A DNA stretch of 43,179 bases from Candidatus Angelobacter sp. Gp1-AA117. Lineage in GTDB: Bacteria > Acidobacteriota > Terriglobia > Terriglobales > Acidobacteriaceae. This document shows, piece after piece, positions 1-43,179 of this stretch; position 1 is the stretch's first letter; every line of letters begins with the position of its first letter. A program made the position numbers and the translations under genes. The notes under the pieces are model-generated. The model was given only the letters and a program-made list of their open reading frames with translations, was not told the DNA's origin and did no database searches. Location: NCBI GenBank assembly GCA_003223515.1, contig QHVI01000121.1, forward strand, positions 1-43,179, read 5' to 3'.

Positions 1-558
1 CGGCTGGCGGTGTGCGCCTTCCAGGCGGGTGCAGGCAGCCAGACGAAGTTCCATGGGGTGGGGGATGGGGCGGTGTGGATTACTGAGCAGATGGAGGCGC
101 AGTTTGGAAGCCAAGCGCAGTATCTGCTCGATTTCTATCATGTGTGCGACTACCTGGCGGCCGCCGCAGAGGTGATTGCCGGAACCGAGAAGTCGGCTTG
201 GATAGAGGAGAAGAAGAACTGGCTGAAAGACAATCGCTGGCAAGATGTCGTAAAAGCCTTGCGGCCCTGCTTAGAACCGACCCACATCCCCGACCCACAG
301 GCTCCAGTTCGTGCTTGCTTTCGTTACCTCTGTAATCATTCCAACTTCCTGAATTACAAAGATGCCTTGGCTGCGGGCCTGCCTATCGGTTCCGGCGAGA
401 TCGAAAGTGCCCATCGCTATGTGTTCCAGAATCGGCTCAAGATCGCTGGTGGCTGGTGGAAAGTGGAAAGTTTAAGGAAGATGATAGCCCTGCGGATCTT
501 GCGAGCCAACCATGGTTGGGAAGATTACTGGAGCAACGTGCATCAGCAAGCTGCATAG
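1..558 (+). mobile_element. ISKra4-type transposase, 3' part (5' end outside window)
   Basis: C-terminal part of a DDE transposase. The frame is open from base 1, so the gene starts left of the window. Visible motifs are a GDGAVWI block, a DFYHVCDYL block typical of the second catalytic region, and a C-terminal PIGSGEIESAHRYV block followed by RLKIAGGWW and an LRANHGWEDYW tail. That order matches ISKra4-family transposases. The stop is at 556-558. The following bases include a run of seven C (around 582-588) that could lie near the element's right end, but I cannot define an inverted repeat without the left end. It marks the left border of the cluster as a site of past transposition. Confidence 0.85.
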
Positions 559-1170
559 CTGACTCGCACTTTTAATTACACCCCCCCAGGGCTCCTGGAC
601 GCGAAGTGCGTTTACATGACAGGCCGAGGTTGTCATTTGTAGAGACCCTCGAGTTGGGACCATAACGTGATTGCCGTTGTTGTATGGGAGTTGGGATCTT
701 GACCAGTGCAAGTTACATTGCCGGAGGTCAACACGCCACGAGCCTGGATCGGCTTGCCGACACCCGCCCAGAGAAAAATGCTCGCTTGCTCAACGCTGAT
801 CGGGTTGTGTTAAATACTGACGCCTAACTAAGGTAATAAATCGGACACATTCATTGAAAGCATCGTAGGCTTTCGTGACGATCTTTTCTTGGTAACTGAA
901 ATTGTTGGAATTGGCATGCCTTTGGCTGTAGTAGTTGCGACAACCCCGTGCGACTGTACTGATCTCATAATCAGAGGTCTTGTAAATGTCCCATGTCTTG
1001 TACTCAATACGGTTCTGTCGGCCAGTTCTGAATTTTATGATGATATAAAACCAGCCGCGCTGTGAGTCTAGGCATTATGTTTTGAGCCTAAACATATATT
1101 GAAAAGCGAAGCTTGGCATTTGGATTTTCAGAGAGAAAGCGACCATTTGGTCTAGCGAAACCTCCAGTCG
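559..1170. other. Intergenic stretch with relict coding sequence
   Basis: About 600 bases between the transposase and the CHAT fragment without an intact gene. The only structured content I see is a minus-strand open frame at 790-1074, described separately. The rest is more AT-rich than the cluster and shows no recognisable promoter, RNA gene or repeat. It looks like the eroded flank of an insertion element. Confidence 0.5.
790..1074 (-). pseudogene. Unidentified minus-strand coding relict
   Basis: A stop-to-stop open frame of about 94 codons on the minus strand with no ATG near its beginning, so simple ORF calling misses it. Its translation has natural-protein composition, with aromatic and charged residues in segments such as EYKTWDIYKTSDYE and FSYQEKIVTKAYDAFNE, rather than the Pro/Arg/Ser-rich look of shadow frames. 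It could be the C-terminal end of a truncated gene, in the same direction as the CHAT fragment just upstream of it. I do not recognise the family, and it may be chance. Confidence 0.25.
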
Positions 1171-1480
1171 CTATTTCCATTCTCCGTGTATCTGGAAGCC
1201 AGCCCCGTAATAGGGTCGCTCATCGGCTCTGCTTCCACATCTGGATCTGTGCATATCGTAAGGCAGCCGCTGGGGCCATCTTGTCTTGCTCCATCGCTTT
1301 GTAAAAATTCCCCAACAGCTCCGTCGTAACCAGATCATCGGCATCCCACAAACCCGCAATCACGCGGCTTGATCCGGCATACATGAAGCCGCGCGTCATC
1401 CCCACCAGGCCCTCGCCCGGGACCTCCATGGAGATGCTAGTACCGAAACGGGAATTACCTTTTGCTAATGCTAAATGCAT
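1171..1480 (-). pseudogene. CHAT-domain (caspase-like) protein fragment, frameshifted
   Basis: On the minus strand one frame (1480 down to 1220) gives GEGLVGMTRGFMYAG, then RVIAGLWDADD, LLGNFYKAM and AAALRYAQIQMWKQ. This is the conserved C-terminal half of a CHAT domain, the caspase-like fold found in TPR-CHAT proteins. The expected ending, a PYYWAAFVLQGEW-like block, appears in another frame as RPYYGAGFQIHGEWK, ending at 1171. One frameshift around 1220-1240 therefore separates the two parts. The N-terminal part with the catalytic His/Cys region is absent. This is a dead fragment, unrelated to peptide synthesis. Confidence 0.7.
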
Positions 1481-1543
1481 GATCTCAAGCTATCTATGGA
1501 GATGCTAGTACCGAAATGGGAATTACCTATTGCTAATGCTAAA
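1428..1543. repeat. 48-bp direct repeat, two copies
   Basis: Copies at 1428-1475 and 1496-1543 are identical except for two positions (46 of 48) and are separated by 20 bp. Copy 1 overlaps the upstream end of the CHAT fragment on the minus strand. Copy 2 lies in the noncoding stretch before the LuxR-type gene. This looks like a local tandem duplication at a deletion or insertion scar. The rest of 1481-1729 holds no gene that I can support. Confidence 0.85.
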
Positions 1544-1729
1544 GATTTTTGCGGGTCTGGCAACCATATGGTAGTTGGGCGTGGTATGCTTTTGACCCTT
1601 ATTGGCGAAGCGATTGGGACTGGTGTTAGTGCTCTGCTCAGTCCTATGCTCAGTTGCTTCCTATAACCTTAATAGGAACCCGCCCGGGCGAAGCAAGGAG
1701 AAGGTGCATTTGAAGGAAATGGGGCAGAA

Positions 1730-2578
1730 ATGCGTTGGAAGCATCCACTCCGAATTGTCTTTTATTGCGAAAGTCCGCTCGCGGTGCGGTATCTAACAGG
1801 GCTATTGCTGCCTGGAATCCAGACGTCAACTCTGGCGCTCAGGGCTACAGGCGACGAGGCCATTCGAACTCATGGATCCGGATTCATCCTGGTAGCCGAG
1901 GAAGGATCCCAAGAAACAGCGAAGCAAAAGCTATTGTCCCTTGTGAGTGAACTCCGCGAGAATGCCAGAACTCTGGTGATCGGAGACGTAACCTCACCCC
2001 TATACCTGCGCCACCTATTTCTGGCTGGCATTCACGGATTCATTGATTATGCTGATCTGGAATCTCAATTTAGACCCGCCCTGACTGTGATTCGAGACGG
2101 GCGGTTATGGGTGCCGGTGCAAACGGCTGAAGGTTTTTCCCCGTGGCTGGAAGATAAGGCGCGAATAGGGTTTGCATCCCCTGGCGTCCTCACGCCTCAG
2201 GAGGTCAGAATTCTGAGCCTGCTCTCAAAAAATCTTTCTAACAAGGAAATCGGCCATAGGTTGCGGATCAGCGAGCGCACGGTAAAGTTTCACCTTGCCA
2301 ATATGTTCGACAAATTCGGTGTGCGAAGCCGTCACGCGTTAGCGCGTTTCGCCAATGTGGGAACTCTGGGAAGCCCGTCTGCAACGCAGACAAGTCCTTC
2401 AGCGACTGAGGAAACTCCAAGTGCGACCGGCACTACGCCGTCCCAATCTACGACTAAAATCCCGAGCCAGTCCATAACCGCCACTCTCAGTGAATCAGGG
2501 ATAGGCACAACCACGACGGAAGCTCCGTGTGACCCACTGGAAGAGCCAGCGCAACCACGACTTCGAGTGGCAAGCTAG
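1730..2578 (+). CDS. LuxR-type transcriptional regulator with atypical receiver-like domain
   Basis: A 282-residue protein. Residues about 153-208 form a LuxR/NarL-type helix-turn-helix: LTPQEVRILSLL, then SNKEIGHRL and ISERTVKFHLANMFDKF. The N-terminal ~130 residues resemble a response-regulator receiver in length and order, ending near AGIHGFIDY and RDGRLWVP. I see no convincing phospho-acceptor Asp: the region that should hold it reads GFILVAEEGS. It may therefore be phosphorylation-independent. The last ~70 residues are an unusual Ser/Thr/Pro-rich tail with three PSAT and two PSQS units. The ATG at 1730 follows a purine-rich stretch. It is the nearest candidate regulator for the cluster, but its targets are unknown. 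Confidence 0.8.
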   Translation: MRWKHPLRIVFYCESPLAVRYLTGLLLPGIQTSTLALRATGDEAIRTHGSGFILVAEEGSQETAKQKLLSLVSELRENARTLVIGDVTSPLYLRHLFLAGIHGFIDYADLESQFRPALTVIRDGRLWVPVQTAEGFSPWLEDKARIGFASPGVLTPQEVRILSLLSKNLSNKEIGHRLRISERTVKFHLANMFDKFGVRSRHALARFANVGTLGSPSATQTSPSATEETPSATGTTPSQSTTKIPSQSITATLSESGIGTTTTEAPCDPLEEPAQPRLRVAS

Positions 2579-2635
2579 GATTACAAACACATCTCCCACG
2601 AGCACGAGTCCTAGTTAAAAGCGATACAGCACGAC

Positions 2636-2663
2636 AAAGCGGCTGCCCTTGCGGCCGCTTTTT
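2636..2663. terminator. Rho-independent terminator between convergent genes
   Basis: An 8-bp stem (aaagcggc at 2636-2643 pairing with gccgcttt at 2654-2661) has a 10-base loop and ends in a T run. It lies 57 bases after the LuxR stop and 37 bases from the convergent oxidoreductase stop. The A/T flanks make it usable in both directions. Confidence 0.75.
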
Positions 2664-2700
2664 CATTTGTTTCGGAAAAGATTTCGGTTCCCAGCGAAGC

Positions 2701-4125
2701 TTAACTCTTACGGAGCGCCATCTCGGCGGCAAAATACCCGCACATCCCGTGGACGCCCGGTCCCGGAGGCGTAGAGGAAGAACAGAGATACACACCTTTC
2801 AAGGGTGTTCCGTACAGCCGGGCGGTCGGACGAAAAACCAATTGGCCGAGTGTCGGCGCACCGCCGCCTATATCACCACCCACCAGGTTGGGGTTGTGCT
2901 GCTCGAGTTCGGCAGGTCCCATAACCGATCGGGCCAGAATGCATTCGCGAAAGCCCGGAGCAAAGCGCTCCACCTGTCGTTCTATCCTGTCCACCATATT
3001 CCCCTTGTAACCGTTCGGGACGTGACAGTAGCCCCACGCGGTGTGCCGCCCAGCTGGAGCCCGTGTTGGATCGAACAAGGTGGGTTGAGAAAACAACACA
3101 TACGGACGTTCTGAAACGTCGCCGTTCCACACCCGGCGCTCCGAATCGCTGATCTCATCCAGCGATGCTCCAAGGTGAACAGTTCCGGCAGAGCGGACCT
3201 CTCTGGCTGTCCAAGGCACCGGTTCGCTCAGGGCCCAATCGATCTTGTAAGCCGCCATCCCATAGCGGTAGCGTTGCAGCTTGCGGCCATAGGCTGCAGG
3301 CAACCGGCTGCCCGCCATATTGAGGAATTGTCGCGGCGTGACATCCAGAAGCACAGCACGGGCCGGAGGTAACTCGTCCAGCGATCCTACGTGCCAGCCA
3401 GTGATCACCTGGCCACCGAGCGATTTCAGGTACGAAAGCAATGCACTAGTCAATCGGGATGAGCCGCCGCGCGCAATGGGCCAGCCCACTGCCTGCGCTA
3501 TGGTCGCGAGAACGAGTGCCGGGGCCGCGGACGAGAGCATCTCCAGAGGAAGCATGGCATGGCCGCCGATTCCGGCGAATAATCCACGAGCACGCTCGGT
3601 TTGAAAATGTGCCCGGGCAATCGCCCTTACAGAGCGCAGCGCGCGTAAGCCAAAACTGGCCATCAGCAACGGCTTTCGAGGCGAGGTCATGGGTGCGAGA
3701 ACGGCGTGGAGCAACTCCCGCCAGTGTTCAGCAAGCTTACCAATCAGGTCTTGATAGGCCTGACCATCGCGGCCTAATCCATCTACCGTGTCCTTGAGAG
3801 AGTTGCTCAGCAGCACGGCCGTACCGTCATCAAAGGGATGAGCAACCGCAGCAGGCGGAAAAACCCACTGTAACCCGTGCTCCTGTAAAGGCAGTGTGCT
3901 GAGGTAAGGTGAGCAGGCAGCCATGGGGTAGATGGAGGAACAGATGTCGTGCGAGAAACCGGGTAATGTGATTTCGCCTGAACGCACACCGCCGCCCGGA
4001 GTTGAGGCTGACTCCAGCACCACCACGGACCAGCCTGCCTGCGCGAGCCGAATGGCGGCAGCCAGACCATTGGGTCCGGCGCCGACGACAATCGCATCCG
4101 TTTTGGAAATTTCAGGCTTGTTCAC
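2701..4125 (-). CDS. FAD-dependent oxidoreductase, phytoene-desaturase / PYROXD2-like
   Basis: A 474-residue flavoprotein. The N-terminal dinucleotide-binding motif GAGPNGLAAAIRLA is followed by VVVLES and PGGGVRSGE, which is the Rossmann FAD/NAD(P) fold of the phytoene desaturase and NAD(P)/FAD oxidoreductase superfamily. The C-terminus has YLCSSSTPPGPGVHGMCGY, the typical FAD-closing segment (PGGGVxGxxG type). Full length for the group. It starts at GTG 4125 with only a weak upstream purine tract. It is divergent from the NusG-like gene and convergent with the LuxR-type gene, so it may be a neighbour rather than part of the pathway. Its substrate, carotenoid or other polyene or amine, cannot be read from sequence. 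Confidence 0.8.
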   Translation of the reverse strand: MNKPEISKTDAIVVGAGPNGLAAAIRLAQAGWSVVVLESASTPGGGVRSGEITLPGFSHDICSSIYPMAACSPYLSTLPLQEHGLQWVFPPAAVAHPFDDGTAVLLSNSLKDTVDGLGRDGQAYQDLIGKLAEHWRELLHAVLAPMTSPRKPLLMASFGLRALRSVRAIARAHFQTERARGLFAGIGGHAMLPLEMLSSAAPALVLATIAQAVGWPIARGGSSRLTSALLSYLKSLGGQVITGWHVGSLDELPPARAVLLDVTPRQFLNMAGSRLPAAYGRKLQRYRYGMAAYKIDWALSEPVPWTAREVRSAGTVHLGASLDEISDSERRVWNGDVSERPYVLFSQPTLFDPTRAPAGRHTAWGYCHVPNGYKGNMVDRIERQVERFAPGFRECILARSVMGPAELEQHNPNLVGGDIGGGAPTLGQLVFRPTARLYGTPLKGVYLCSSSTPPGPGVHGMCGYFAAEMALRKS

Positions 4126-4596
4126 TTTCTATTTCATCTTAGTCTGTTGGAGGCTCAAAGCCTATTTATTTCAGCTCTTGCCTGGCGGTTATTCCATCCA
4201 TCGGTGGTACGGCCACTACAAGCAACGCAAACTCGAACGGCTCCTTCAATCTACCATTACATTGCAGCAGTTACCGCCCAGCTTGGTCGCTGGCTCGATG
4301 AGAGCGAGGACAGGTGCCCAGATAGGTGGTGGACAGGGTGAAGTACAGGGTCGCCTTGTGGCCATTTACCTGTCCGCGAAGACAGTTACATTCCCTTTCG
4401 TTCTGCGGATAGGATGCCAACTGAAATTGCACGAAATGCATATGCAACCCTTACAGGATTTTCCACAATGTAAGAGGTTAAGGCGAGAGCCTACCCGGAA
4501 GGTTCTGAAACTGGCCAATCATCGTATTTCTCCCGAGCCGGGACATCAGGCACAGGCGTTTCCGTATTGAGAAGCCGACTTCGTGAAAGGCTGGAC
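4126..4596. promoter_or_regulatory. Divergent intergenic region, probable promoter and leader of the cluster operon
   Basis: About 470 noncoding bases between the minus-strand oxidoreductase and the NusG-like gene; promoters for both should lie here. I see no convincing -35/-10 pair. One feature stands out: an interrupted palindrome, cttaca at 4450-4455 and tgtaag at 4469-4474 with 13 bases between, which could be an operator. No riboswitch or tRNA is recognised. Confidence 0.4.
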
Positions 4597-5190
4597 ATGA
4601 GTACGGTAATCGACGAACGAAATCACCACAATCTCGGTTCTCATCTCGCTCCTTCAACCTCAAACGGCGGGCTGGAAGCCGCCCCTTGGCGAGCGGTTTA
4701 CCTGCGTCCCAGGTACGAGGCAGTCTCGGCCCGGTATTTAACCGAAAAAGGTTACGAGGTGTTCCTGCCGACATGCAAAAGCCGACGTCAGAGATCAGAC
4801 CGATCTGTGACCCTCGAACTTCCTCTTTTTCCGGGGTATTTGTTCTGCAGGTGTGCGGAACCCCGCATTTCTTCGGTGCTGAATACCCACGGCGTGCTCC
4901 GTGTCCTGGGTACGCGGGAAAGTCCGGCGGTGGTCAACGAAGAAGAAATTCGGCATCTTGCAGCTGTGACACGAGCAAACCTTGACTTGCAGCCTTGCGC
5001 CTTTATCACAGCAGGCCAGAAGGTGAGGATTCACCGTGGTCCGTTGTGCGGGGTTGAGGGCATCATCACGGCTTTCGACAGCCGCAGACAAAAGGTTGTT
5101 GTTTCTATAAGCCTCCTTCAAAGATCAGCGGCAGTGAGTCTGGAACCTGAATGGCTAACCCCCGAAAACGAAAGGTTCATGCAGTCTTAG
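4597..5190 (+). CDS. NusG-like transcription antiterminator (RfaH/LoaP/UpxY type)
   Basis: A 197-residue specialised NusG paralogue. An N-terminal extension of about 30 residues precedes the NGN domain, which begins WRAVYLRPRYEA and contains GYEVFLPT and ELPLFPGYLFCR, all hallmarks of the family. A C-terminal KOW segment (AGQKVRIHRGPLCGVEGII) follows. I chose the ATG at 4597 because AAAGG at 4586-4590 sits 6 bases ahead; the longer frame from TTG 4567 has no such site. Family members bind elongating RNA polymerase and suppress premature termination of long polysaccharide or polyketide/NRPS operons. Here it heads a plus-strand unit of at least 38 kb, which fits that role. It is not housekeeping NusG, which sits beside secE and rplK. 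Confidence 0.85.
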   Translation: MSTVIDERNHHNLGSHLAPSTSNGGLEAAPWRAVYLRPRYEAVSARYLTEKGYEVFLPTCKSRRQRSDRSVTLELPLFPGYLFCRCAEPRISSVLNTHGVLRVLGTRESPAVVNEEEIRHLAAVTRANLDLQPCAFITAGQKVRIHRGPLCGVEGIITAFDSRRQKVVVSISLLQRSAAVSLEPEWLTPENERFMQS

Positions 5191-5220
5191 GCCGCAAGCA
5201 CCAGTGATGATGGATAACAA

Positions 5221-5721
5221 GTGAAAGCCAGAACTCGCAATTTCGCGCTGTCGTATCTTTTGTTTGTAGCTCTTCCATTAGTGGGAATGGTCGGCGTGTT
5301 GAGACTTGGACAAAAGCTTAGCGCCCCCATTTCCGTTGGGGGCCTCTGGGCAATCCAGGTTGATTCCACGAATGCCGCCAGCTTGCCTTGCACGCAGTCT
5401 TTGACGGGAGCAGGCGCCAGCTTCACGATTACACAGTCCGGCAGAAGTTTAACGTTCAACTCAGGCAACCTTTCGATTTCTTCCACCTCAGGAGTCATTG
5501 AAGGGTCTTCTATCAAAGCGAACATCACCCTGGCTCCTCGCAGAACGCAGGAGGCGGGATGCGACAAGTCCTACACGCTGACTTTGACGGCGAGGGTGGA
5601 TTCTCTTATGAACGCAAAATACCTGGCCGGACTTCTCTCGGTTGACGACTGTTCCGAATGTGCGCCGGTTGAGTTCCGCGCAATCCGGGAAGAATCCGTG
5701 AAGATGAAAGGGAGCAGCTAA
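5221..5721 (+). CDS. Hypothetical exported or membrane-anchored protein
   Basis: 166 residues starting at GTG 5221 (MKARTRNFALSYLLFVALPL). A basic N-terminus and a hydrophobic segment at about residues 9-28 form a signal peptide or membrane anchor. The remaining Ser/Thr-rich domain carries WAIQVDS and SFTITQSGRSLTFN, then CDKSYTLTLTA and DDCSECAPVEF. The four cysteines in the second half suggest a disulfide-stabilised beta-rich periplasmic domain, a lipocalin-like or copper-resistance-like all-beta fold at best guess. The stop is directly followed by the antiporter start (TAAATG), so the two are probably translated together. Family not recognised. Confidence 0.6.
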   Translation: MKARTRNFALSYLLFVALPLVGMVGVLRLGQKLSAPISVGGLWAIQVDSTNAASLPCTQSLTGAGASFTITQSGRSLTFNSGNLSISSTSGVIEGSSIKANITLAPRRTQEAGCDKSYTLTLTARVDSLMNAKYLAGLLSVDDCSECAPVEFRAIREESVKMKGSS

Positions 5722-7002
5722 ATGCCTGACATCTTCACCCTTATCATGCAAATTGCTCTGGTGCTGGTTGTTTCCCGGATCGGGGGGAGCTTGTTCCTGA
5801 AGATCCGTCAGCCCCGGGTAGTTGGCGAGATGTTTGCCGGTATCATGCTCGGCCCGTCATTGTTAGGTTGGATTGCGCCTCATTGGTCGCAGGTCTTGTT
5901 CCCGCCCTCCAGCCTCGGATACTTGAGTGCGCTCAGCCAGGTGGGGGTTGTGATTTTCATGTTTCTGGTGGGTTTGGGAATTAATCCCAAGGAGTTGAAG
6001 AGGCAGAGTCATACTGCCGTTCTCACCAGTCATTTGAGCATTACCTTGCCCTTCGTTCTCGCGTCGTTTGCCGCTATTTATCTGTATCCGCGGCTTTCAG
6101 ACAATAGCGTGCCCTTCCTCAGTTTTGCATTGTTTCTAGGGGCCGCTATGAGCATCACCGCCTTCCCTGTGCTGGCGCGGATCTTGACGGAGCGAAACCT
6201 TTTGCACAGCCGCCTGGGTACCGTGGCCATAGCCTGTGCGGCCGTGGACGATGTAACCGGTTGGTGCGTTCTCGCCTACATCGTGGTGGTTATTCGCACT
6301 ACAGGCAGGCACACGTCGATCTGGCTTACTTTGGGCGGGATCATTACTTTTGCTCTGGTCATGATGTTTGGTGTTCGGCGACTGCTGGCTGGATTCGAGG
6401 AGCGCTACCGGCGAAACGGGCGCTTGAGTGAAACCGCATTTGCTTTGATGGTTTTGCTGGTCTTGATTTCTGCTTTATGCACGGAGCGGCTTGGCATCCA
6501 CCTTCTCTTTGGTTCCTTTCTCATGGGGGCAATCATGCCCAAGGAGCATAAGTTTGTCCGCTACGTGCTGGATCGTTTTGAAGTCCTTATAGGAATTCTG
6601 TTATTGCCTTTATTTTTCGCCTTCACTGGATTGCGCACCAATATCGGCCTGGTTAAGGGCCAGGAGATGTGGATGTATTGCGGCTTGATCATCCTGGTGG
6701 CAACCGTGGGCAAATTTGGCGGTTCGATGCTGGCCGCCTGGTGGACAGGGATGCCGACGCGTGAAGCTGCCGGATTGGGTGCGCTGATGAACACCCGTGG
6801 GCTCATGGAACTGGTGGTTCTCAATATTGGTCTGGACATCAAAGTGATATCGCCGGCCTTGTTTTCCATGATGGTTTTGATGGCATTGACGACAACTTTT
6901 ATGACCAGCCCGGCGCTGGAAATGGTCTGTCCTGCAAGAATGCTGGTTCCGGAATCAGAGAAGGCAATACGAGCAGTGAAATTTGGAATGGCAAGCAATT
7001 AA
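5722..7002 (+). CDS. Cation/proton antiporter, CPA2 (Kef/Na-H exchanger) family
   Basis: A 426-residue polytopic membrane protein with about 12 hydrophobic segments. Family motifs are VVGEMFAGIMLGPSLLG near the N-terminus, FLVGLGINPKEL, the TAFPVLARIL block and the paired acidic VDDVTGW motif that carries ions in CPA2 transporters. LLFGSFLMGAIMP and GALMNTRGLMELVVLNIG come later. No C-terminal RCK/TrkA-N domain is present, so it is a short, unregulated form. Inner membrane. The start abuts the preceding stop, giving a two-gene unit with the exported protein. In a lipopeptide cluster it may counter ion leakage caused by a membrane-active product, but that role is inference. Confidence 0.85.
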   Translation: MPDIFTLIMQIALVLVVSRIGGSLFLKIRQPRVVGEMFAGIMLGPSLLGWIAPHWSQVLFPPSSLGYLSALSQVGVVIFMFLVGLGINPKELKRQSHTAVLTSHLSITLPFVLASFAAIYLYPRLSDNSVPFLSFALFLGAAMSITAFPVLARILTERNLLHSRLGTVAIACAAVDDVTGWCVLAYIVVVIRTTGRHTSIWLTLGGIITFALVMMFGVRRLLAGFEERYRRNGRLSETAFALMVLLVLISALCTERLGIHLLFGSFLMGAIMPKEHKFVRYVLDRFEVLIGILLLPLFFAFTGLRTNIGLVKGQEMWMYCGLIILVATVGKFGGSMLAAWWTGMPTREAAGLGALMNTRGLMELVVLNIGLDIKVISPALFSMMVLMALTTTFMTSPALEMVCPARMLVPESEKAIRAVKFGMASN

Positions 7003-7056
7003 CAGATATTTCATAGCGGAATTATCAGGTAACGTTGCCGGGCGCCGAACTTAAGA

Positions 7057-7129
7057 CCGGCAGACTATAACTCCCCGAAGCCTGCCAGCGGCATAGCTGA
7101 GATGTGGTGACTGCCGGCCAGGCAGGCTT
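7057..7129 (+). promoter_or_regulatory. Structured leader with competing hairpins upstream of the aminotransferase gene
   Basis: In the 173-base gap before the aminotransferase, aagcctgcc (7078-7086) pairs perfectly with ggcaggctt (7121-7129) and ggca (7090-7093) with tgcc (7112-7115), a strong stem with an 18-base loop. Separately, ccggcag (7057-7063) is complementary to ctgccgg (7111-7117), which competes for the same bases. No T run follows, so it is not a simple terminator. It could be an attenuator-like switch or a protein-binding element. Confidence 0.4.
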
Positions 7130-7175
7130 CCCAATCACCCCTGACCAGACAGAGACCGCAACTGAAGGAGTCCTT

Positions 7176-8138
7176 ATGGCGATCGCGAAATCCGAATTTA
7201 TCTGGCACAACGGCAAGCTTATTCCCTGGGATGATGCAGAGATTCACGTGATGTCGCACGTGGTGCACTATGGCTCCTCCGTGTTTGAGGGGATCCGGTG
7301 CTATGCGCCACCCGCGGGACCTGCGATTTTCCGCGCCCCCGAGCACATGCAACGGTTACTCGATTCGGCCAAAGTGTATCGCATGGACGTGGATTACACG
7401 CGCGACCAACTGGTGAAGGCAATGATGGAAACCGTCGCCAGCAATGGCACGTGGCCGTGCTACGTGCGACCCATCATTTTCCGGGGCTACGGCGACGCCG
7501 GAGTGACTGCATTGAACTCGCCCACCGAGGTTTACATCATTAACTATCCGTTTGGATATCTGGGCGGCGAAAGTGAAGCTTGCGACGTCTGCGTTTCTTC
7601 CTGGACGCGGATCGCGCCCAATACGTTGCCGGCCATGGCCAAGTCGGGCGCCAATTACATGAACTCGCAACTCATCAAGATGGAAGCCAACCTCAACGGT
7701 TTTGCCGAAGGCATTGCACTCGACGTCAACGGCTTTGTCAGTGAGGGATCGGGGGTGAATGTGTTCGTGGTGCATCGCGAGAAGCTGATCACGGCGCCGC
7801 TCGGTAATTCGGTTCTTCCGGGCATCACCCGCGACTCCGTGCTACAGATTGCGCACGACCTCGGCATTCCGATTGTCGAGCAGATGATTCCGCGGGAGAT
7901 GCTCTACATCGCAGACGAAGCATTCTTCACCGGGACGGCAGCAGAAGTCACGCCGATCCGTTCCGTGGACAAGATCAATGTGGGCACGGGCGCGATTGGC
8001 CCCATCACCAGGGCGATCCAGAAGGAGTTCTACGCCATCGTGCGCGGCGAGAAGAGCGACCGCCACGGCTGGCTCACTCCGGTGCCGCTGCGCACTAAGC
8101 AGCCGGTCGAAAGAGTAAGAGTACCCGCAGCGGTATGA
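7176..8138 (+). CDS. ilvE: Branched-chain amino acid aminotransferase
   Basis: 320 residues, class IV PLP aminotransferase, close in length to E. coli IlvE (309). Signature parts: WHNGKLIPWDDAEIHVMSH, YGSSVFEGIRCY, the PLP lysine in MAKSGANYMNS (residue ~156), EGIALDVNGFVSEGSGVN and FFTGTAAEVTPI. It interconverts Leu/Ile/Val with their 2-keto acids in the cytoplasm. I start at ATG 7176 because GAAGGAG at 7164-7170 is a strong ribosome binding site; the longer GTG form from 7104 lacks one. Beside an isopropylmalate synthase and a keto-acid-type module, it probably sets the supply of a branched amino acid and/or a 2-keto acid for the peptide rather than serving housekeeping. Strict specificity is not readable. 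Confidence 0.85.
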   Translation: MAIAKSEFIWHNGKLIPWDDAEIHVMSHVVHYGSSVFEGIRCYAPPAGPAIFRAPEHMQRLLDSAKVYRMDVDYTRDQLVKAMMETVASNGTWPCYVRPIIFRGYGDAGVTALNSPTEVYIINYPFGYLGGESEACDVCVSSWTRIAPNTLPAMAKSGANYMNSQLIKMEANLNGFAEGIALDVNGFVSEGSGVNVFVVHREKLITAPLGNSVLPGITRDSVLQIAHDLGIPIVEQMIPREMLYIADEAFFTGTAAEVTPIRSVDKINVGTGAIGPITRAIQKEFYAIVRGEKSDRHGWLTPVPLRTKQPVERVRVPAAV

Positions 8139-8231
8139 GGATTGTGCCAATCACTTAAAGAACCAAGTCACTAAGTTATTTTGCGAAAACCGTATCGTAC
8201 GGTGCCTCCAGAAGCGCAAAGAGACAAGCCC

Positions 8232-9836
8232 ATGCGTCCACACATTCTCGAAGACATCAGAAGCCACGCTCTCGCCAAACCGAACCAACTTGCGGTCTGT
8301 GACAGCCAGCTCAGCATTAATTATGGTGACTTGGACCGCTTCAGCACCAGCCTCGCACTGCACTTGCAGGCAATTGGCTGTAAGACTGGAAGCCGCGTTG
8401 TCATGGTGGCGAACCGACGGGCCGTCATGGTGGCTGCAATTCTAGGCACCTTTAAGGCGGGATGCATCCACGTTCCGCTCGATCCCCGCATGCCCGCAGC
8501 TCGCCTGCAATACATCTTGAATGACATAGCACCTGCCGCCGTCATAACAGAGGAAGATCTGCGGGAAACTATCGAAGCATATCTTCCCCCGCAGGCCAGC
8601 TTACTTCTGCAGGAAGACTTAGAGCGCATTCTACAGGCGAGCGCAGCAACGGATTACGCCCCCGGCCCGGACGTAAGTTCACCGGGCTGGCTTCTGGACT
8701 TGCCGGCGTACTGCATCTACACATCCGGATCGACTGGACGGCCCAAAGGTGTCTTGATCGACCATCGCAACATTGTCGATTTTTACGAGGGGGCGGCAGA
8801 AGTTTACGACGTCCGTGCGGAATCGGTTTGCGCCAGTTTCTCGCCGCTGCATTTCGATGTTTTTCTCATGGATATGTTGTTCCCACTTGCCCAGGGTGCT
8901 CGTCTGCATGTCCACGACGACATTGTGTTCTCTGATCTGTTGTTTCAGACGATAGCAACTAACAATGTGACCCATTTTTCCGCCTGGGGCTTGATGCTTG
9001 GACTCATTGCACAGGCGCTCGAATTCGGTACTACCCCTCTGCCGCACCTCCAGACCGTACTAACTGGAACAGATATCCCCAATGTTGACACTGTTCAGCG
9101 ATGGTTGCGGGCAGGGACAGGCGTTAAAGTGATCAATGCTTACGGTCCAACCGAAGTCACATGCGGTTGTACTGCGTACACGATCCGAGACCATGAGCCT
9201 GGCCGGAAAGAGCTTTACCCTATCGGGAGACCGTTCAAACATGTGCAGACTTTCCTCGTCGGCAGCGAAGGCGAGCGAATCACACAAAGCGATGTGCCTG
9301 GCGAACTGTACATCGGTGGTACGCAGGTAATGAGGGGCTACTGGAACCTGGCGGCGGAGACGGAGGCTGCTGTGACGTATCTGGACGGCATACGCTGCTA
9401 TCGCAGTGGTGATGTCTGTATTTATCAGGATGATGGTAATCTCTTCTACCTTGGGCGGAAAGATAACGAAGTAAAAATCGGCGGCTATCGCGTACACCCG
9501 AATGAAGTGCGGCGCGCCATCAATAGTGTGCCGAATGTGCACGATTCCGAGGTCGTCCTGGTCCAGACTAAGTATCGGGAAAAAGTCCTGGCTGCAGGAA
9601 TCCTTCTCAATGAGAGCGGCAAAGCGGGGACGCTCGACGCCGATCAGCAGATCCTTCGGATTCGTGCTCGTCTTATGGACGAGCTGCCAGCTTATATGGT
9701 GCCTCGTTATCTCGCAATTTTCGACGATTTTCCGAAACTGTCGTCAGGCAAGGCGGATCGTAAGGCACTCACATCCATTCTTACGGTTCGCATGACAAAG
9801 GAAGCTGAGGAGGTGGTAGCTACACATGAAAACTGA
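8232..9836 (+). CDS. Stand-alone NRPS adenylation domain (amino acid activation for the chlorination cassette)
   Basis: 534 residues, a single A domain with no condensation or carrier domain. Core motifs in order: A3 YTSGSTGRPKG (residue ~163), A4 FDVFLMD with the Asp that binds the substrate amino group, A5 NAYGPTEVTCG, A7 YRSGD, A8 GRKDNEVKIGGYRV and A10 SSGKADRKAL with the catalytic Lys, so it looks active on an alpha-amino acid. My pocket reading (D-V-M-F-L-G-A-C-G) matches no code I know well. ATG 8232 is preferred over TTG 8181 because domain homology begins there. Its last 11 bases overlap the carrier-protein gene. This split A + T pair corresponds to SyrB1 or CmaA, supplying the aminoacyl-S-carrier substrate to the adjacent halogenase. 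Confidence 0.85.
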   Translation: MRPHILEDIRSHALAKPNQLAVCDSQLSINYGDLDRFSTSLALHLQAIGCKTGSRVVMVANRRAVMVAAILGTFKAGCIHVPLDPRMPAARLQYILNDIAPAAVITEEDLRETIEAYLPPQASLLLQEDLERILQASAATDYAPGPDVSSPGWLLDLPAYCIYTSGSTGRPKGVLIDHRNIVDFYEGAAEVYDVRAESVCASFSPLHFDVFLMDMLFPLAQGARLHVHDDIVFSDLLFQTIATNNVTHFSAWGLMLGLIAQALEFGTTPLPHLQTVLTGTDIPNVDTVQRWLRAGTGVKVINAYGPTEVTCGCTAYTIRDHEPGRKELYPIGRPFKHVQTFLVGSEGERITQSDVPGELYIGGTQVMRGYWNLAAETEAAVTYLDGIRCYRSGDVCIYQDDGNLFYLGRKDNEVKIGGYRVHPNEVRRAINSVPNVHDSEVVLVQTKYREKVLAAGILLNESGKAGTLDADQQILRIRARLMDELPAYMVPRYLAIFDDFPKLSSGKADRKALTSILTVRMTKEAEEVVATHEN

Positions 9837-10086
9837 AGCTGTACTAACTAACATCATCGAAGATGTAGTCGGAGTCAAGGGAGTGCGCCGCGATTATCGC
9901 TTTATTGACATTGGCGGTAACTCAACGCATCTGGGTGCAATCCTGACACGGATCCATAGTGAGACCGGAGTAGCTGTGCCTGTCCGCATGTTCTTCCACA
10001 AAACTGACTCCACAATAGCAGCCATCGCCGCCAAGATTGATTCTCTGCTCCAGGAGAGCCAGGCGGCGTTAACAACCAGTCAGTAA
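9826..10086 (+). CDS. Stand-alone peptidyl carrier protein
   Basis: 86 residues, one thiolation domain. The phosphopantetheine attachment motif is DIGGNSTHLG, with Ser at about residue 33. The ATG lies inside the end of the A-domain gene (11-base overlap), indicating translational coupling and stoichiometric production. It should carry the amino acid activated by the preceding enzyme as a thioester and present it to the Fe/2-oxoglutarate halogenase encoded next. Free carrier proteins of this kind are obligatory substrates of SyrB2-type halogenases. Confidence 0.85.
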   Translation: MKTEAVLTNIIEDVVGVKGVRRDYRFIDIGGNSTHLGAILTRIHSETGVAVPVRMFFHKTDSTIAAIAAKIDSLLQESQAALTTSQ

Positions 10087-10120
10087 AACAAGCCAAGACT
10101 TACAAATCAAGGAGAGTTAT

Positions 10121-11047
10121 ATGAGGAAGGACTATTATCTTTCCGAAGCGGAAAAGAAATTTTTTTACAACAATGGTTATCTGGGTCCCTTCACGCTGAT
10201 GGAACCAGACGAAATGACGAGCCTTTTCGAAGAGGTACGTATGGATCTGCTGGACACCCGTAACGCACCTTTTCCGAAGAGCAAATTGAACTATGACCGG
10301 CACCTCGATATTCCGGCGCTAAATCAGATCATTAACAATCCAAAGATAACTCATCGCGTTTCAAGTATTCTTGGACCTAACGTGTTGAGCTGGCGTACAG
10401 AGTGGTTTCCCAAGTACCCCGGAGACGAAGGTACTGATTGGCACCAGGCGGAAAGCTTCGTCGAATTCGAGGGAACGGAAAAGCTGTTTCCAACCGCGGA
10501 AGAAGAGTTGAAAGAATATGACCAGGGCAGGCCCTGGGAGCTTACAGCCTGGATCGCGATGGCCGAAGCAACAAAGGAAAATGGCTGCCTCAAAGTCATG
10601 CCTGGAACTCATCGGACGTGGTTTTTCGATGAAAAAAAGAATATAAAGTTTGAACCCGAAAATTTCAATAAGAAGACGATTGACACTGGAGAGAAGGCCG
10701 GCTTCTATGGCTACGATTACGACAAACTGAAGCTCGATCCAACCTGGAAGCCAGACGAGTCGAAGGCGGTCCATATGGTGATGAAGCCTGGCCAGTTCTG
10801 CATCTTCACCTCGCGGTGTATGCACGGCTCCAATCCCAACAGGACCAAGGACCAGACACGCATGGGCTGGGCGACCCGCTTCGTGCCAACCCACGTGAAG
10901 GTGTATGACGGCCAAAAGTCTTTCCATCACTTTGGGGAAGAACTGCCGCTGGACAGGTATTCAACGGTCCTGGTTTTGGGAGAAGACCACTATCACCACA
11001 ATAAAGTGCGTCCGCCCATGGAGGTGGTTGCTACAACCAGCGCTTAA
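10121..11047 (+). CDS. Non-heme Fe(II)/2-oxoglutarate-dependent halogenase, SyrB2-like
   Basis: 308 residues, about the length of SyrB2 (310), in the phytanoyl-CoA dioxygenase superfamily. The decisive motif is TDWHQAES: iron-binding His at residue 108, then Ala at residue 110 where hydroxylases have Asp or Glu. The missing carboxylate leaves an iron site open for chloride, the hallmark of SyrB2, CytC3, CmaB and BarB. The surrounding sequence tracks SyrB2 as I remember it: FPKYPGDEGTDWHQA, NGCLKVMPGTH, GFYGYDYDKL, KPDESKAV and the distal His in RCMHGSNPN (residue ~235). Expected reaction: chlorination of an unactivated carbon of an aminoacyl group held on the adjacent carrier protein, using Fe(II), 2-oxoglutarate, O2 and chloride. 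GGAGAG lies just before the ATG. The chlorinated position and number of chlorines are unknown. Confidence 0.9.
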   Translation: MRKDYYLSEAEKKFFYNNGYLGPFTLMEPDEMTSLFEEVRMDLLDTRNAPFPKSKLNYDRHLDIPALNQIINNPKITHRVSSILGPNVLSWRTEWFPKYPGDEGTDWHQAESFVEFEGTEKLFPTAEEELKEYDQGRPWELTAWIAMAEATKENGCLKVMPGTHRTWFFDEKKNIKFEPENFNKKTIDTGEKAGFYGYDYDKLKLDPTWKPDESKAVHMVMKPGQFCIFTSRCMHGSNPNRTKDQTRMGWATRFVPTHVKVYDGQKSFHHFGEELPLDRYSTVLVLGEDHYHHNKVRPPMEVVATTSA

Positions 11048-11065
11048 CCGCCACTCTAATTAGCT

Positions 11066-11133
11066 AGCCAAAATGGCTTCGCCCCCTTGATATCCTTTGG
11101 AGTAGAACGGTGACGAGGGCGAAGCCTCTGGCT
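11066..11133. repeat. Intergenic inverted repeat between halogenase and RraA-like genes
   Basis: ggcttcgccc (11075-11084) pairs perfectly with gggcgaagcc (11117-11126). Outer arms agcca (11066-11070) and tggct (11129-11133) extend the stem. The loop is 32 bases. It is followed by TTAAAAAAAA, not a T run, so it does not read as an intrinsic plus-strand terminator. It may be an mRNA-processing or stabilising hairpin, or a scar. Confidence 0.6.
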
Positions 11134-11208
11134 GGTTAAAAAAAAGATTCCAGTGTGCCCGCCCGGCAATTTTCAGGGCTGGGTGGCAAACCGAGCCAGG
11201 AGTTAGAC

Positions 11209-11934
11209 ATGTTTCTTGGTAACCAATCTGTTCTGTCCAGAGACGAAGACATGGCGCAGTGGAAATCGGACGAAGAACTATTTGCCTGGATTCGGAAAGA
11301 ACTTTCAACTCCTCCTGTCAGCGACGTGATGGAGCAGCTTGGGTTTCGATATCCAATGCTGCCGGCGCATATTCGCCCTTTACGAAGCGACATGGTGCTG
11401 ATCGGGCGCGCTATGCCGGTACAAGATGAACTACCGGTCGAATACGGGGAGCCATCGCGCTTTGATGCTAAGCCGTTCGGATTGTTGTTCGAATCCATCG
11501 AGGCGCTTCGTCCCAACGAGGTATATATCGCCAGCGGCGGGCCAACGCATGTTGCGAGGTTGGGGGACATGCTGGTGATGCGGGCGCAAAACTTAGGTGC
11601 AGCGGGCGTCGTGATCAATGCACATCTTCGCGATGGCAACGCCATATTATCCCTGAACTTTCCCGCCTTCGCTCACGGTTGTCACGCCTACGGTTTGCAG
11701 CGCCGCCACAATGTAGTGGATTTTCGCTGTTCGATCACAATCGACAAGGTGCGGATCAGACCTGGCGATCTGATCTTTGGCGATGGTGACGGGGTGTGTG
11801 TCATTCCACACGAGGCGGAAGGGGAGATCCTTAACCGGGCGTTTGCCAAGACGCAATTGGAGAGGAACGTCCGCAGAGATATTGAATCCGGTCAAAGCGT
11901 AGTTGATGCTTTTAATAAGCACAGGGCGATGTAA
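11209..11934 (+). CDS. RraA-family protein (HMG/CHA aldolase or decarboxylase-like)
   Basis: 241 residues from ATG 11209, preceded by AGGAG at 11198-11202 with 6-base spacing; a longer GTG start at 11155 lacks this support. Family signs: VSDVMEQLG at the start, IGRAMPVQ, the GDMLVMRAQNLGAAGVVINAH stretch followed by Arg-Asp (the metal/substrate site), and RPGDLIFGDGDGVCVIP near the end. The relatives are metal-dependent aldolases or decarboxylases acting on 4-hydroxy-4-methyl-2-oxoglutarate and related keto acids, and the RNase E inhibitor RraA. The usual VDGxxRD reads VINAHLRD here. Between a halogenase and a thioesterase it most likely acts on a keto-acid precursor, but no cluster role for this family is known to me. 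Confidence 0.75.
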   Translation: MFLGNQSVLSRDEDMAQWKSDEELFAWIRKELSTPPVSDVMEQLGFRYPMLPAHIRPLRSDMVLIGRAMPVQDELPVEYGEPSRFDAKPFGLLFESIEALRPNEVYIASGGPTHVARLGDMLVMRAQNLGAAGVVINAHLRDGNAILSLNFPAFAHGCHAYGLQRRHNVVDFRCSITIDKVRIRPGDLIFGDGDGVCVIPHEAEGEILNRAFAKTQLERNVRRDIESGQSVVDAFNKHRAM

Positions 11935-12029
11935 GGGGATCCACGCTATCCATCCGAGTATTCATCCGGATGAACGGAAGAGTGCTGCCCTGGGATCCTG
12001 CCCATTGAAGGCTTACGAAGCCGGCGGTA

Positions 12030-12710
12030 ATGCCGTCATCTTGTGTGGTCCGGCGCACTTCGAGCGCCGCGACTAAGCATGAAGTGGTGGCCATCCAGCT
12101 TCCCGGGCGAGAGTACCGGCTTGATGAGCCGCTGTTGACCGACGCGCATGAAATTGCGGGCCAGGTTGCCGAAATCCTGCCGCTGGACAAGCCATTTGTA
12201 TTTTTCGGTCATAGCATGGGCGTGTTCATCGGATTCGAGGTTGCACGACTCTTGCGTGAACAAGGGCTTCGCCAACCTGAAATGTTCATCGCTTCGGGGC
12301 GGAACGCACCGCAATTCAAGTGGCGGGATGCCGGGATGCAACTGCTTCCGGATGATGAGTTTGTTGCGGCAGTGACTGCCTACAACGGCACACCCGCGGC
12401 TTTGTTGCAGGACGCGGCGCTGCGCGACCTTTGGCTTCCGCGGCTCCGAGCCGATCTGACCGTATCGGCCCAGTACCGGTATGTCGAGAAGGAACCGTTA
12501 GAGTGCCCGATTGTGGTTCTCTCCGGAAACGAAGACGAGCTCAGCACCGAGGCAGGGCTGAACGGTTGGCTCACTCAAACGACCGCAGAGGTTCGATATT
12601 TTCGCTTTGCCGGCAATCATTTCTTTTTGCACAGCGCTGAACAACTCGTGCTCTGCAGGATTGCGGAGGAGCTAACCAAACTGATCGCTCATCAACCGAT
12701 CGGCGATTGA
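12030..12710 (+). CDS. Type II thioesterase, N-terminus apparently frameshifted
   Basis: Alpha/beta-hydrolase editing thioesterase. Visible: VVAIQLPGRE, the nucleophile elbow FFGHSMGVFIGFE (Ser at residue ~61), LSGNEDE and the catalytic His in FAGNHFFL. The open frame begins at ATG 12030 and is 226 residues, 20-30 short of the family. The missing N-terminal block, with the oxyanion AGG motif, is readable in another frame at 11999-12073 as YEAGGNAVILCGPAHFERRD, at the correct distance from LPGRE if one T near 12074 is removed. The gene therefore looks damaged by a single-base insertion, or the sequence has an error. Role: removing misprimed or stalled acyl groups from carrier domains; CmaT- and BarC-like versions act in chlorination cassettes. 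Confidence 0.8.
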   Translation: MPSSCVVRRTSSAATKHEVVAIQLPGREYRLDEPLLTDAHEIAGQVAEILPLDKPFVFFGHSMGVFIGFEVARLLREQGLRQPEMFIASGRNAPQFKWRDAGMQLLPDDEFVAAVTAYNGTPAALLQDAALRDLWLPRLRADLTVSAQYRYVEKEPLECPIVVLSGNEDELSTEAGLNGWLTQTTAEVRYFRFAGNHFFLHSAEQLVLCRIAEELTKLIAHQPIGD

Positions 12711-12751
12711 GGCTCAACTATCAATGTGACAGGATGTAACAGGAGACGACG

Positions 12752-14020
12752 ATGAAAGCATCTCGCGATAACTTGCCAGTCCCTAACCCCAGCCTGCAAC
12801 CCACCAAGCCTGAGCTCGTACGAATCTTCGATACAACGCTGCGCGATGGGGAACAAAGCCCGGGTGTCTCACTCACCGCTGACGCGAAGTTGCAGATCGC
12901 AGAACAGCTTGCAAAGTTGGGCGTCGATGTGATCGAAGCCGGATTTCCAGTTTCCAGTCCAGGGGATATGAGCGGTGTGCAGAAGATCGCAAAAAGCGTA
13001 GGCCAAGCGAAGCGCACCAACAAGCATGGCTTGATAGCGGATCCGCCTGGCATCGCTGCGATGGCGCGTGCAAGTCGCGCGGACATCGATAGCGCGTGGC
13101 GCGGTGTCAGAGATGCAATCTATCCTCGCATCCATATTGTGCTTGCAACCAGCGACATTCATATGGAATACAAGCTGCGCAAGACACGACCCGAAGTTAT
13201 AGAGATGGCCCGGAGTTCGGTCGCCTACGCTCGCAATCTCTGCAATGATGTTGAGTTCAGCCCGGAGGACGCAACCCGGAGCGATCGCGATTATCTGGTG
13301 CAGGTGCTGGAAGCGGCGGTGGAAGCCGGCGCCACGACTCTCAACATTCCGGATACAGTCGGGTACGCAACGCCGGAAGAGTACGGCGCATTGATTGGCT
13401 TTATTCATCACCACTTTGCTTCTGCTAATGTCACCGTGAGTGCGCATTGCCACGATGATCTGGGTTTGGCCACCGCGAATACACTGGCCGGTCTCGCAAA
13501 TGGGGCCCGCCAAGTCGAGGGAACCATCAACGGTATCGGGGAGCGAGCCGGCAATGCGTGCATGACGGAAACTGTCATGGCACTGCGAACACGGGCGCCC
13601 TTGTTCAGTTTAGAGACAAACATCATCACGAAGGAGATTTGGCGGACGAGTAAGCTAGTGAGTGACTTGACTGGCATGGTTGTTCAGCCCAATAAAGCGA
13701 TTGTGGGGGCGAATGCATTCGCGCACCAGGCGGGGATTCACCAGGACGGTATGCTCAAAAATAAGCGCACCTATGAAATCATGGACCCCTCGGACGTGGG
13801 AGTCAGCGAAAGCAGCCTGGTGCTTGGCAAGCTAAGCGGCCGCAACGCGTTGCGCTCGAAACTTGAAAAGCTCGGATATCACGTGGAAGGCGAAAAACTC
13901 GACCAAGTCTCCATAAGAGTGAAGCAGGTGCTGGACATCCAGAGAGCAGTCAGTGACCTCCAGTTGCACGAGATTTGCGCTGAAGTTTTCCGGTCCACAA
14001 ATGCGGCTGTGGCTTATTAA
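12752..14020 (+). CDS. leuA: 2-Isopropylmalate synthase-like enzyme lacking the regulatory domain
   Basis: 422 residues. The TIM-barrel catalytic part is canonical: [28 protein letters not shown], the metal-binding [25 protein letters not shown] and HQAGIHQDG. The protein stops at the point where normal LeuA (about 510-520 residues) continues into its Leu-binding regulatory domain, so feedback inhibition is probably lost. CAGGAG precedes the ATG. It condenses acetyl-CoA with a 2-keto acid, classically 2-ketoisovalerate on the way to 2-ketoisocaproate and leucine. leuB/leuCD are not in the window and would come from elsewhere. With the aminotransferase it probably floods the cell with 2-ketoisocaproate/Leu or a homologue. 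A homologating (HphA-like) or citramalate-type activity is an alternative. Confidence 0.8.
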
Positions 14021-14224
14021 GAGTTTTGCTTTGTCCTGATATAGAAACAGAGTGAGATGGACCAAAGAACAGCGGAGCCGCCTCCAGCAATTCGTTACAT
14101 CCACCACGGAATTCGGAGTTAACTCAATCAGGTATTGCGGAGAAGACTCTTTCTCTCCGTTGAACCTTCAGGCGCTCCAGGGGCGGTTTGCGGAGGTTAC
14201 ACTGGCGGGAGAGCTGGTGAGACC
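14021..14224. other. Intergenic gap before the GNAT gene
   Basis: 204 bases with no supported gene. A small inverted repeat, cggaga / tctccg, lies near 14138-14159. The reading frame of the downstream GNAT extends back to 14135, but that extension has no family resemblance and no ribosome binding site. Confidence 0.4.
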
Positions 14225-14767
14225 ATGGCGGCCTGCCCTATCGCGAGAACTGCTATGTACCACGGACTAGATGAATTGAGCCAAACGAATACGGTCGAAG
14301 TGAAAGTGGACGTACCGGATAGCGCCGACGCGCGCTGGTGCATAGAGCAGTATTATCGGGAACTAGCGGAGCGTTTCGACACAGGTTTCGATCCGGTCAA
14401 AAGCAATCCCGCTCCCGACGAGGATCTAGTTCCTCCGAGGGGTTACTTTGTCGTGGCCCGGCTGGATGGCCATCCTGTTGGATGTGGCGTGCTCAAGCGC
14501 AAGAATCCAACAACGGCTGAGATCAAGCGAATGTGGACGGCTTCATCCGCACGCAGGCGTGGTGTTGCACGCAAAGTTCTCCATACGCTTGAGACCATTG
14601 CTCGGGAAGCGGGATTTACAGTGCTCCATCTTGAAACGAATCGGACCCTGGCCGAGGCTCAGGCACTGTACCGAAAGGAAGGTTACATCGAAGTCGACGC
14701 CTTCAACGACGAACCTTACGCCCATCATTGGTTCGAGAAATACCTGCAGTCCGATTCCGGCAGATGA
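14225..14767 (+). CDS. GNAT-family N-acetyltransferase
   Basis: 180 residues from ATG 14225 (GGGAGAG 11 bases upstream; ATG 14255 is a second candidate). A typical GNAT core: GYFVVARLDGHPVGCGVL, EIKRMWTASSARRRGVARKVL containing the acetyl-CoA pyrophosphate loop R-R-x-G-x-A, a GFTVLHLETNR strand and the EAQALYRKEGYIEVDAF C-terminal motif. It transfers an acetyl group from acetyl-CoA to an amine. Inside the cluster it may acetylate a peptide side chain or provide self-resistance; the substrate cannot be inferred. Confidence 0.8.
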   Translation: MAACPIARTAMYHGLDELSQTNTVEVKVDVPDSADARWCIEQYYRELAERFDTGFDPVKSNPAPDEDLVPPRGYFVVARLDGHPVGCGVLKRKNPTTAEIKRMWTASSARRRGVARKVLHTLETIAREAGFTVLHLETNRTLAEAQALYRKEGYIEVDAFNDEPYAHHWFEKYLQSDSGR

Positions 14768-14869
14768 TCGCGAGCCCCCCTCGATATTAGGAATTCCTTG
14801 AAGCTCGACAGCCTCGCGATGGCATGCTGTGGACGAACCACCATACGGCGAGGAAAAGCACATACAAAT

Positions 14870-16525
14870 ATGATGAACCTTCTCGACATTTATACAGCGC
14901 TCGCATGCGAGCGCCCGGATGAGCCTGCCTTAATATTCGAGCGTGAACCTTACGTGGGCATGAGATTGTCGTGGGCGCAGCTCGCTGCCCGGGGCGAAGA
15001 ACTGAGTCTTCAGCTTGCAGCAGCTGGCATAGGTCGGCAAAGTCTTTGCGCGGTTGAGTTGGCAGACCACCCCGATACAGTGCCGTTGCTGCTCGGAATC
15101 TGGCGCCTTGCGGGTACCGCACTGCTGGTCGACCCGAAATGGGGAGTCAGCGTGCGCCGCTCGGTTTATTCCCATAGCTGGCCGGATGCGTCCATCACGC
15201 TGGATCCGGAATTTACGGTTTCGCTGCTCAACGCCCCTTCCTCAAAAGACGAATATGCGGATTTGCCGGAAGGGGCCGCGCTGCTGGCCTATACCTCCGG
15301 GAGTACCGGAGACCCCAAGGGCATTGTCATACCGCATGATCGATTGGTGACGGCAATATATGCGGCGGCCGCGGCCATTGTCCGACATCGTGGTGTCGCG
15401 CCCAAATACATTGCCTGCAGCATGCGGCTCTCCGGATACGGCGTTCTCATCATCCATTACATGTGGGCCGCCTGCGCGGGCGCTGCCGTTGTTGTCCTGC
15501 CGGAACTTAACTTGCGAACCGCTCCCGGGTACTGGCAAACAGTTGCCGATCACGACATCGATCAGATCTTTCTGGTGCCGCCGCTGGTCGAACTTCTGAA
15601 CCAGCTGGGGGCCCCGGCGCAGGGAATGCGCAAAGTTCCCACCTGCATCTCAGGCAGTGCGCCGTTATCGCAGCGGACACAGCAGGAATTTCACCGCCGA
15701 TTTGGCCTCGGCCTGCTCAACGCCTACGGACTCACCGAATCCATGTGCCCCTCTTTCTTCGGTGAGTATGATGAGCGCGGAATGGGCCGAAACACCTTTG
15801 GCAGTCCGGCCTTGCTCAAGGCTCAGCTGCGTGATGGAAACGGAACCGTGGTGGAGGGCCCCGGCGAAGGGGAGCTTGAGTTGTCGGGTCCGGTGGTATT
15901 CGATGGGTACTATCGGAATAAGCATGCCACAGAGGCTGCCTTCCACGGATGCTGGCTTCGGACCGGAGATCTTTTCAGACGCGACGAGCAGGGTCGGTAC
16001 TGGATCGTGGGGCGGCTCAAGAATGTCGTCATGAAGGGCGGCCATTCGATTTATCTTGACGAGGTGGAGAGTGCCGCGTTTGAGATTGATGGGATTCATG
16101 AAGTTGCGGGGGTTCCTTTGCATCTTCCTGCTGGAGGCGAAGATATTGGTCTGCTGGTCCGATTTGTGCCCAATTCTGGTCTGACCTGCGCTGTCGTAGC
16201 AGCCGAGCTACGACAGCGGCTTGGAGGTGGACAGATGGAAGAGCTGACCGAGGAAGTATTTATCAAGCGGGCCCGGACCTTTTTCTATGAAGTGGCCGGA
16301 GTGGAATCCGCCTCACTCGACCCCGATGCTGATCTGATTGAGAGCGGAATCCTCGATTCGCTGCTCCTCATCTCATTCCTGGCTTTTATTGAGAATCTCC
16401 GCGGCTCACCGCTGGATATCACGCCAGAAAATCTCCCAGCGATCTCCAGTCTTCGCGGCGCATACGCGTTCGTTCGCTTGCAGAAACCTGACGATGAACT
16501 TTGCGGGAGTTTCAATGGAGCCTGA
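14870..16525 (+). CDS. AMP-dependent ligase fused to an acyl carrier protein, A10 region missing
   Basis: 551 residues from ATG 14870; a TTG at 14798 with AGGA ahead is an alternative start. The N-terminal part is an adenylate-forming ligase: LAYTSGSTGDPKG at residue ~141, NAYGLTES, LRTGDLF and GRLKNVVMKGGHSIYLDEVE. Where A domains keep the amino-binding Asp this one reads MRLSGYG, so it probably activates a simple carboxylic acid. After LLVRFVPNSG and AELRQRL the expected segment with PxxPSGKxxR, including the catalytic Lys of A10, is absent. The chain passes directly to a carrier domain with LIESGILDSLLL (Ser ~497). It may be inactive in adenylation while the ACP remains usable. Its end overlaps the next gene by 11 bases. 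Confidence 0.75.
   Translation: MMNLLDIYTALACERPDEPALIFEREPYVGMRLSWAQLAARGEELSLQLAAAGIGRQSLCAVELADHPDTVPLLLGIWRLAGTALLVDPKWGVSVRRSVYSHSWPDASITLDPEFTVSLLNAPSSKDEYADLPEGAALLAYTSGSTGDPKGIVIPHDRLVTAIYAAAAAIVRHRGVAPKYIACSMRLSGYGVLIIHYMWAACAGAAVVVLPELNLRTAPGYWQTVADHDIDQIFLVPPLVELLNQLGAPAQGMRKVPTCISGSAPLSQRTQQEFHRRFGLGLLNAYGLTESMCPSFFGEYDERGMGRNTFGSPALLKAQLRDGNGTVVEGPGEGELELSGPVVFDGYYRNKHATEAAFHGCWLRTGDLFRRDEQGRYWIVGRLKNVVMKGGHSIYLDEVESAAFEIDGIHEVAGVPLHLPAGGEDIGLLVRFVPNSGLTCAVVAAELRQRLGGGQMEELTEEVFIKRARTFFYEVAGVESASLDPDADLIESGILDSLLLISFLAFIENLRGSPLDITPENLPAISSLRGAYAFVRLQKPDDELCGSFNGA
16189..16218. repeat. Perfect 12-bp inverted repeat at the A10 deletion point
   Basis: Arms cgctgtcgtagc (16189-16200) and gctacgacagcg (16207-16218) are exact reverse complements with a 6-base loop. 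It lies inside the ligase-ACP gene exactly where the C-terminal adenylation subdomain should continue and does not. The position suggests a hairpin-associated deletion. Confidence 0.8.
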
Positions 16526-17495
16526 GCTCAGGAGAGCCATGAGCATGCTGCCGCGCCTTGATTGTACCGATCCGGTGGCTGCCCGATCCGAAATGAATCG
16601 GTTCGTTCGGCTGTCGACTCTGCTGGGATCTCACGCGCTGACCGACCCAGAGGTTGACATTGTTGATCGGATCTGCCCTTCCGATGGCACGTCCGCCGTC
16701 CGCGTTCGGCTGTACGTTGCCCGGGACCAGGTCAAACCCGCTGCTGCGATAATTTATTTCCACGGCGGGGCTTTTCTGCTCGGAGATCTTGAGATCGAGC
16801 ATCCGAGATGTCTGGAAATGGCGAAAGAGACCAAAGCCGTGGTAATTGCGGTCGACTACCGTCTGGCGCCCGAGCACCCATTCCCCGCGGCCATCACGGA
16901 CTGCTATGCGGTCTATCTCTGGGCGATGGCCGAAGCCGACGAACTCGGCATTGACGTTTCCCGCATTGCCGTTGCCGGCGCCAGCGCGGGCGGCGCACTT
17001 GCCGCGGCTGTGGCCCTTATGTCCCGTGATCGCGGGGTTCGCGTGCCGGCGTTTCAGCTCCTCCTGTACCCCGTAACTGACGACCGCATGATCACTCCAT
17101 CGATGATCCGCTTTGTCGACATCCAGGGCTGGAACCGCAGAAACTCCGAACGCATGTGGGCGCATTATCTTGGTGAGAGGGCCGGCGGGGATGTGTCGCC
17201 CTATGCCGCTCCGGCGCGCGCGTGTGACCTTCGTGGCCTTCCGTCGGCTTACGTGATGACGGTCGATTACGATGCGCTGCGAGACGAGGGTATTAATTAC
17301 GCGCAAAGCCTGCTCCAGGCCGGGGTGCCCGTCGAGCTGCACCACTATCCCGAAACATTTCACGGTTTCGACACGGTAGCCACGTCCGAGGTGGCGCGGC
17401 GCGCCAGAAGAGAACATTGCAGGGTCCTTTGTCATGCTTTGCAGCCTCGTCGACTAGGCTCCAATGGAAAATCTCAGGTGGTCAATGGCCGGTGA
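16515..17495 (+). CDS. Alpha/beta hydrolase, hormone-sensitive-lipase (HSL) family esterase
   Basis: 326 residues. Start at ATG 16515, because GGGAG at 16505-16509 sits 5 bases ahead and family similarity begins just after; the frame is open much further upstream but that part is a shadow of the ligase gene. HSL signatures: IIYFHGGAFLLGD (oxyanion hole HGGA for HGGG), VDYRLAPEHPFPAA, GASAGGALAAA with nucleophile Ser at residue ~157, the acidic residue in DALRDEG and His in ETFHGFDT. A cytoplasmic carboxylesterase or amidase. It overlaps both neighbours by 11 bases, so it is part of a tight three-gene unit. Possible roles are hydrolysis of an acyl intermediate or resistance by cleaving the ester of the product. 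Confidence 0.8.
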   Translation: MEPELRRAMSMLPRLDCTDPVAARSEMNRFVRLSTLLGSHALTDPEVDIVDRICPSDGTSAVRVRLYVARDQVKPAAAIIYFHGGAFLLGDLEIEHPRCLEMAKETKAVVIAVDYRLAPEHPFPAAITDCYAVYLWAMAEADELGIDVSRIAVAGASAGGALAAAVALMSRDRGVRVPAFQLLLYPVTDDRMITPSMIRFVDIQGWNRRNSERMWAHYLGERAGGDVSPYAAPARACDLRGLPSAYVMTVDYDALRDEGINYAQSLLQAGVPVELHHYPETFHGFDTVATSEVARRARREHCRVLCHALQPRRLGSNGKSQVVNGR

Positions 17496-18720
17496 ACTGT
17501 TTAATTCGCTCATGCTGAACGCGGTAGACGAGATTATTCGCCGTGATCCGGAATACCTTTCTAAACAACCGGTGAGGACCGGCAGAGCTGCGCCGGACGG
17601 CCCATCCCGCACTCAAAAGCAGTTCGCAGGGGAGCAGGCTCTGGTCGAACGGTGCGTGGAATTCCTGCGGCGGGCCGACATTCCGTTGGATGATACCGCC
17701 GTCGAAGCCGATGACGCGTGGAAGCTGCTCATGGCGAATGCCACAGATGCGGAGGCAGCGGAGCGCGGCGCAGTCTCGCTCGCTCCGTCGGTATCTCCCA
17801 AAAAACCGATCGAGCATGTTCTCCGCGACGATTATGAAGAGCGTAAATTAAAGAGCGGAGCCAGATATTTCGTCCGGCGTCGCGGGCGTCAGCCGTTGGT
17901 ATTGATCAATGCGAGCGGTGTCCCGGCCGCCTTATGGATACAATTGCTGGCGGACGAAACCGATCACTTTCGTATTCTCATGTGCGAAAGCCGCGCGAGC
18001 GACCTTTTCGCCGGAGGCCTGCATACCGACACCACCGCGGAAATGGACGCCGCTGACGCCGCTCTCGCTGTGCGGCAGGAGGGCTTTGACAAGGTGGATG
18101 TGCTCGCCTGGTGCAATGGCCATTTGCCTGCGATAGAACTTACCGAGAAGACAGCCGTTGATTCGCTTGTGCTTCTCGCCCCGTCATTCTTTACCTCTGA
18201 CCAAAGATTCGCCACAGTGTACGGCCGCAAGATTCTGGGAATGCTGGATGTAGTGCGTCGTGAGCCGGCAATGACCAGCGCTCTGTGTAAATTCACGCTC
18301 GCCCAGGTGAATGCAAGCGCCGCAGATCCTGGTAAGAGCGGATTGCCTGTATGGTCGTTACCCGACCGATCGCGGGTTTTTGAGATCGCAAGCCCGATGT
18401 CGACCACACCGTCGCTGACGAGGTACGCAAACAGGCTGGCCTCGGATGCGATTTACCCGCTTCGTCAGAAACTGGCAAAGTTAACCAATCGGCTGATGGT
18501 CATCACCGGAAATGATGATCACATTGCGAGCGACGCCGCCGCTACTGAACTGCTCGCCGCCACGCGCGTCAGGAACACCCGTATCCGCATGGCTGCCGCC
18601 GGACATTATATTCAGGATCTTCAATACCGCTATCTGCGTACCTTACTCGAATCATTCCTTGTCAATCGCAGCGAACCCCGGCCTCTGGCAAGAACCGCGG
18701 TGGTTTCCTCTGCTGCGTGA
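17485..18720 (+). CDS. SyrC/CmaE-like aminoacyltransferase (alpha/beta fold with Cys nucleophile)
   Basis: 411 residues from ATG 17485; ATG 17464 is also possible. After an N-terminal helical region of about 110 residues comes an alpha/beta-hydrolase domain: FVRRRGRQPLVLINASGVP, ILMCESRASD and the elbow LAWCNGHLPAIE in which Cys (residue ~210) replaces the usual Ser. The acidic member is in VITGNDDHIASD and His in AAAGHYIQDL, giving a Cys-Asp-His triad. SyrC and CmaE, which shuttle chlorinated aminoacyl groups from a free carrier protein to an NRPS carrier domain, have this Cys-for-Ser exchange and a similar size. Here it sits 6 kb from a SyrB2-like halogenase and directly before the NRPS. 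I infer it moves the halogenated residue to the module without a working A domain. Confidence is high for the fold, moderate for the role. Confidence 0.75.
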   Translation: MAGELFNSLMLNAVDEIIRRDPEYLSKQPVRTGRAAPDGPSRTQKQFAGEQALVERCVEFLRRADIPLDDTAVEADDAWKLLMANATDAEAAERGAVSLAPSVSPKKPIEHVLRDDYEERKLKSGARYFVRRRGRQPLVLINASGVPAALWIQLLADETDHFRILMCESRASDLFAGGLHTDTTAEMDAADAALAVRQEGFDKVDVLAWCNGHLPAIELTEKTAVDSLVLLAPSFFTSDQRFATVYGRKILGMLDVVRREPAMTSALCKFTLAQVNASAADPGKSGLPVWSLPDRSRVFEIASPMSTTPSLTRYANRLASDAIYPLRQKLAKLTNRLMVITGNDDHIASDAAATELLAATRVRNTRIRMAAAGHYIQDLQYRYLRTLLESFLVNRSEPRPLARTAVVSSAA

Positions 18721-18814
18721 ATTCTGTCTGCATACATCATAGGCTTCCACTGTATTCCAGGGAAAGAGTGTTATGACATCATCGCCGGCTAGTCCGCTTT
18801 TGGGAGAGATAAGT

Positions 18815-20989
18815 ATGAGCAAAGCGACCACGATATCGAACGAGGTGGCAATCGCAACCATGGTTGACGTGTTGCGGTTGAGGGCAGAGACGCAGAGAGA
18901 CGAGATCGCCTACAGGTTTCTGGCCGACGGGGAAGAAGAGAGAAGCACGCTCACCTATGGCGAGCTATACAACCGAGCGCGCCAGGTCGCGGCTGAATTG
19001 CAGAAGCAGTCAGCGGCAGGCGAAAGAGCTTTGCTTCTCAATTCCTCGGAAGCCGACTACATTGTTGCGTTTTTCGGTTGTCTCTGTGCGGGTGTAATCG
19101 CGGTTCCAATTTATGCGCCTCGTTTGAATAAGAAAGGAAATGCCCGCGTCGAGTCGGTGGTGGCCGACGCCCAGCCCTCCGTAGTATTGACCGCCGGACC
19201 CGGATCTCCCGCGGTTCGCGACATGATCACGGCATCGGCGGGGGAGCATGTCAGGTGGATTGACACCAATGCCCTCCCTGTCAATGGCGATCAATTGTGG
19301 ACTCCGCCGGCTGTAAGCGGCACAGATATCGCATTCTTACAGTACACGTCCGGCTCGACGGCCGCTCCCAAAGGAGTGATGGTAAGTCACGCGAACATTC
19401 TGCATAACGAGCGGATGATCCGGAATGCGTTTGATACAAAGCCTGGCAGTGTAATTGTAGGCTGGCTGCCGCTCTTTCACGACATGGGGCTTATCGGCAA
19501 CGTACTGCAACCGTTGTACGCCGGAGTGCCCTGCATCCTGATGTCGCCGGTCGCCTTCCTGCAGCGACCGCTTCGCTGGCTTCAGGCCATTTCCCGCTAT
19601 CAGGCGACGACCAGCGGCGGACCTAACTTTGCCTACGAACTCTGCATGCGCAAAATCCGTCCTGAATACCGGAGCGGACTGGACCTGAGTTCGTGGCGGG
19701 TGGCGTTCAACGGCGCGGAACCAGTACGCTTGGAAACGGTGAACCGATTTGCCGCACAGTTCGCCGACTGTGGTTTTCGTCGCGAGGCCTTTGTTCCCTG
19801 CTATGGCCTGGCTGAAGCTACTCTGTTTGTAAGTGGAGGTCTTGATCCGAACGGCGTCACTACCGTGAACCATGGAGTCAACGGTAACTCGAATAATGGC
19901 GGATCGGGGAATGGAGCAAAGATATCTCAAAAACAAGGCAAGCTGCTGGTGGCCTGTGGCCGTCCTCCGGTGGAGCAGGCCGTGCGAATCGTTTCTCCGG
20001 ATTCGCTACGACCATGCAGCGCTGGTGATGTAGGCGAGATATGGATCAGCGGCCCGAGTGTTGCGCAGGGGTACTGGCGAAAAGCGAAAGAGACAGAAGA
20101 GACCTTCAACGCGCGGATACCCGGGCTTGACGAAGGCCCATTTCTTCGTACGGGAGACCTGGGGTTTCTGAAAGATGACCACCTATTTATAACTGGCCGG
20201 CTGAAAGACCTGCTTATCATTCGCGGGCAGAATTATTATCCACAGGATATAGAGCTTACCGTCGAGCAGAGCCATCCTGTCTTGCAGCCTGGGTCGGGAG
20301 CGGCATTCTCGGTGGAGATCGAAGGGGAAGAGCGCCTCGTCATTGTGCAAGAGGTTGCGGTGCGCAAAGACCCGGAATCTATTGTTCAGAGTGACCTTGA
20401 CGAACTCGACGCCCTCATAAAACTTATTGCACGAAACATCGTGGCCGGCCATGAACTGCAGGCGTTCGCCATTGTCCTGATACGAAAGGGCACGATTCCC
20501 AAAACCTCCAGCGGCAAGATCCAGCGCCATGCATGTCGAGATGCGTTTCTGAACCGGGAACTCTATGTTCTGCGAGAGTGGCAGGAAAGAAAGCAGCTCG
20601 AGCCAGTTTTGCCAAAACCTTCCAACCCCGAGTTGGATGGGCACGGGCCGTACGGGCTGGCTTCGTGGGTAGCGCAGGAAATTTCGCGTACCCAGGGAAT
20701 TGACCAGGAGCGGGTTGACCTCAACCAACCTTTCGCAGCCTATGGCTTGGATTCACTGGCCGCCATTGAGTTCGCTCACAAGCTGCAAGCTGAGTTTCAG
20801 GTCGAGGTAGATGTCGCGGAGTTCTTCGGTGACTCGACCATTACTGAAGTGATTCGACGAGCGACGAAAAATACGAAGTCCCCTGTGAGGAAAGTTGAAA
20901 AGGAGCAGCCTGCAACCTATCCGCTTTCATACGGCCAGCGCGCCCTATCCGGTTCAGCAGGTTGCAGACAAAGTCGAGGTTTGCTTTGA
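18815..20989 (+). CDS. Fatty acyl-AMP ligase (FAAL) with ACP, start of the synthetase, frame lost in C1
   Basis: Starts at ATG 18815 with GGGAGAG at 18802-18808 (6-base spacing), better than ATG 18773. Residues about 10-590 form a FAAL: LQYTSGSTAAPKGVMVSH, GWLPLFHDMGLIG, YGLAEATLFVSGG, a Gly/Asn-rich insertion, FLRTGDLGF, RLKDLLIIRGQNYYPQDIE and TSSGKIQRHACR with the catalytic Lys. An ACP with YGLDSLAAIEF (Ser ~647) follows. FAALs form acyl-adenylates and hand fatty acids straight to an ACP, so this starts a lipopeptide. After the ACP the first residues of a condensation domain appear (YPLSYGQRAL) before the frame is lost near 20946. The last ~15 residues are an artefact of that shift. Confidence 0.88.
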   Translation: MSKATTISNEVAIATMVDVLRLRAETQRDEIAYRFLADGEEERSTLTYGELYNRARQVAAELQKQSAAGERALLLNSSEADYIVAFFGCLCAGVIAVPIYAPRLNKKGNARVESVVADAQPSVVLTAGPGSPAVRDMITASAGEHVRWIDTNALPVNGDQLWTPPAVSGTDIAFLQYTSGSTAAPKGVMVSHANILHNERMIRNAFDTKPGSVIVGWLPLFHDMGLIGNVLQPLYAGVPCILMSPVAFLQRPLRWLQAISRYQATTSGGPNFAYELCMRKIRPEYRSGLDLSSWRVAFNGAEPVRLETVNRFAAQFADCGFRREAFVPCYGLAEATLFVSGGLDPNGVTTVNHGVNGNSNNGGSGNGAKISQKQGKLLVACGRPPVEQAVRIVSPDSLRPCSAGDVGEIWISGPSVAQGYWRKAKETEETFNARIPGLDEGPFLRTGDLGFLKDDHLFITGRLKDLLIIRGQNYYPQDIELTVEQSHPVLQPGSGAAFSVEIEGEERLVIVQEVAVRKDPESIVQSDLDELDALIKLIARNIVAGHELQAFAIVLIRKGTIPKTSSGKIQRHACRDAFLNRELYVLREWQERKQLEPVLPKPSNPELDGHGPYGLASWVAQEISRTQGIDQERVDLNQPFAAYGLDSLAAIEFAHKLQAEFQVEVDVAEFFGDSTITEVIRRATKNTKSPVRKVEKEQPATYPLSYGQRALSGSAGCRQSRGLL

Positions 20990-23900
20990 ATATTTCGACG
21001 CCCGCCATTGGAGCCAGGCAGAACTGGAGAAAACTCTTGTCCAACAGAGCCAGCGGCCTTTCTCCCTGACGCTCGGCCCATTGTTCCGGACTGCACTTTA
21101 TGTCCGCTCGGAAAAAGAATACCTGCTGCACATTGCCGTCCATCACCTGGTTGCCGATTACTGGTCTCTTACGCTGCTGCTGGATGAAATTGGAAAACTT
21201 TATCAAGCCTACGCGAATAAAGCCGGAACCCACCTGGTTCCGTTGGAATACAGTTACGCGGACTTTGTGGAATGGCAGAGAGAGAAACTTTCCGGTTCTG
21301 CCGGAGAAAAACTGCGGGACTATTGGAAGAACGAGCTGGCGGGAGAGCTGCCGCCGCTCAGCCTGCCCGCAGACCACGTGCGTCCGCCGGTACAGACATT
21401 TCGTGGCGCTTCCCTCCCCTTCAGTCTCGACGCCAGGCTAACCAAGGCATTGAAGAAGCTTGGAGAGGAGCAACGAGCCACGCTCTTCACGACACTTCTG
21501 GCGGCGTTCCAGGTTTTGCTCTATCGCCTCACCTCTCAGCAACAGGTTATCGTTGGCTGCCCGATCGCGGACCGATCAAGAGCGGAATTTGCGAACATTG
21601 CGGGGTACTTTGTGAATATCGTGCCATTGCGGGCGGATTTCGAGCATCGGCAACCATTCACTGAATTTCTGTCGCAGGTTCGCAACCGGGTTTCGAAAGC
21701 GTTTGCGCACGAGTTGTATCCCTTCTCGTTCATGGTTGAGCAACTTGGGATTGTGCGCTATCCGGCAGTGCCTCCCATCTTTCAGAGCGCATTTGTCTTT
21801 CAGCAGACGTATGGGAGCCGTTCGGAAGATTTCGTGCGTTTTGCCCTGGGGCAGCCGCAGGCACAGGTAACCCTGGGCGGCTTACAGTTGGAGCACGTCG
21901 CCGTAGAACAGCGAACAGCGCAGTTTGACCTGACCTTAACGGTCGGCGAGGGACCGGACGGGATTGTTGGGGCCTGGGAGTACAGCAGCGACTTATTCGA
22001 CCACTCGACCGTCATGCGCTGGTCTGAGAACTTCAAGGTCCTGCTGCAGGCGGTTGCACAGCATCCCGACAGCCACGTCAGCCGGCTCCCGATGTTGTCG
22101 GCTGAGCAGCGAAAGCAGATGGTAGAGGGGTTCAACGACACCCGGCAGAATTATGACTGCCGGCGGTGCGTGCATGACGAGATTTCGCGACAAGCGATGT
22201 CCACGCCTGACAGTACCGCTGTCGTCTTCGGAGCAGTCGAGCTGAACTATGAGCAGTTGATGCAGAGGTCAAACCAGGTTGCCCATTACCTCAGAAAACT
22301 TGGCGTAGAACCGGATGTGCGCGTTGGGGTGTGCCTGGACAGGTCGGTGGAACTGGTGGTCTTCCTGCTGGGTGTACTCAAGGCCGGGGGTGCCTATGTT
22401 CCGTTGGATCCCGGGTATCCGGCGGACCGGCTGCAATACATGGCGCAGGACGCACAGGCCCCGGTAGTGATCGTGCAGAAGCGGCATGTGGAACTGTTCG
22501 CGAATCCCGGGGTGCGGTTGATCTGTGGGGAGGACCAGCAGGCGGAAATAGAGCGCGAGAGCGTGGCGGATGTTGCAGTAAGGCTGGAGGACGAAAACCT
22601 GGCCTACGTCATCTACACCTCAGGCTCGACGGGAAAACCCAAGGGGGCTATGAATACACACCGCGGCCTGCAGAATCGGTTGCAGTGGATGCAGGAGAAA
22701 TACCAGTTAACGAGCGACGATCGGGTCCTGCAAAAAACGCCTTTCAGTTTCGATGTATCGGTGTGGGAATTCTTCTGGCCGCTGATGACAGGCGCCGGAT
22801 TGGTGATGGCCACGCCGGGAATGCATCAGGACCCGCAATATCTGGGACAAACAATCGAGCAGCACCAAGTGACAACCCTGCATTTTGTTCCCTCGATGTT
22901 GCAGGCCTTTTTGGACTCGGGTGAGGCGAAGAGGTGTGGCAAACTGCGGCGGATCATCTGCAGTGGAGAAGCGTTAAGCGCGGAACTTGCGGAGAAGTGC
23001 CTGAAAGCAATTCCGGCCGAGTTGCACAACCTCTATGGTCCGACCGAGGCGGCCATCGATGTAACGTACTGGCCCTGCCGGCTGGGAGAGCTGGCTGAAG
23101 GCGTGGCAATCGGCAAACCTATCGCCAACACACAGATGTATGTGCTGGATGCGGAATATGGGCCGGTGCCTGTAGGAGTGGAAGGAGAGATCTACATTGC
23201 AGGAGTGGGGCTGGCGCGTGGCTATTGGAATAGGCCCGACCTGACAGCGGAGCGCTTTATCGCCAATCCGTTGAGCGCGGAAGGCGGGGCGCGGATGTAC
23301 CGGACTGGAGACCGGGGACGATGGCGTTGCGATGGAAACCTGGAGTATCTGGGACGGTTCGATCACCAAGTGAAGATCCGGGGGTTCCGGATCGAGTTGG
23401 GAGAGATCGAAGCCCGGCTGGCGGAACACCCTGCAGTGCACGAGGCGGTGGTGCTGGCGCGGGAGGATGCGGCGGGGGAGAAGCGGCTGGTGGCCTACTA
23501 CACGGCTTCAGGCGGCGAGGCTGAAGCAGCGAGTGTGGGAGCGGAGCAGTTGCGTGCGCACCTGTCGGCCGTTGTTCCTGACTACATGGTGCCGGCGGCG
23601 TACGTGCGTTTGGATCGTCTGCCGCTGTCGCCGAACGGGAAGCTGGATCGCAAAGCGCTGCCCGCGCCGGAAAAGGACGCCTATGCGGCACGCGGGTATG
23701 AAGCACCGGTGGGCGGGGTGGAAACGAAACTGGCCGAGGTCTGGGCCGAAGTATTGAAACAAGAGAAGGTGGGCCGCCACAATGATTTCTTCGAGCTGGG
23801 CGGACACTCCCTGCTGGCAACTCGGGTAATCTCTCGAATCCGGGAAGTGTTTCATGTGGATTTACCGATTCAAAGCCTGTTCCGGAACCCCACGGTCGCC

Positions 23901-25322
23901 GGGTTGGCCCTTCAGTTGGAGGGGGCAGCCATAACAGAGGCTCCGCCGCTGCGGGCTGTGCCCCGGGAGCAGTCTCCGCGATTGTCCTTTGCCCAGGAGC
24001 GCTTGTGGTTCCTGTCACGCTATGAGGCGGAGGCGAGCTTATATAACGTTCCGGTAACTTTGCGGCTACGGGGCCTGTTAAACAGAGAAGCCTTGCATGC
24101 CGCCCTGCAGGAAATTGTTGCCCGTCATGAAGTGCTGCGCACCAGCTTCCCGGCGACCGACGGCATAGCCAGACAAAAGATCGCGGCGGCGGCTGGTTTA
24201 TCCATGCCTGTGGTTGAGATGGCCGAGAGTGAAATGCCAAAGTTCCTGCTGCAGCAGGCGCGGCTTCCATTCGATCTTGCCACCGGGCCACTCATCCGTG
24301 CCTGCCTGCTTGAACTTGGGAAGCAGGACCATGTCCTGCTGGTGGTGATGCATCACATCATTTCTGACGGGTGGTCGCTGGGAGTGATGCTGCGAGAGAT
24401 CAACGCGCTGTATGAAGCTTTCAGCAGAGGTGCGGCGTCCCCATTGCCGCCCCTGGCGATACAGTATGCCGATTATTCGGAGTGGCAACGGGAATGGCTG
24501 CAGGGCGAGGTGCTCGAACGGCAGCTCGACTACTGGAGAAAGCAGCTGGCAGGCCATGAGGCATTAAACCTTCCCACAGACCGTCCGCACTCGGCCAGGC
24601 CGACGCTGGCGGGAGCGATGGAGACGTCACGTTTGCCCGAGCCACTGCTCAGCAAATTGAAGTTATTCAGCTACCAGCAGGGCACTACATTATTTATGAC
24701 CTTGTTGGCAGGCTTTGAGGTTCTTCTGTATCGCTATACCGGGCAAACAGATATCTCAGTTGGCTCGGCGATCGCCAACCGCAGCCGGCAGGAACTGGAA
24801 TCACTGATCGGGTTTTTCGTAAATACCCTGGTGTTGCGCACCCAATTTACAGAAGACTCTTCCGTGGCTGAGTTATTGCAGCGGGTGCGCGACGTTTCGT
24901 TGCAGGCATACGCTCACCAGGACATTCCCTTCGAGCGCATGGTCGAAGCTCTGGATCCGGTTCGTGAGCTCGGTCGTACTCCCTTCTTCCAGGTCTTGTT
25001 TGCTCTGCAAAACGCTCCCCTGCCGACAGTTGCCTGGGATGGCCTGGAAGCCACAGCCAGCATTTTGGAGACCGGCACCGCGAAGTTTGATCTGTTCTTG
25101 TCGGCGCGTGAAGAAGACGGCGAGCTTGAGTTGTCACTCGAGTATCGGACGGAGTTATTCAACCCGGAACGTATGAAGCGGCTGCTGCAGCACTATCGAA
25201 CCCTGCTGGAAGGAATCGCAGTGTCGGTGGAGACCCGGATCAGCGAGTTGGGAATGCTGAGCGAACCGGAACGCTGGCAGTTGCTGGTGGAGTGGAACCG
25301 CACAAAGGAATCGTTGGGTTGA
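20895..25322 (+). CDS. NRPS segment: truncated C1 - A1 (Ser code) - T1 - C2
   Basis: 1475 residues in a different frame from the FAAL. True homology begins near 20946 (PVQQVADKVEVCFEYFD), so the TTG 20895 start is only formal. C1 lacks its first ~70 residues but keeps HHLVADYW (21141) and the C-lobe; it should join the fatty acid to residue 1. A1 (about 22130-23650) has all core motifs, including TSGSTGKPKG, YGPTEAAID and NGKLDRKAL; my pocket reading D-V-W-H-I-S-L-I-D is a serine code. T1 has FFELGGHSLLATRV (Ser codon at 23808). C2 (about 23970-25270) has SFAQERLWFL, RHEVLRT and HHIISDGWS. The stop at 25320-25322 follows EWNRTKESLG, cutting into the N-terminus of A2. It was probably one polypeptide with both neighbours. 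Confidence 0.85.
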   Translation: MKRSSLQPIRFHTASAPYPVQQVADKVEVCFEYFDARHWSQAELEKTLVQQSQRPFSLTLGPLFRTALYVRSEKEYLLHIAVHHLVADYWSLTLLLDEIGKLYQAYANKAGTHLVPLEYSYADFVEWQREKLSGSAGEKLRDYWKNELAGELPPLSLPADHVRPPVQTFRGASLPFSLDARLTKALKKLGEEQRATLFTTLLAAFQVLLYRLTSQQQVIVGCPIADRSRAEFANIAGYFVNIVPLRADFEHRQPFTEFLSQVRNRVSKAFAHELYPFSFMVEQLGIVRYPAVPPIFQSAFVFQQTYGSRSEDFVRFALGQPQAQVTLGGLQLEHVAVEQRTAQFDLTLTVGEGPDGIVGAWEYSSDLFDHSTVMRWSENFKVLLQAVAQHPDSHVSRLPMLSAEQRKQMVEGFNDTRQNYDCRRCVHDEISRQAMSTPDSTAVVFGAVELNYEQLMQRSNQVAHYLRKLGVEPDVRVGVCLDRSVELVVFLLGVLKAGGAYVPLDPGYPADRLQYMAQDAQAPVVIVQKRHVELFANPGVRLICGEDQQAEIERESVADVAVRLEDENLAYVIYTSGSTGKPKGAMNTHRGLQNRLQWMQEKYQLTSDDRVLQKTPFSFDVSVWEFFWPLMTGAGLVMATPGMHQDPQYLGQTIEQHQVTTLHFVPSMLQAFLDSGEAKRCGKLRRIICSGEALSAELAEKCLKAIPAELHNLYGPTEAAIDVTYWPCRLGELAEGVAIGKPIANTQMYVLDAEYGPVPVGVEGEIYIAGVGLARGYWNRPDLTAERFIANPLSAEGGARMYRTGDRGRWRCDGNLEYLGRFDHQVKIRGFRIELGEIEARLAEHPAVHEAVVLAREDAAGEKRLVAYYTASGGEAEAASVGAEQLRAHLSAVVPDYMVPAAYVRLDRLPLSPNGKLDRKALPAPEKDAYAARGYEAPVGGVETKLAEVWAEVLKQEKVGRHNDFFELGGHSLLATRVISRIREVFHVDLPIQSLFRNPTVAGLALQLEGAAITEAPPLRAVPREQSPRLSFAQERLWFLSRYEAEASLYNVPVTLRLRGLLNREALHAALQEIVARHEVLRTSFPATDGIARQKIAAAAGLSMPVVEMAESEMPKFLLQQARLPFDLATGPLIRACLLELGKQDHVLLVVMHHIISDGWSLGVMLREINALYEAFSRGAASPLPPLAIQYADYSEWQREWLQGEVLERQLDYWRKQLAGHEALNLPTDRPHSARPTLAGAMETSRLPEPLLSKLKLFSYQQGTTLFMTLLAGFEVLLYRYTGQTDISVGSAIANRSRQELESLIGFFVNTLVLRTQFTEDSSVAELLQRVRDVSLQAYAHQDIPFERMVEALDPVRELGRTPFFQVLFALQNAPLPTVAWDGLEATASILETGTAKFDLFLSAREEDGELELSLEYRTELFNPERMKRLLQHYRTLLEGIAVSVETRISELGMLSEPERWQLLVEWNRTKESLG

Positions 25323-28270
25323 TGGTTGAGCGGAGCATCGCGATGGTGGTCGCTTTGCTGGGTGTGCTGAAGGCTGGGGGAGCGTACGTGCCGATGGACC
25401 CGGGACATCCACGGGAGCGGCTCCGGTTCATGGTGGAGGACACTCAGGCGGCGGTAGTGCTGACCCAAACGAGGTTTGCCGAGCCGATGCGGGGCAGCAG
25501 CGCGCACATAATCTGTGTAGAGGACGAATGGGACGAGATTACGCGCGAGAGTGACCGGAACCCGGAGGGCAATGTTGGTCCGGGGAACTTGGCCTATGTG
25601 ATCTACACCTCCGGTTCTACAGGCCGACCCAAGGGCGTCATGGTGCCGCACCGGGCGATTAATCGCCTGGTGTTGAATAACCGTTATGCAAAGTTTGAGG
25701 CGGGTGATCGGGTAGCTTTCGCTTCGAACCCAGCCTTCGATGCCGCGACCATGGAGGTGTGGGCGCCGCTGCTGAATGGCGGAAGCATCGTGGTCATCGA
25801 CCAATCCGTGCTGCTGGATGCCGCTAAGTTTGGAGAAACACTGAAGAAGCAGGCGGTAAACATCCTGTGGCTTACGGTAGGTTTGTTCAATCAATATGCC
25901 GACGCATTGGCGGAACAATTCTCCGGTCTGCGATATCTGATTGTCGGGGGCGACGCGCTTGATCCGCGAGTCATCGGACGGGTGCTAGATGGCAATCGCC
26001 CACAGCACCTGCTCAACGGATATGGCCCCACTGAAACAACCACCTTTGCGATAACTCACGAAATTGATGCTGTGACAGAAAAGGCGCGAAGCATACCGAT
26101 AGGACGACCGATTACGAATACTCGCGTCTACATTTTGGGAGCGCAAGGGGAGCCAACGCCAATAGGCGTGGCAGGAGAGCTTTACATCGGCGGAGAGGGA
26201 TTGGCCAGAGGGTACTTAAATCGCACAGAATTGACAGCCGAGCGGTTTGTGCCGGATCCATTTACTACCGAAGCAGGGGCGAGGATATACAAAACCGGGG
26301 ACTTGGCCCGCTGGCTGGCGGATGGCAACATCGAGTTTGTGGGGCGGAATGACTTCCAATTGAAGATCCGGGGATTCCGGATCGAGTTGGGAGAGATCGA
26401 AGCCCGGTTGGCGGAACACCCTGCAGTGCGCGAGGCGGTGGTGCTGGCGCGGGAAGACGAGCCTGGGGATAAGCGACTGGTGGCCTACTACACGGCTTCA
26501 GGCAGCGGCGAGGCTGAAGCAGCGAGCATGGGAGCGGAGCAGCTGCGGGCGCACCTGTCGGCCGTTCTTCCTGACTACATGGTGCCGGCGGCGTATGTGT
26601 ATTTGGATCATCTGCCGCTGACGCCGAACGGGAAGCTGGATCGCAAAGCGCTGCCCGCGCCGGAACAGGACGCCTATGCGGCACGTGGGTATGAAGCGCC
26701 GGTGGGCGGGGTGGAAACGAAGCTGGCCGATGTCTGGGCCGAAGTTTTGAAAGTGGAGAAGGTGGGCCGCCACAACAATTTCTTCGAGCTGGGCGGACAC
26801 TCCCTGCTGGCGACTCGGGTAGTCTCTCGAATCCGGGAAGTGTTTCATGTGGAATTACCGATTCACAGCCTGTTCCAAAACCCTACGGTAGCCGGGTTGG
26901 CCCTCCAGGTGGATAAGGCAGCCATAACAGCGGCTCCGCCTCTGCGGGCTGTGCCCCGGGAGCAGTCTCCGCGATTGTCCTTTGCCCAGGAGCGCTTGTG
27001 GTTCCTGTCACGCTACGAGGGGGAAGCAAGCTTATATAACGTTCCGGTAGCTTTGCGGCTGCGGGGCCCCTTAAACAGAGAAGCCTTGCATGCCGCCCTG
27101 CAGGAAATTGTTGCCCGTCATGAAGTGCTGCGCACCAGCTTCCCGGAGACCGACGGCGTAGCCAGACAAAATATCGCTTCAACCGTTGTTTTATCCATGC
27201 CTGTGGTTGAGATGGGCGAGAGTGAGATGCCGGAATTCCTGCAGCAGCAGGCGCGGCTTCCATTCGATCTTGCCACCGGGCCGCTCATCCGCACTTGCCT
27301 GCTTGAACTTGGGAAGCAGGATCATGTCCTGCTGGTGGTGATGCATCACATCGTTTCTGACGGGTGGTCGCTGGGGGTGATGCTGCGAGAGATCAACGCG
27401 CTGTATGACGCTTTCAGCAGAGGTGTGGCTTCCCCATTGCCACTTCTGGCGATTCAGTATGCCGATTATTCGGAGTGGCAACGGGAATGGCTGCAGGGCG
27501 GGGTGCTGGAACGGCAGCTCGATTACTGGAGAAAGCAGCTGGCAGGCCATGAAACGTTAAGCCTGCCTACAGATCGTGCGTACTCGGCCAGGCCAACGCA
27601 GGCGGGAGCGACGGAGAAGTCGCGTCTGCCCAAGCTACTGCTCAGCAAACTGAAGTTATTAAGCGACCAGCAGGGCACTACATTATTTATGACGTTGCTG
27701 GCGGGCTTCGAGATTCTTCTGTACCGCTATACCGGTCAGACAGATATCTCGGTAGGCTCGGCGATCGCCAACCGGAGCCGGCAGGAACTGGAATCACTGA
27801 TCGGGTTTTTCGTAAATACCCTGGTATTGCGCACCCAATTTACGGGAGACTCTTCCGTGGCTGAGTCATTGCAGCGGGTGCGCGACGTTTCGCTGCAGGC
27901 TTACGCTCACCAGGACATTCCCTTCGAGCGTTTGGTCGAAGCCCTGGATCCGGTTCGCGATCTCGGCCATACGCCTTTCTTTCAGGTCTTGTTTGCTCTG
28001 CAAAATGCTCCTCTGCCGACGGTCTCATGGAAGGGGCTGGAAGCCACAGCCAGCACTTTGGAGACCGGCACCTCGAAGTTCGATCTGACCTTGTCGGCGC
28101 ATGAACATGAAGAAGATGGCGAGTTGGAGTTGTTACTCGAGTACCGGACAGAGTTATTCAACCCGGAACGTATCAAGCGGCTGCTGCAGCACTATCGAAC
28201 CCTGCTGGAAGGAATCGCGGTGTCGGTGGAGACCCGGATCAGCGAGTTGGAAATGCTAAGCGAGCCTGAG
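23381..28270 (+). repeat. Near-identical module blocks (A C-terminus - T - C), two copies
   Basis: About 1.9 kb at 23381-25270 recurs at about 26371-28270, offset 2990-2999 bases, with long stretches of identical DNA through the A-domain C-subdomain, carrier and condensation domains. The two copies differ mainly by scattered substitutions and an added Gly-Ser codon group. This indicates recent duplication or gene conversion between modules 1-2 and 2-3. Confidence 0.85.
25322..26900 (+). other. Module 2: A2 (Val-like code, N-terminus missing) - T2
   Basis: A2 begins at its A2 motif (LLGVLKAGGAYVPMDP); the first ~65 residues with the A1 motif are absent. The rest is intact: YTSGSTGRPKG, FDAATMEVWAPLL, NGYGPTETTTFA, YKTGDLARW, RGFRIELGEIEAR and NGKLDRKAL. 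My pocket reading D-A-M-W-I-G-G-T-F resembles valine/aliphatic codes. T2 has FFELGGHSLLATRV. If the deletion is real, activity is doubtful. Confidence 0.75.
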
Positions 28271-31200
28271 AAGCAACAGTTGCTGGTGGAGTGGAACCGT
28301 ACGGAGGCGTCGTACTCGACCAGTAAATGCGTGCATCAGTGGTTCGAAGACCAAGCGGCAAAGGCACCGCAAGCGGTTGCGGTTATGAATGAGGATGGAC
28401 AGATCAGTTATGGGGAGTTGAACCGGCGCGCGAATCAACTGGCCCATTATTTGGTGAAGATGAGCGTTGGTCCTGAGGTCAGAGTTGGCATTTGTATGGA
28501 GCGCGGATTGGAAATGCTGGTCGGCATTCTGGGAGTGCTGAAGGCAGGCGGAGCCTGCGTGCCTTTGGAACAGGATGACCCCGCCACACGGCGAAGCTAC
28601 ATGTTGAAGGATGCCGGGGCCACGATTGTACTAACGAATGAAAGATTCGCTCAGCAGATGGCTGGGTGCGCCGACCACGTGGTGGACTTAGAAAAGGCGA
28701 GAGAAGAAATCGAAAAGCAGAGCAGCGAAAATCTAAACGTAAATCTAGATCCCGAGAACCTGGCCTGGGTCATTTACACCTCGAGCTCTACTCGATGGAC
28801 CAAGAGGATGGCGATTCCTCACCGCAGCGCGGTGAGTGTGATGCAGCCGAAGTCGATTGATGCAATCGATCAGAATCCATCCGTAGAGCGATTGTTGAAT
28901 CTCTACGCGCCCACCGAAGATACGACCTATGCCATTTGTGCCGAAGTAAAGCACGATGAACATGTTGCGGTAACTATCGGGCGGTCCCAGTCCAATACAC
29001 AAGCCTACGTTCTGGACGGGCACATGGAACTGGTGCCTGTTGGCGTCAAAGGAGAACTCTATCTTGGCGGTTCAGGACAGGCGCGCGGATATCTGAACCG
29101 GCCGGAACTCACGGCTGAAAAGTTCGTACCCAATCCTTTCAGTAAAACCAGCGGTGAGCGTTTGTATCGCACAGGCGATCTGGTCCGCTACCAGGAAAAT
29201 GGCAACCTGGAGTTCCTGGGACGGCTCGATGATCAATTGAAAATAAAAGGACACCGAATTGAGCCGGGAGAGATCGAGGCCGCAGTGCTCGCATATCCTG
29301 GGATTGCGCAGGCGGGCGTAGTGGTGCGAGAGGACAAGCTCCGGGAGATGCGCCTGATCGGTTATGTGGTCAGCAGCGAGCGGCTGGATGTTGACAGGTT
29401 GCGAAGCCACTTACAGCAACGCATACCGGAATATATGGTGCCCGCGGCTTTGCTGCAGCTGGAGACGTTGCCGCTTACCGCGAATGGCAAAGTAGACCGC
29501 AAGGCTCTCCTCGGACTGCAGAGCAAAGAGGCGATGGAAGACGCCGGCAGTCTGCCATTGACCCCCACGGAAGAACTAATCGCGGGCGTTTGGTCGAGTT
29601 TGTTGGAGAAGTCAGAGATTCGACGCGAGGATAACTTCTTCGCTCTGGGTGGACACTCGCTGACGAGCATCCAGATGCTGGCGCGGCTGGAACAGGTCTT
29701 GCATCGCGAGATAGAGTCGCCTGCGATATTCGAGTTCCCGGTCCTCAAAGATTTCTCGGCATACGTCGATCGGCTTACCGGCCCTGCTCCGCTTGCCACG
29801 CTCCGGCCCATCGTCCCCGCCTCGAGAGACGGGCGTTTACCGCTGTCGTTTGCGCAGCAGCGGTTGTGGTTCCTGGGGCAGATAGAAGGGGCCAGCGCGG
29901 CTTATCACATCCCGTTCGGCCTGCATCTGAAGGGCGATCTCAACCGCACCGCTCTTCGCCGGGCGCTGGATCGGATCGTGGCTCGTCATGAAGTGCTGCG
30001 CACCACTTTCGCCTTGCACGACGGAGAACCGGTGCAGGAGATAGGCGCTGTCGAAGAGAGCAGCTTCCGTCTCCTCGAACACGACCTGCGCGGCCACAAC
30101 GAGGTCGAAGCGGAACTTGCCGCTCTCAGCGAACTGGAAGCCGGAGCGTCCTTTGACTTGGCGGCAGGTCCGCTGATTCGCGGGCGGCTGATCCGTATGG
30201 CCGAAGACGAGCATGTGCTGCTGCTCACCATGCACCACATCGTTTCTGACGGGTGGTCGCTGGGGGTACTGGTCAGAGAACTGAATGTGCTCTACAGAGC
30301 GTTTTTAGGCGGGGGAGCCGATCCCGTGCCGGAGTTGGGGATACAGTACGCCGATTACGCGGTATGGCAACGGCAGTGGATGGAGGGCGAGATTCTGCAA
30401 CAGCAGGCCGCCTACTGGAAAACCACACTGGCTGGAGCGCCGGCGTTGCTCGAGTTGCCGACGGACCATGCGCGGCCGGAGCAGCAGGATTATAAGGGTG
30501 GAACTGTGGAAGTGGAGTTGGATGAGGAGTTGACGACGAGGATCAAGGGTCTGAGCCGGCGACAGGGGACGACGCCCTACATGACCCTGCTGGGGAGTTG
30601 GGCGGCGTTGATGGGACGGCTGAGCGGGCAGCAGGAAGTGGTGATCGGGAGTCCGGTGGCGAACCGGGGAATAGTGGAGTTGGAAGGGCTGATTGGATTC
30701 CTGGTGAACACCGTGGCGCTACGAGTGGATCTAGGGGGGCGGCCGACGGTGAAGCAGTTGCTGGAGAGGGTGAAGGAGCAGGTGCTGGGGGCGCAGCGGC
30801 ACCAAGACATGCCGTTTGAGCAGGTAGTGGAGCAGGTGCAGCCGGAGAGGAGTCTGGGGCATAGTCCATTGTTTCAAGCTGTGCTGGCGTGGCAACACAC
30901 TGGGTGGGCGAAGGTGGAGTTGGCGGGGTTAAAGGTGGAGCGCTTGCCTCTGGCCGAGCACCGGGTGGCGAAGTTCGACCTGACGCTGGACTTGCGCGAG
31001 GCGGGCGGGAAGATTCTCGCGAGCATGGAATACGCGAAGGCGCTATGGGAGCGAAAGACGGCGGAGCGGTACGCGGGATATTGGCATCGGCTGGTCGAGG
31101 GGATGGCGGCCGATGAGGGAGCGGTGATGGACAGTCTGGAGGTGCTGGGCGAAGAGGAGCGGCAGCAGTTGCTCTACGGGTGGAATACGACAAACGAGCA

Positions 31201-34200
31201 TGGGCATACAGAATGTGTGCATGAGATGTTCGAGGAGCAGGTAAGGCGGACGCCGAACGCAGTGGCGGTGGTGTGCGGGACTGAGAAGGTGACCTACCAG
31301 GAGTTGAACTGGTTGGCCAACCGGCTCGCGCATTATCTGCGCCACCTGGAAGTGAAGCCGGAGGAGCGGGTTGCGATCTGTGTGGAGCGGGGAGTGGGAA
31401 TGGTGGTGGGGCTGCTGGGGATTCTGAAAGCCGGCGGCGCCTATGTGCCGGTAGATCCTGCTTATCCGACGCAATTGCAGCAATACATTTTGGAGGCGGC
31501 GGCCGCAAGATTCTTCGTGACTCAGCGCTCAGTTTGTTCGGATCCATTGGCTTACGGCAGAACAGTCATCTGGTTAAATCAGGAGTTGGAGCAAACGATG
31601 CAAATCACATGCGGCGATCCAGAGCCACTCGCGAAACCGGAAAACCTTGCCTATGTCCTGCATCGTGGGAGGCAGACCGCATTCGTCGAACATCACACCA
31701 TCGGCAAACGGCTGCGGTGGCTGGCGGCGAATCTCGATTTTGTGGAGTCTGATTCGATGCTGCATCGAGCATCGCTCGCGGACCACAATCTCGTACCGGA
31801 AACGTTCCTGCCCTTGCTACACGGGGCCCGCATCGTGATTACCGACAAGCAAGCCGAGGCTGATCCGGCGCGCTTGCGGGGGTTGATCGAAAGACACCGA
31901 ATCACGATTGCCCACCTGCCTTCTTCCATATTGCCCGCTTTGATGCACGCTCCTGCCGACGCCAGAGCAAAGCTGGCTACACTTCGGTGTGTTTCTTGCA
32001 CCGGCCCAACGCTGAAGCCCGCAATCGTGGAAGAAATCCTCCAGAACTCCAGATGCGCACTTTACCACCACTATGTTCCATTCGCAGCGGCCATGGAGGT
32101 GGCTTACCTGCGTTACGAAGCCGGCCAGGAAGATACAGGCGATTCCCTTGTTGGCAATTCGACAGGCAATCTGCGTATCTATGTGCTCGACAGCAACCGA
32201 CGGCCCGCGCCTACCGGAGTCAAAGGTGAAATATATATTGGAGGAGAGTCTCTACCCCGAACTGGCTCCGGCAAAGAACGGCAAGAACGCGTGTGCTTAG
32301 AAGGCCATCCAGAAATCAACCTGTTATCAACCGGAGATATTGGTTGCCGCCGCGACGATGGACGCCTGGAGATTTCCTATAGCCGGGGAAGATATGCATG
32401 GCTGGGAGAGCAGAACTTTGCAACCGAAGACATAGAGGCGGCGTTACTCGAAGATCCATCCATCAAAGAGTGCGCTGTAATCGTGTGCGACGGCCCGGAT
32501 TCACAGAAGCAGCTGACGGCTTATCTGGTTTCCACCGGATCCTGGGAGCCAGATCGCTATCGTAAGCACCTGCAGGACATCCTGCCGGTCGTAATGGTGC
32601 CATCCGCCTATGTTCCTCTTGCGCGGCTGCCACTGACCCAAGCCGGAGACATCGACTTGAAGGCACTCACTCAGGTCCCGGTGGTTGACCGGCATGTGAT
32701 TTCGCGCTGGGAACAACGGCTGAGTAGCGCGCCTGACATTGCTCAAGCTGCAATCGTTGCGCACAGCTTTGCGCCGGAGAGTGCGAGGTTGCATTTGGCC
32801 GATCTGATTTCTGGCTGGAAGTCGGAAGCACTGAACAACAGTGGTCTGGCGCAAGAACCTGAGCAAGGTTCGATCGCAGAAACCAGGGAAGAACAAAAAC
32901 GAACAGCAGCGGCGTTTGCCGATGGGGGACCGTTGTTGATCCCGGACGATGCTCCAAAGACCTTAACGGAGGCGTTGTTCAGAACAGCGGAGCGATACCC
33001 GAACAAGGGTATCCTCCATATCACCGGTTCGGATGAAGCGCATTTCCAAAGCTACCCGGCGTTGTTGGAAGATGCCAGGCGAATCCTTGGCGGGCTGCAC
33101 GCGAAGGGATTGAAGGCGGGAGACCGGGTAATCTTGCAATGCGAATCGTTGCCGGAGCACTTCAGTTGCTTCTGGGCTTGTGTTTTGGGTGGCATTACGC
33201 CAGTCAATGTTGCGGTGCCCCCATCCTATGCAGATCGCAATGGCGTCGTAAACAAGCTTTACAACGTGTGGAAGCTGTTAGAGGGGCCGGCCTTGATTGG
33301 GGGAGCCTTCCTGACCACATCATTGCCCAGCCTTGAGAAAATTTTCCCTGGCGACAAGTTCAAGGTTCTGTCGGTGCATGATCTCCTTTCGAACCTTCCC
33401 ACGGACAATATTCATCCCAGCCGGCCCGAGGATCTGGTTTTCCTGCAGCTCACCTCGGGAAGTACGGCAACGCCAAAGTGTATTCGAGAGAGTCATCGCG
33501 GTGTGATCGCTCACATACATGCTTCCGCCCAGTTCAATGCCTATTCACCCGACGATGTGGTTCTCAACTGGCTCCCAGTAGACCATGTGGGGGCTACTCT
33601 CACTGTGAATCTCAGAGATGTTTATCTCGGATGTCAGGAAATCCAGCTTGCCACCAATCTCGTGCTTTCCGAGCCTCTGCGCTGGCTCGACACCATGGAT
33701 GCCTATCGAGTGACTCACACTTGGTCGCCGAACTTCGGCTACAAGCTGATAGCAGATGCATTGGCCGGGACGCAGGGCAAGCACTGGGATCTGTCGTCGG
33801 TAAAATTTCTGATGAACGGGGGCGAGCAAGTCACGTTACCTGTAGTGTCTGATTTTCTTGAACGCACGGCTCCCTTTGGGATCACGCCGTCGATGATGCA
33901 GCCAACGTTTGGCATGGCTGAGGCCTGCACATGCGTGACCTACGTCAATGACTTTAATATCAATTCTGGCTTTCACTGGTTCCTGAAATCCTCCCTGAAT
34001 GGCGCTTTGCAACCAGCCGCGCCGGAGAGTTCCTCAGCGACTGCCTTTGTAGATCTTGGACCTCCCGTGCCCGGAGTGCAGATCAGGATTACCGACGAGC
34101 AAAACAACACTCTGCCAGAGGGCAGGATCGGCCGTTTCCAGATCAAAGGGAGTGTCGTAACTCGGGGTTACTTACTCAACGATGCTGCAAACAGAGAGGC

Positions 34201-37200
34201 ATTTGTCGGGGATGGATGGTTCAATTCCGGCGACTCGGGTTTCATCTGGAATGGACGGCTGACCCTGACGGGCCGCGAAAAAGAAATGATCATCGTTCGC
34301 GGTGCGAACTTCTATGCATACGAGATTGAGGAGGTTGTGAACAGGATTCCAGGAACCATTCCTACCTTTAGCGCTGCGACTGCCGTGACTGATCCGCTTG
34401 CGGGAACTGAAGGCTTGGCTGTCTTCTTTGTCCCACAAACTGAGGATAGCGAGCAAAAGATCAGGCTGGTAAGTGAGATCCGGAAGGTTGTGGCGAGTAA
34501 CCTCGGCATTAGTCCGGCGTTTGTTGTTCCCTTGACACGAAGCGAATTTGCCAAGACTACCAGTGGGAAGATACAGCGGAATCAGATGAGGCGATCGCTC
34601 GAGTCCGGCGGCTATAACTCGATCCTCAAAGAAATAGATCTGGCGCTCGAAAATGAAAATACCCTGCCTGGCTGGTTCTATCAAAAGCTTTGGCGGCCCA
34701 GGAAGATCAAAACCGTCCCAGTGGCGGGTCTTGGCCGCACCGTGGTGTTTCTCGACGCACTTGGCCTGGGAGCACGAGTGTGCGAGAAAATGGCGCATCT
34801 TGATCGGGCGTGCATCATGGTGCGTGCTGGCGCGAAATTCGAGCAAATCGAAGCGGATCACTTTCAGCTCAATCCGGCGGATCCTGAGGACTACCGGCGC
34901 TTGTTCTCCACGATTGCAATGCAGGGTACCCCGATTGCACAGGTGCTGCATCTGGCGACATATTGCGGAGCCCCACGCCAATGGTGTGAACCCGGCCATC
35001 TCGACTTTTCGGTGGATGAAAATCTCATTCCGACGCTGTACCTGATTCAGGGTTTGAACGTGTTGCCGGAATCACATCGCCCTATCCGGCTGTTGGTGAT
35101 GTCCAGCCATAGCCAATCCATAAGAAAGGACGACAAACTCGATTGCACCCGCGGTGCCGTTACGGGACTTCTTAAGACGGCTTCACAGGAATTCCCCTGG
35201 CTGCAATGGGGACACGTAGACCTGCCCGGCGCCAGCGTGGACGACGATGTTGATCTGGTCCTAATGGAACTTCAGGCGCAGGAGAAAAATTGTGAAAGGG
35301 CGTGGCGCAACGGTCGCCGGTGGGTCCCAAGGTTGCAGCCTGTGGATTTCAGCCGGACAGGCAACAGCGAGTCATTGCCATTTAAGCAGGGTGGCTTCTA
35401 CCTGATGACCGGGGGTCTCGGAGGTATCGGCACACACATTGCAAGATATCTGCTCAGCAACTATCAGGCACGTATTCTTATCGTCGGCCGCACACCTCTT
35501 CATAGCCAGCCGGAATCTTCGAACACAAATGGCAAAGTGGATGAAAAACGGAAAGTGTACGAGGAATTGGGGCGCCTGGGCTGCGTTTATTACAGGCACG
35601 TTGATGTTTCTGATTCCACAGGTCTGGCCGCCGCCGTTGCAAATGCCAAACACCGTTGGAATGCTGAACTCGCAGGCATTATTCACCTGGCGGGCGTCTA
35701 TCAGGAACGTGCATTAGTTGATGAAACCAAAGAAAGTTTTGATGCCGTTTTGCGTCCCAAACTCCAGGGATCGCTGGCTCTCCATAGCCTGATTGCTCAC
35801 TCACCTCAAGCGCTTTTTCTTTCTTTCGGATCGGTTAACGGGTTCCTTGGCGGTTTCTCGGTCGGTGCATACTCGGTTGCCAATGCTTTCCTGGACTCAT
35901 TGACCGATTTTCAGCGAGAACTCGGCTTACACAGCTATTGCCTGAATTGGTCCTTGTGGGAAGAGACAGGAATGAGCCGTGGTTTGGCCACGAAGGAAGC
36001 CGCTCGTGCACGAGGCTATTACAGCATCGCTCAGGAACAGGGTGTTCCTTCGATGCTGGCGGTTCTTCGTCGTGATTGTATTCATCCTTTTATAGGGCTG
36101 GATGCGAGCAAAGAAGCAATTCGCCAGCACTGTGAAGACGGCTCTCCTGAGTTGAGACGGCTGGCGGCCTGTTGTGTTTCGCGGGATAGTGCGGTAGATG
36201 TCACGGAACTGGAACAGTCGCTACCTTTTGGCTGCAAGTTGCAGCTGCTGGAGCGGATGCCAACCACTGCCTCAGGAGAAATTGACCGCGATGAACTGGC
36301 CAGACTTGCTCGAAGCAAGGGTGGAATGCAGCGGGAATTCATAAAACCGCGGACCGCGGTGGAAAACCAGATTGCTCAGATCTGGCAGGAGCTGCTTGGG
36401 ATCAGGCAAATAGGAATTAAGGACAACTTCTTCGAGCTTGGCGGACACTCCCTGCTGGCGGTAACCTTGATCGAGCGCATGCGCCGCAACGGCTTTAAGG
36501 TGGATGTGCGGTCGCTGTTTTCTACCCCTGTGCTGGCCGAGCTGGCGGCCAGCGTGGACGCCTCGGGTTCCGCCATCGAGGTTCCCCCCAACCGGATTCC
36601 CTCCGGCTGTCAGGCCATCACGCCGGAGATGTTGTCGCTGATCGAGTTGACGCAGGAGGAGATCGACCGGATCGTGAGCAGGGTGCCGGGCGGAGCGGAG
36701 AATGTGCAGGACATTTATCCGCTGGCTCCCTTGCAGGAAGGCATCCTCTTCCACTATCTACTGGGCGGAGAGGGCGATCCTTATCTACTGGCACATCTGA
36801 TGAGCTTCGATACCCGGGCACGTGTGGACAGTTTTTTGGCGGCCATGCAGGGAGTGATTGACCGGCACGACATCCTGCGCACAGCGGTGCTGTGGGAAGG
36901 TCTTACCGAACCGGTGCAGGTAATCTGGCGGCAAGCGCCTCTACCGGTGGAGGAGATCAAACTGGATTCGGAAACAGGTGATGTCGCCGGGCAGCTATAT
37001 GCCCTGTTTGATCCGCGACATTACCGCATCGAAGTGCGGGAGGCGCCGCTGCTGCGCGTTTACTTATCCTACGACAGGCAAAAGGATCGCTGGCTGATGA
37101 TGTTGTTGAACCATCACCTGGCGGGCGACCACACCACGCTGGAAGTGATACAGGCGGAGATTCAGGTGCATCTGTTGGGACAGCAAGCTTCGCTGCCCGC

Positions 37201-40200
37201 TCCGCTGCCTTTCCGCAACTTCGTGGCGCAGGCTCGGCTGGGGATAAGCCGGGAGGAGCATGAAACCTTCTTCCGAAAGATGCTGGGGGATGTGGAAGAA
37301 CCCACGGCTCCGTTCGGGCTGTTGGATGTGCAGGGGGATGGCAGCGGGATCGAGGAAGGGCAGTTGGTGCTGGACGGTGAACTGGCCGTGCGGCTACGCG
37401 GCCAGGCCCGCCGGCTGGGGGTCAGTGCGGCCAGTCTGTGTCATCTGGCTTGGGCGATGGTGATGAGCAAAGTGTCGGGACGCAAGGATGTAGTGTTCGG
37501 CACGGTGCTTTTTGGACGCATGCAGGGGGGTGAGGGCAGCGACCAGGTCATGGGGTTATTTATCAACACCCTGCCTTTGCGCATCAACCTCGGGGAGCAG
37601 AGTGTAGAAGCTGGGGTGCACAAGACTCATGCGCTGCTGGGGGATCTGATGCGTCACGAGCACGCCTCTCTGGCTCTGGCGCAGAGGTGTAGCGGGGTGC
37701 CGGCGTCGGCGCCGCTGTTCTCCGCGCTGTTGAACTACCGTCACAGTTCGGGTGCGGCCCAGGCTCGATCGGCCGACGCGATGAAGGCATGGGCAGGCAT
37801 CCACTGGCTGCGCAGCGAAGAACGCACCAGCTATCCGCTCATGCTTGCGGTGGACGATCTGGGCGAAGGCTTTATGCTCACGGCGGAGGTGCAGGCGGCG
37901 ATCGGTCCGATGCGGGTGTGTGAATACATGCGCACGGCGCTGCAAGTGCTGGTGCAAGCGCTGGAGACAGCGCCGGCCACGGCGGTACGGACTCTCGATG
38001 TTCTCCCTGCTTCAGAGCGGCGGCAGGTGCTGTACGAGTGGAACGAGACCCAAGCCGATTTTTCCAGCAACAAGTGTGTGCATGAGTTGTTCGAAGAGCA
38101 GGTACGCAGGAGTCCCCAGGCCACGGCGGTAGTGTTTGAAGAGGAGGAACTGAGCTACGGGGAGCTGAATGCCCGAGCCAACCGGCTGGCGCACTATCTC
38201 CGGGAATTGGGCGTGAAGCCGGATGAGCGGGTGGCGATCTGCATGGAGCGTGGCTTTGAGATGATCGTGGGTTTGCTGGCCATACTGAAGGCTGGAGGAG
38301 GGTATGTGCCGCTGGATCCGGCATACCCGGAAGAACGGCTGCGCTACATGCTGGAGGACAGCGCGCCGATCCTATTGCTGACGCAAGAACATCTGCAGGG
38401 TTTGTTCAGCGGAATCCGGGACGCCGTAAGGGTGCTTGATCTCAGCGATACCGCACTGGCGTGGAGCAGCCAACCAGAGACCAATCCGGATCGGAACAGT
38501 GTGGGACTGAACTCAAAGCATCTGGCTTATGTGATCTACACCTCCGGTTCCACCGGCCAGCCCAAGGGCGTCATGGTCGAGCACATGAATGTTGCCCGTC
38601 TGTTCACCGCCACCGCAGCCTGGTTTCATTTTAACGACAAGGATGTCTGGAGTCTCTTCCACTCCTATGCCTTCGATTTTTCTGTGTGGGAGATTTGGGG
38701 AGCACTGTTGTACGGTGGCCGCCTAGTTGTGGTCTCCAGAGAAACGGCGCGTTCCCCGCAAGCGTTTTATGAGCTGGTCTGTCAGGAAAGAGTGACGATT
38801 CTTAACCAGACGCCAAGTGCATTTCGACAGTTGATTTCAGCCCAGGGTGAGAGCGGGAAAGCACATCGGTTACGCCATGTGATTTTTGGCGGAGAGGCCC
38901 TCGATGTGGCCAGTCTCAAGCCGTGGTACGAGCAGAACAACGGCGGGCCTGCCCGGCTGATCAACATGTACGGCATTACCGAAACTACTGTGCACGTGAC
39001 CTACCGCCCCCTGGAACAAGTCGATAGCGAACGAAGGAGTGGGAACAGTCCAATCGGTTGTCGCATTCCTGACCTGCGGGTGTACATACTGGATTCCCAC
39101 CGGGAACCAGTGCCGGTCGGGGTGGTGGGGGAGATGTACGTTGGTGGAGCGGGAGTGGCGCGCGGTTATCTGAACCGGCCGGAGCTGACGGCGCAAAAGT
39201 TCTTTAAGGATCCATTCACGGATGATCCGAACGGGCGGATGTACCGCACAGGGGATTTGGGCCGCTGGCTGGCGGACGGCAACATCGAGTTCGTGGGGCG
39301 GAACGATCATCAGGTGAAGATCCGGGGCTTCCGGATTGAGTTGGGAGAGATTGAGGCGCGGTTAGCCGAACACCCGGAAGTGCGCGAGGCGGTAGTGCTG
39401 GCGCGGGAAGACCAGCCTGGGGATAAGCGGCTGGTGGCCTACTACACGGCTTCAGGAATGGGCGAGGGTGAAGCAGCGAGGGTGGGAGCGGAGCGGTTGC
39501 GGGCGCACCTATCGGCGGTTGTTCCCGACTACATGGTACCGACGGCGTATGTGCGGATGGAGAGGCTGCCTTTGACGCCGAACGGGAAGCTGGACCGCAA
39601 GGCGCTGCCTATGCCGGAACAGGAGGCCTATGCGGCGCGTGGGTATGAAGCACCTGTGGGAGAGATAGAAACGAAGCTGGCGGAGGTGTGGGCCGAGGTA
39701 TTGCATCTGGAGAAGGTAGGCCGCCACGATAACTTCTTCGACCTCGGCGGACACTCCCTGCTGGCGGTGCGGGTCATCAGCCGCCTGCAGCAGGTATTGA
39801 GTGTGGAAGTGGAGATCCGCGATCTGTTCGCGCATGCCGAGTTGGCCGATCTGGCTCGTCATCTCCAGGGTGCGGCACATGCCGAACTTCCACGCATTAT
39901 GCCGGCAAAACGAAGCGGGCGTTTGCCACTGTCGTTTGCGCAGCAGCGGCTGTGGTTTCTGGGACAGATGGACGGGGCCAGTGCACCTTATCACATTCCG
40001 TTTGGCCTGCATCTGAAGGGCGATCTCAACCGCACCGCTCTTCGCCGGGCGCTAGACCGGATATTGGTTCGTCATGAAGCGCTGCGCACCACTTTCGCCT
40101 TCCGCGACGGAGAACCGGTGCAGGAGATAGGAGCTGTCGAAGCGAGCAGCTTCCGTCTCCTCGAGCACGACCTGCGTGGCCACAACGAGGTCGAAGCGGA

Positions 40201-43179
40201 ACTTGCCGCTCTCAGCGAACTGGAAGCCAGAGCGTCCTTTGACTTGGAGGCAGGTCCGCTGATTCGCGGGCGGCTGATCCGTATGGCCGAAGACGAGCAT
40301 GTGTTGCTGGTCACCATGCACCACATTGTTTCTGACGGCTGGTCAATGAGCGTGTTGGCCGGCGAATTGAACGCACTCTACGGAGCGTTTTTACGCGGGG
40401 AAGCCGATCCCCTGCCGCAGTTGGAGATACAGTACGCCGATTACGCAGTATGGCAACGGCAGTGGATCGAGGGCGAGATTCTGCAACAGCAGGCCGCCTA
40501 CTGGAAAACCACACTGGCGGGTGCGCCGGCGCTGCTCGAGTTGCCGATGGATCATACCCGCCCAGTGCAGCAGGATTTTGCCGGCGGCTTTGTGGAGTTG
40601 GTGCTGGACGAACAACTAACGGCGGGTCTGAAGGATCTGAGCCGGCGTCAGGGCACAACCCTGTACATGACGCTACTGGCGGGGTGGGCGATTTTGCTGG
40701 CGCGGTTGAGCGGGCAGCAGGATGTGGTGATTGGTTCTCCGGTAGCCAATCGCGGACGGGCCGAGATTGAGAACCTGATCGGGTTTTTCGTAAACACTCT
40801 GGCCCTGCGTCTGGACCTGTCGAGGTCCCCCAGCGTCAGGGAACTGCTTGAACAAACCAGAGAGCAGTCGCTTGCTGCACAGCGGCATCAGGATATCCCC
40901 TTCGAGCAAGTGGTGGAACTGGCCCAACCGGTGCGCAGCCTGGCCCACAGTCCTCTGTTTCAGGTGATGTTTGCCTGGCAGAACGAGACGGAACCCAGGC
41001 TGGAGTTGCCGGGGCTGGAAGTGCAAACCTTCGAACCATCGCCGCATAGAGTGGCCAAGTTTGACATGACACTCTCTCTGCAAGCGGCAGGCGACACCAT
41101 ACACGGAGTCGTCGAATACGCCAGCGCGCTCTTCGAAGCTGCGACCATCCGGCGGCACAGCGGATATCTGCTGACGCTGCTGAAGGCCATGGTGGCCGAC
41201 GATGCCCAAACCATCGACCGTCTGCCCATGATCGGCGAGGTGGAACGGGAACAGGTGTTATACGGATGGAACGAAACCAAAGCCGAGTTTCCCGGCGACC
41301 AATGTGTGCATGAGCTGTTTGAGGAGCAGGTGGAGAGGAGCCCGCAAACCACGGCGGTGGTGTGCGGGGAGCGGAGCCTCAGCTATGCGGAACTGAATGA
41401 GGAGGCCAACCGGCTGGCGCACTATCTGCGTGCGTTGGGAGTGAAGCCGGATGAGCGGGTGGCCATCTGTGTGGAGCGCGGAGAGGCCATGGTGATCGGG
41501 CTGCTGGGGATCCTGAAGGCTGGGGGAGCGTATGTGCCCCTGGATCCGGGATATCCTGCCGAACGGCTCCGCTTCATGCTCGAAGACTCCCAGCCGCTGG
41601 CCCTGCTCACTCAGAACCACCTGCGTGGACTCTTCGCGGAACTCGACGCCAAGCTGCCCGTCCTTGATCTGACGCAGGGGGCCTCTTCATGGCAGGGGCA
41701 GCCCGAAACCAATCTCCATCCCGGCGCTCTCGGACTCACTTCACAACATCTGGCCTACATCATCTACACTTCCGGATCCACCGGTCTGCCCAAAGGCGTT
41801 GCGGTCGAGCACCGCGGATTGATGAACTATCTGCAATGGGCCGTGCAGGTTTATGGTCCCCGAGAAGGAGCAATTGTTTCTTCATCGTTCTCATTTGACG
41901 CCACCATTACTGGCATCTACGGCCCGCTGCTCTGCGGAGGAGCGGTAAGGCTGCTTCCCGAGGGAAATGAAATTGACGGCTTAACAAACCTGATTTCGCA
42001 AAATCGATCCCAGGAACTGGTGAAGATCACTCCTTCGCATCTTGACGTTGTAGGCCAGAGCATTCTCTCCGGAAAGCTGTCCGGTTCAGCCGGTTTGTTT
42101 GTGGTTGGAGGCGAAGCCTTCAAGACCGCCACCGCCAATTTATGGCGGCAGATCCAACCGGGCATCCGATTGATCAACGAATACGGTCCCACGGAAACAG
42201 TGGTGGGATGCGTGATCTATGAGGTCCCGCAGGAACCTGCTCCGCGCCACTATGTGCCGATCGGAAAACCAATTGCTAACATGCAAATCTACATTCTGGA
42301 CGCGAGATTAGGGCCGACGCCCACGGGCGTTCCGGGAGAGATCTACATTGGTGGAGCGGGAGTGGCGCGGGGGTATCTGAATCAGCCCCAACTGACGGCG
42401 GAGCGGTTTGTGCCGAATCCGTTCTGCAACCAGCCTGGGGCGCGGATGTACAAGACCGGAGACCTGGGCCGCTGGCTGGCGGATGGAACCATCGAGTTTC
42501 TGGGCCGTAATGACTTCCAGGTGAAGGTGCGCGGTTTCCGCATCGAGTTGGGAGAGATTGAGGCCCGGCTGGCGGAACATCCGGGAGTGCGGGAAGCGGT
42601 GGTGCTGGCGCGCGAGGACACGCCGGGCGAGAAGCGGCTGGTGGCGTACTACACCACTTCGGGCGTCGGCGAGGCTGAAGCGGCGAGTGTGGGAGCAGAG
42701 CAGTTGCGTGCTCACCTGTCGGCGGTTGTTCCCGATTACATGGTGCCGGCGGCCTATGTGCGGATGGAGAGGCTGCCTTTGACGCCGAACGGGAAGTTGG
42801 ACCGCAGGGCATTGCCTGCGCCGGAGATGGTTTCGGCGGCCGAGTGGCGGGCGCCGCGCACGCCGCAGGAGGAGATTCTGTGTTCTCTGTTCGCCGAGGT
42901 TCTGGGTCTGGAGAAGGTGGGTCTGGACGATAACTTTTTCGCTCTGGGAGGTCATTCGCTGATGGCCACGCGGCTGGTGAGCCGCATCAGGACAATCCTG
43001 GGCGTGGAGTTGGCGATCCGGACATTATTTGAATTTCCCAGTGTTGGCGAGCTTGGTCCATATCTGCGCGAGGGCGCGCAGGAAGGCCGGTCTCCGCTGG
43101 CGGCGGGGAAGCGTCCGGAAAAGCTTCCGCTGTCGCATGCGCAACAGCGGCTGTGGTTCATAGACCGGCTGGAGGGCAC
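25322..43179 (+). CDS. Giant NRPS, modules 2 to 7 (open at the window end)
   Basis: One frame stays open from 25322 to the last base, about 5950 codons with no stop. Its ATG overlaps the preceding TGA (TGATG), but the first residues already lie inside A2 (VERSIAMVVALLGVLKAGG), so this is a broken continuation rather than a true start. Order: A2-T2, C3-deleted A3-T3, C4-degenerate A4-AL-KR-relict Asub-T4, C5-A5-T5, C6-A6-T6, start of C7. Carrier serine codons are at 26801, 29657, 36449, 39755 and 42956. No epimerase, methyltransferase or thioesterase domain is present in the window. C domains carry HHIVSDG motifs except C5 (HHLAGDHTT). Modules are described in separate entries. Confidence 0.9.
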   Translation, partial: MVERSIAMVVALLGVLKAGGAYVPMDPGHPRERLRFMVEDTQAAVVLTQTRFAEPMRGSSAHIICVEDEWDEITRESDRNPEGNVGPGNLAYVIYTSGSTGRPKGVMVPHRAINRLVLNNRYAKFEAGDRVAFASNPAFDAATMEVWAPLLNGGSIVVIDQSVLLDAAKFGETLKKQAVNILWLTVGLFNQYADALAEQFSGLRYLIVGGDALDPRVIGRVLDGNRPQHLLNGYGPTETTTFAITHEIDAVTEKARSIPIGRPITNTRVYILGAQGEPTPIGVAGELYIGGEGLARGYLNRTELTAERFVPDPFTTEAGARIYKTGDLARWLADGNIEFVGRNDFQLKIRGFRIELGEIEARLAEHPAVREAVVLAREDEPGDKRLVAYYTASGSGEAEAASMGAEQLRAHLSAVLPDYMVPAAYVYLDHLPLTPNGKLDRKALPAPEQDAYAARGYEAPVGGVETKLADVWAEVLKVEKVGRHNNFFELGGHSLLATRVVSRIREVFHVELPIHSLFQNPTVAGLALQVDKAAITAAPPLRAVPREQSPRLSFAQERLWFLSRYEGEASLYNVPVALRLRGPLNREALHAALQEIVARHEVLRTSFPETDGVARQNIASTVVLSMPVVEMGESEMPEFLQQQARLPFDLATGPLIRTCLLELGKQDHVLLVVMHHIVSDGWSLGVMLREINALYDAFSRGVASPLPLLAIQYADYSEWQREWLQGGVLERQLDYWRKQLAGHETLSLPTDRAYSARPTQAGATEKSRLPKLLLSKLKLLSDQQGTTLFMTLLAGFEILLYRYTGQTDISVGSAIANRSRQELESLIGFFVNTLVLRTQFTGDSSVAESLQRVRDVSLQAYAHQDIPFERLVEALDPVRDLGHTPFFQVLFALQNAPLPTVSWKGLEATASTLETGTSKFDLTLSAHEHEEDGELELLLEYRTELFNPERIKRLLQHYRTLLEGIAVSVETRISELEMLSEPEKQQLLVEWNRTEASYSTSKCVHQWFEDQAAKAPQAVAVMNEDGQISYGELNRRANQLAHYLVKMSVGPEVRVGICMERGLEMLVGILGVLKAGGACVPLEQDDPATRRSYMLKDAGATIVLTNERFAQQMAGCADHVVDLEKAREEIEKQSSENLNVNLDPENLAWVIYTSSSTRWTKRMAIPHRSAVSVMQPKSIDAIDQNPSVERLLNLYAPTEDTTYAICAEVKHDEHVAVTIGRSQSNTQAYVLDGHMELVPVGVKGELYLGGSGQARGYLNRPELTAEKFVPNPFSKTSGERLYRTGDLVRYQENGNLEFLGRLDDQLKIKGHRIEPGEIEAAVLAYPGIAQAGVVVREDKLREMRLIGYVVSSERLDVDRLRSHLQQRIPEYMVPAALLQLETLPLTANGKVDRKALLGLQSKEAMEDAGSLPLTPTEELIAGVWSSLLEKSEIRREDNFFALGGHSLTSIQMLARLEQVLHREIESPAIFEFPVLKDFSAYVDRLTGPAPLATLRPIVPASRDGRLPLSFAQQRLWFLGQIEGASAAYHIPFGLHLKGDLNRTALRRALDRIVARHEVLRTTFALHDGEPVQEIGAVEESSFRLLEHDLRGHNEVEAELAALSELEAGASFDLAAGPLIRGRLIRMAEDEHVLLLTMHHIVSDGWSLGVLVRELNVLYRAFLGGGADPVPELGIQYADYAVWQRQWMEGEILQQQAAYWKTTLAGAPALLELPTDHARPEQQDYKGGTVEVELDEELTTRIKGLSRRQGTTPYMTLLGSWAALMGRLSGQQEVVIGSPVANRGIVELEGLIGFLVNTVALRVDLGGRPTVKQLLERVKEQVLGAQRHQDMPFEQVVEQVQPERSLGHSPLFQAVLAWQHTGWAKVELAGLKVERLPLAEHRVAKFDLTLDLREAGGKILASMEYAKALWERKTAERYAGYWHRLVEGMAADEGAVMDSLEVLGEEERQQLLYGWNTTNEHGHTECVHEMFEEQVRRTPNAVAVVCGTEKVTYQELNWLANRLAHYLRHLEVKPEERVAICVERGVGMVVGLLGILKAGGAYVPVDPAYPTQLQQYILEAAAARFFVTQRSVCSDPLAYGRTVIWLNQELEQTMQITCGDPEPLAKPENLAYVLHRGRQTAFVEHHTIGKRLRWLAANLDFVESDSMLHRASLADHNLVPETFLPLLHGARIVITDKQAEADPARLRGLIERHRITIAHLPSSILPALMHAPADARAKLATLRCVSCTGPTLKPAIVEEILQNSRCALYHHYVPFAAAMEVAYLRYEAGQEDTGDSLVGNSTGNLRIYVLDSNRRPAPTGVKGEIYIGGESLPRTGSGKERQERVCLEGHPEINLLSTGDIGCRRDDGRLEISYSRGRYAWLGEQNFATEDIEAALLEDPSIKECAVIVCDGPDSQKQLTAYLVSTGSWEPDRYRKHLQDILPVVMVPSAYVPLARLPLTQAGDIDLKALTQVPVVDRHVISRWEQRLSSAPDIAQAAIVAHSFAPESARLHLADLISGWKSEALNNSGLAQEPEQGSIAETREEQKRTAAAFADGGPLLIPDDAPKTLTEALFRTAERYPNKGILHITGSDEAHFQSYPALLEDARRILGGLHAKGLKAGDRVILQCESLPEHFSCFWACVLGGITPVNVAVPPSYADRNGVVNKLYNVWKLLEGPALIGGAFLTTSLPSLEKIFPGDKFKVLSVHDLLSNLPTDNIHPSRPEDLVFLQLTSGSTATPKCIRESHRGVIAHIHASAQFNAYSPDDVVLNWLPVDHVGATLTVNLRDVYLGCQEIQLATNLVLSEPLRWLDTMDAYRVTHTWSPNFGYKLIADALAGTQGKHWDLSSVKFLMNGGEQVTLPVVSDFLERTAPFGITPSMMQPTFGMAEACTCVTYVNDFNINSGFHWFLKSSLNGALQPAAPESSSATAFVDLGPPVPGVQIRITDEQNNTLPEGRIGRFQIKGSVVTRGYLLNDAANREAFVGDGWFNSGDSGFIWNGRLTLTGREKEMIIVRGANFYAYEIEEVVNRIPGTIPTFSAATAVTDPLAGTEGLAVFFVPQTEDSEQKIRLVSEIRKVVASNLGISPAFVVPLTRSEFAKTTSGKIQRNQMRRSLESGGYNSILKEIDLALENENTLPGWFYQKLWRPRKIKTVPVAGLGRTVVFLDALGLGARVCEKMAHLDRACIMVRAGAKFEQIEADHFQLNPADPEDYRRLFSTIAMQGTPIAQVLHLATYCGAPRQWCEPGHLDFSVDENLIPTLYLIQGLNVLPESHRPIRLLVMSSHSQSIRKDDKLDCTRGAVTGLLKTASQEFPWLQWGHVDLPGASVDDDVDLVLMELQAQEKNCERAWRNGRRWVPRLQPVDFSRTGNSESLPFKQGGFYLMTGGLGGIGTHIARYLLSNYQARILIVGRTPLHSQPESSNTNGKVDEKRKVYEELGRLGCVYYRHVDVSDSTGLAAAVANAKHRWNAELAGIIHLAGVYQERALVDETKESFDAVLRPKLQGSLALHSLIAHSPQALFLSFGSVNGFLGGFSVGAYSVANAFLDSLTDFQRELGLHSYCLNWSLWEETGMSRGLATKEAARARGYYSIAQEQGVPSMLAVLRRDCIHPFIGLDASKEAIRQHCEDGSPELRRLAACCVSRDSAVDVTELEQSLPFGCKLQLLERMPTTASGEIDRDELARLARSKGGMQREFIKPRTAVENQIAQIWQELLGIRQIGIKDNFFELGGHSLLAVTLIERMRRNGFKVDVRSLFSTPVLAELAASVDASGSAIEVPPNRIPSGCQAITPEMLSLIELTQEEIDRIVSRVPGGAENVQDIYPLAPLQEGILFHYLLGGEGDPYLLAHLMSFDTRARVDSFLAAMQGVIDRHDILRTAVLWEGLTEPVQVIWRQAPLPVEEIKLDSETGDVAGQLYALFDPRHYRIEVREAPLLRVYLSYDRQKDRWLMMLLNHHLAGDHTTLEVIQAEIQVHLLGQQASLPAPLPFRNFVAQARLGISREEHETFFRKMLGDVEEPTAPFGLLDVQGDGSGIEEGQLVLDGELAVRLRGQARRLGVSAASLCHLAWAMVMSKVSGRKDVVFGTVLFGRMQGGEGSDQVMGLFINTLPLRINLGEQSVEAGVHKTHALLGDLMRHEHASLALAQRCSGVPASAPLFSALLNYRHSSGAAQARSADAMKAWAGIHWLRSEERTSYPLMLAVDDLGEGFMLTAEVQAAIGPMRVCEYMRTALQVLVQALETAPATAVRTLDVLPASERRQVLYEWNETQADFSSNKCVHELFEEQVRRSPQATAVVFEEEELSYGELNARANRLAHYLRELGVKPDERVAICMERGFEMIVGLLAILKAGGGYVPLDPAYPEERLRYMLEDSAPILLLTQEHLQGLFSGIRDAVRVLDLSDTALAWSSQPETNPDRNSVGLNSKHLAYVIYTSGSTGQPKGVMVEHMNVARLFTATAAWFHFNDKDVWSLFHSYAFDFSVWEIWGALLYGGRLVVVSRETARSPQAFYELVCQERVTILNQTPSAFRQLISAQGESGKAHRLRHVIFGGEALDVASLKPWYEQNNGGPARLINMYGITETTVHVTYRPLEQVDSERRSGNSPIGCRIPDLRVYILDSHREPVPVGVVGEMYVGGAGVARGYLNRPELTAQKFFKDPFTDDPNGRMYRTGDLGRWLADGNIEFVGRNDHQVKIRGFRIELGEIEARLAEHPEVREAVVLAREDQPGDKRLVAYYTASGMGEGEAARVGAERLRAHLSAVVPDYMVPTAYVRMERLPLTPNGKLDRKALPMPEQEAYAARGYEAPVGEIETKLAEVWAEVLHLEKVGRHDNFFDLGGHSLLAVRVISRLQQVLSVEVEIRDLFAHAELADLARHLQGAAHAELPRIMPAKRSGRLPLSFAQQRLWFLGQMDGASAPYHIPFGLHLKGDLNRTALRRALDRILVRHEALRTTFAFRDGEPVQEIGAVEASSFRLLEHDLRGHNEVEAELAALSELEARASFDLEAGPLIRGRLIRMAEDEHVLLVTMHHIVSDGWSMSVLAGELNALYGAFLRGEADPLPQLEIQYADYAVWQRQWIEGEILQQQAAYWKTTLAGAPALLELPMDHTRPVQQDFAGGFVELVLDEQLTAGLKDLSRRQGTTLYMTLLAGWAILLARLSGQQDVVIGSPVANRGRAEIENLIGFFVNTLALRLDLSRSPSVRELLEQTREQSLAAQRHQDIPFEQVVELAQPVRSLAHSPLFQVMFAWQNETEPRLELPGLEVQTFEPSPHRVAKFDMTLSLQAAGDTIHGVVEYASALFEAATIRRHSGYLLTLLKAMVADDAQTIDRLPMIGEVEREQVLYGWNETKAEFPGDQCVHELFEEQVERSPQTTAVVCGERSLSYAELNEEANRLAHYLRALGVKPDERVAICVERGEAMVIGLLGILKAGGAYVPLDPGYPAERLRFMLEDSQPLALLTQNHLRGLFAELDAKLPVLDLTQGASSWQGQPETNLHPGALGLTSQHLAYIIYTSGSTGLPKGVAVEHRGLMNYLQWAVQVYGPREGAIVSSSFSFDATITGIYGPLLCGGAVRLLPEGNEIDGLTNLISQNRSQELVKITPSHLDVVGQSILSGKLSGSAGLFVVGGEAFKTATANLWRQIQPGIRLINEYGPTETVVGCVIYEVPQEPAPRHYVPIGKPIANMQIYILDARLGPTPTGVPGEIYIGGAGVARGYLNQPQLTAERFVPNPFCNQPGARMYKTGDLGRWLADGTIEFLGRNDFQVKVRGFRIELGEIEARLAEHPGVREAVVLAREDTPGEKRLVAYYTTSGVGEAEAASVGAEQLRAHLSAVVPDYMVPAAYVRMERLPLTPNGKLDRRALPAPEMVSAAEWRAPRTPQEEILCSLFAEVLGLEKVGLDDNFFALGGHSLMATRLVSRIRTILGVELAIRTLFEFPSVGELGPYLREGAQEGRSPLAAGKRPEKLPLSHAQQRLWFIDRLEG
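26965..29780 (+). other. Module 3: C3 - A3 with core deletion - T3 (proposed trans-loaded slot)
   Basis: C3 (26965-28270) is intact, with HHIVSDGWS at 27344. A3 starts normally (ISYGELNRRANQLAHYL, LGVLKAGGACVPLE), but the nucleotide loop is decayed (YTSSSTRWTKR for YTSGSTGxPKG). Only about 33 residues separate it from the A5-like LYAPTEDTTYA, where 140 are usual. The A4 region with the amino-binding Asp is gone, without loss of frame. The C-terminal subdomain remains (GRLDDQLKIKG, ANGKVDRKAL). T3 is intact (FFALGGHSLTSIQ, Ser codon 29657). A dead A domain beside live C and T domains is what an amino-acyl shuttle would need, as with the A-less last module of SyrE. Confidence 0.85.
29836..36560 (+). 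other. Module 4: C4 - degenerate A4 - AL - KR - relict Asub - T4 (hydroxy-acid module)
   Basis: C4 (29836-31160) is intact (HHIVSDGWS). A4 (31190-32680) keeps the fold but every catalytic motif is decayed: YVLHRGRQTAFVEH for A3, YHHYVPFAAAMEV for A5, GRYAWLGEQNFAT for A8 and TQAGDIDLKAL for A10 (Lys lost). An intact acyl-ligase domain follows (32940-34650) with LQLTSGSTATPKC, NWLPVDHVGATL, NSGDSGFIWNGRL and KTTSGKIQRNQ. A ketoreductase with structural and catalytic halves (34660-36130) carries TGGLGGIGTHIA and SFGSVNGF with GAYSVAN. Next comes a short relict (LLERMPTTASGEIDRDEL), then T4 (Ser codon 36449). The ligase resembles the AL domain of PksJ-type loading units. Expected action: load a 2-keto acid, reduce it to a 2-hydroxy acid, and form an ester. 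Confidence 0.8.
36700..39850 (+). other. Module 5: C5 (divergent type) - A5 (Thr code) - T5
   Basis: C5 begins YPLAPLQEGILFHYLL and has NHHLAGDHTTLE at about 37109, a clade different from the SFAQxRLWFL C domains elsewhere. It is the one that would take the hydroxy acid from T4 as donor. A5 is complete: TSGSTGQPKGVMVEH, FDFSVWEIWGALL, LNQTPSAFRQL, MYGITETTVHVTY and NGKLDRKAL. My pocket reading D-F-W-N-I-G-M-V-H is the classical threonine code. T5 has FFDLGGHSLLAVRV (Ser codon 39755). Confidence 0.85.
39910..43060 (+). other. Module 6: C6 - A6 (Asn-like code) - T6
   Basis: C6 is nearly the same as C4 (SFAQQRLWFLGQ, HHIVSDGWS). A6 is complete: TSGSTGLPKGVAVEH, FDATITGIYGPLL, LVKITPSHLDVV, NEYGPTETVVGC and NGKLDRRAL. 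My pocket reading D-A-T-K-V-G-E-V-G is closest to asparagine codes (D-L-T-K-x-G-E-V-G), with Ala for Leu at the second position. T6 has FFALGGHSLMATRL (Ser codon 42956). Confidence 0.8.
43120..43179 (+). other. Start of condensation domain C7, cut by the window edge
   Basis: The last residues, KLPLSHAQQRLWFIDRLEG, are the opening motif of another condensation domain. At least one more module follows outside the window. Confidence 0.85.

Follow-up and report, generated by a model that had tools for sequence, protein, structure and literature searches.

The window, by which we mean the whole 43,179-nt stretch analysed (contig QHVI01000121.1 of Candidatus Angelobacter sp. Gp1-AA117), carries a halogenase cassette, a SyrC-like gene, a FAAL-like gene and an NRPS, all running on the + strand, the synthetase up to the contig end (Table 1). 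An earlier note on this DNA had listed on one strand a stand-alone adenylation (A) domain, a stand-alone carrier protein (PCP), an enzyme with HQA in place of His-x-Asp, a type II thioesterase and a Cys-nucleophile protein, together with LeuA-, IlvE- and RraA-like genes. Every one of these parts was found on the + strand where the note had placed it; the IlvE-like gene lies just before the range it had given (8232..18720). The GNAT, AMP-binding and esterase-like genes were absent from its list. No carrier model matched the carrier-like C-terminal segment of the AMP-binding enzyme, and scans for promoters (4 vs 6.5 in shuffles) and terminators (9 vs 10.6) found no excess.

Table 1. Genes and domains of the cassette and synthetase, with the evidence for each
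Feature	Position	Strand	Evidence
IlvE-like branched-chain aminotransferase	7104..8138	+	NF005146 396 bits (cutoff 279), TIGR01122 380 (cutoff 246)
Stand-alone adenylation domain, BarD-like	8181..9836	+	PF00501 8e-75, TIGR01733 353 bits (cutoff 317)
Stand-alone peptidyl carrier protein, BarA-like	9826..10086	+	PF00550 3.4e-6; DIGGNS
Fe(II)/2-oxoglutarate halogenase, HQA, barbamide-side group	10121..11047	+	PF05721; TIGR01762 426.1 bits (cutoff 226.3)
RraA-like aldolase-family protein, cassette subgroup	11155..11934	+	PF03737 3e-27; LRDGN, RPGDLIFGD
Type II thioesterase, BarC-like position	12030..12710	+	PF00975 6e-31; GHSMG
2-isopropylmalate-synthase-like (LeuA-like), ends before LeuA_dimer region	12752..14020	+	NF002086 584 bits (cutoff 532)
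GNAT acetyltransferase, probable cassette member	14135..14767	+	PF00583
AMP-binding enzyme, carrier-like C-terminal segment (by eye)	14798..16525	+	PF00501 4e-42
Alpha/beta hydrolase, esterase-like	about 16512..17495	+	PF07859 3e-68 on longer ORF 16338-17495; start by eye
SyrC-like aminoacyl shuttle candidate, Cys217/Asp352/His381	17464..18720	+	33% to L066 protein, 5.8e-60
Fatty acyl-AMP-ligase-like enzyme with ACP (lipid starter)	18773..20989	+	PF00501, PF00550, PF23024
NRPS C-A-T-C, first C without N-terminal part	20895..25322	+	C profile 67-455 of 456
NRPS, open at contig end	25292..43177	+	AMP-ligase-KR-T and two defective A domains
A-T unit, A core lost in frame, T intact	28319..29881	+	PF00501 best stretch 1-191 of 384; PF00550 1.5e-11
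A-like domain without recognisable A3, A5, A10 motifs	31169..33211	+	PF00501 4.5e-61

The protein encoded at 10121-11047 exceeds the curated cutoff of the NCBIfam chlorinating-enzyme model TIGR01762 (Table 1) and matches CytC3 (3e-78) and SyrB2 (1.5e-72) in phmmer searches. Its facial motif is HQA (H108, A110, H235), as had been claimed, and aligns with the HQA of both enzymes; the predicted structure (pLDDT 87) has a TM of 0.88 to SyrB2 (2fct). We aligned 92 family proteins, reduced to 86 rows (83 distinct) by removing loci that repeat others; a second halogenase of the same genome, at locus L002, is absent from these rows and its HQA was read separately. His and Gln occupy their positions in 86/86 rows and Ala in 85, the exception being Val in L066. 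The earlier note had said that its reading would fall if close relatives were acidic at the position of Ala110; 0/86 rows are. Model score, family alignment and fold all argue against a hydroxylase with a chance HQA, a reading that we rejected, and we conclude that this protein is an Fe/2-oxoglutarate halogenase, its chlorinating activity being predicted from motif and modelled fold.

A quick tree, calculated without bootstraps and with a very long branch for L084 and a long one for L009, groups the window halogenase with those of proteobacterial cassettes (SH-aLRT 99), and these in turn with both Moorena halogenases and L009 (SH-aLRT 96), while 73 other rows are set apart (SH-aLRT 98). SyrB2 and CytC3 were not rows of the tree and would, judged by identity, fall among the 73. 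The window enzyme is 66-68% identical to the Moorena pair, 41% to SyrB2, 34-36% to CytC3 (fold alignment) and 41.5% to chlorinating enzymes encoded beside cmaA, on which ground a CmaB type was rejected. The Moorena locus (L007) has the order PCP-hal-hal-TE-A-large synthase on a map made with a poor gene caller, and from this gene order we take it to be a barbamide-type locus. The only other halogenase match in the window's genome at a threshold of E 0.001 is that of L002, on contig C30, which is 47% identical and sits in SyrB-type order. Among 200 family genomes, its own included, the best match outside its own genome was in G106 (48%), and this halogenase (L083) falls among the 73 rows; of 289 genomes of G203's class, only the two already known gave a match to the halogenase at 1e-80.

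The separate A domain, PCP and thioesterase genes also resemble the barbamide type. With codes derived from an alignment anchored on GrsA, the specificity code of the window A domain reads DVMSLGACGK, that of related cassettes DVMSLGACAK (5/5) and that of Moorena DAMALGGCAK, identical to the window's at 6/10 positions; because the other four differ, the substrate may be smaller, or hydroxylated. The A domain is 56-61% identical to five cassette A domains and 47% to Moorena's, the thioesterase 57-61% (five) and 45%, and the PCP, whose attachment Ser lies in DIGGNS, 44-52% (six) and 38%. A Thr-type code on an A domain fused to T, the SyrB1 arrangement, is not what the window encodes. With halogenase tree and A code both against it, threonine chlorination by this cassette was rejected.

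Accessory genes were counted in loci on the barbamide side and in other loci with bit-score thresholds of our own choosing, which gave RraA in 5/8 vs 0/72, LeuA, IlvE and a leucyl-tRNA synthetase each in 3/8 vs 0/72, and a GNAT of the window type (>80 bits) in 1/8 vs 0/72. Among the papers listed by literature searches, none was seen to describe the combination of LeuA, IlvE and RraA, and the earlier remark that it was unfamiliar is largely borne out. The window RraA is 59-76% identical to five cassette RraAs; in plasmid records it had 726 matches, all below 60%, the highest among the best 15 of the 726 being 45%. The GNAT shares 69.6% identity with the corresponding portion of a protein in L005/L145 in which a GNAT is fused to a flavin monooxygenase. 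IlvE recurs with the cassettes, but the window copy is not clearly the cassette's own: it is 46-48% identical to three cassette IlvEs, which are 64% identical to each other, and 48-53% to plasmid-record proteins among the best matches listed. Being no closer to the cassette IlvEs than to others, it was rejected as their orthologue and was possibly, from these identities, recruited separately.

The LeuA-like protein covers 4-389 of the 516 positions of NF002086 and falls under the TIGR00973 cutoff (535 vs 599); since the TIGR00973 match stops at 382 of 494, its C-terminal part is absent. It is 61-63% identical to three cassette LeuAs and 52% to another LeuA-like protein of its own genome, which was the sole genome among 200 of the family to give a match at 1e-150. 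LeuA_dimer was not found in G000, G106 or G494 (14/14 control genomes have one), so that its absence is not special to the cassette in the window's genome. No LeuA_dimer being found in the window's genome, we rejected the idea that LeuA is a feedback-free copy that only this cluster has; in three alphaproteobacterial genomes every LeuA_dimer found lay on a different contig from the cassette, and there a feedback-free copy is kept as an idea.

The same cassette core occurs at L144-L148, whose genes were run through family libraries in part; the regions read showed no NRPS. A divergent leucyl-tRNA synthetase (compared with five housekeeping enzymes and two 719-residue relatives) is an addition in three alphaproteobacterial cassettes. 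The window's genome has a single leucyl-tRNA synthetase, 74% identical over residues 16-648 to that of the L066 genome; within the analysis this match alone places the host near Acidobacteriaceae, a 16S search of the genome having given no match. The Ramlibacter cassette adds a LysE-family exporter and an ATP-grasp ligase and has other enzymes in LeuA's place, and flavin monooxygenases are present in related cassettes. These alpha- and betaproteobacterial cassettes probably release the amino acid in chlorinated form, or a small compound derived from it. On contig C30, L002 holds its halogenase in SyrB1/SyrB2/SyrC order with an A domain of partial code NIGMVHK, which we take to be threonine-type. 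Two chlorination systems, apparently with different substrates, coexist in the window's genome.

The protein encoded at 17464-18720 has an alpha/beta-hydrolase fold with a Cys elbow (LAWCNGH) at Cys217. Cys217 and Asp352 are invariant in 16 aligned proteins, His381 was read by eye, and the nucleophile Cys is present in 29/29 aligned SyrC-like proteins (L002, the window and 27 usable frames from 35 loci matching the L002 query). The gene of its nearest relative, at L066, lies directly downstream of an acidobacterial halogenase. The window protein is 24% identical to the L002 protein and has no match >40 bits in the eight barbamide-side loci. One of these, L009, also encodes a SyrC-like protein, belonging to a different subtype, which the window's matches only at E 0.083, and we withdrew the idea that a barbamide-side halogenase together with a SyrC-like protein is unique to the window. 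These sequence features make the protein a candidate SyrC-like aminoacyl shuttle that would transfer its cargo in trans.

In the synthetase the reading frame changes and sequence is missing at two places, near 20940, where the FAAL-like ORF shifts into the next, and near 25320; it is broken, or misassembled, at both. In the 28319-29881 unit A3 is degenerate and the A3-A5 distance is 41 residues vs 137-142 in four intact domains, with the T domain intact. This is a module without a working A domain, as in SyrE, and its T domain is a candidate acceptor that may receive a residue in trans. The domain at 31169-33211 appears, from its motifs, to be a second inactive-looking A domain, and a search of 60 relatives, with up to 11 candidates scored in each genome, gave no match to segment 31169-34831 at 1e-100.

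On balance we favour, with moderate confidence, a barbamide-like, leucine-type chlorination module that feeds an NRPS lipopeptide cluster via a SyrC-like shuttle; substrate, number of chlorines and transfer are the elements that we infer. The A domain would adenylate leucine or a leucine-sized amino acid and load it onto the PCP. The halogenase, with Fe(II), 2-oxoglutarate, O2 and chloride, would then abstract H from the aminoacyl-S-PCP and let chlorine rebound, chlorination rather than hydroxylation being expected because Ala110 leaves the iron site open for chloride. Cys217 would accept the chlorinated aminoacyl group for delivery to one of the synthetase's carrier domains, the T of 28319-29881 being the most plausible. 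The thioesterase may clear misloaded PCP or aid the transfer, and LeuA and IlvE may increase branched-chain precursor supply.

The earlier note had described a cassette of the SyrB1/SyrB2/SyrC type. On that reading threonine (or 2-aminobutyrate) would be loaded by the A domain and converted by the halogenase to its 4-chloro form, which the Cys protein would then shuttle. What stands of it is chlorination on a carrier by stand-alone parts, a probable hand-over in trans and the SyrC-like protein, and the logic, part list and SyrB2 fold speak for it. Halogenase and A code side with Moorena, however, not with SyrB2 or CytC3; A and PCP are separate proteins in the window, and the label fits L002, where a NIGMVHK A domain, a halogenase and a SyrC-like gene occur together. 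We consider this reading quite improbable. It is unlikely, too, that chlorination is cryptic, with chlorine serving as leaving group for a cyclopropane, alkene or ring and a product without chlorine: RraA, GNAT and esterase lack an assigned role and relatives have flavin monooxygenases, but no CmaC-like cyclase or other cyclopropane-forming partner was noticed, the enzymes beside cmaA are distant from the window's, and in the passages on barbamide in PMC3252866 that compound keeps its chlorines.

We likewise doubt that the thioesterase frees a chlorinated leucine-like amino acid unrelated to the adjoining NRPS. L144-L148 and the exporter, ligase and leucyl-tRNA synthetase of the proteobacterial cassettes would suit such a product, but in the window the same strand runs on into the SyrC-like gene and the synthetase, no exporter gene was noticed in the cassette, and the genome has one leucyl-tRNA synthetase. 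A decaying cluster, with an intact cassette, a broken synthetase and no lipopeptide made, is less doubtful, though still rather unlikely: two frame changes with missing domain parts, one deleted A core and the segment unmatched in relatives agree with it, whereas the reading frames of the cassette are uninterrupted and their motifs conserved, one frame still runs for 5962 codons, and draft assemblies can be faulty at repetitive NRPS genes.

Beyond the preferred lipopeptide module, we put forward tentatively, as a possibility short of an even chance, that the window represents a branch of a pathway not yet described and spread by horizontal transfer, which makes a chlorinated leucine mimic. Its core would be A domain, PCP, barbamide-side halogenase, thioesterase and RraA, accompanied by either LeuA or a pair of aldolases and, in many cases, by IlvE. 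The alphaproteobacterial version would have, as its guard or its completing step, a second leucyl-tRNA synthetase whose leucine and editing pockets are altered, and the Ramlibacter version the ATP-grasp ligase and amino-acid exporter; in the acidobacterium a SyrC-like shuttle would have captured the block for use in a lipopeptide. Barbamide-group halogenases with recurring supply genes in an acidobacterium and in alpha- and betaproteobacteria would add new enzymes that chlorinate C-H bonds lacking activation. From the linked leucyl-tRNA synthetase one would predict a leucine antimetabolite with an immunity gene, or a tRNA-dependent step, and a barbamide-side front end joined to a SyrC-like hand-over would represent natural module swapping.

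Among known systems, coronamic acid biosynthesis has loading and halogenation on separate proteins, and its halogenase, next to cmaA, is remote from the window's. CytC3 (armentomycin; 2-aminobutyrate) belongs to the same halogenase family and is likewise distant. An albicidin synthetase A domain that is present yet non-functional (PMC8949500) and LgnA, a type II thioesterase serving as aminoacyl transferase (PMC8748450), are precedents only, the passages on them making no mention of halogenation. With syringomycin SyrB1/SyrB2/SyrC the window shares the halogenase fold, HQA, the SyrC-like Cys protein and a synthetase module that has no functional A domain, which in SyrE is the ninth, as a passage in PMC8949500 describes; it differs in the halogenase group, in a leucine-like rather than Thr-type code, in separate A and PCP and in the supply genes alongside. 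In barbamide biosynthesis, according to passages in PMC8407142 and PMC3252866, BarB1 and BarB2 trichlorinate BarA-tethered leucine; with one halogenase in the window, and not two in tandem, trichlorination is not implied. The window is otherwise like BarA/BarB1/BarB2/BarC/BarD in its stand-alone PCP, halogenase, thioesterase and A domain, in a supported halogenase group and in a similar A code, and unlike it in adding RraA, LeuA and GNAT, followed by a SyrC-like protein and a FAAL-NRPS. Barbamide-type chlorination of leucine is known from cyanobacteria and the sponges hosting them, and the window comes from another phylum.

From position 7104 to the end of the window, the plus strand carries in series an IlvE-like gene, a stand-alone A domain, a stand-alone PCP, a halogenase, an RraA-like gene, a type II thioesterase and a LeuA-like gene, followed by a GNAT, an AMP-binding enzyme, an esterase-like protein, a Cys alpha/beta protein, a fatty acyl-AMP-ligase-like enzyme with an ACP, and NRPS genes. 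The window takes up the whole of contig C179 (43179 bases) in a genome of 6.48 Mb, and its last synthetase ORF is therefore truncated where the contig stops.

Coordinates of the features discussed (window positions unless a locus or contig is given)
Feature	Position	Remark
Transposase-like fragment	1-558	Contig start; read by eye
NusG-family protein	4567-5190	PF02357, upstream of the cluster; possibly a specialised antiterminator for long synthetase genes
IlvE-like	7104-8138	
A domain	8181-9836	
PCP	9826-10086	
Halogenase	10121-11047	
RraA-like	11155-11934	
Thioesterase	12030-12710	
LeuA-like	12752-14020	
GNAT	14135-14767	
Cys alpha/beta (SyrC-like) protein	17464-18720	
Frame change near 20940	20900-21000	Between synthetase ORFs; profile positions 1-66 missing from the first C domain
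Frame change near 25320	25290-25330	Between synthetase ORFs; following A domain lacks positions 1-47
A-T unit	28319-29881	A3 reads YTSSSTRW
Second A-like domain	31169-33211	No recognisable A3, A5 or A10 motifs
Unusual module	31169-36631	Motif-less A domain, fatty-acyl-ligase-like AMP domain, KR, T; may handle a hydroxy or keto acid
Second halogenase, same genome (L002)	G000:C30:27340-28209	
Acidobacterial halogenase with HQV	L066:9941-12310	Adjoins a SyrC-like protein of AWCNG type
Cassette leucyl-tRNA synthetases, alphaproteobacteria	L144:9076-11364; L145:8672-10939; L146:4101-6407	Adjoin the cassette A domain
Leucyl-tRNA-synthetase-like, third kind, 719 residues	L149:1015-3174 (Ramlibacter); G203:C1:199797-201869 (L118, Rhodobacter MAG)	Ramlibacter protein: TIGR00396 441 bits, under the cutoff of 548

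The earlier note had read the halogenase as an HQA-bearing enzyme, and comparison by profile and by structure bears this out. The protein scores 426 bits against TIGR01762 (chlorinating enzyme; cutoff 226), by sequence its top PDB hits are CytC3 (3e-78) and SyrB2 (1.5e-72), with HQA aligned to HQA, and its AlphaFold2 model (mean pLDDT 87) matches SyrB2 with a TM of 0.88 and an rmsd of 1.8. Across 86 aligned halogenases His and Gln are kept in every row and Ala in 85, the sole exception being the Val of L066.

A genome scan gave 227 halogenase relatives among 267 candidate stretches, and the best 80 of the 227 were used. Eight of these stand nearest the window: two in Ramlibacter MAGs (75 and 73% identity), two in Breoghania (73 and 66%), one each in a Rhodobacter and an alphaproteobacterial MAG (72%), one in a Moorena MAG that has a pair of halogenases (66%) and one in a Thermoanaerobaculia MAG (L009, 54%); the remaining 72 show 43-47%. 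In a tree whose rows left out SyrB2 and CytC3 themselves, the window joins the proteobacterial cassettes with SH-aLRT 99; Moorena and L009 attach to that group next (96), and 73 other rows are separate (98). At the Moorena locus a PCP is followed by two halogenases, a thioesterase, an A domain and a large synthase, the order of barA-B1-B2-C-D-E; the eight nearest loci are called barbamide-side here. All ten barbamide-side rows displayed from the alignment read WHQAESF. The A-domain codes, aligned on a GrsA anchor, are DVMSLGACGK in the window, DVMSLGACAK in five of five cassette A domains and DAMALGGCAK in Moorena. The window code supports leucine or a leucine-sized substrate, as judged from sequence; four differences from Moorena, including a polar one, would also allow a smaller or hydroxylated substrate. 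According to published accounts, leucine on BarA is trichlorinated by BarB1 and BarB2 (PMC8407142), and one of the barbamide-cluster A domains fully accepts leucine and valine, and trichloroleucine at 80% (PMC10235377).

LeuA, IlvE and RraA, whose combination the earlier note did not know from any described pathway, each recur on the barbamide side alone within the loci compared. Among the best 80 of 227 relatives, with match thresholds that we chose, RraA of the window type is found in 5 of 8 barbamide-side loci, and LeuA, IlvE and a cassette leucyl-tRNA synthetase in 3 of 8 each, a GNAT in 1 of 8, and each of these in 0 of the 72 others; the thioesterase is found in 6/8 and 2/72, and an NtaA/DmoA-type flavin monooxygenase in 5/8 and 1/72. 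For RraA, LeuA, A domain and halogenase, identities between the window and the proteobacterial copies lie in about the range seen among the proteobacterial copies themselves, which fits transfer as one set. IlvE is the exception, with 46-48% identity to cassette IlvEs vs 64% among them. The window GNAT is 70% identical to one fused to a flavin monooxygenase in an alphaproteobacterial cassette (L005/L145). Around the same halogenase, two Ramlibacter clusters (L147, L148) carry acetaldehyde dehydrogenase and 4-hydroxy-2-oxovalerate aldolase in place of the alphaproteobacterial LeuA, along with a LysE-family exporter, a flavin reductase, an ATP-grasp ligase and a GNAT, possibly a chlorinated dipeptide pathway. 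LeuA_dimer domains lie on non-cassette contigs in the three alphaproteobacterial genomes, and 14/14 control genomes have one; none was found anywhere in the acidobacterial-type genomes G000 (which carries the window), G106 and G494. With none found in G000, the lack of this domain in the window LeuA is no mark of the cassette in its present host.

Of the three alphaproteobacterial cassette leucyl-tRNA synthetases, the Rhodobacter copy scores 648 bits against TIGR00396 (cutoff 548) and shares 61 and 63% identity with the remaining pair. A further synthetase at 36-39% identity was found in two of these genomes; the third showed none that is clear. Compared with five housekeeping sequences, the cassette copies keep HMGH and KMSKS, while in the leucine-pocket stretch M-L/F-P-Y-PSG has become Y-P-P-F-PSG, and the GG-EH-HL stretch and the two editing motifs are altered as well. 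Such divergence would suit a role in immunity against a leucine mimic, or else in biosynthetic charging. In the window's genome one full leucyl-tRNA synthetase is seen. It shares 74% identity over residues 16-648 with that of the Acidobacteriaceae MAG carrying L066, and 43-53% with the enzymes of six further genomes; in an eighth, no match reached the search threshold. An acidobacterium is the most probable host.

The Cys protein matched nothing above cutoff in family profile searches (Pfam Abhydrolase_1, 0.0007). It is 33% identical (5.8e-60) to the protein immediately 3' of the L066 halogenase and 24% (5e-8) to the Cys protein of L002. At L002, where the halogenase is 47% identical to the window's, an A-domain protein bearing a pair of carrier domains lies upstream (partial code NIGMVHK, of threonine type) and the Cys protein, with LCGGA, downstream: this is the SyrB1/SyrB2/SyrC order. 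All 29 SyrC-like proteins in one alignment keep the Cys, and Cys217, Gly219 and Asp352 are invariant in an alignment of 16. The model (pLDDT 72, pTM 0.72) folds as an alpha/beta hydrolase and places Cys217 where a helix begins after a strand; the best PDB matches are ordinary alpha/beta hydrolases, so the fold by itself is no proof of transfer. A match to the window protein of more than 40 bits came from none of the eight barbamide-side loci, and none of the five proteobacterial cassettes shows a SyrC-like protein. L009, with its barbamide-side halogenase, PCP, A domains and a large synthase-like ORF, does carry one, of another subtype (GYCSGA; E 3e-22 against the L002 protein, 0.083 against the window's), and the pairing of barbamide-side halogenase and SyrC-like protein is thus seen twice.

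Most likely, a leucine-like amino acid would be loaded on the stand-alone PCP and chlorinated there, one or more times, by the halogenase; the Cys protein would then pass the chlorinated group on to the NRPS. Precursor would be supplied by LeuA and IlvE. The families, motifs, fold, grouping and recurrence behind this scheme are established, while the substrate, the number of chlorines, the transfer, its acceptor and the precursor supply are inferred from them. PMC8748450 describes the type II thioesterase LgnA as an aminoacyl transferase, and the window thioesterase could accordingly share the transfer task. The best acceptor candidate would be the A-T unit, whose T domain is intact and whose A3-A5 distance is 41 residues, where four intact A domains elsewhere in this synthetase have 137-142. 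In the synthetase, the two frame changes speak for damage or misassembly.

Taken alone, the set of halogenase, A domain, PCP and thioesterase belongs to a type already known; joined with RraA, LeuA, a GNAT and a SyrC-like shuttle, it makes a new variation on that type. Among the matches listed, open-licence PMC full-text papers held no description of this gene set. The SyrB1/SyrB2/SyrC label of the earlier note holds in part: the parts it named are present and the Cys protein is SyrC-like, but the A domain and PCP are separate proteins, and the tree and the A code side with Moorena. Like the barbamide-type Moorena locus, the window has a separate PCP, thioesterase and A domain, with one halogenase where Moorena has two. 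As to the acceptor, PMC8949500 mentions a non-functional A domain in albicidin and describes the last module of SyrE as having no A domain and as being given chlorothreonine via SyrC.
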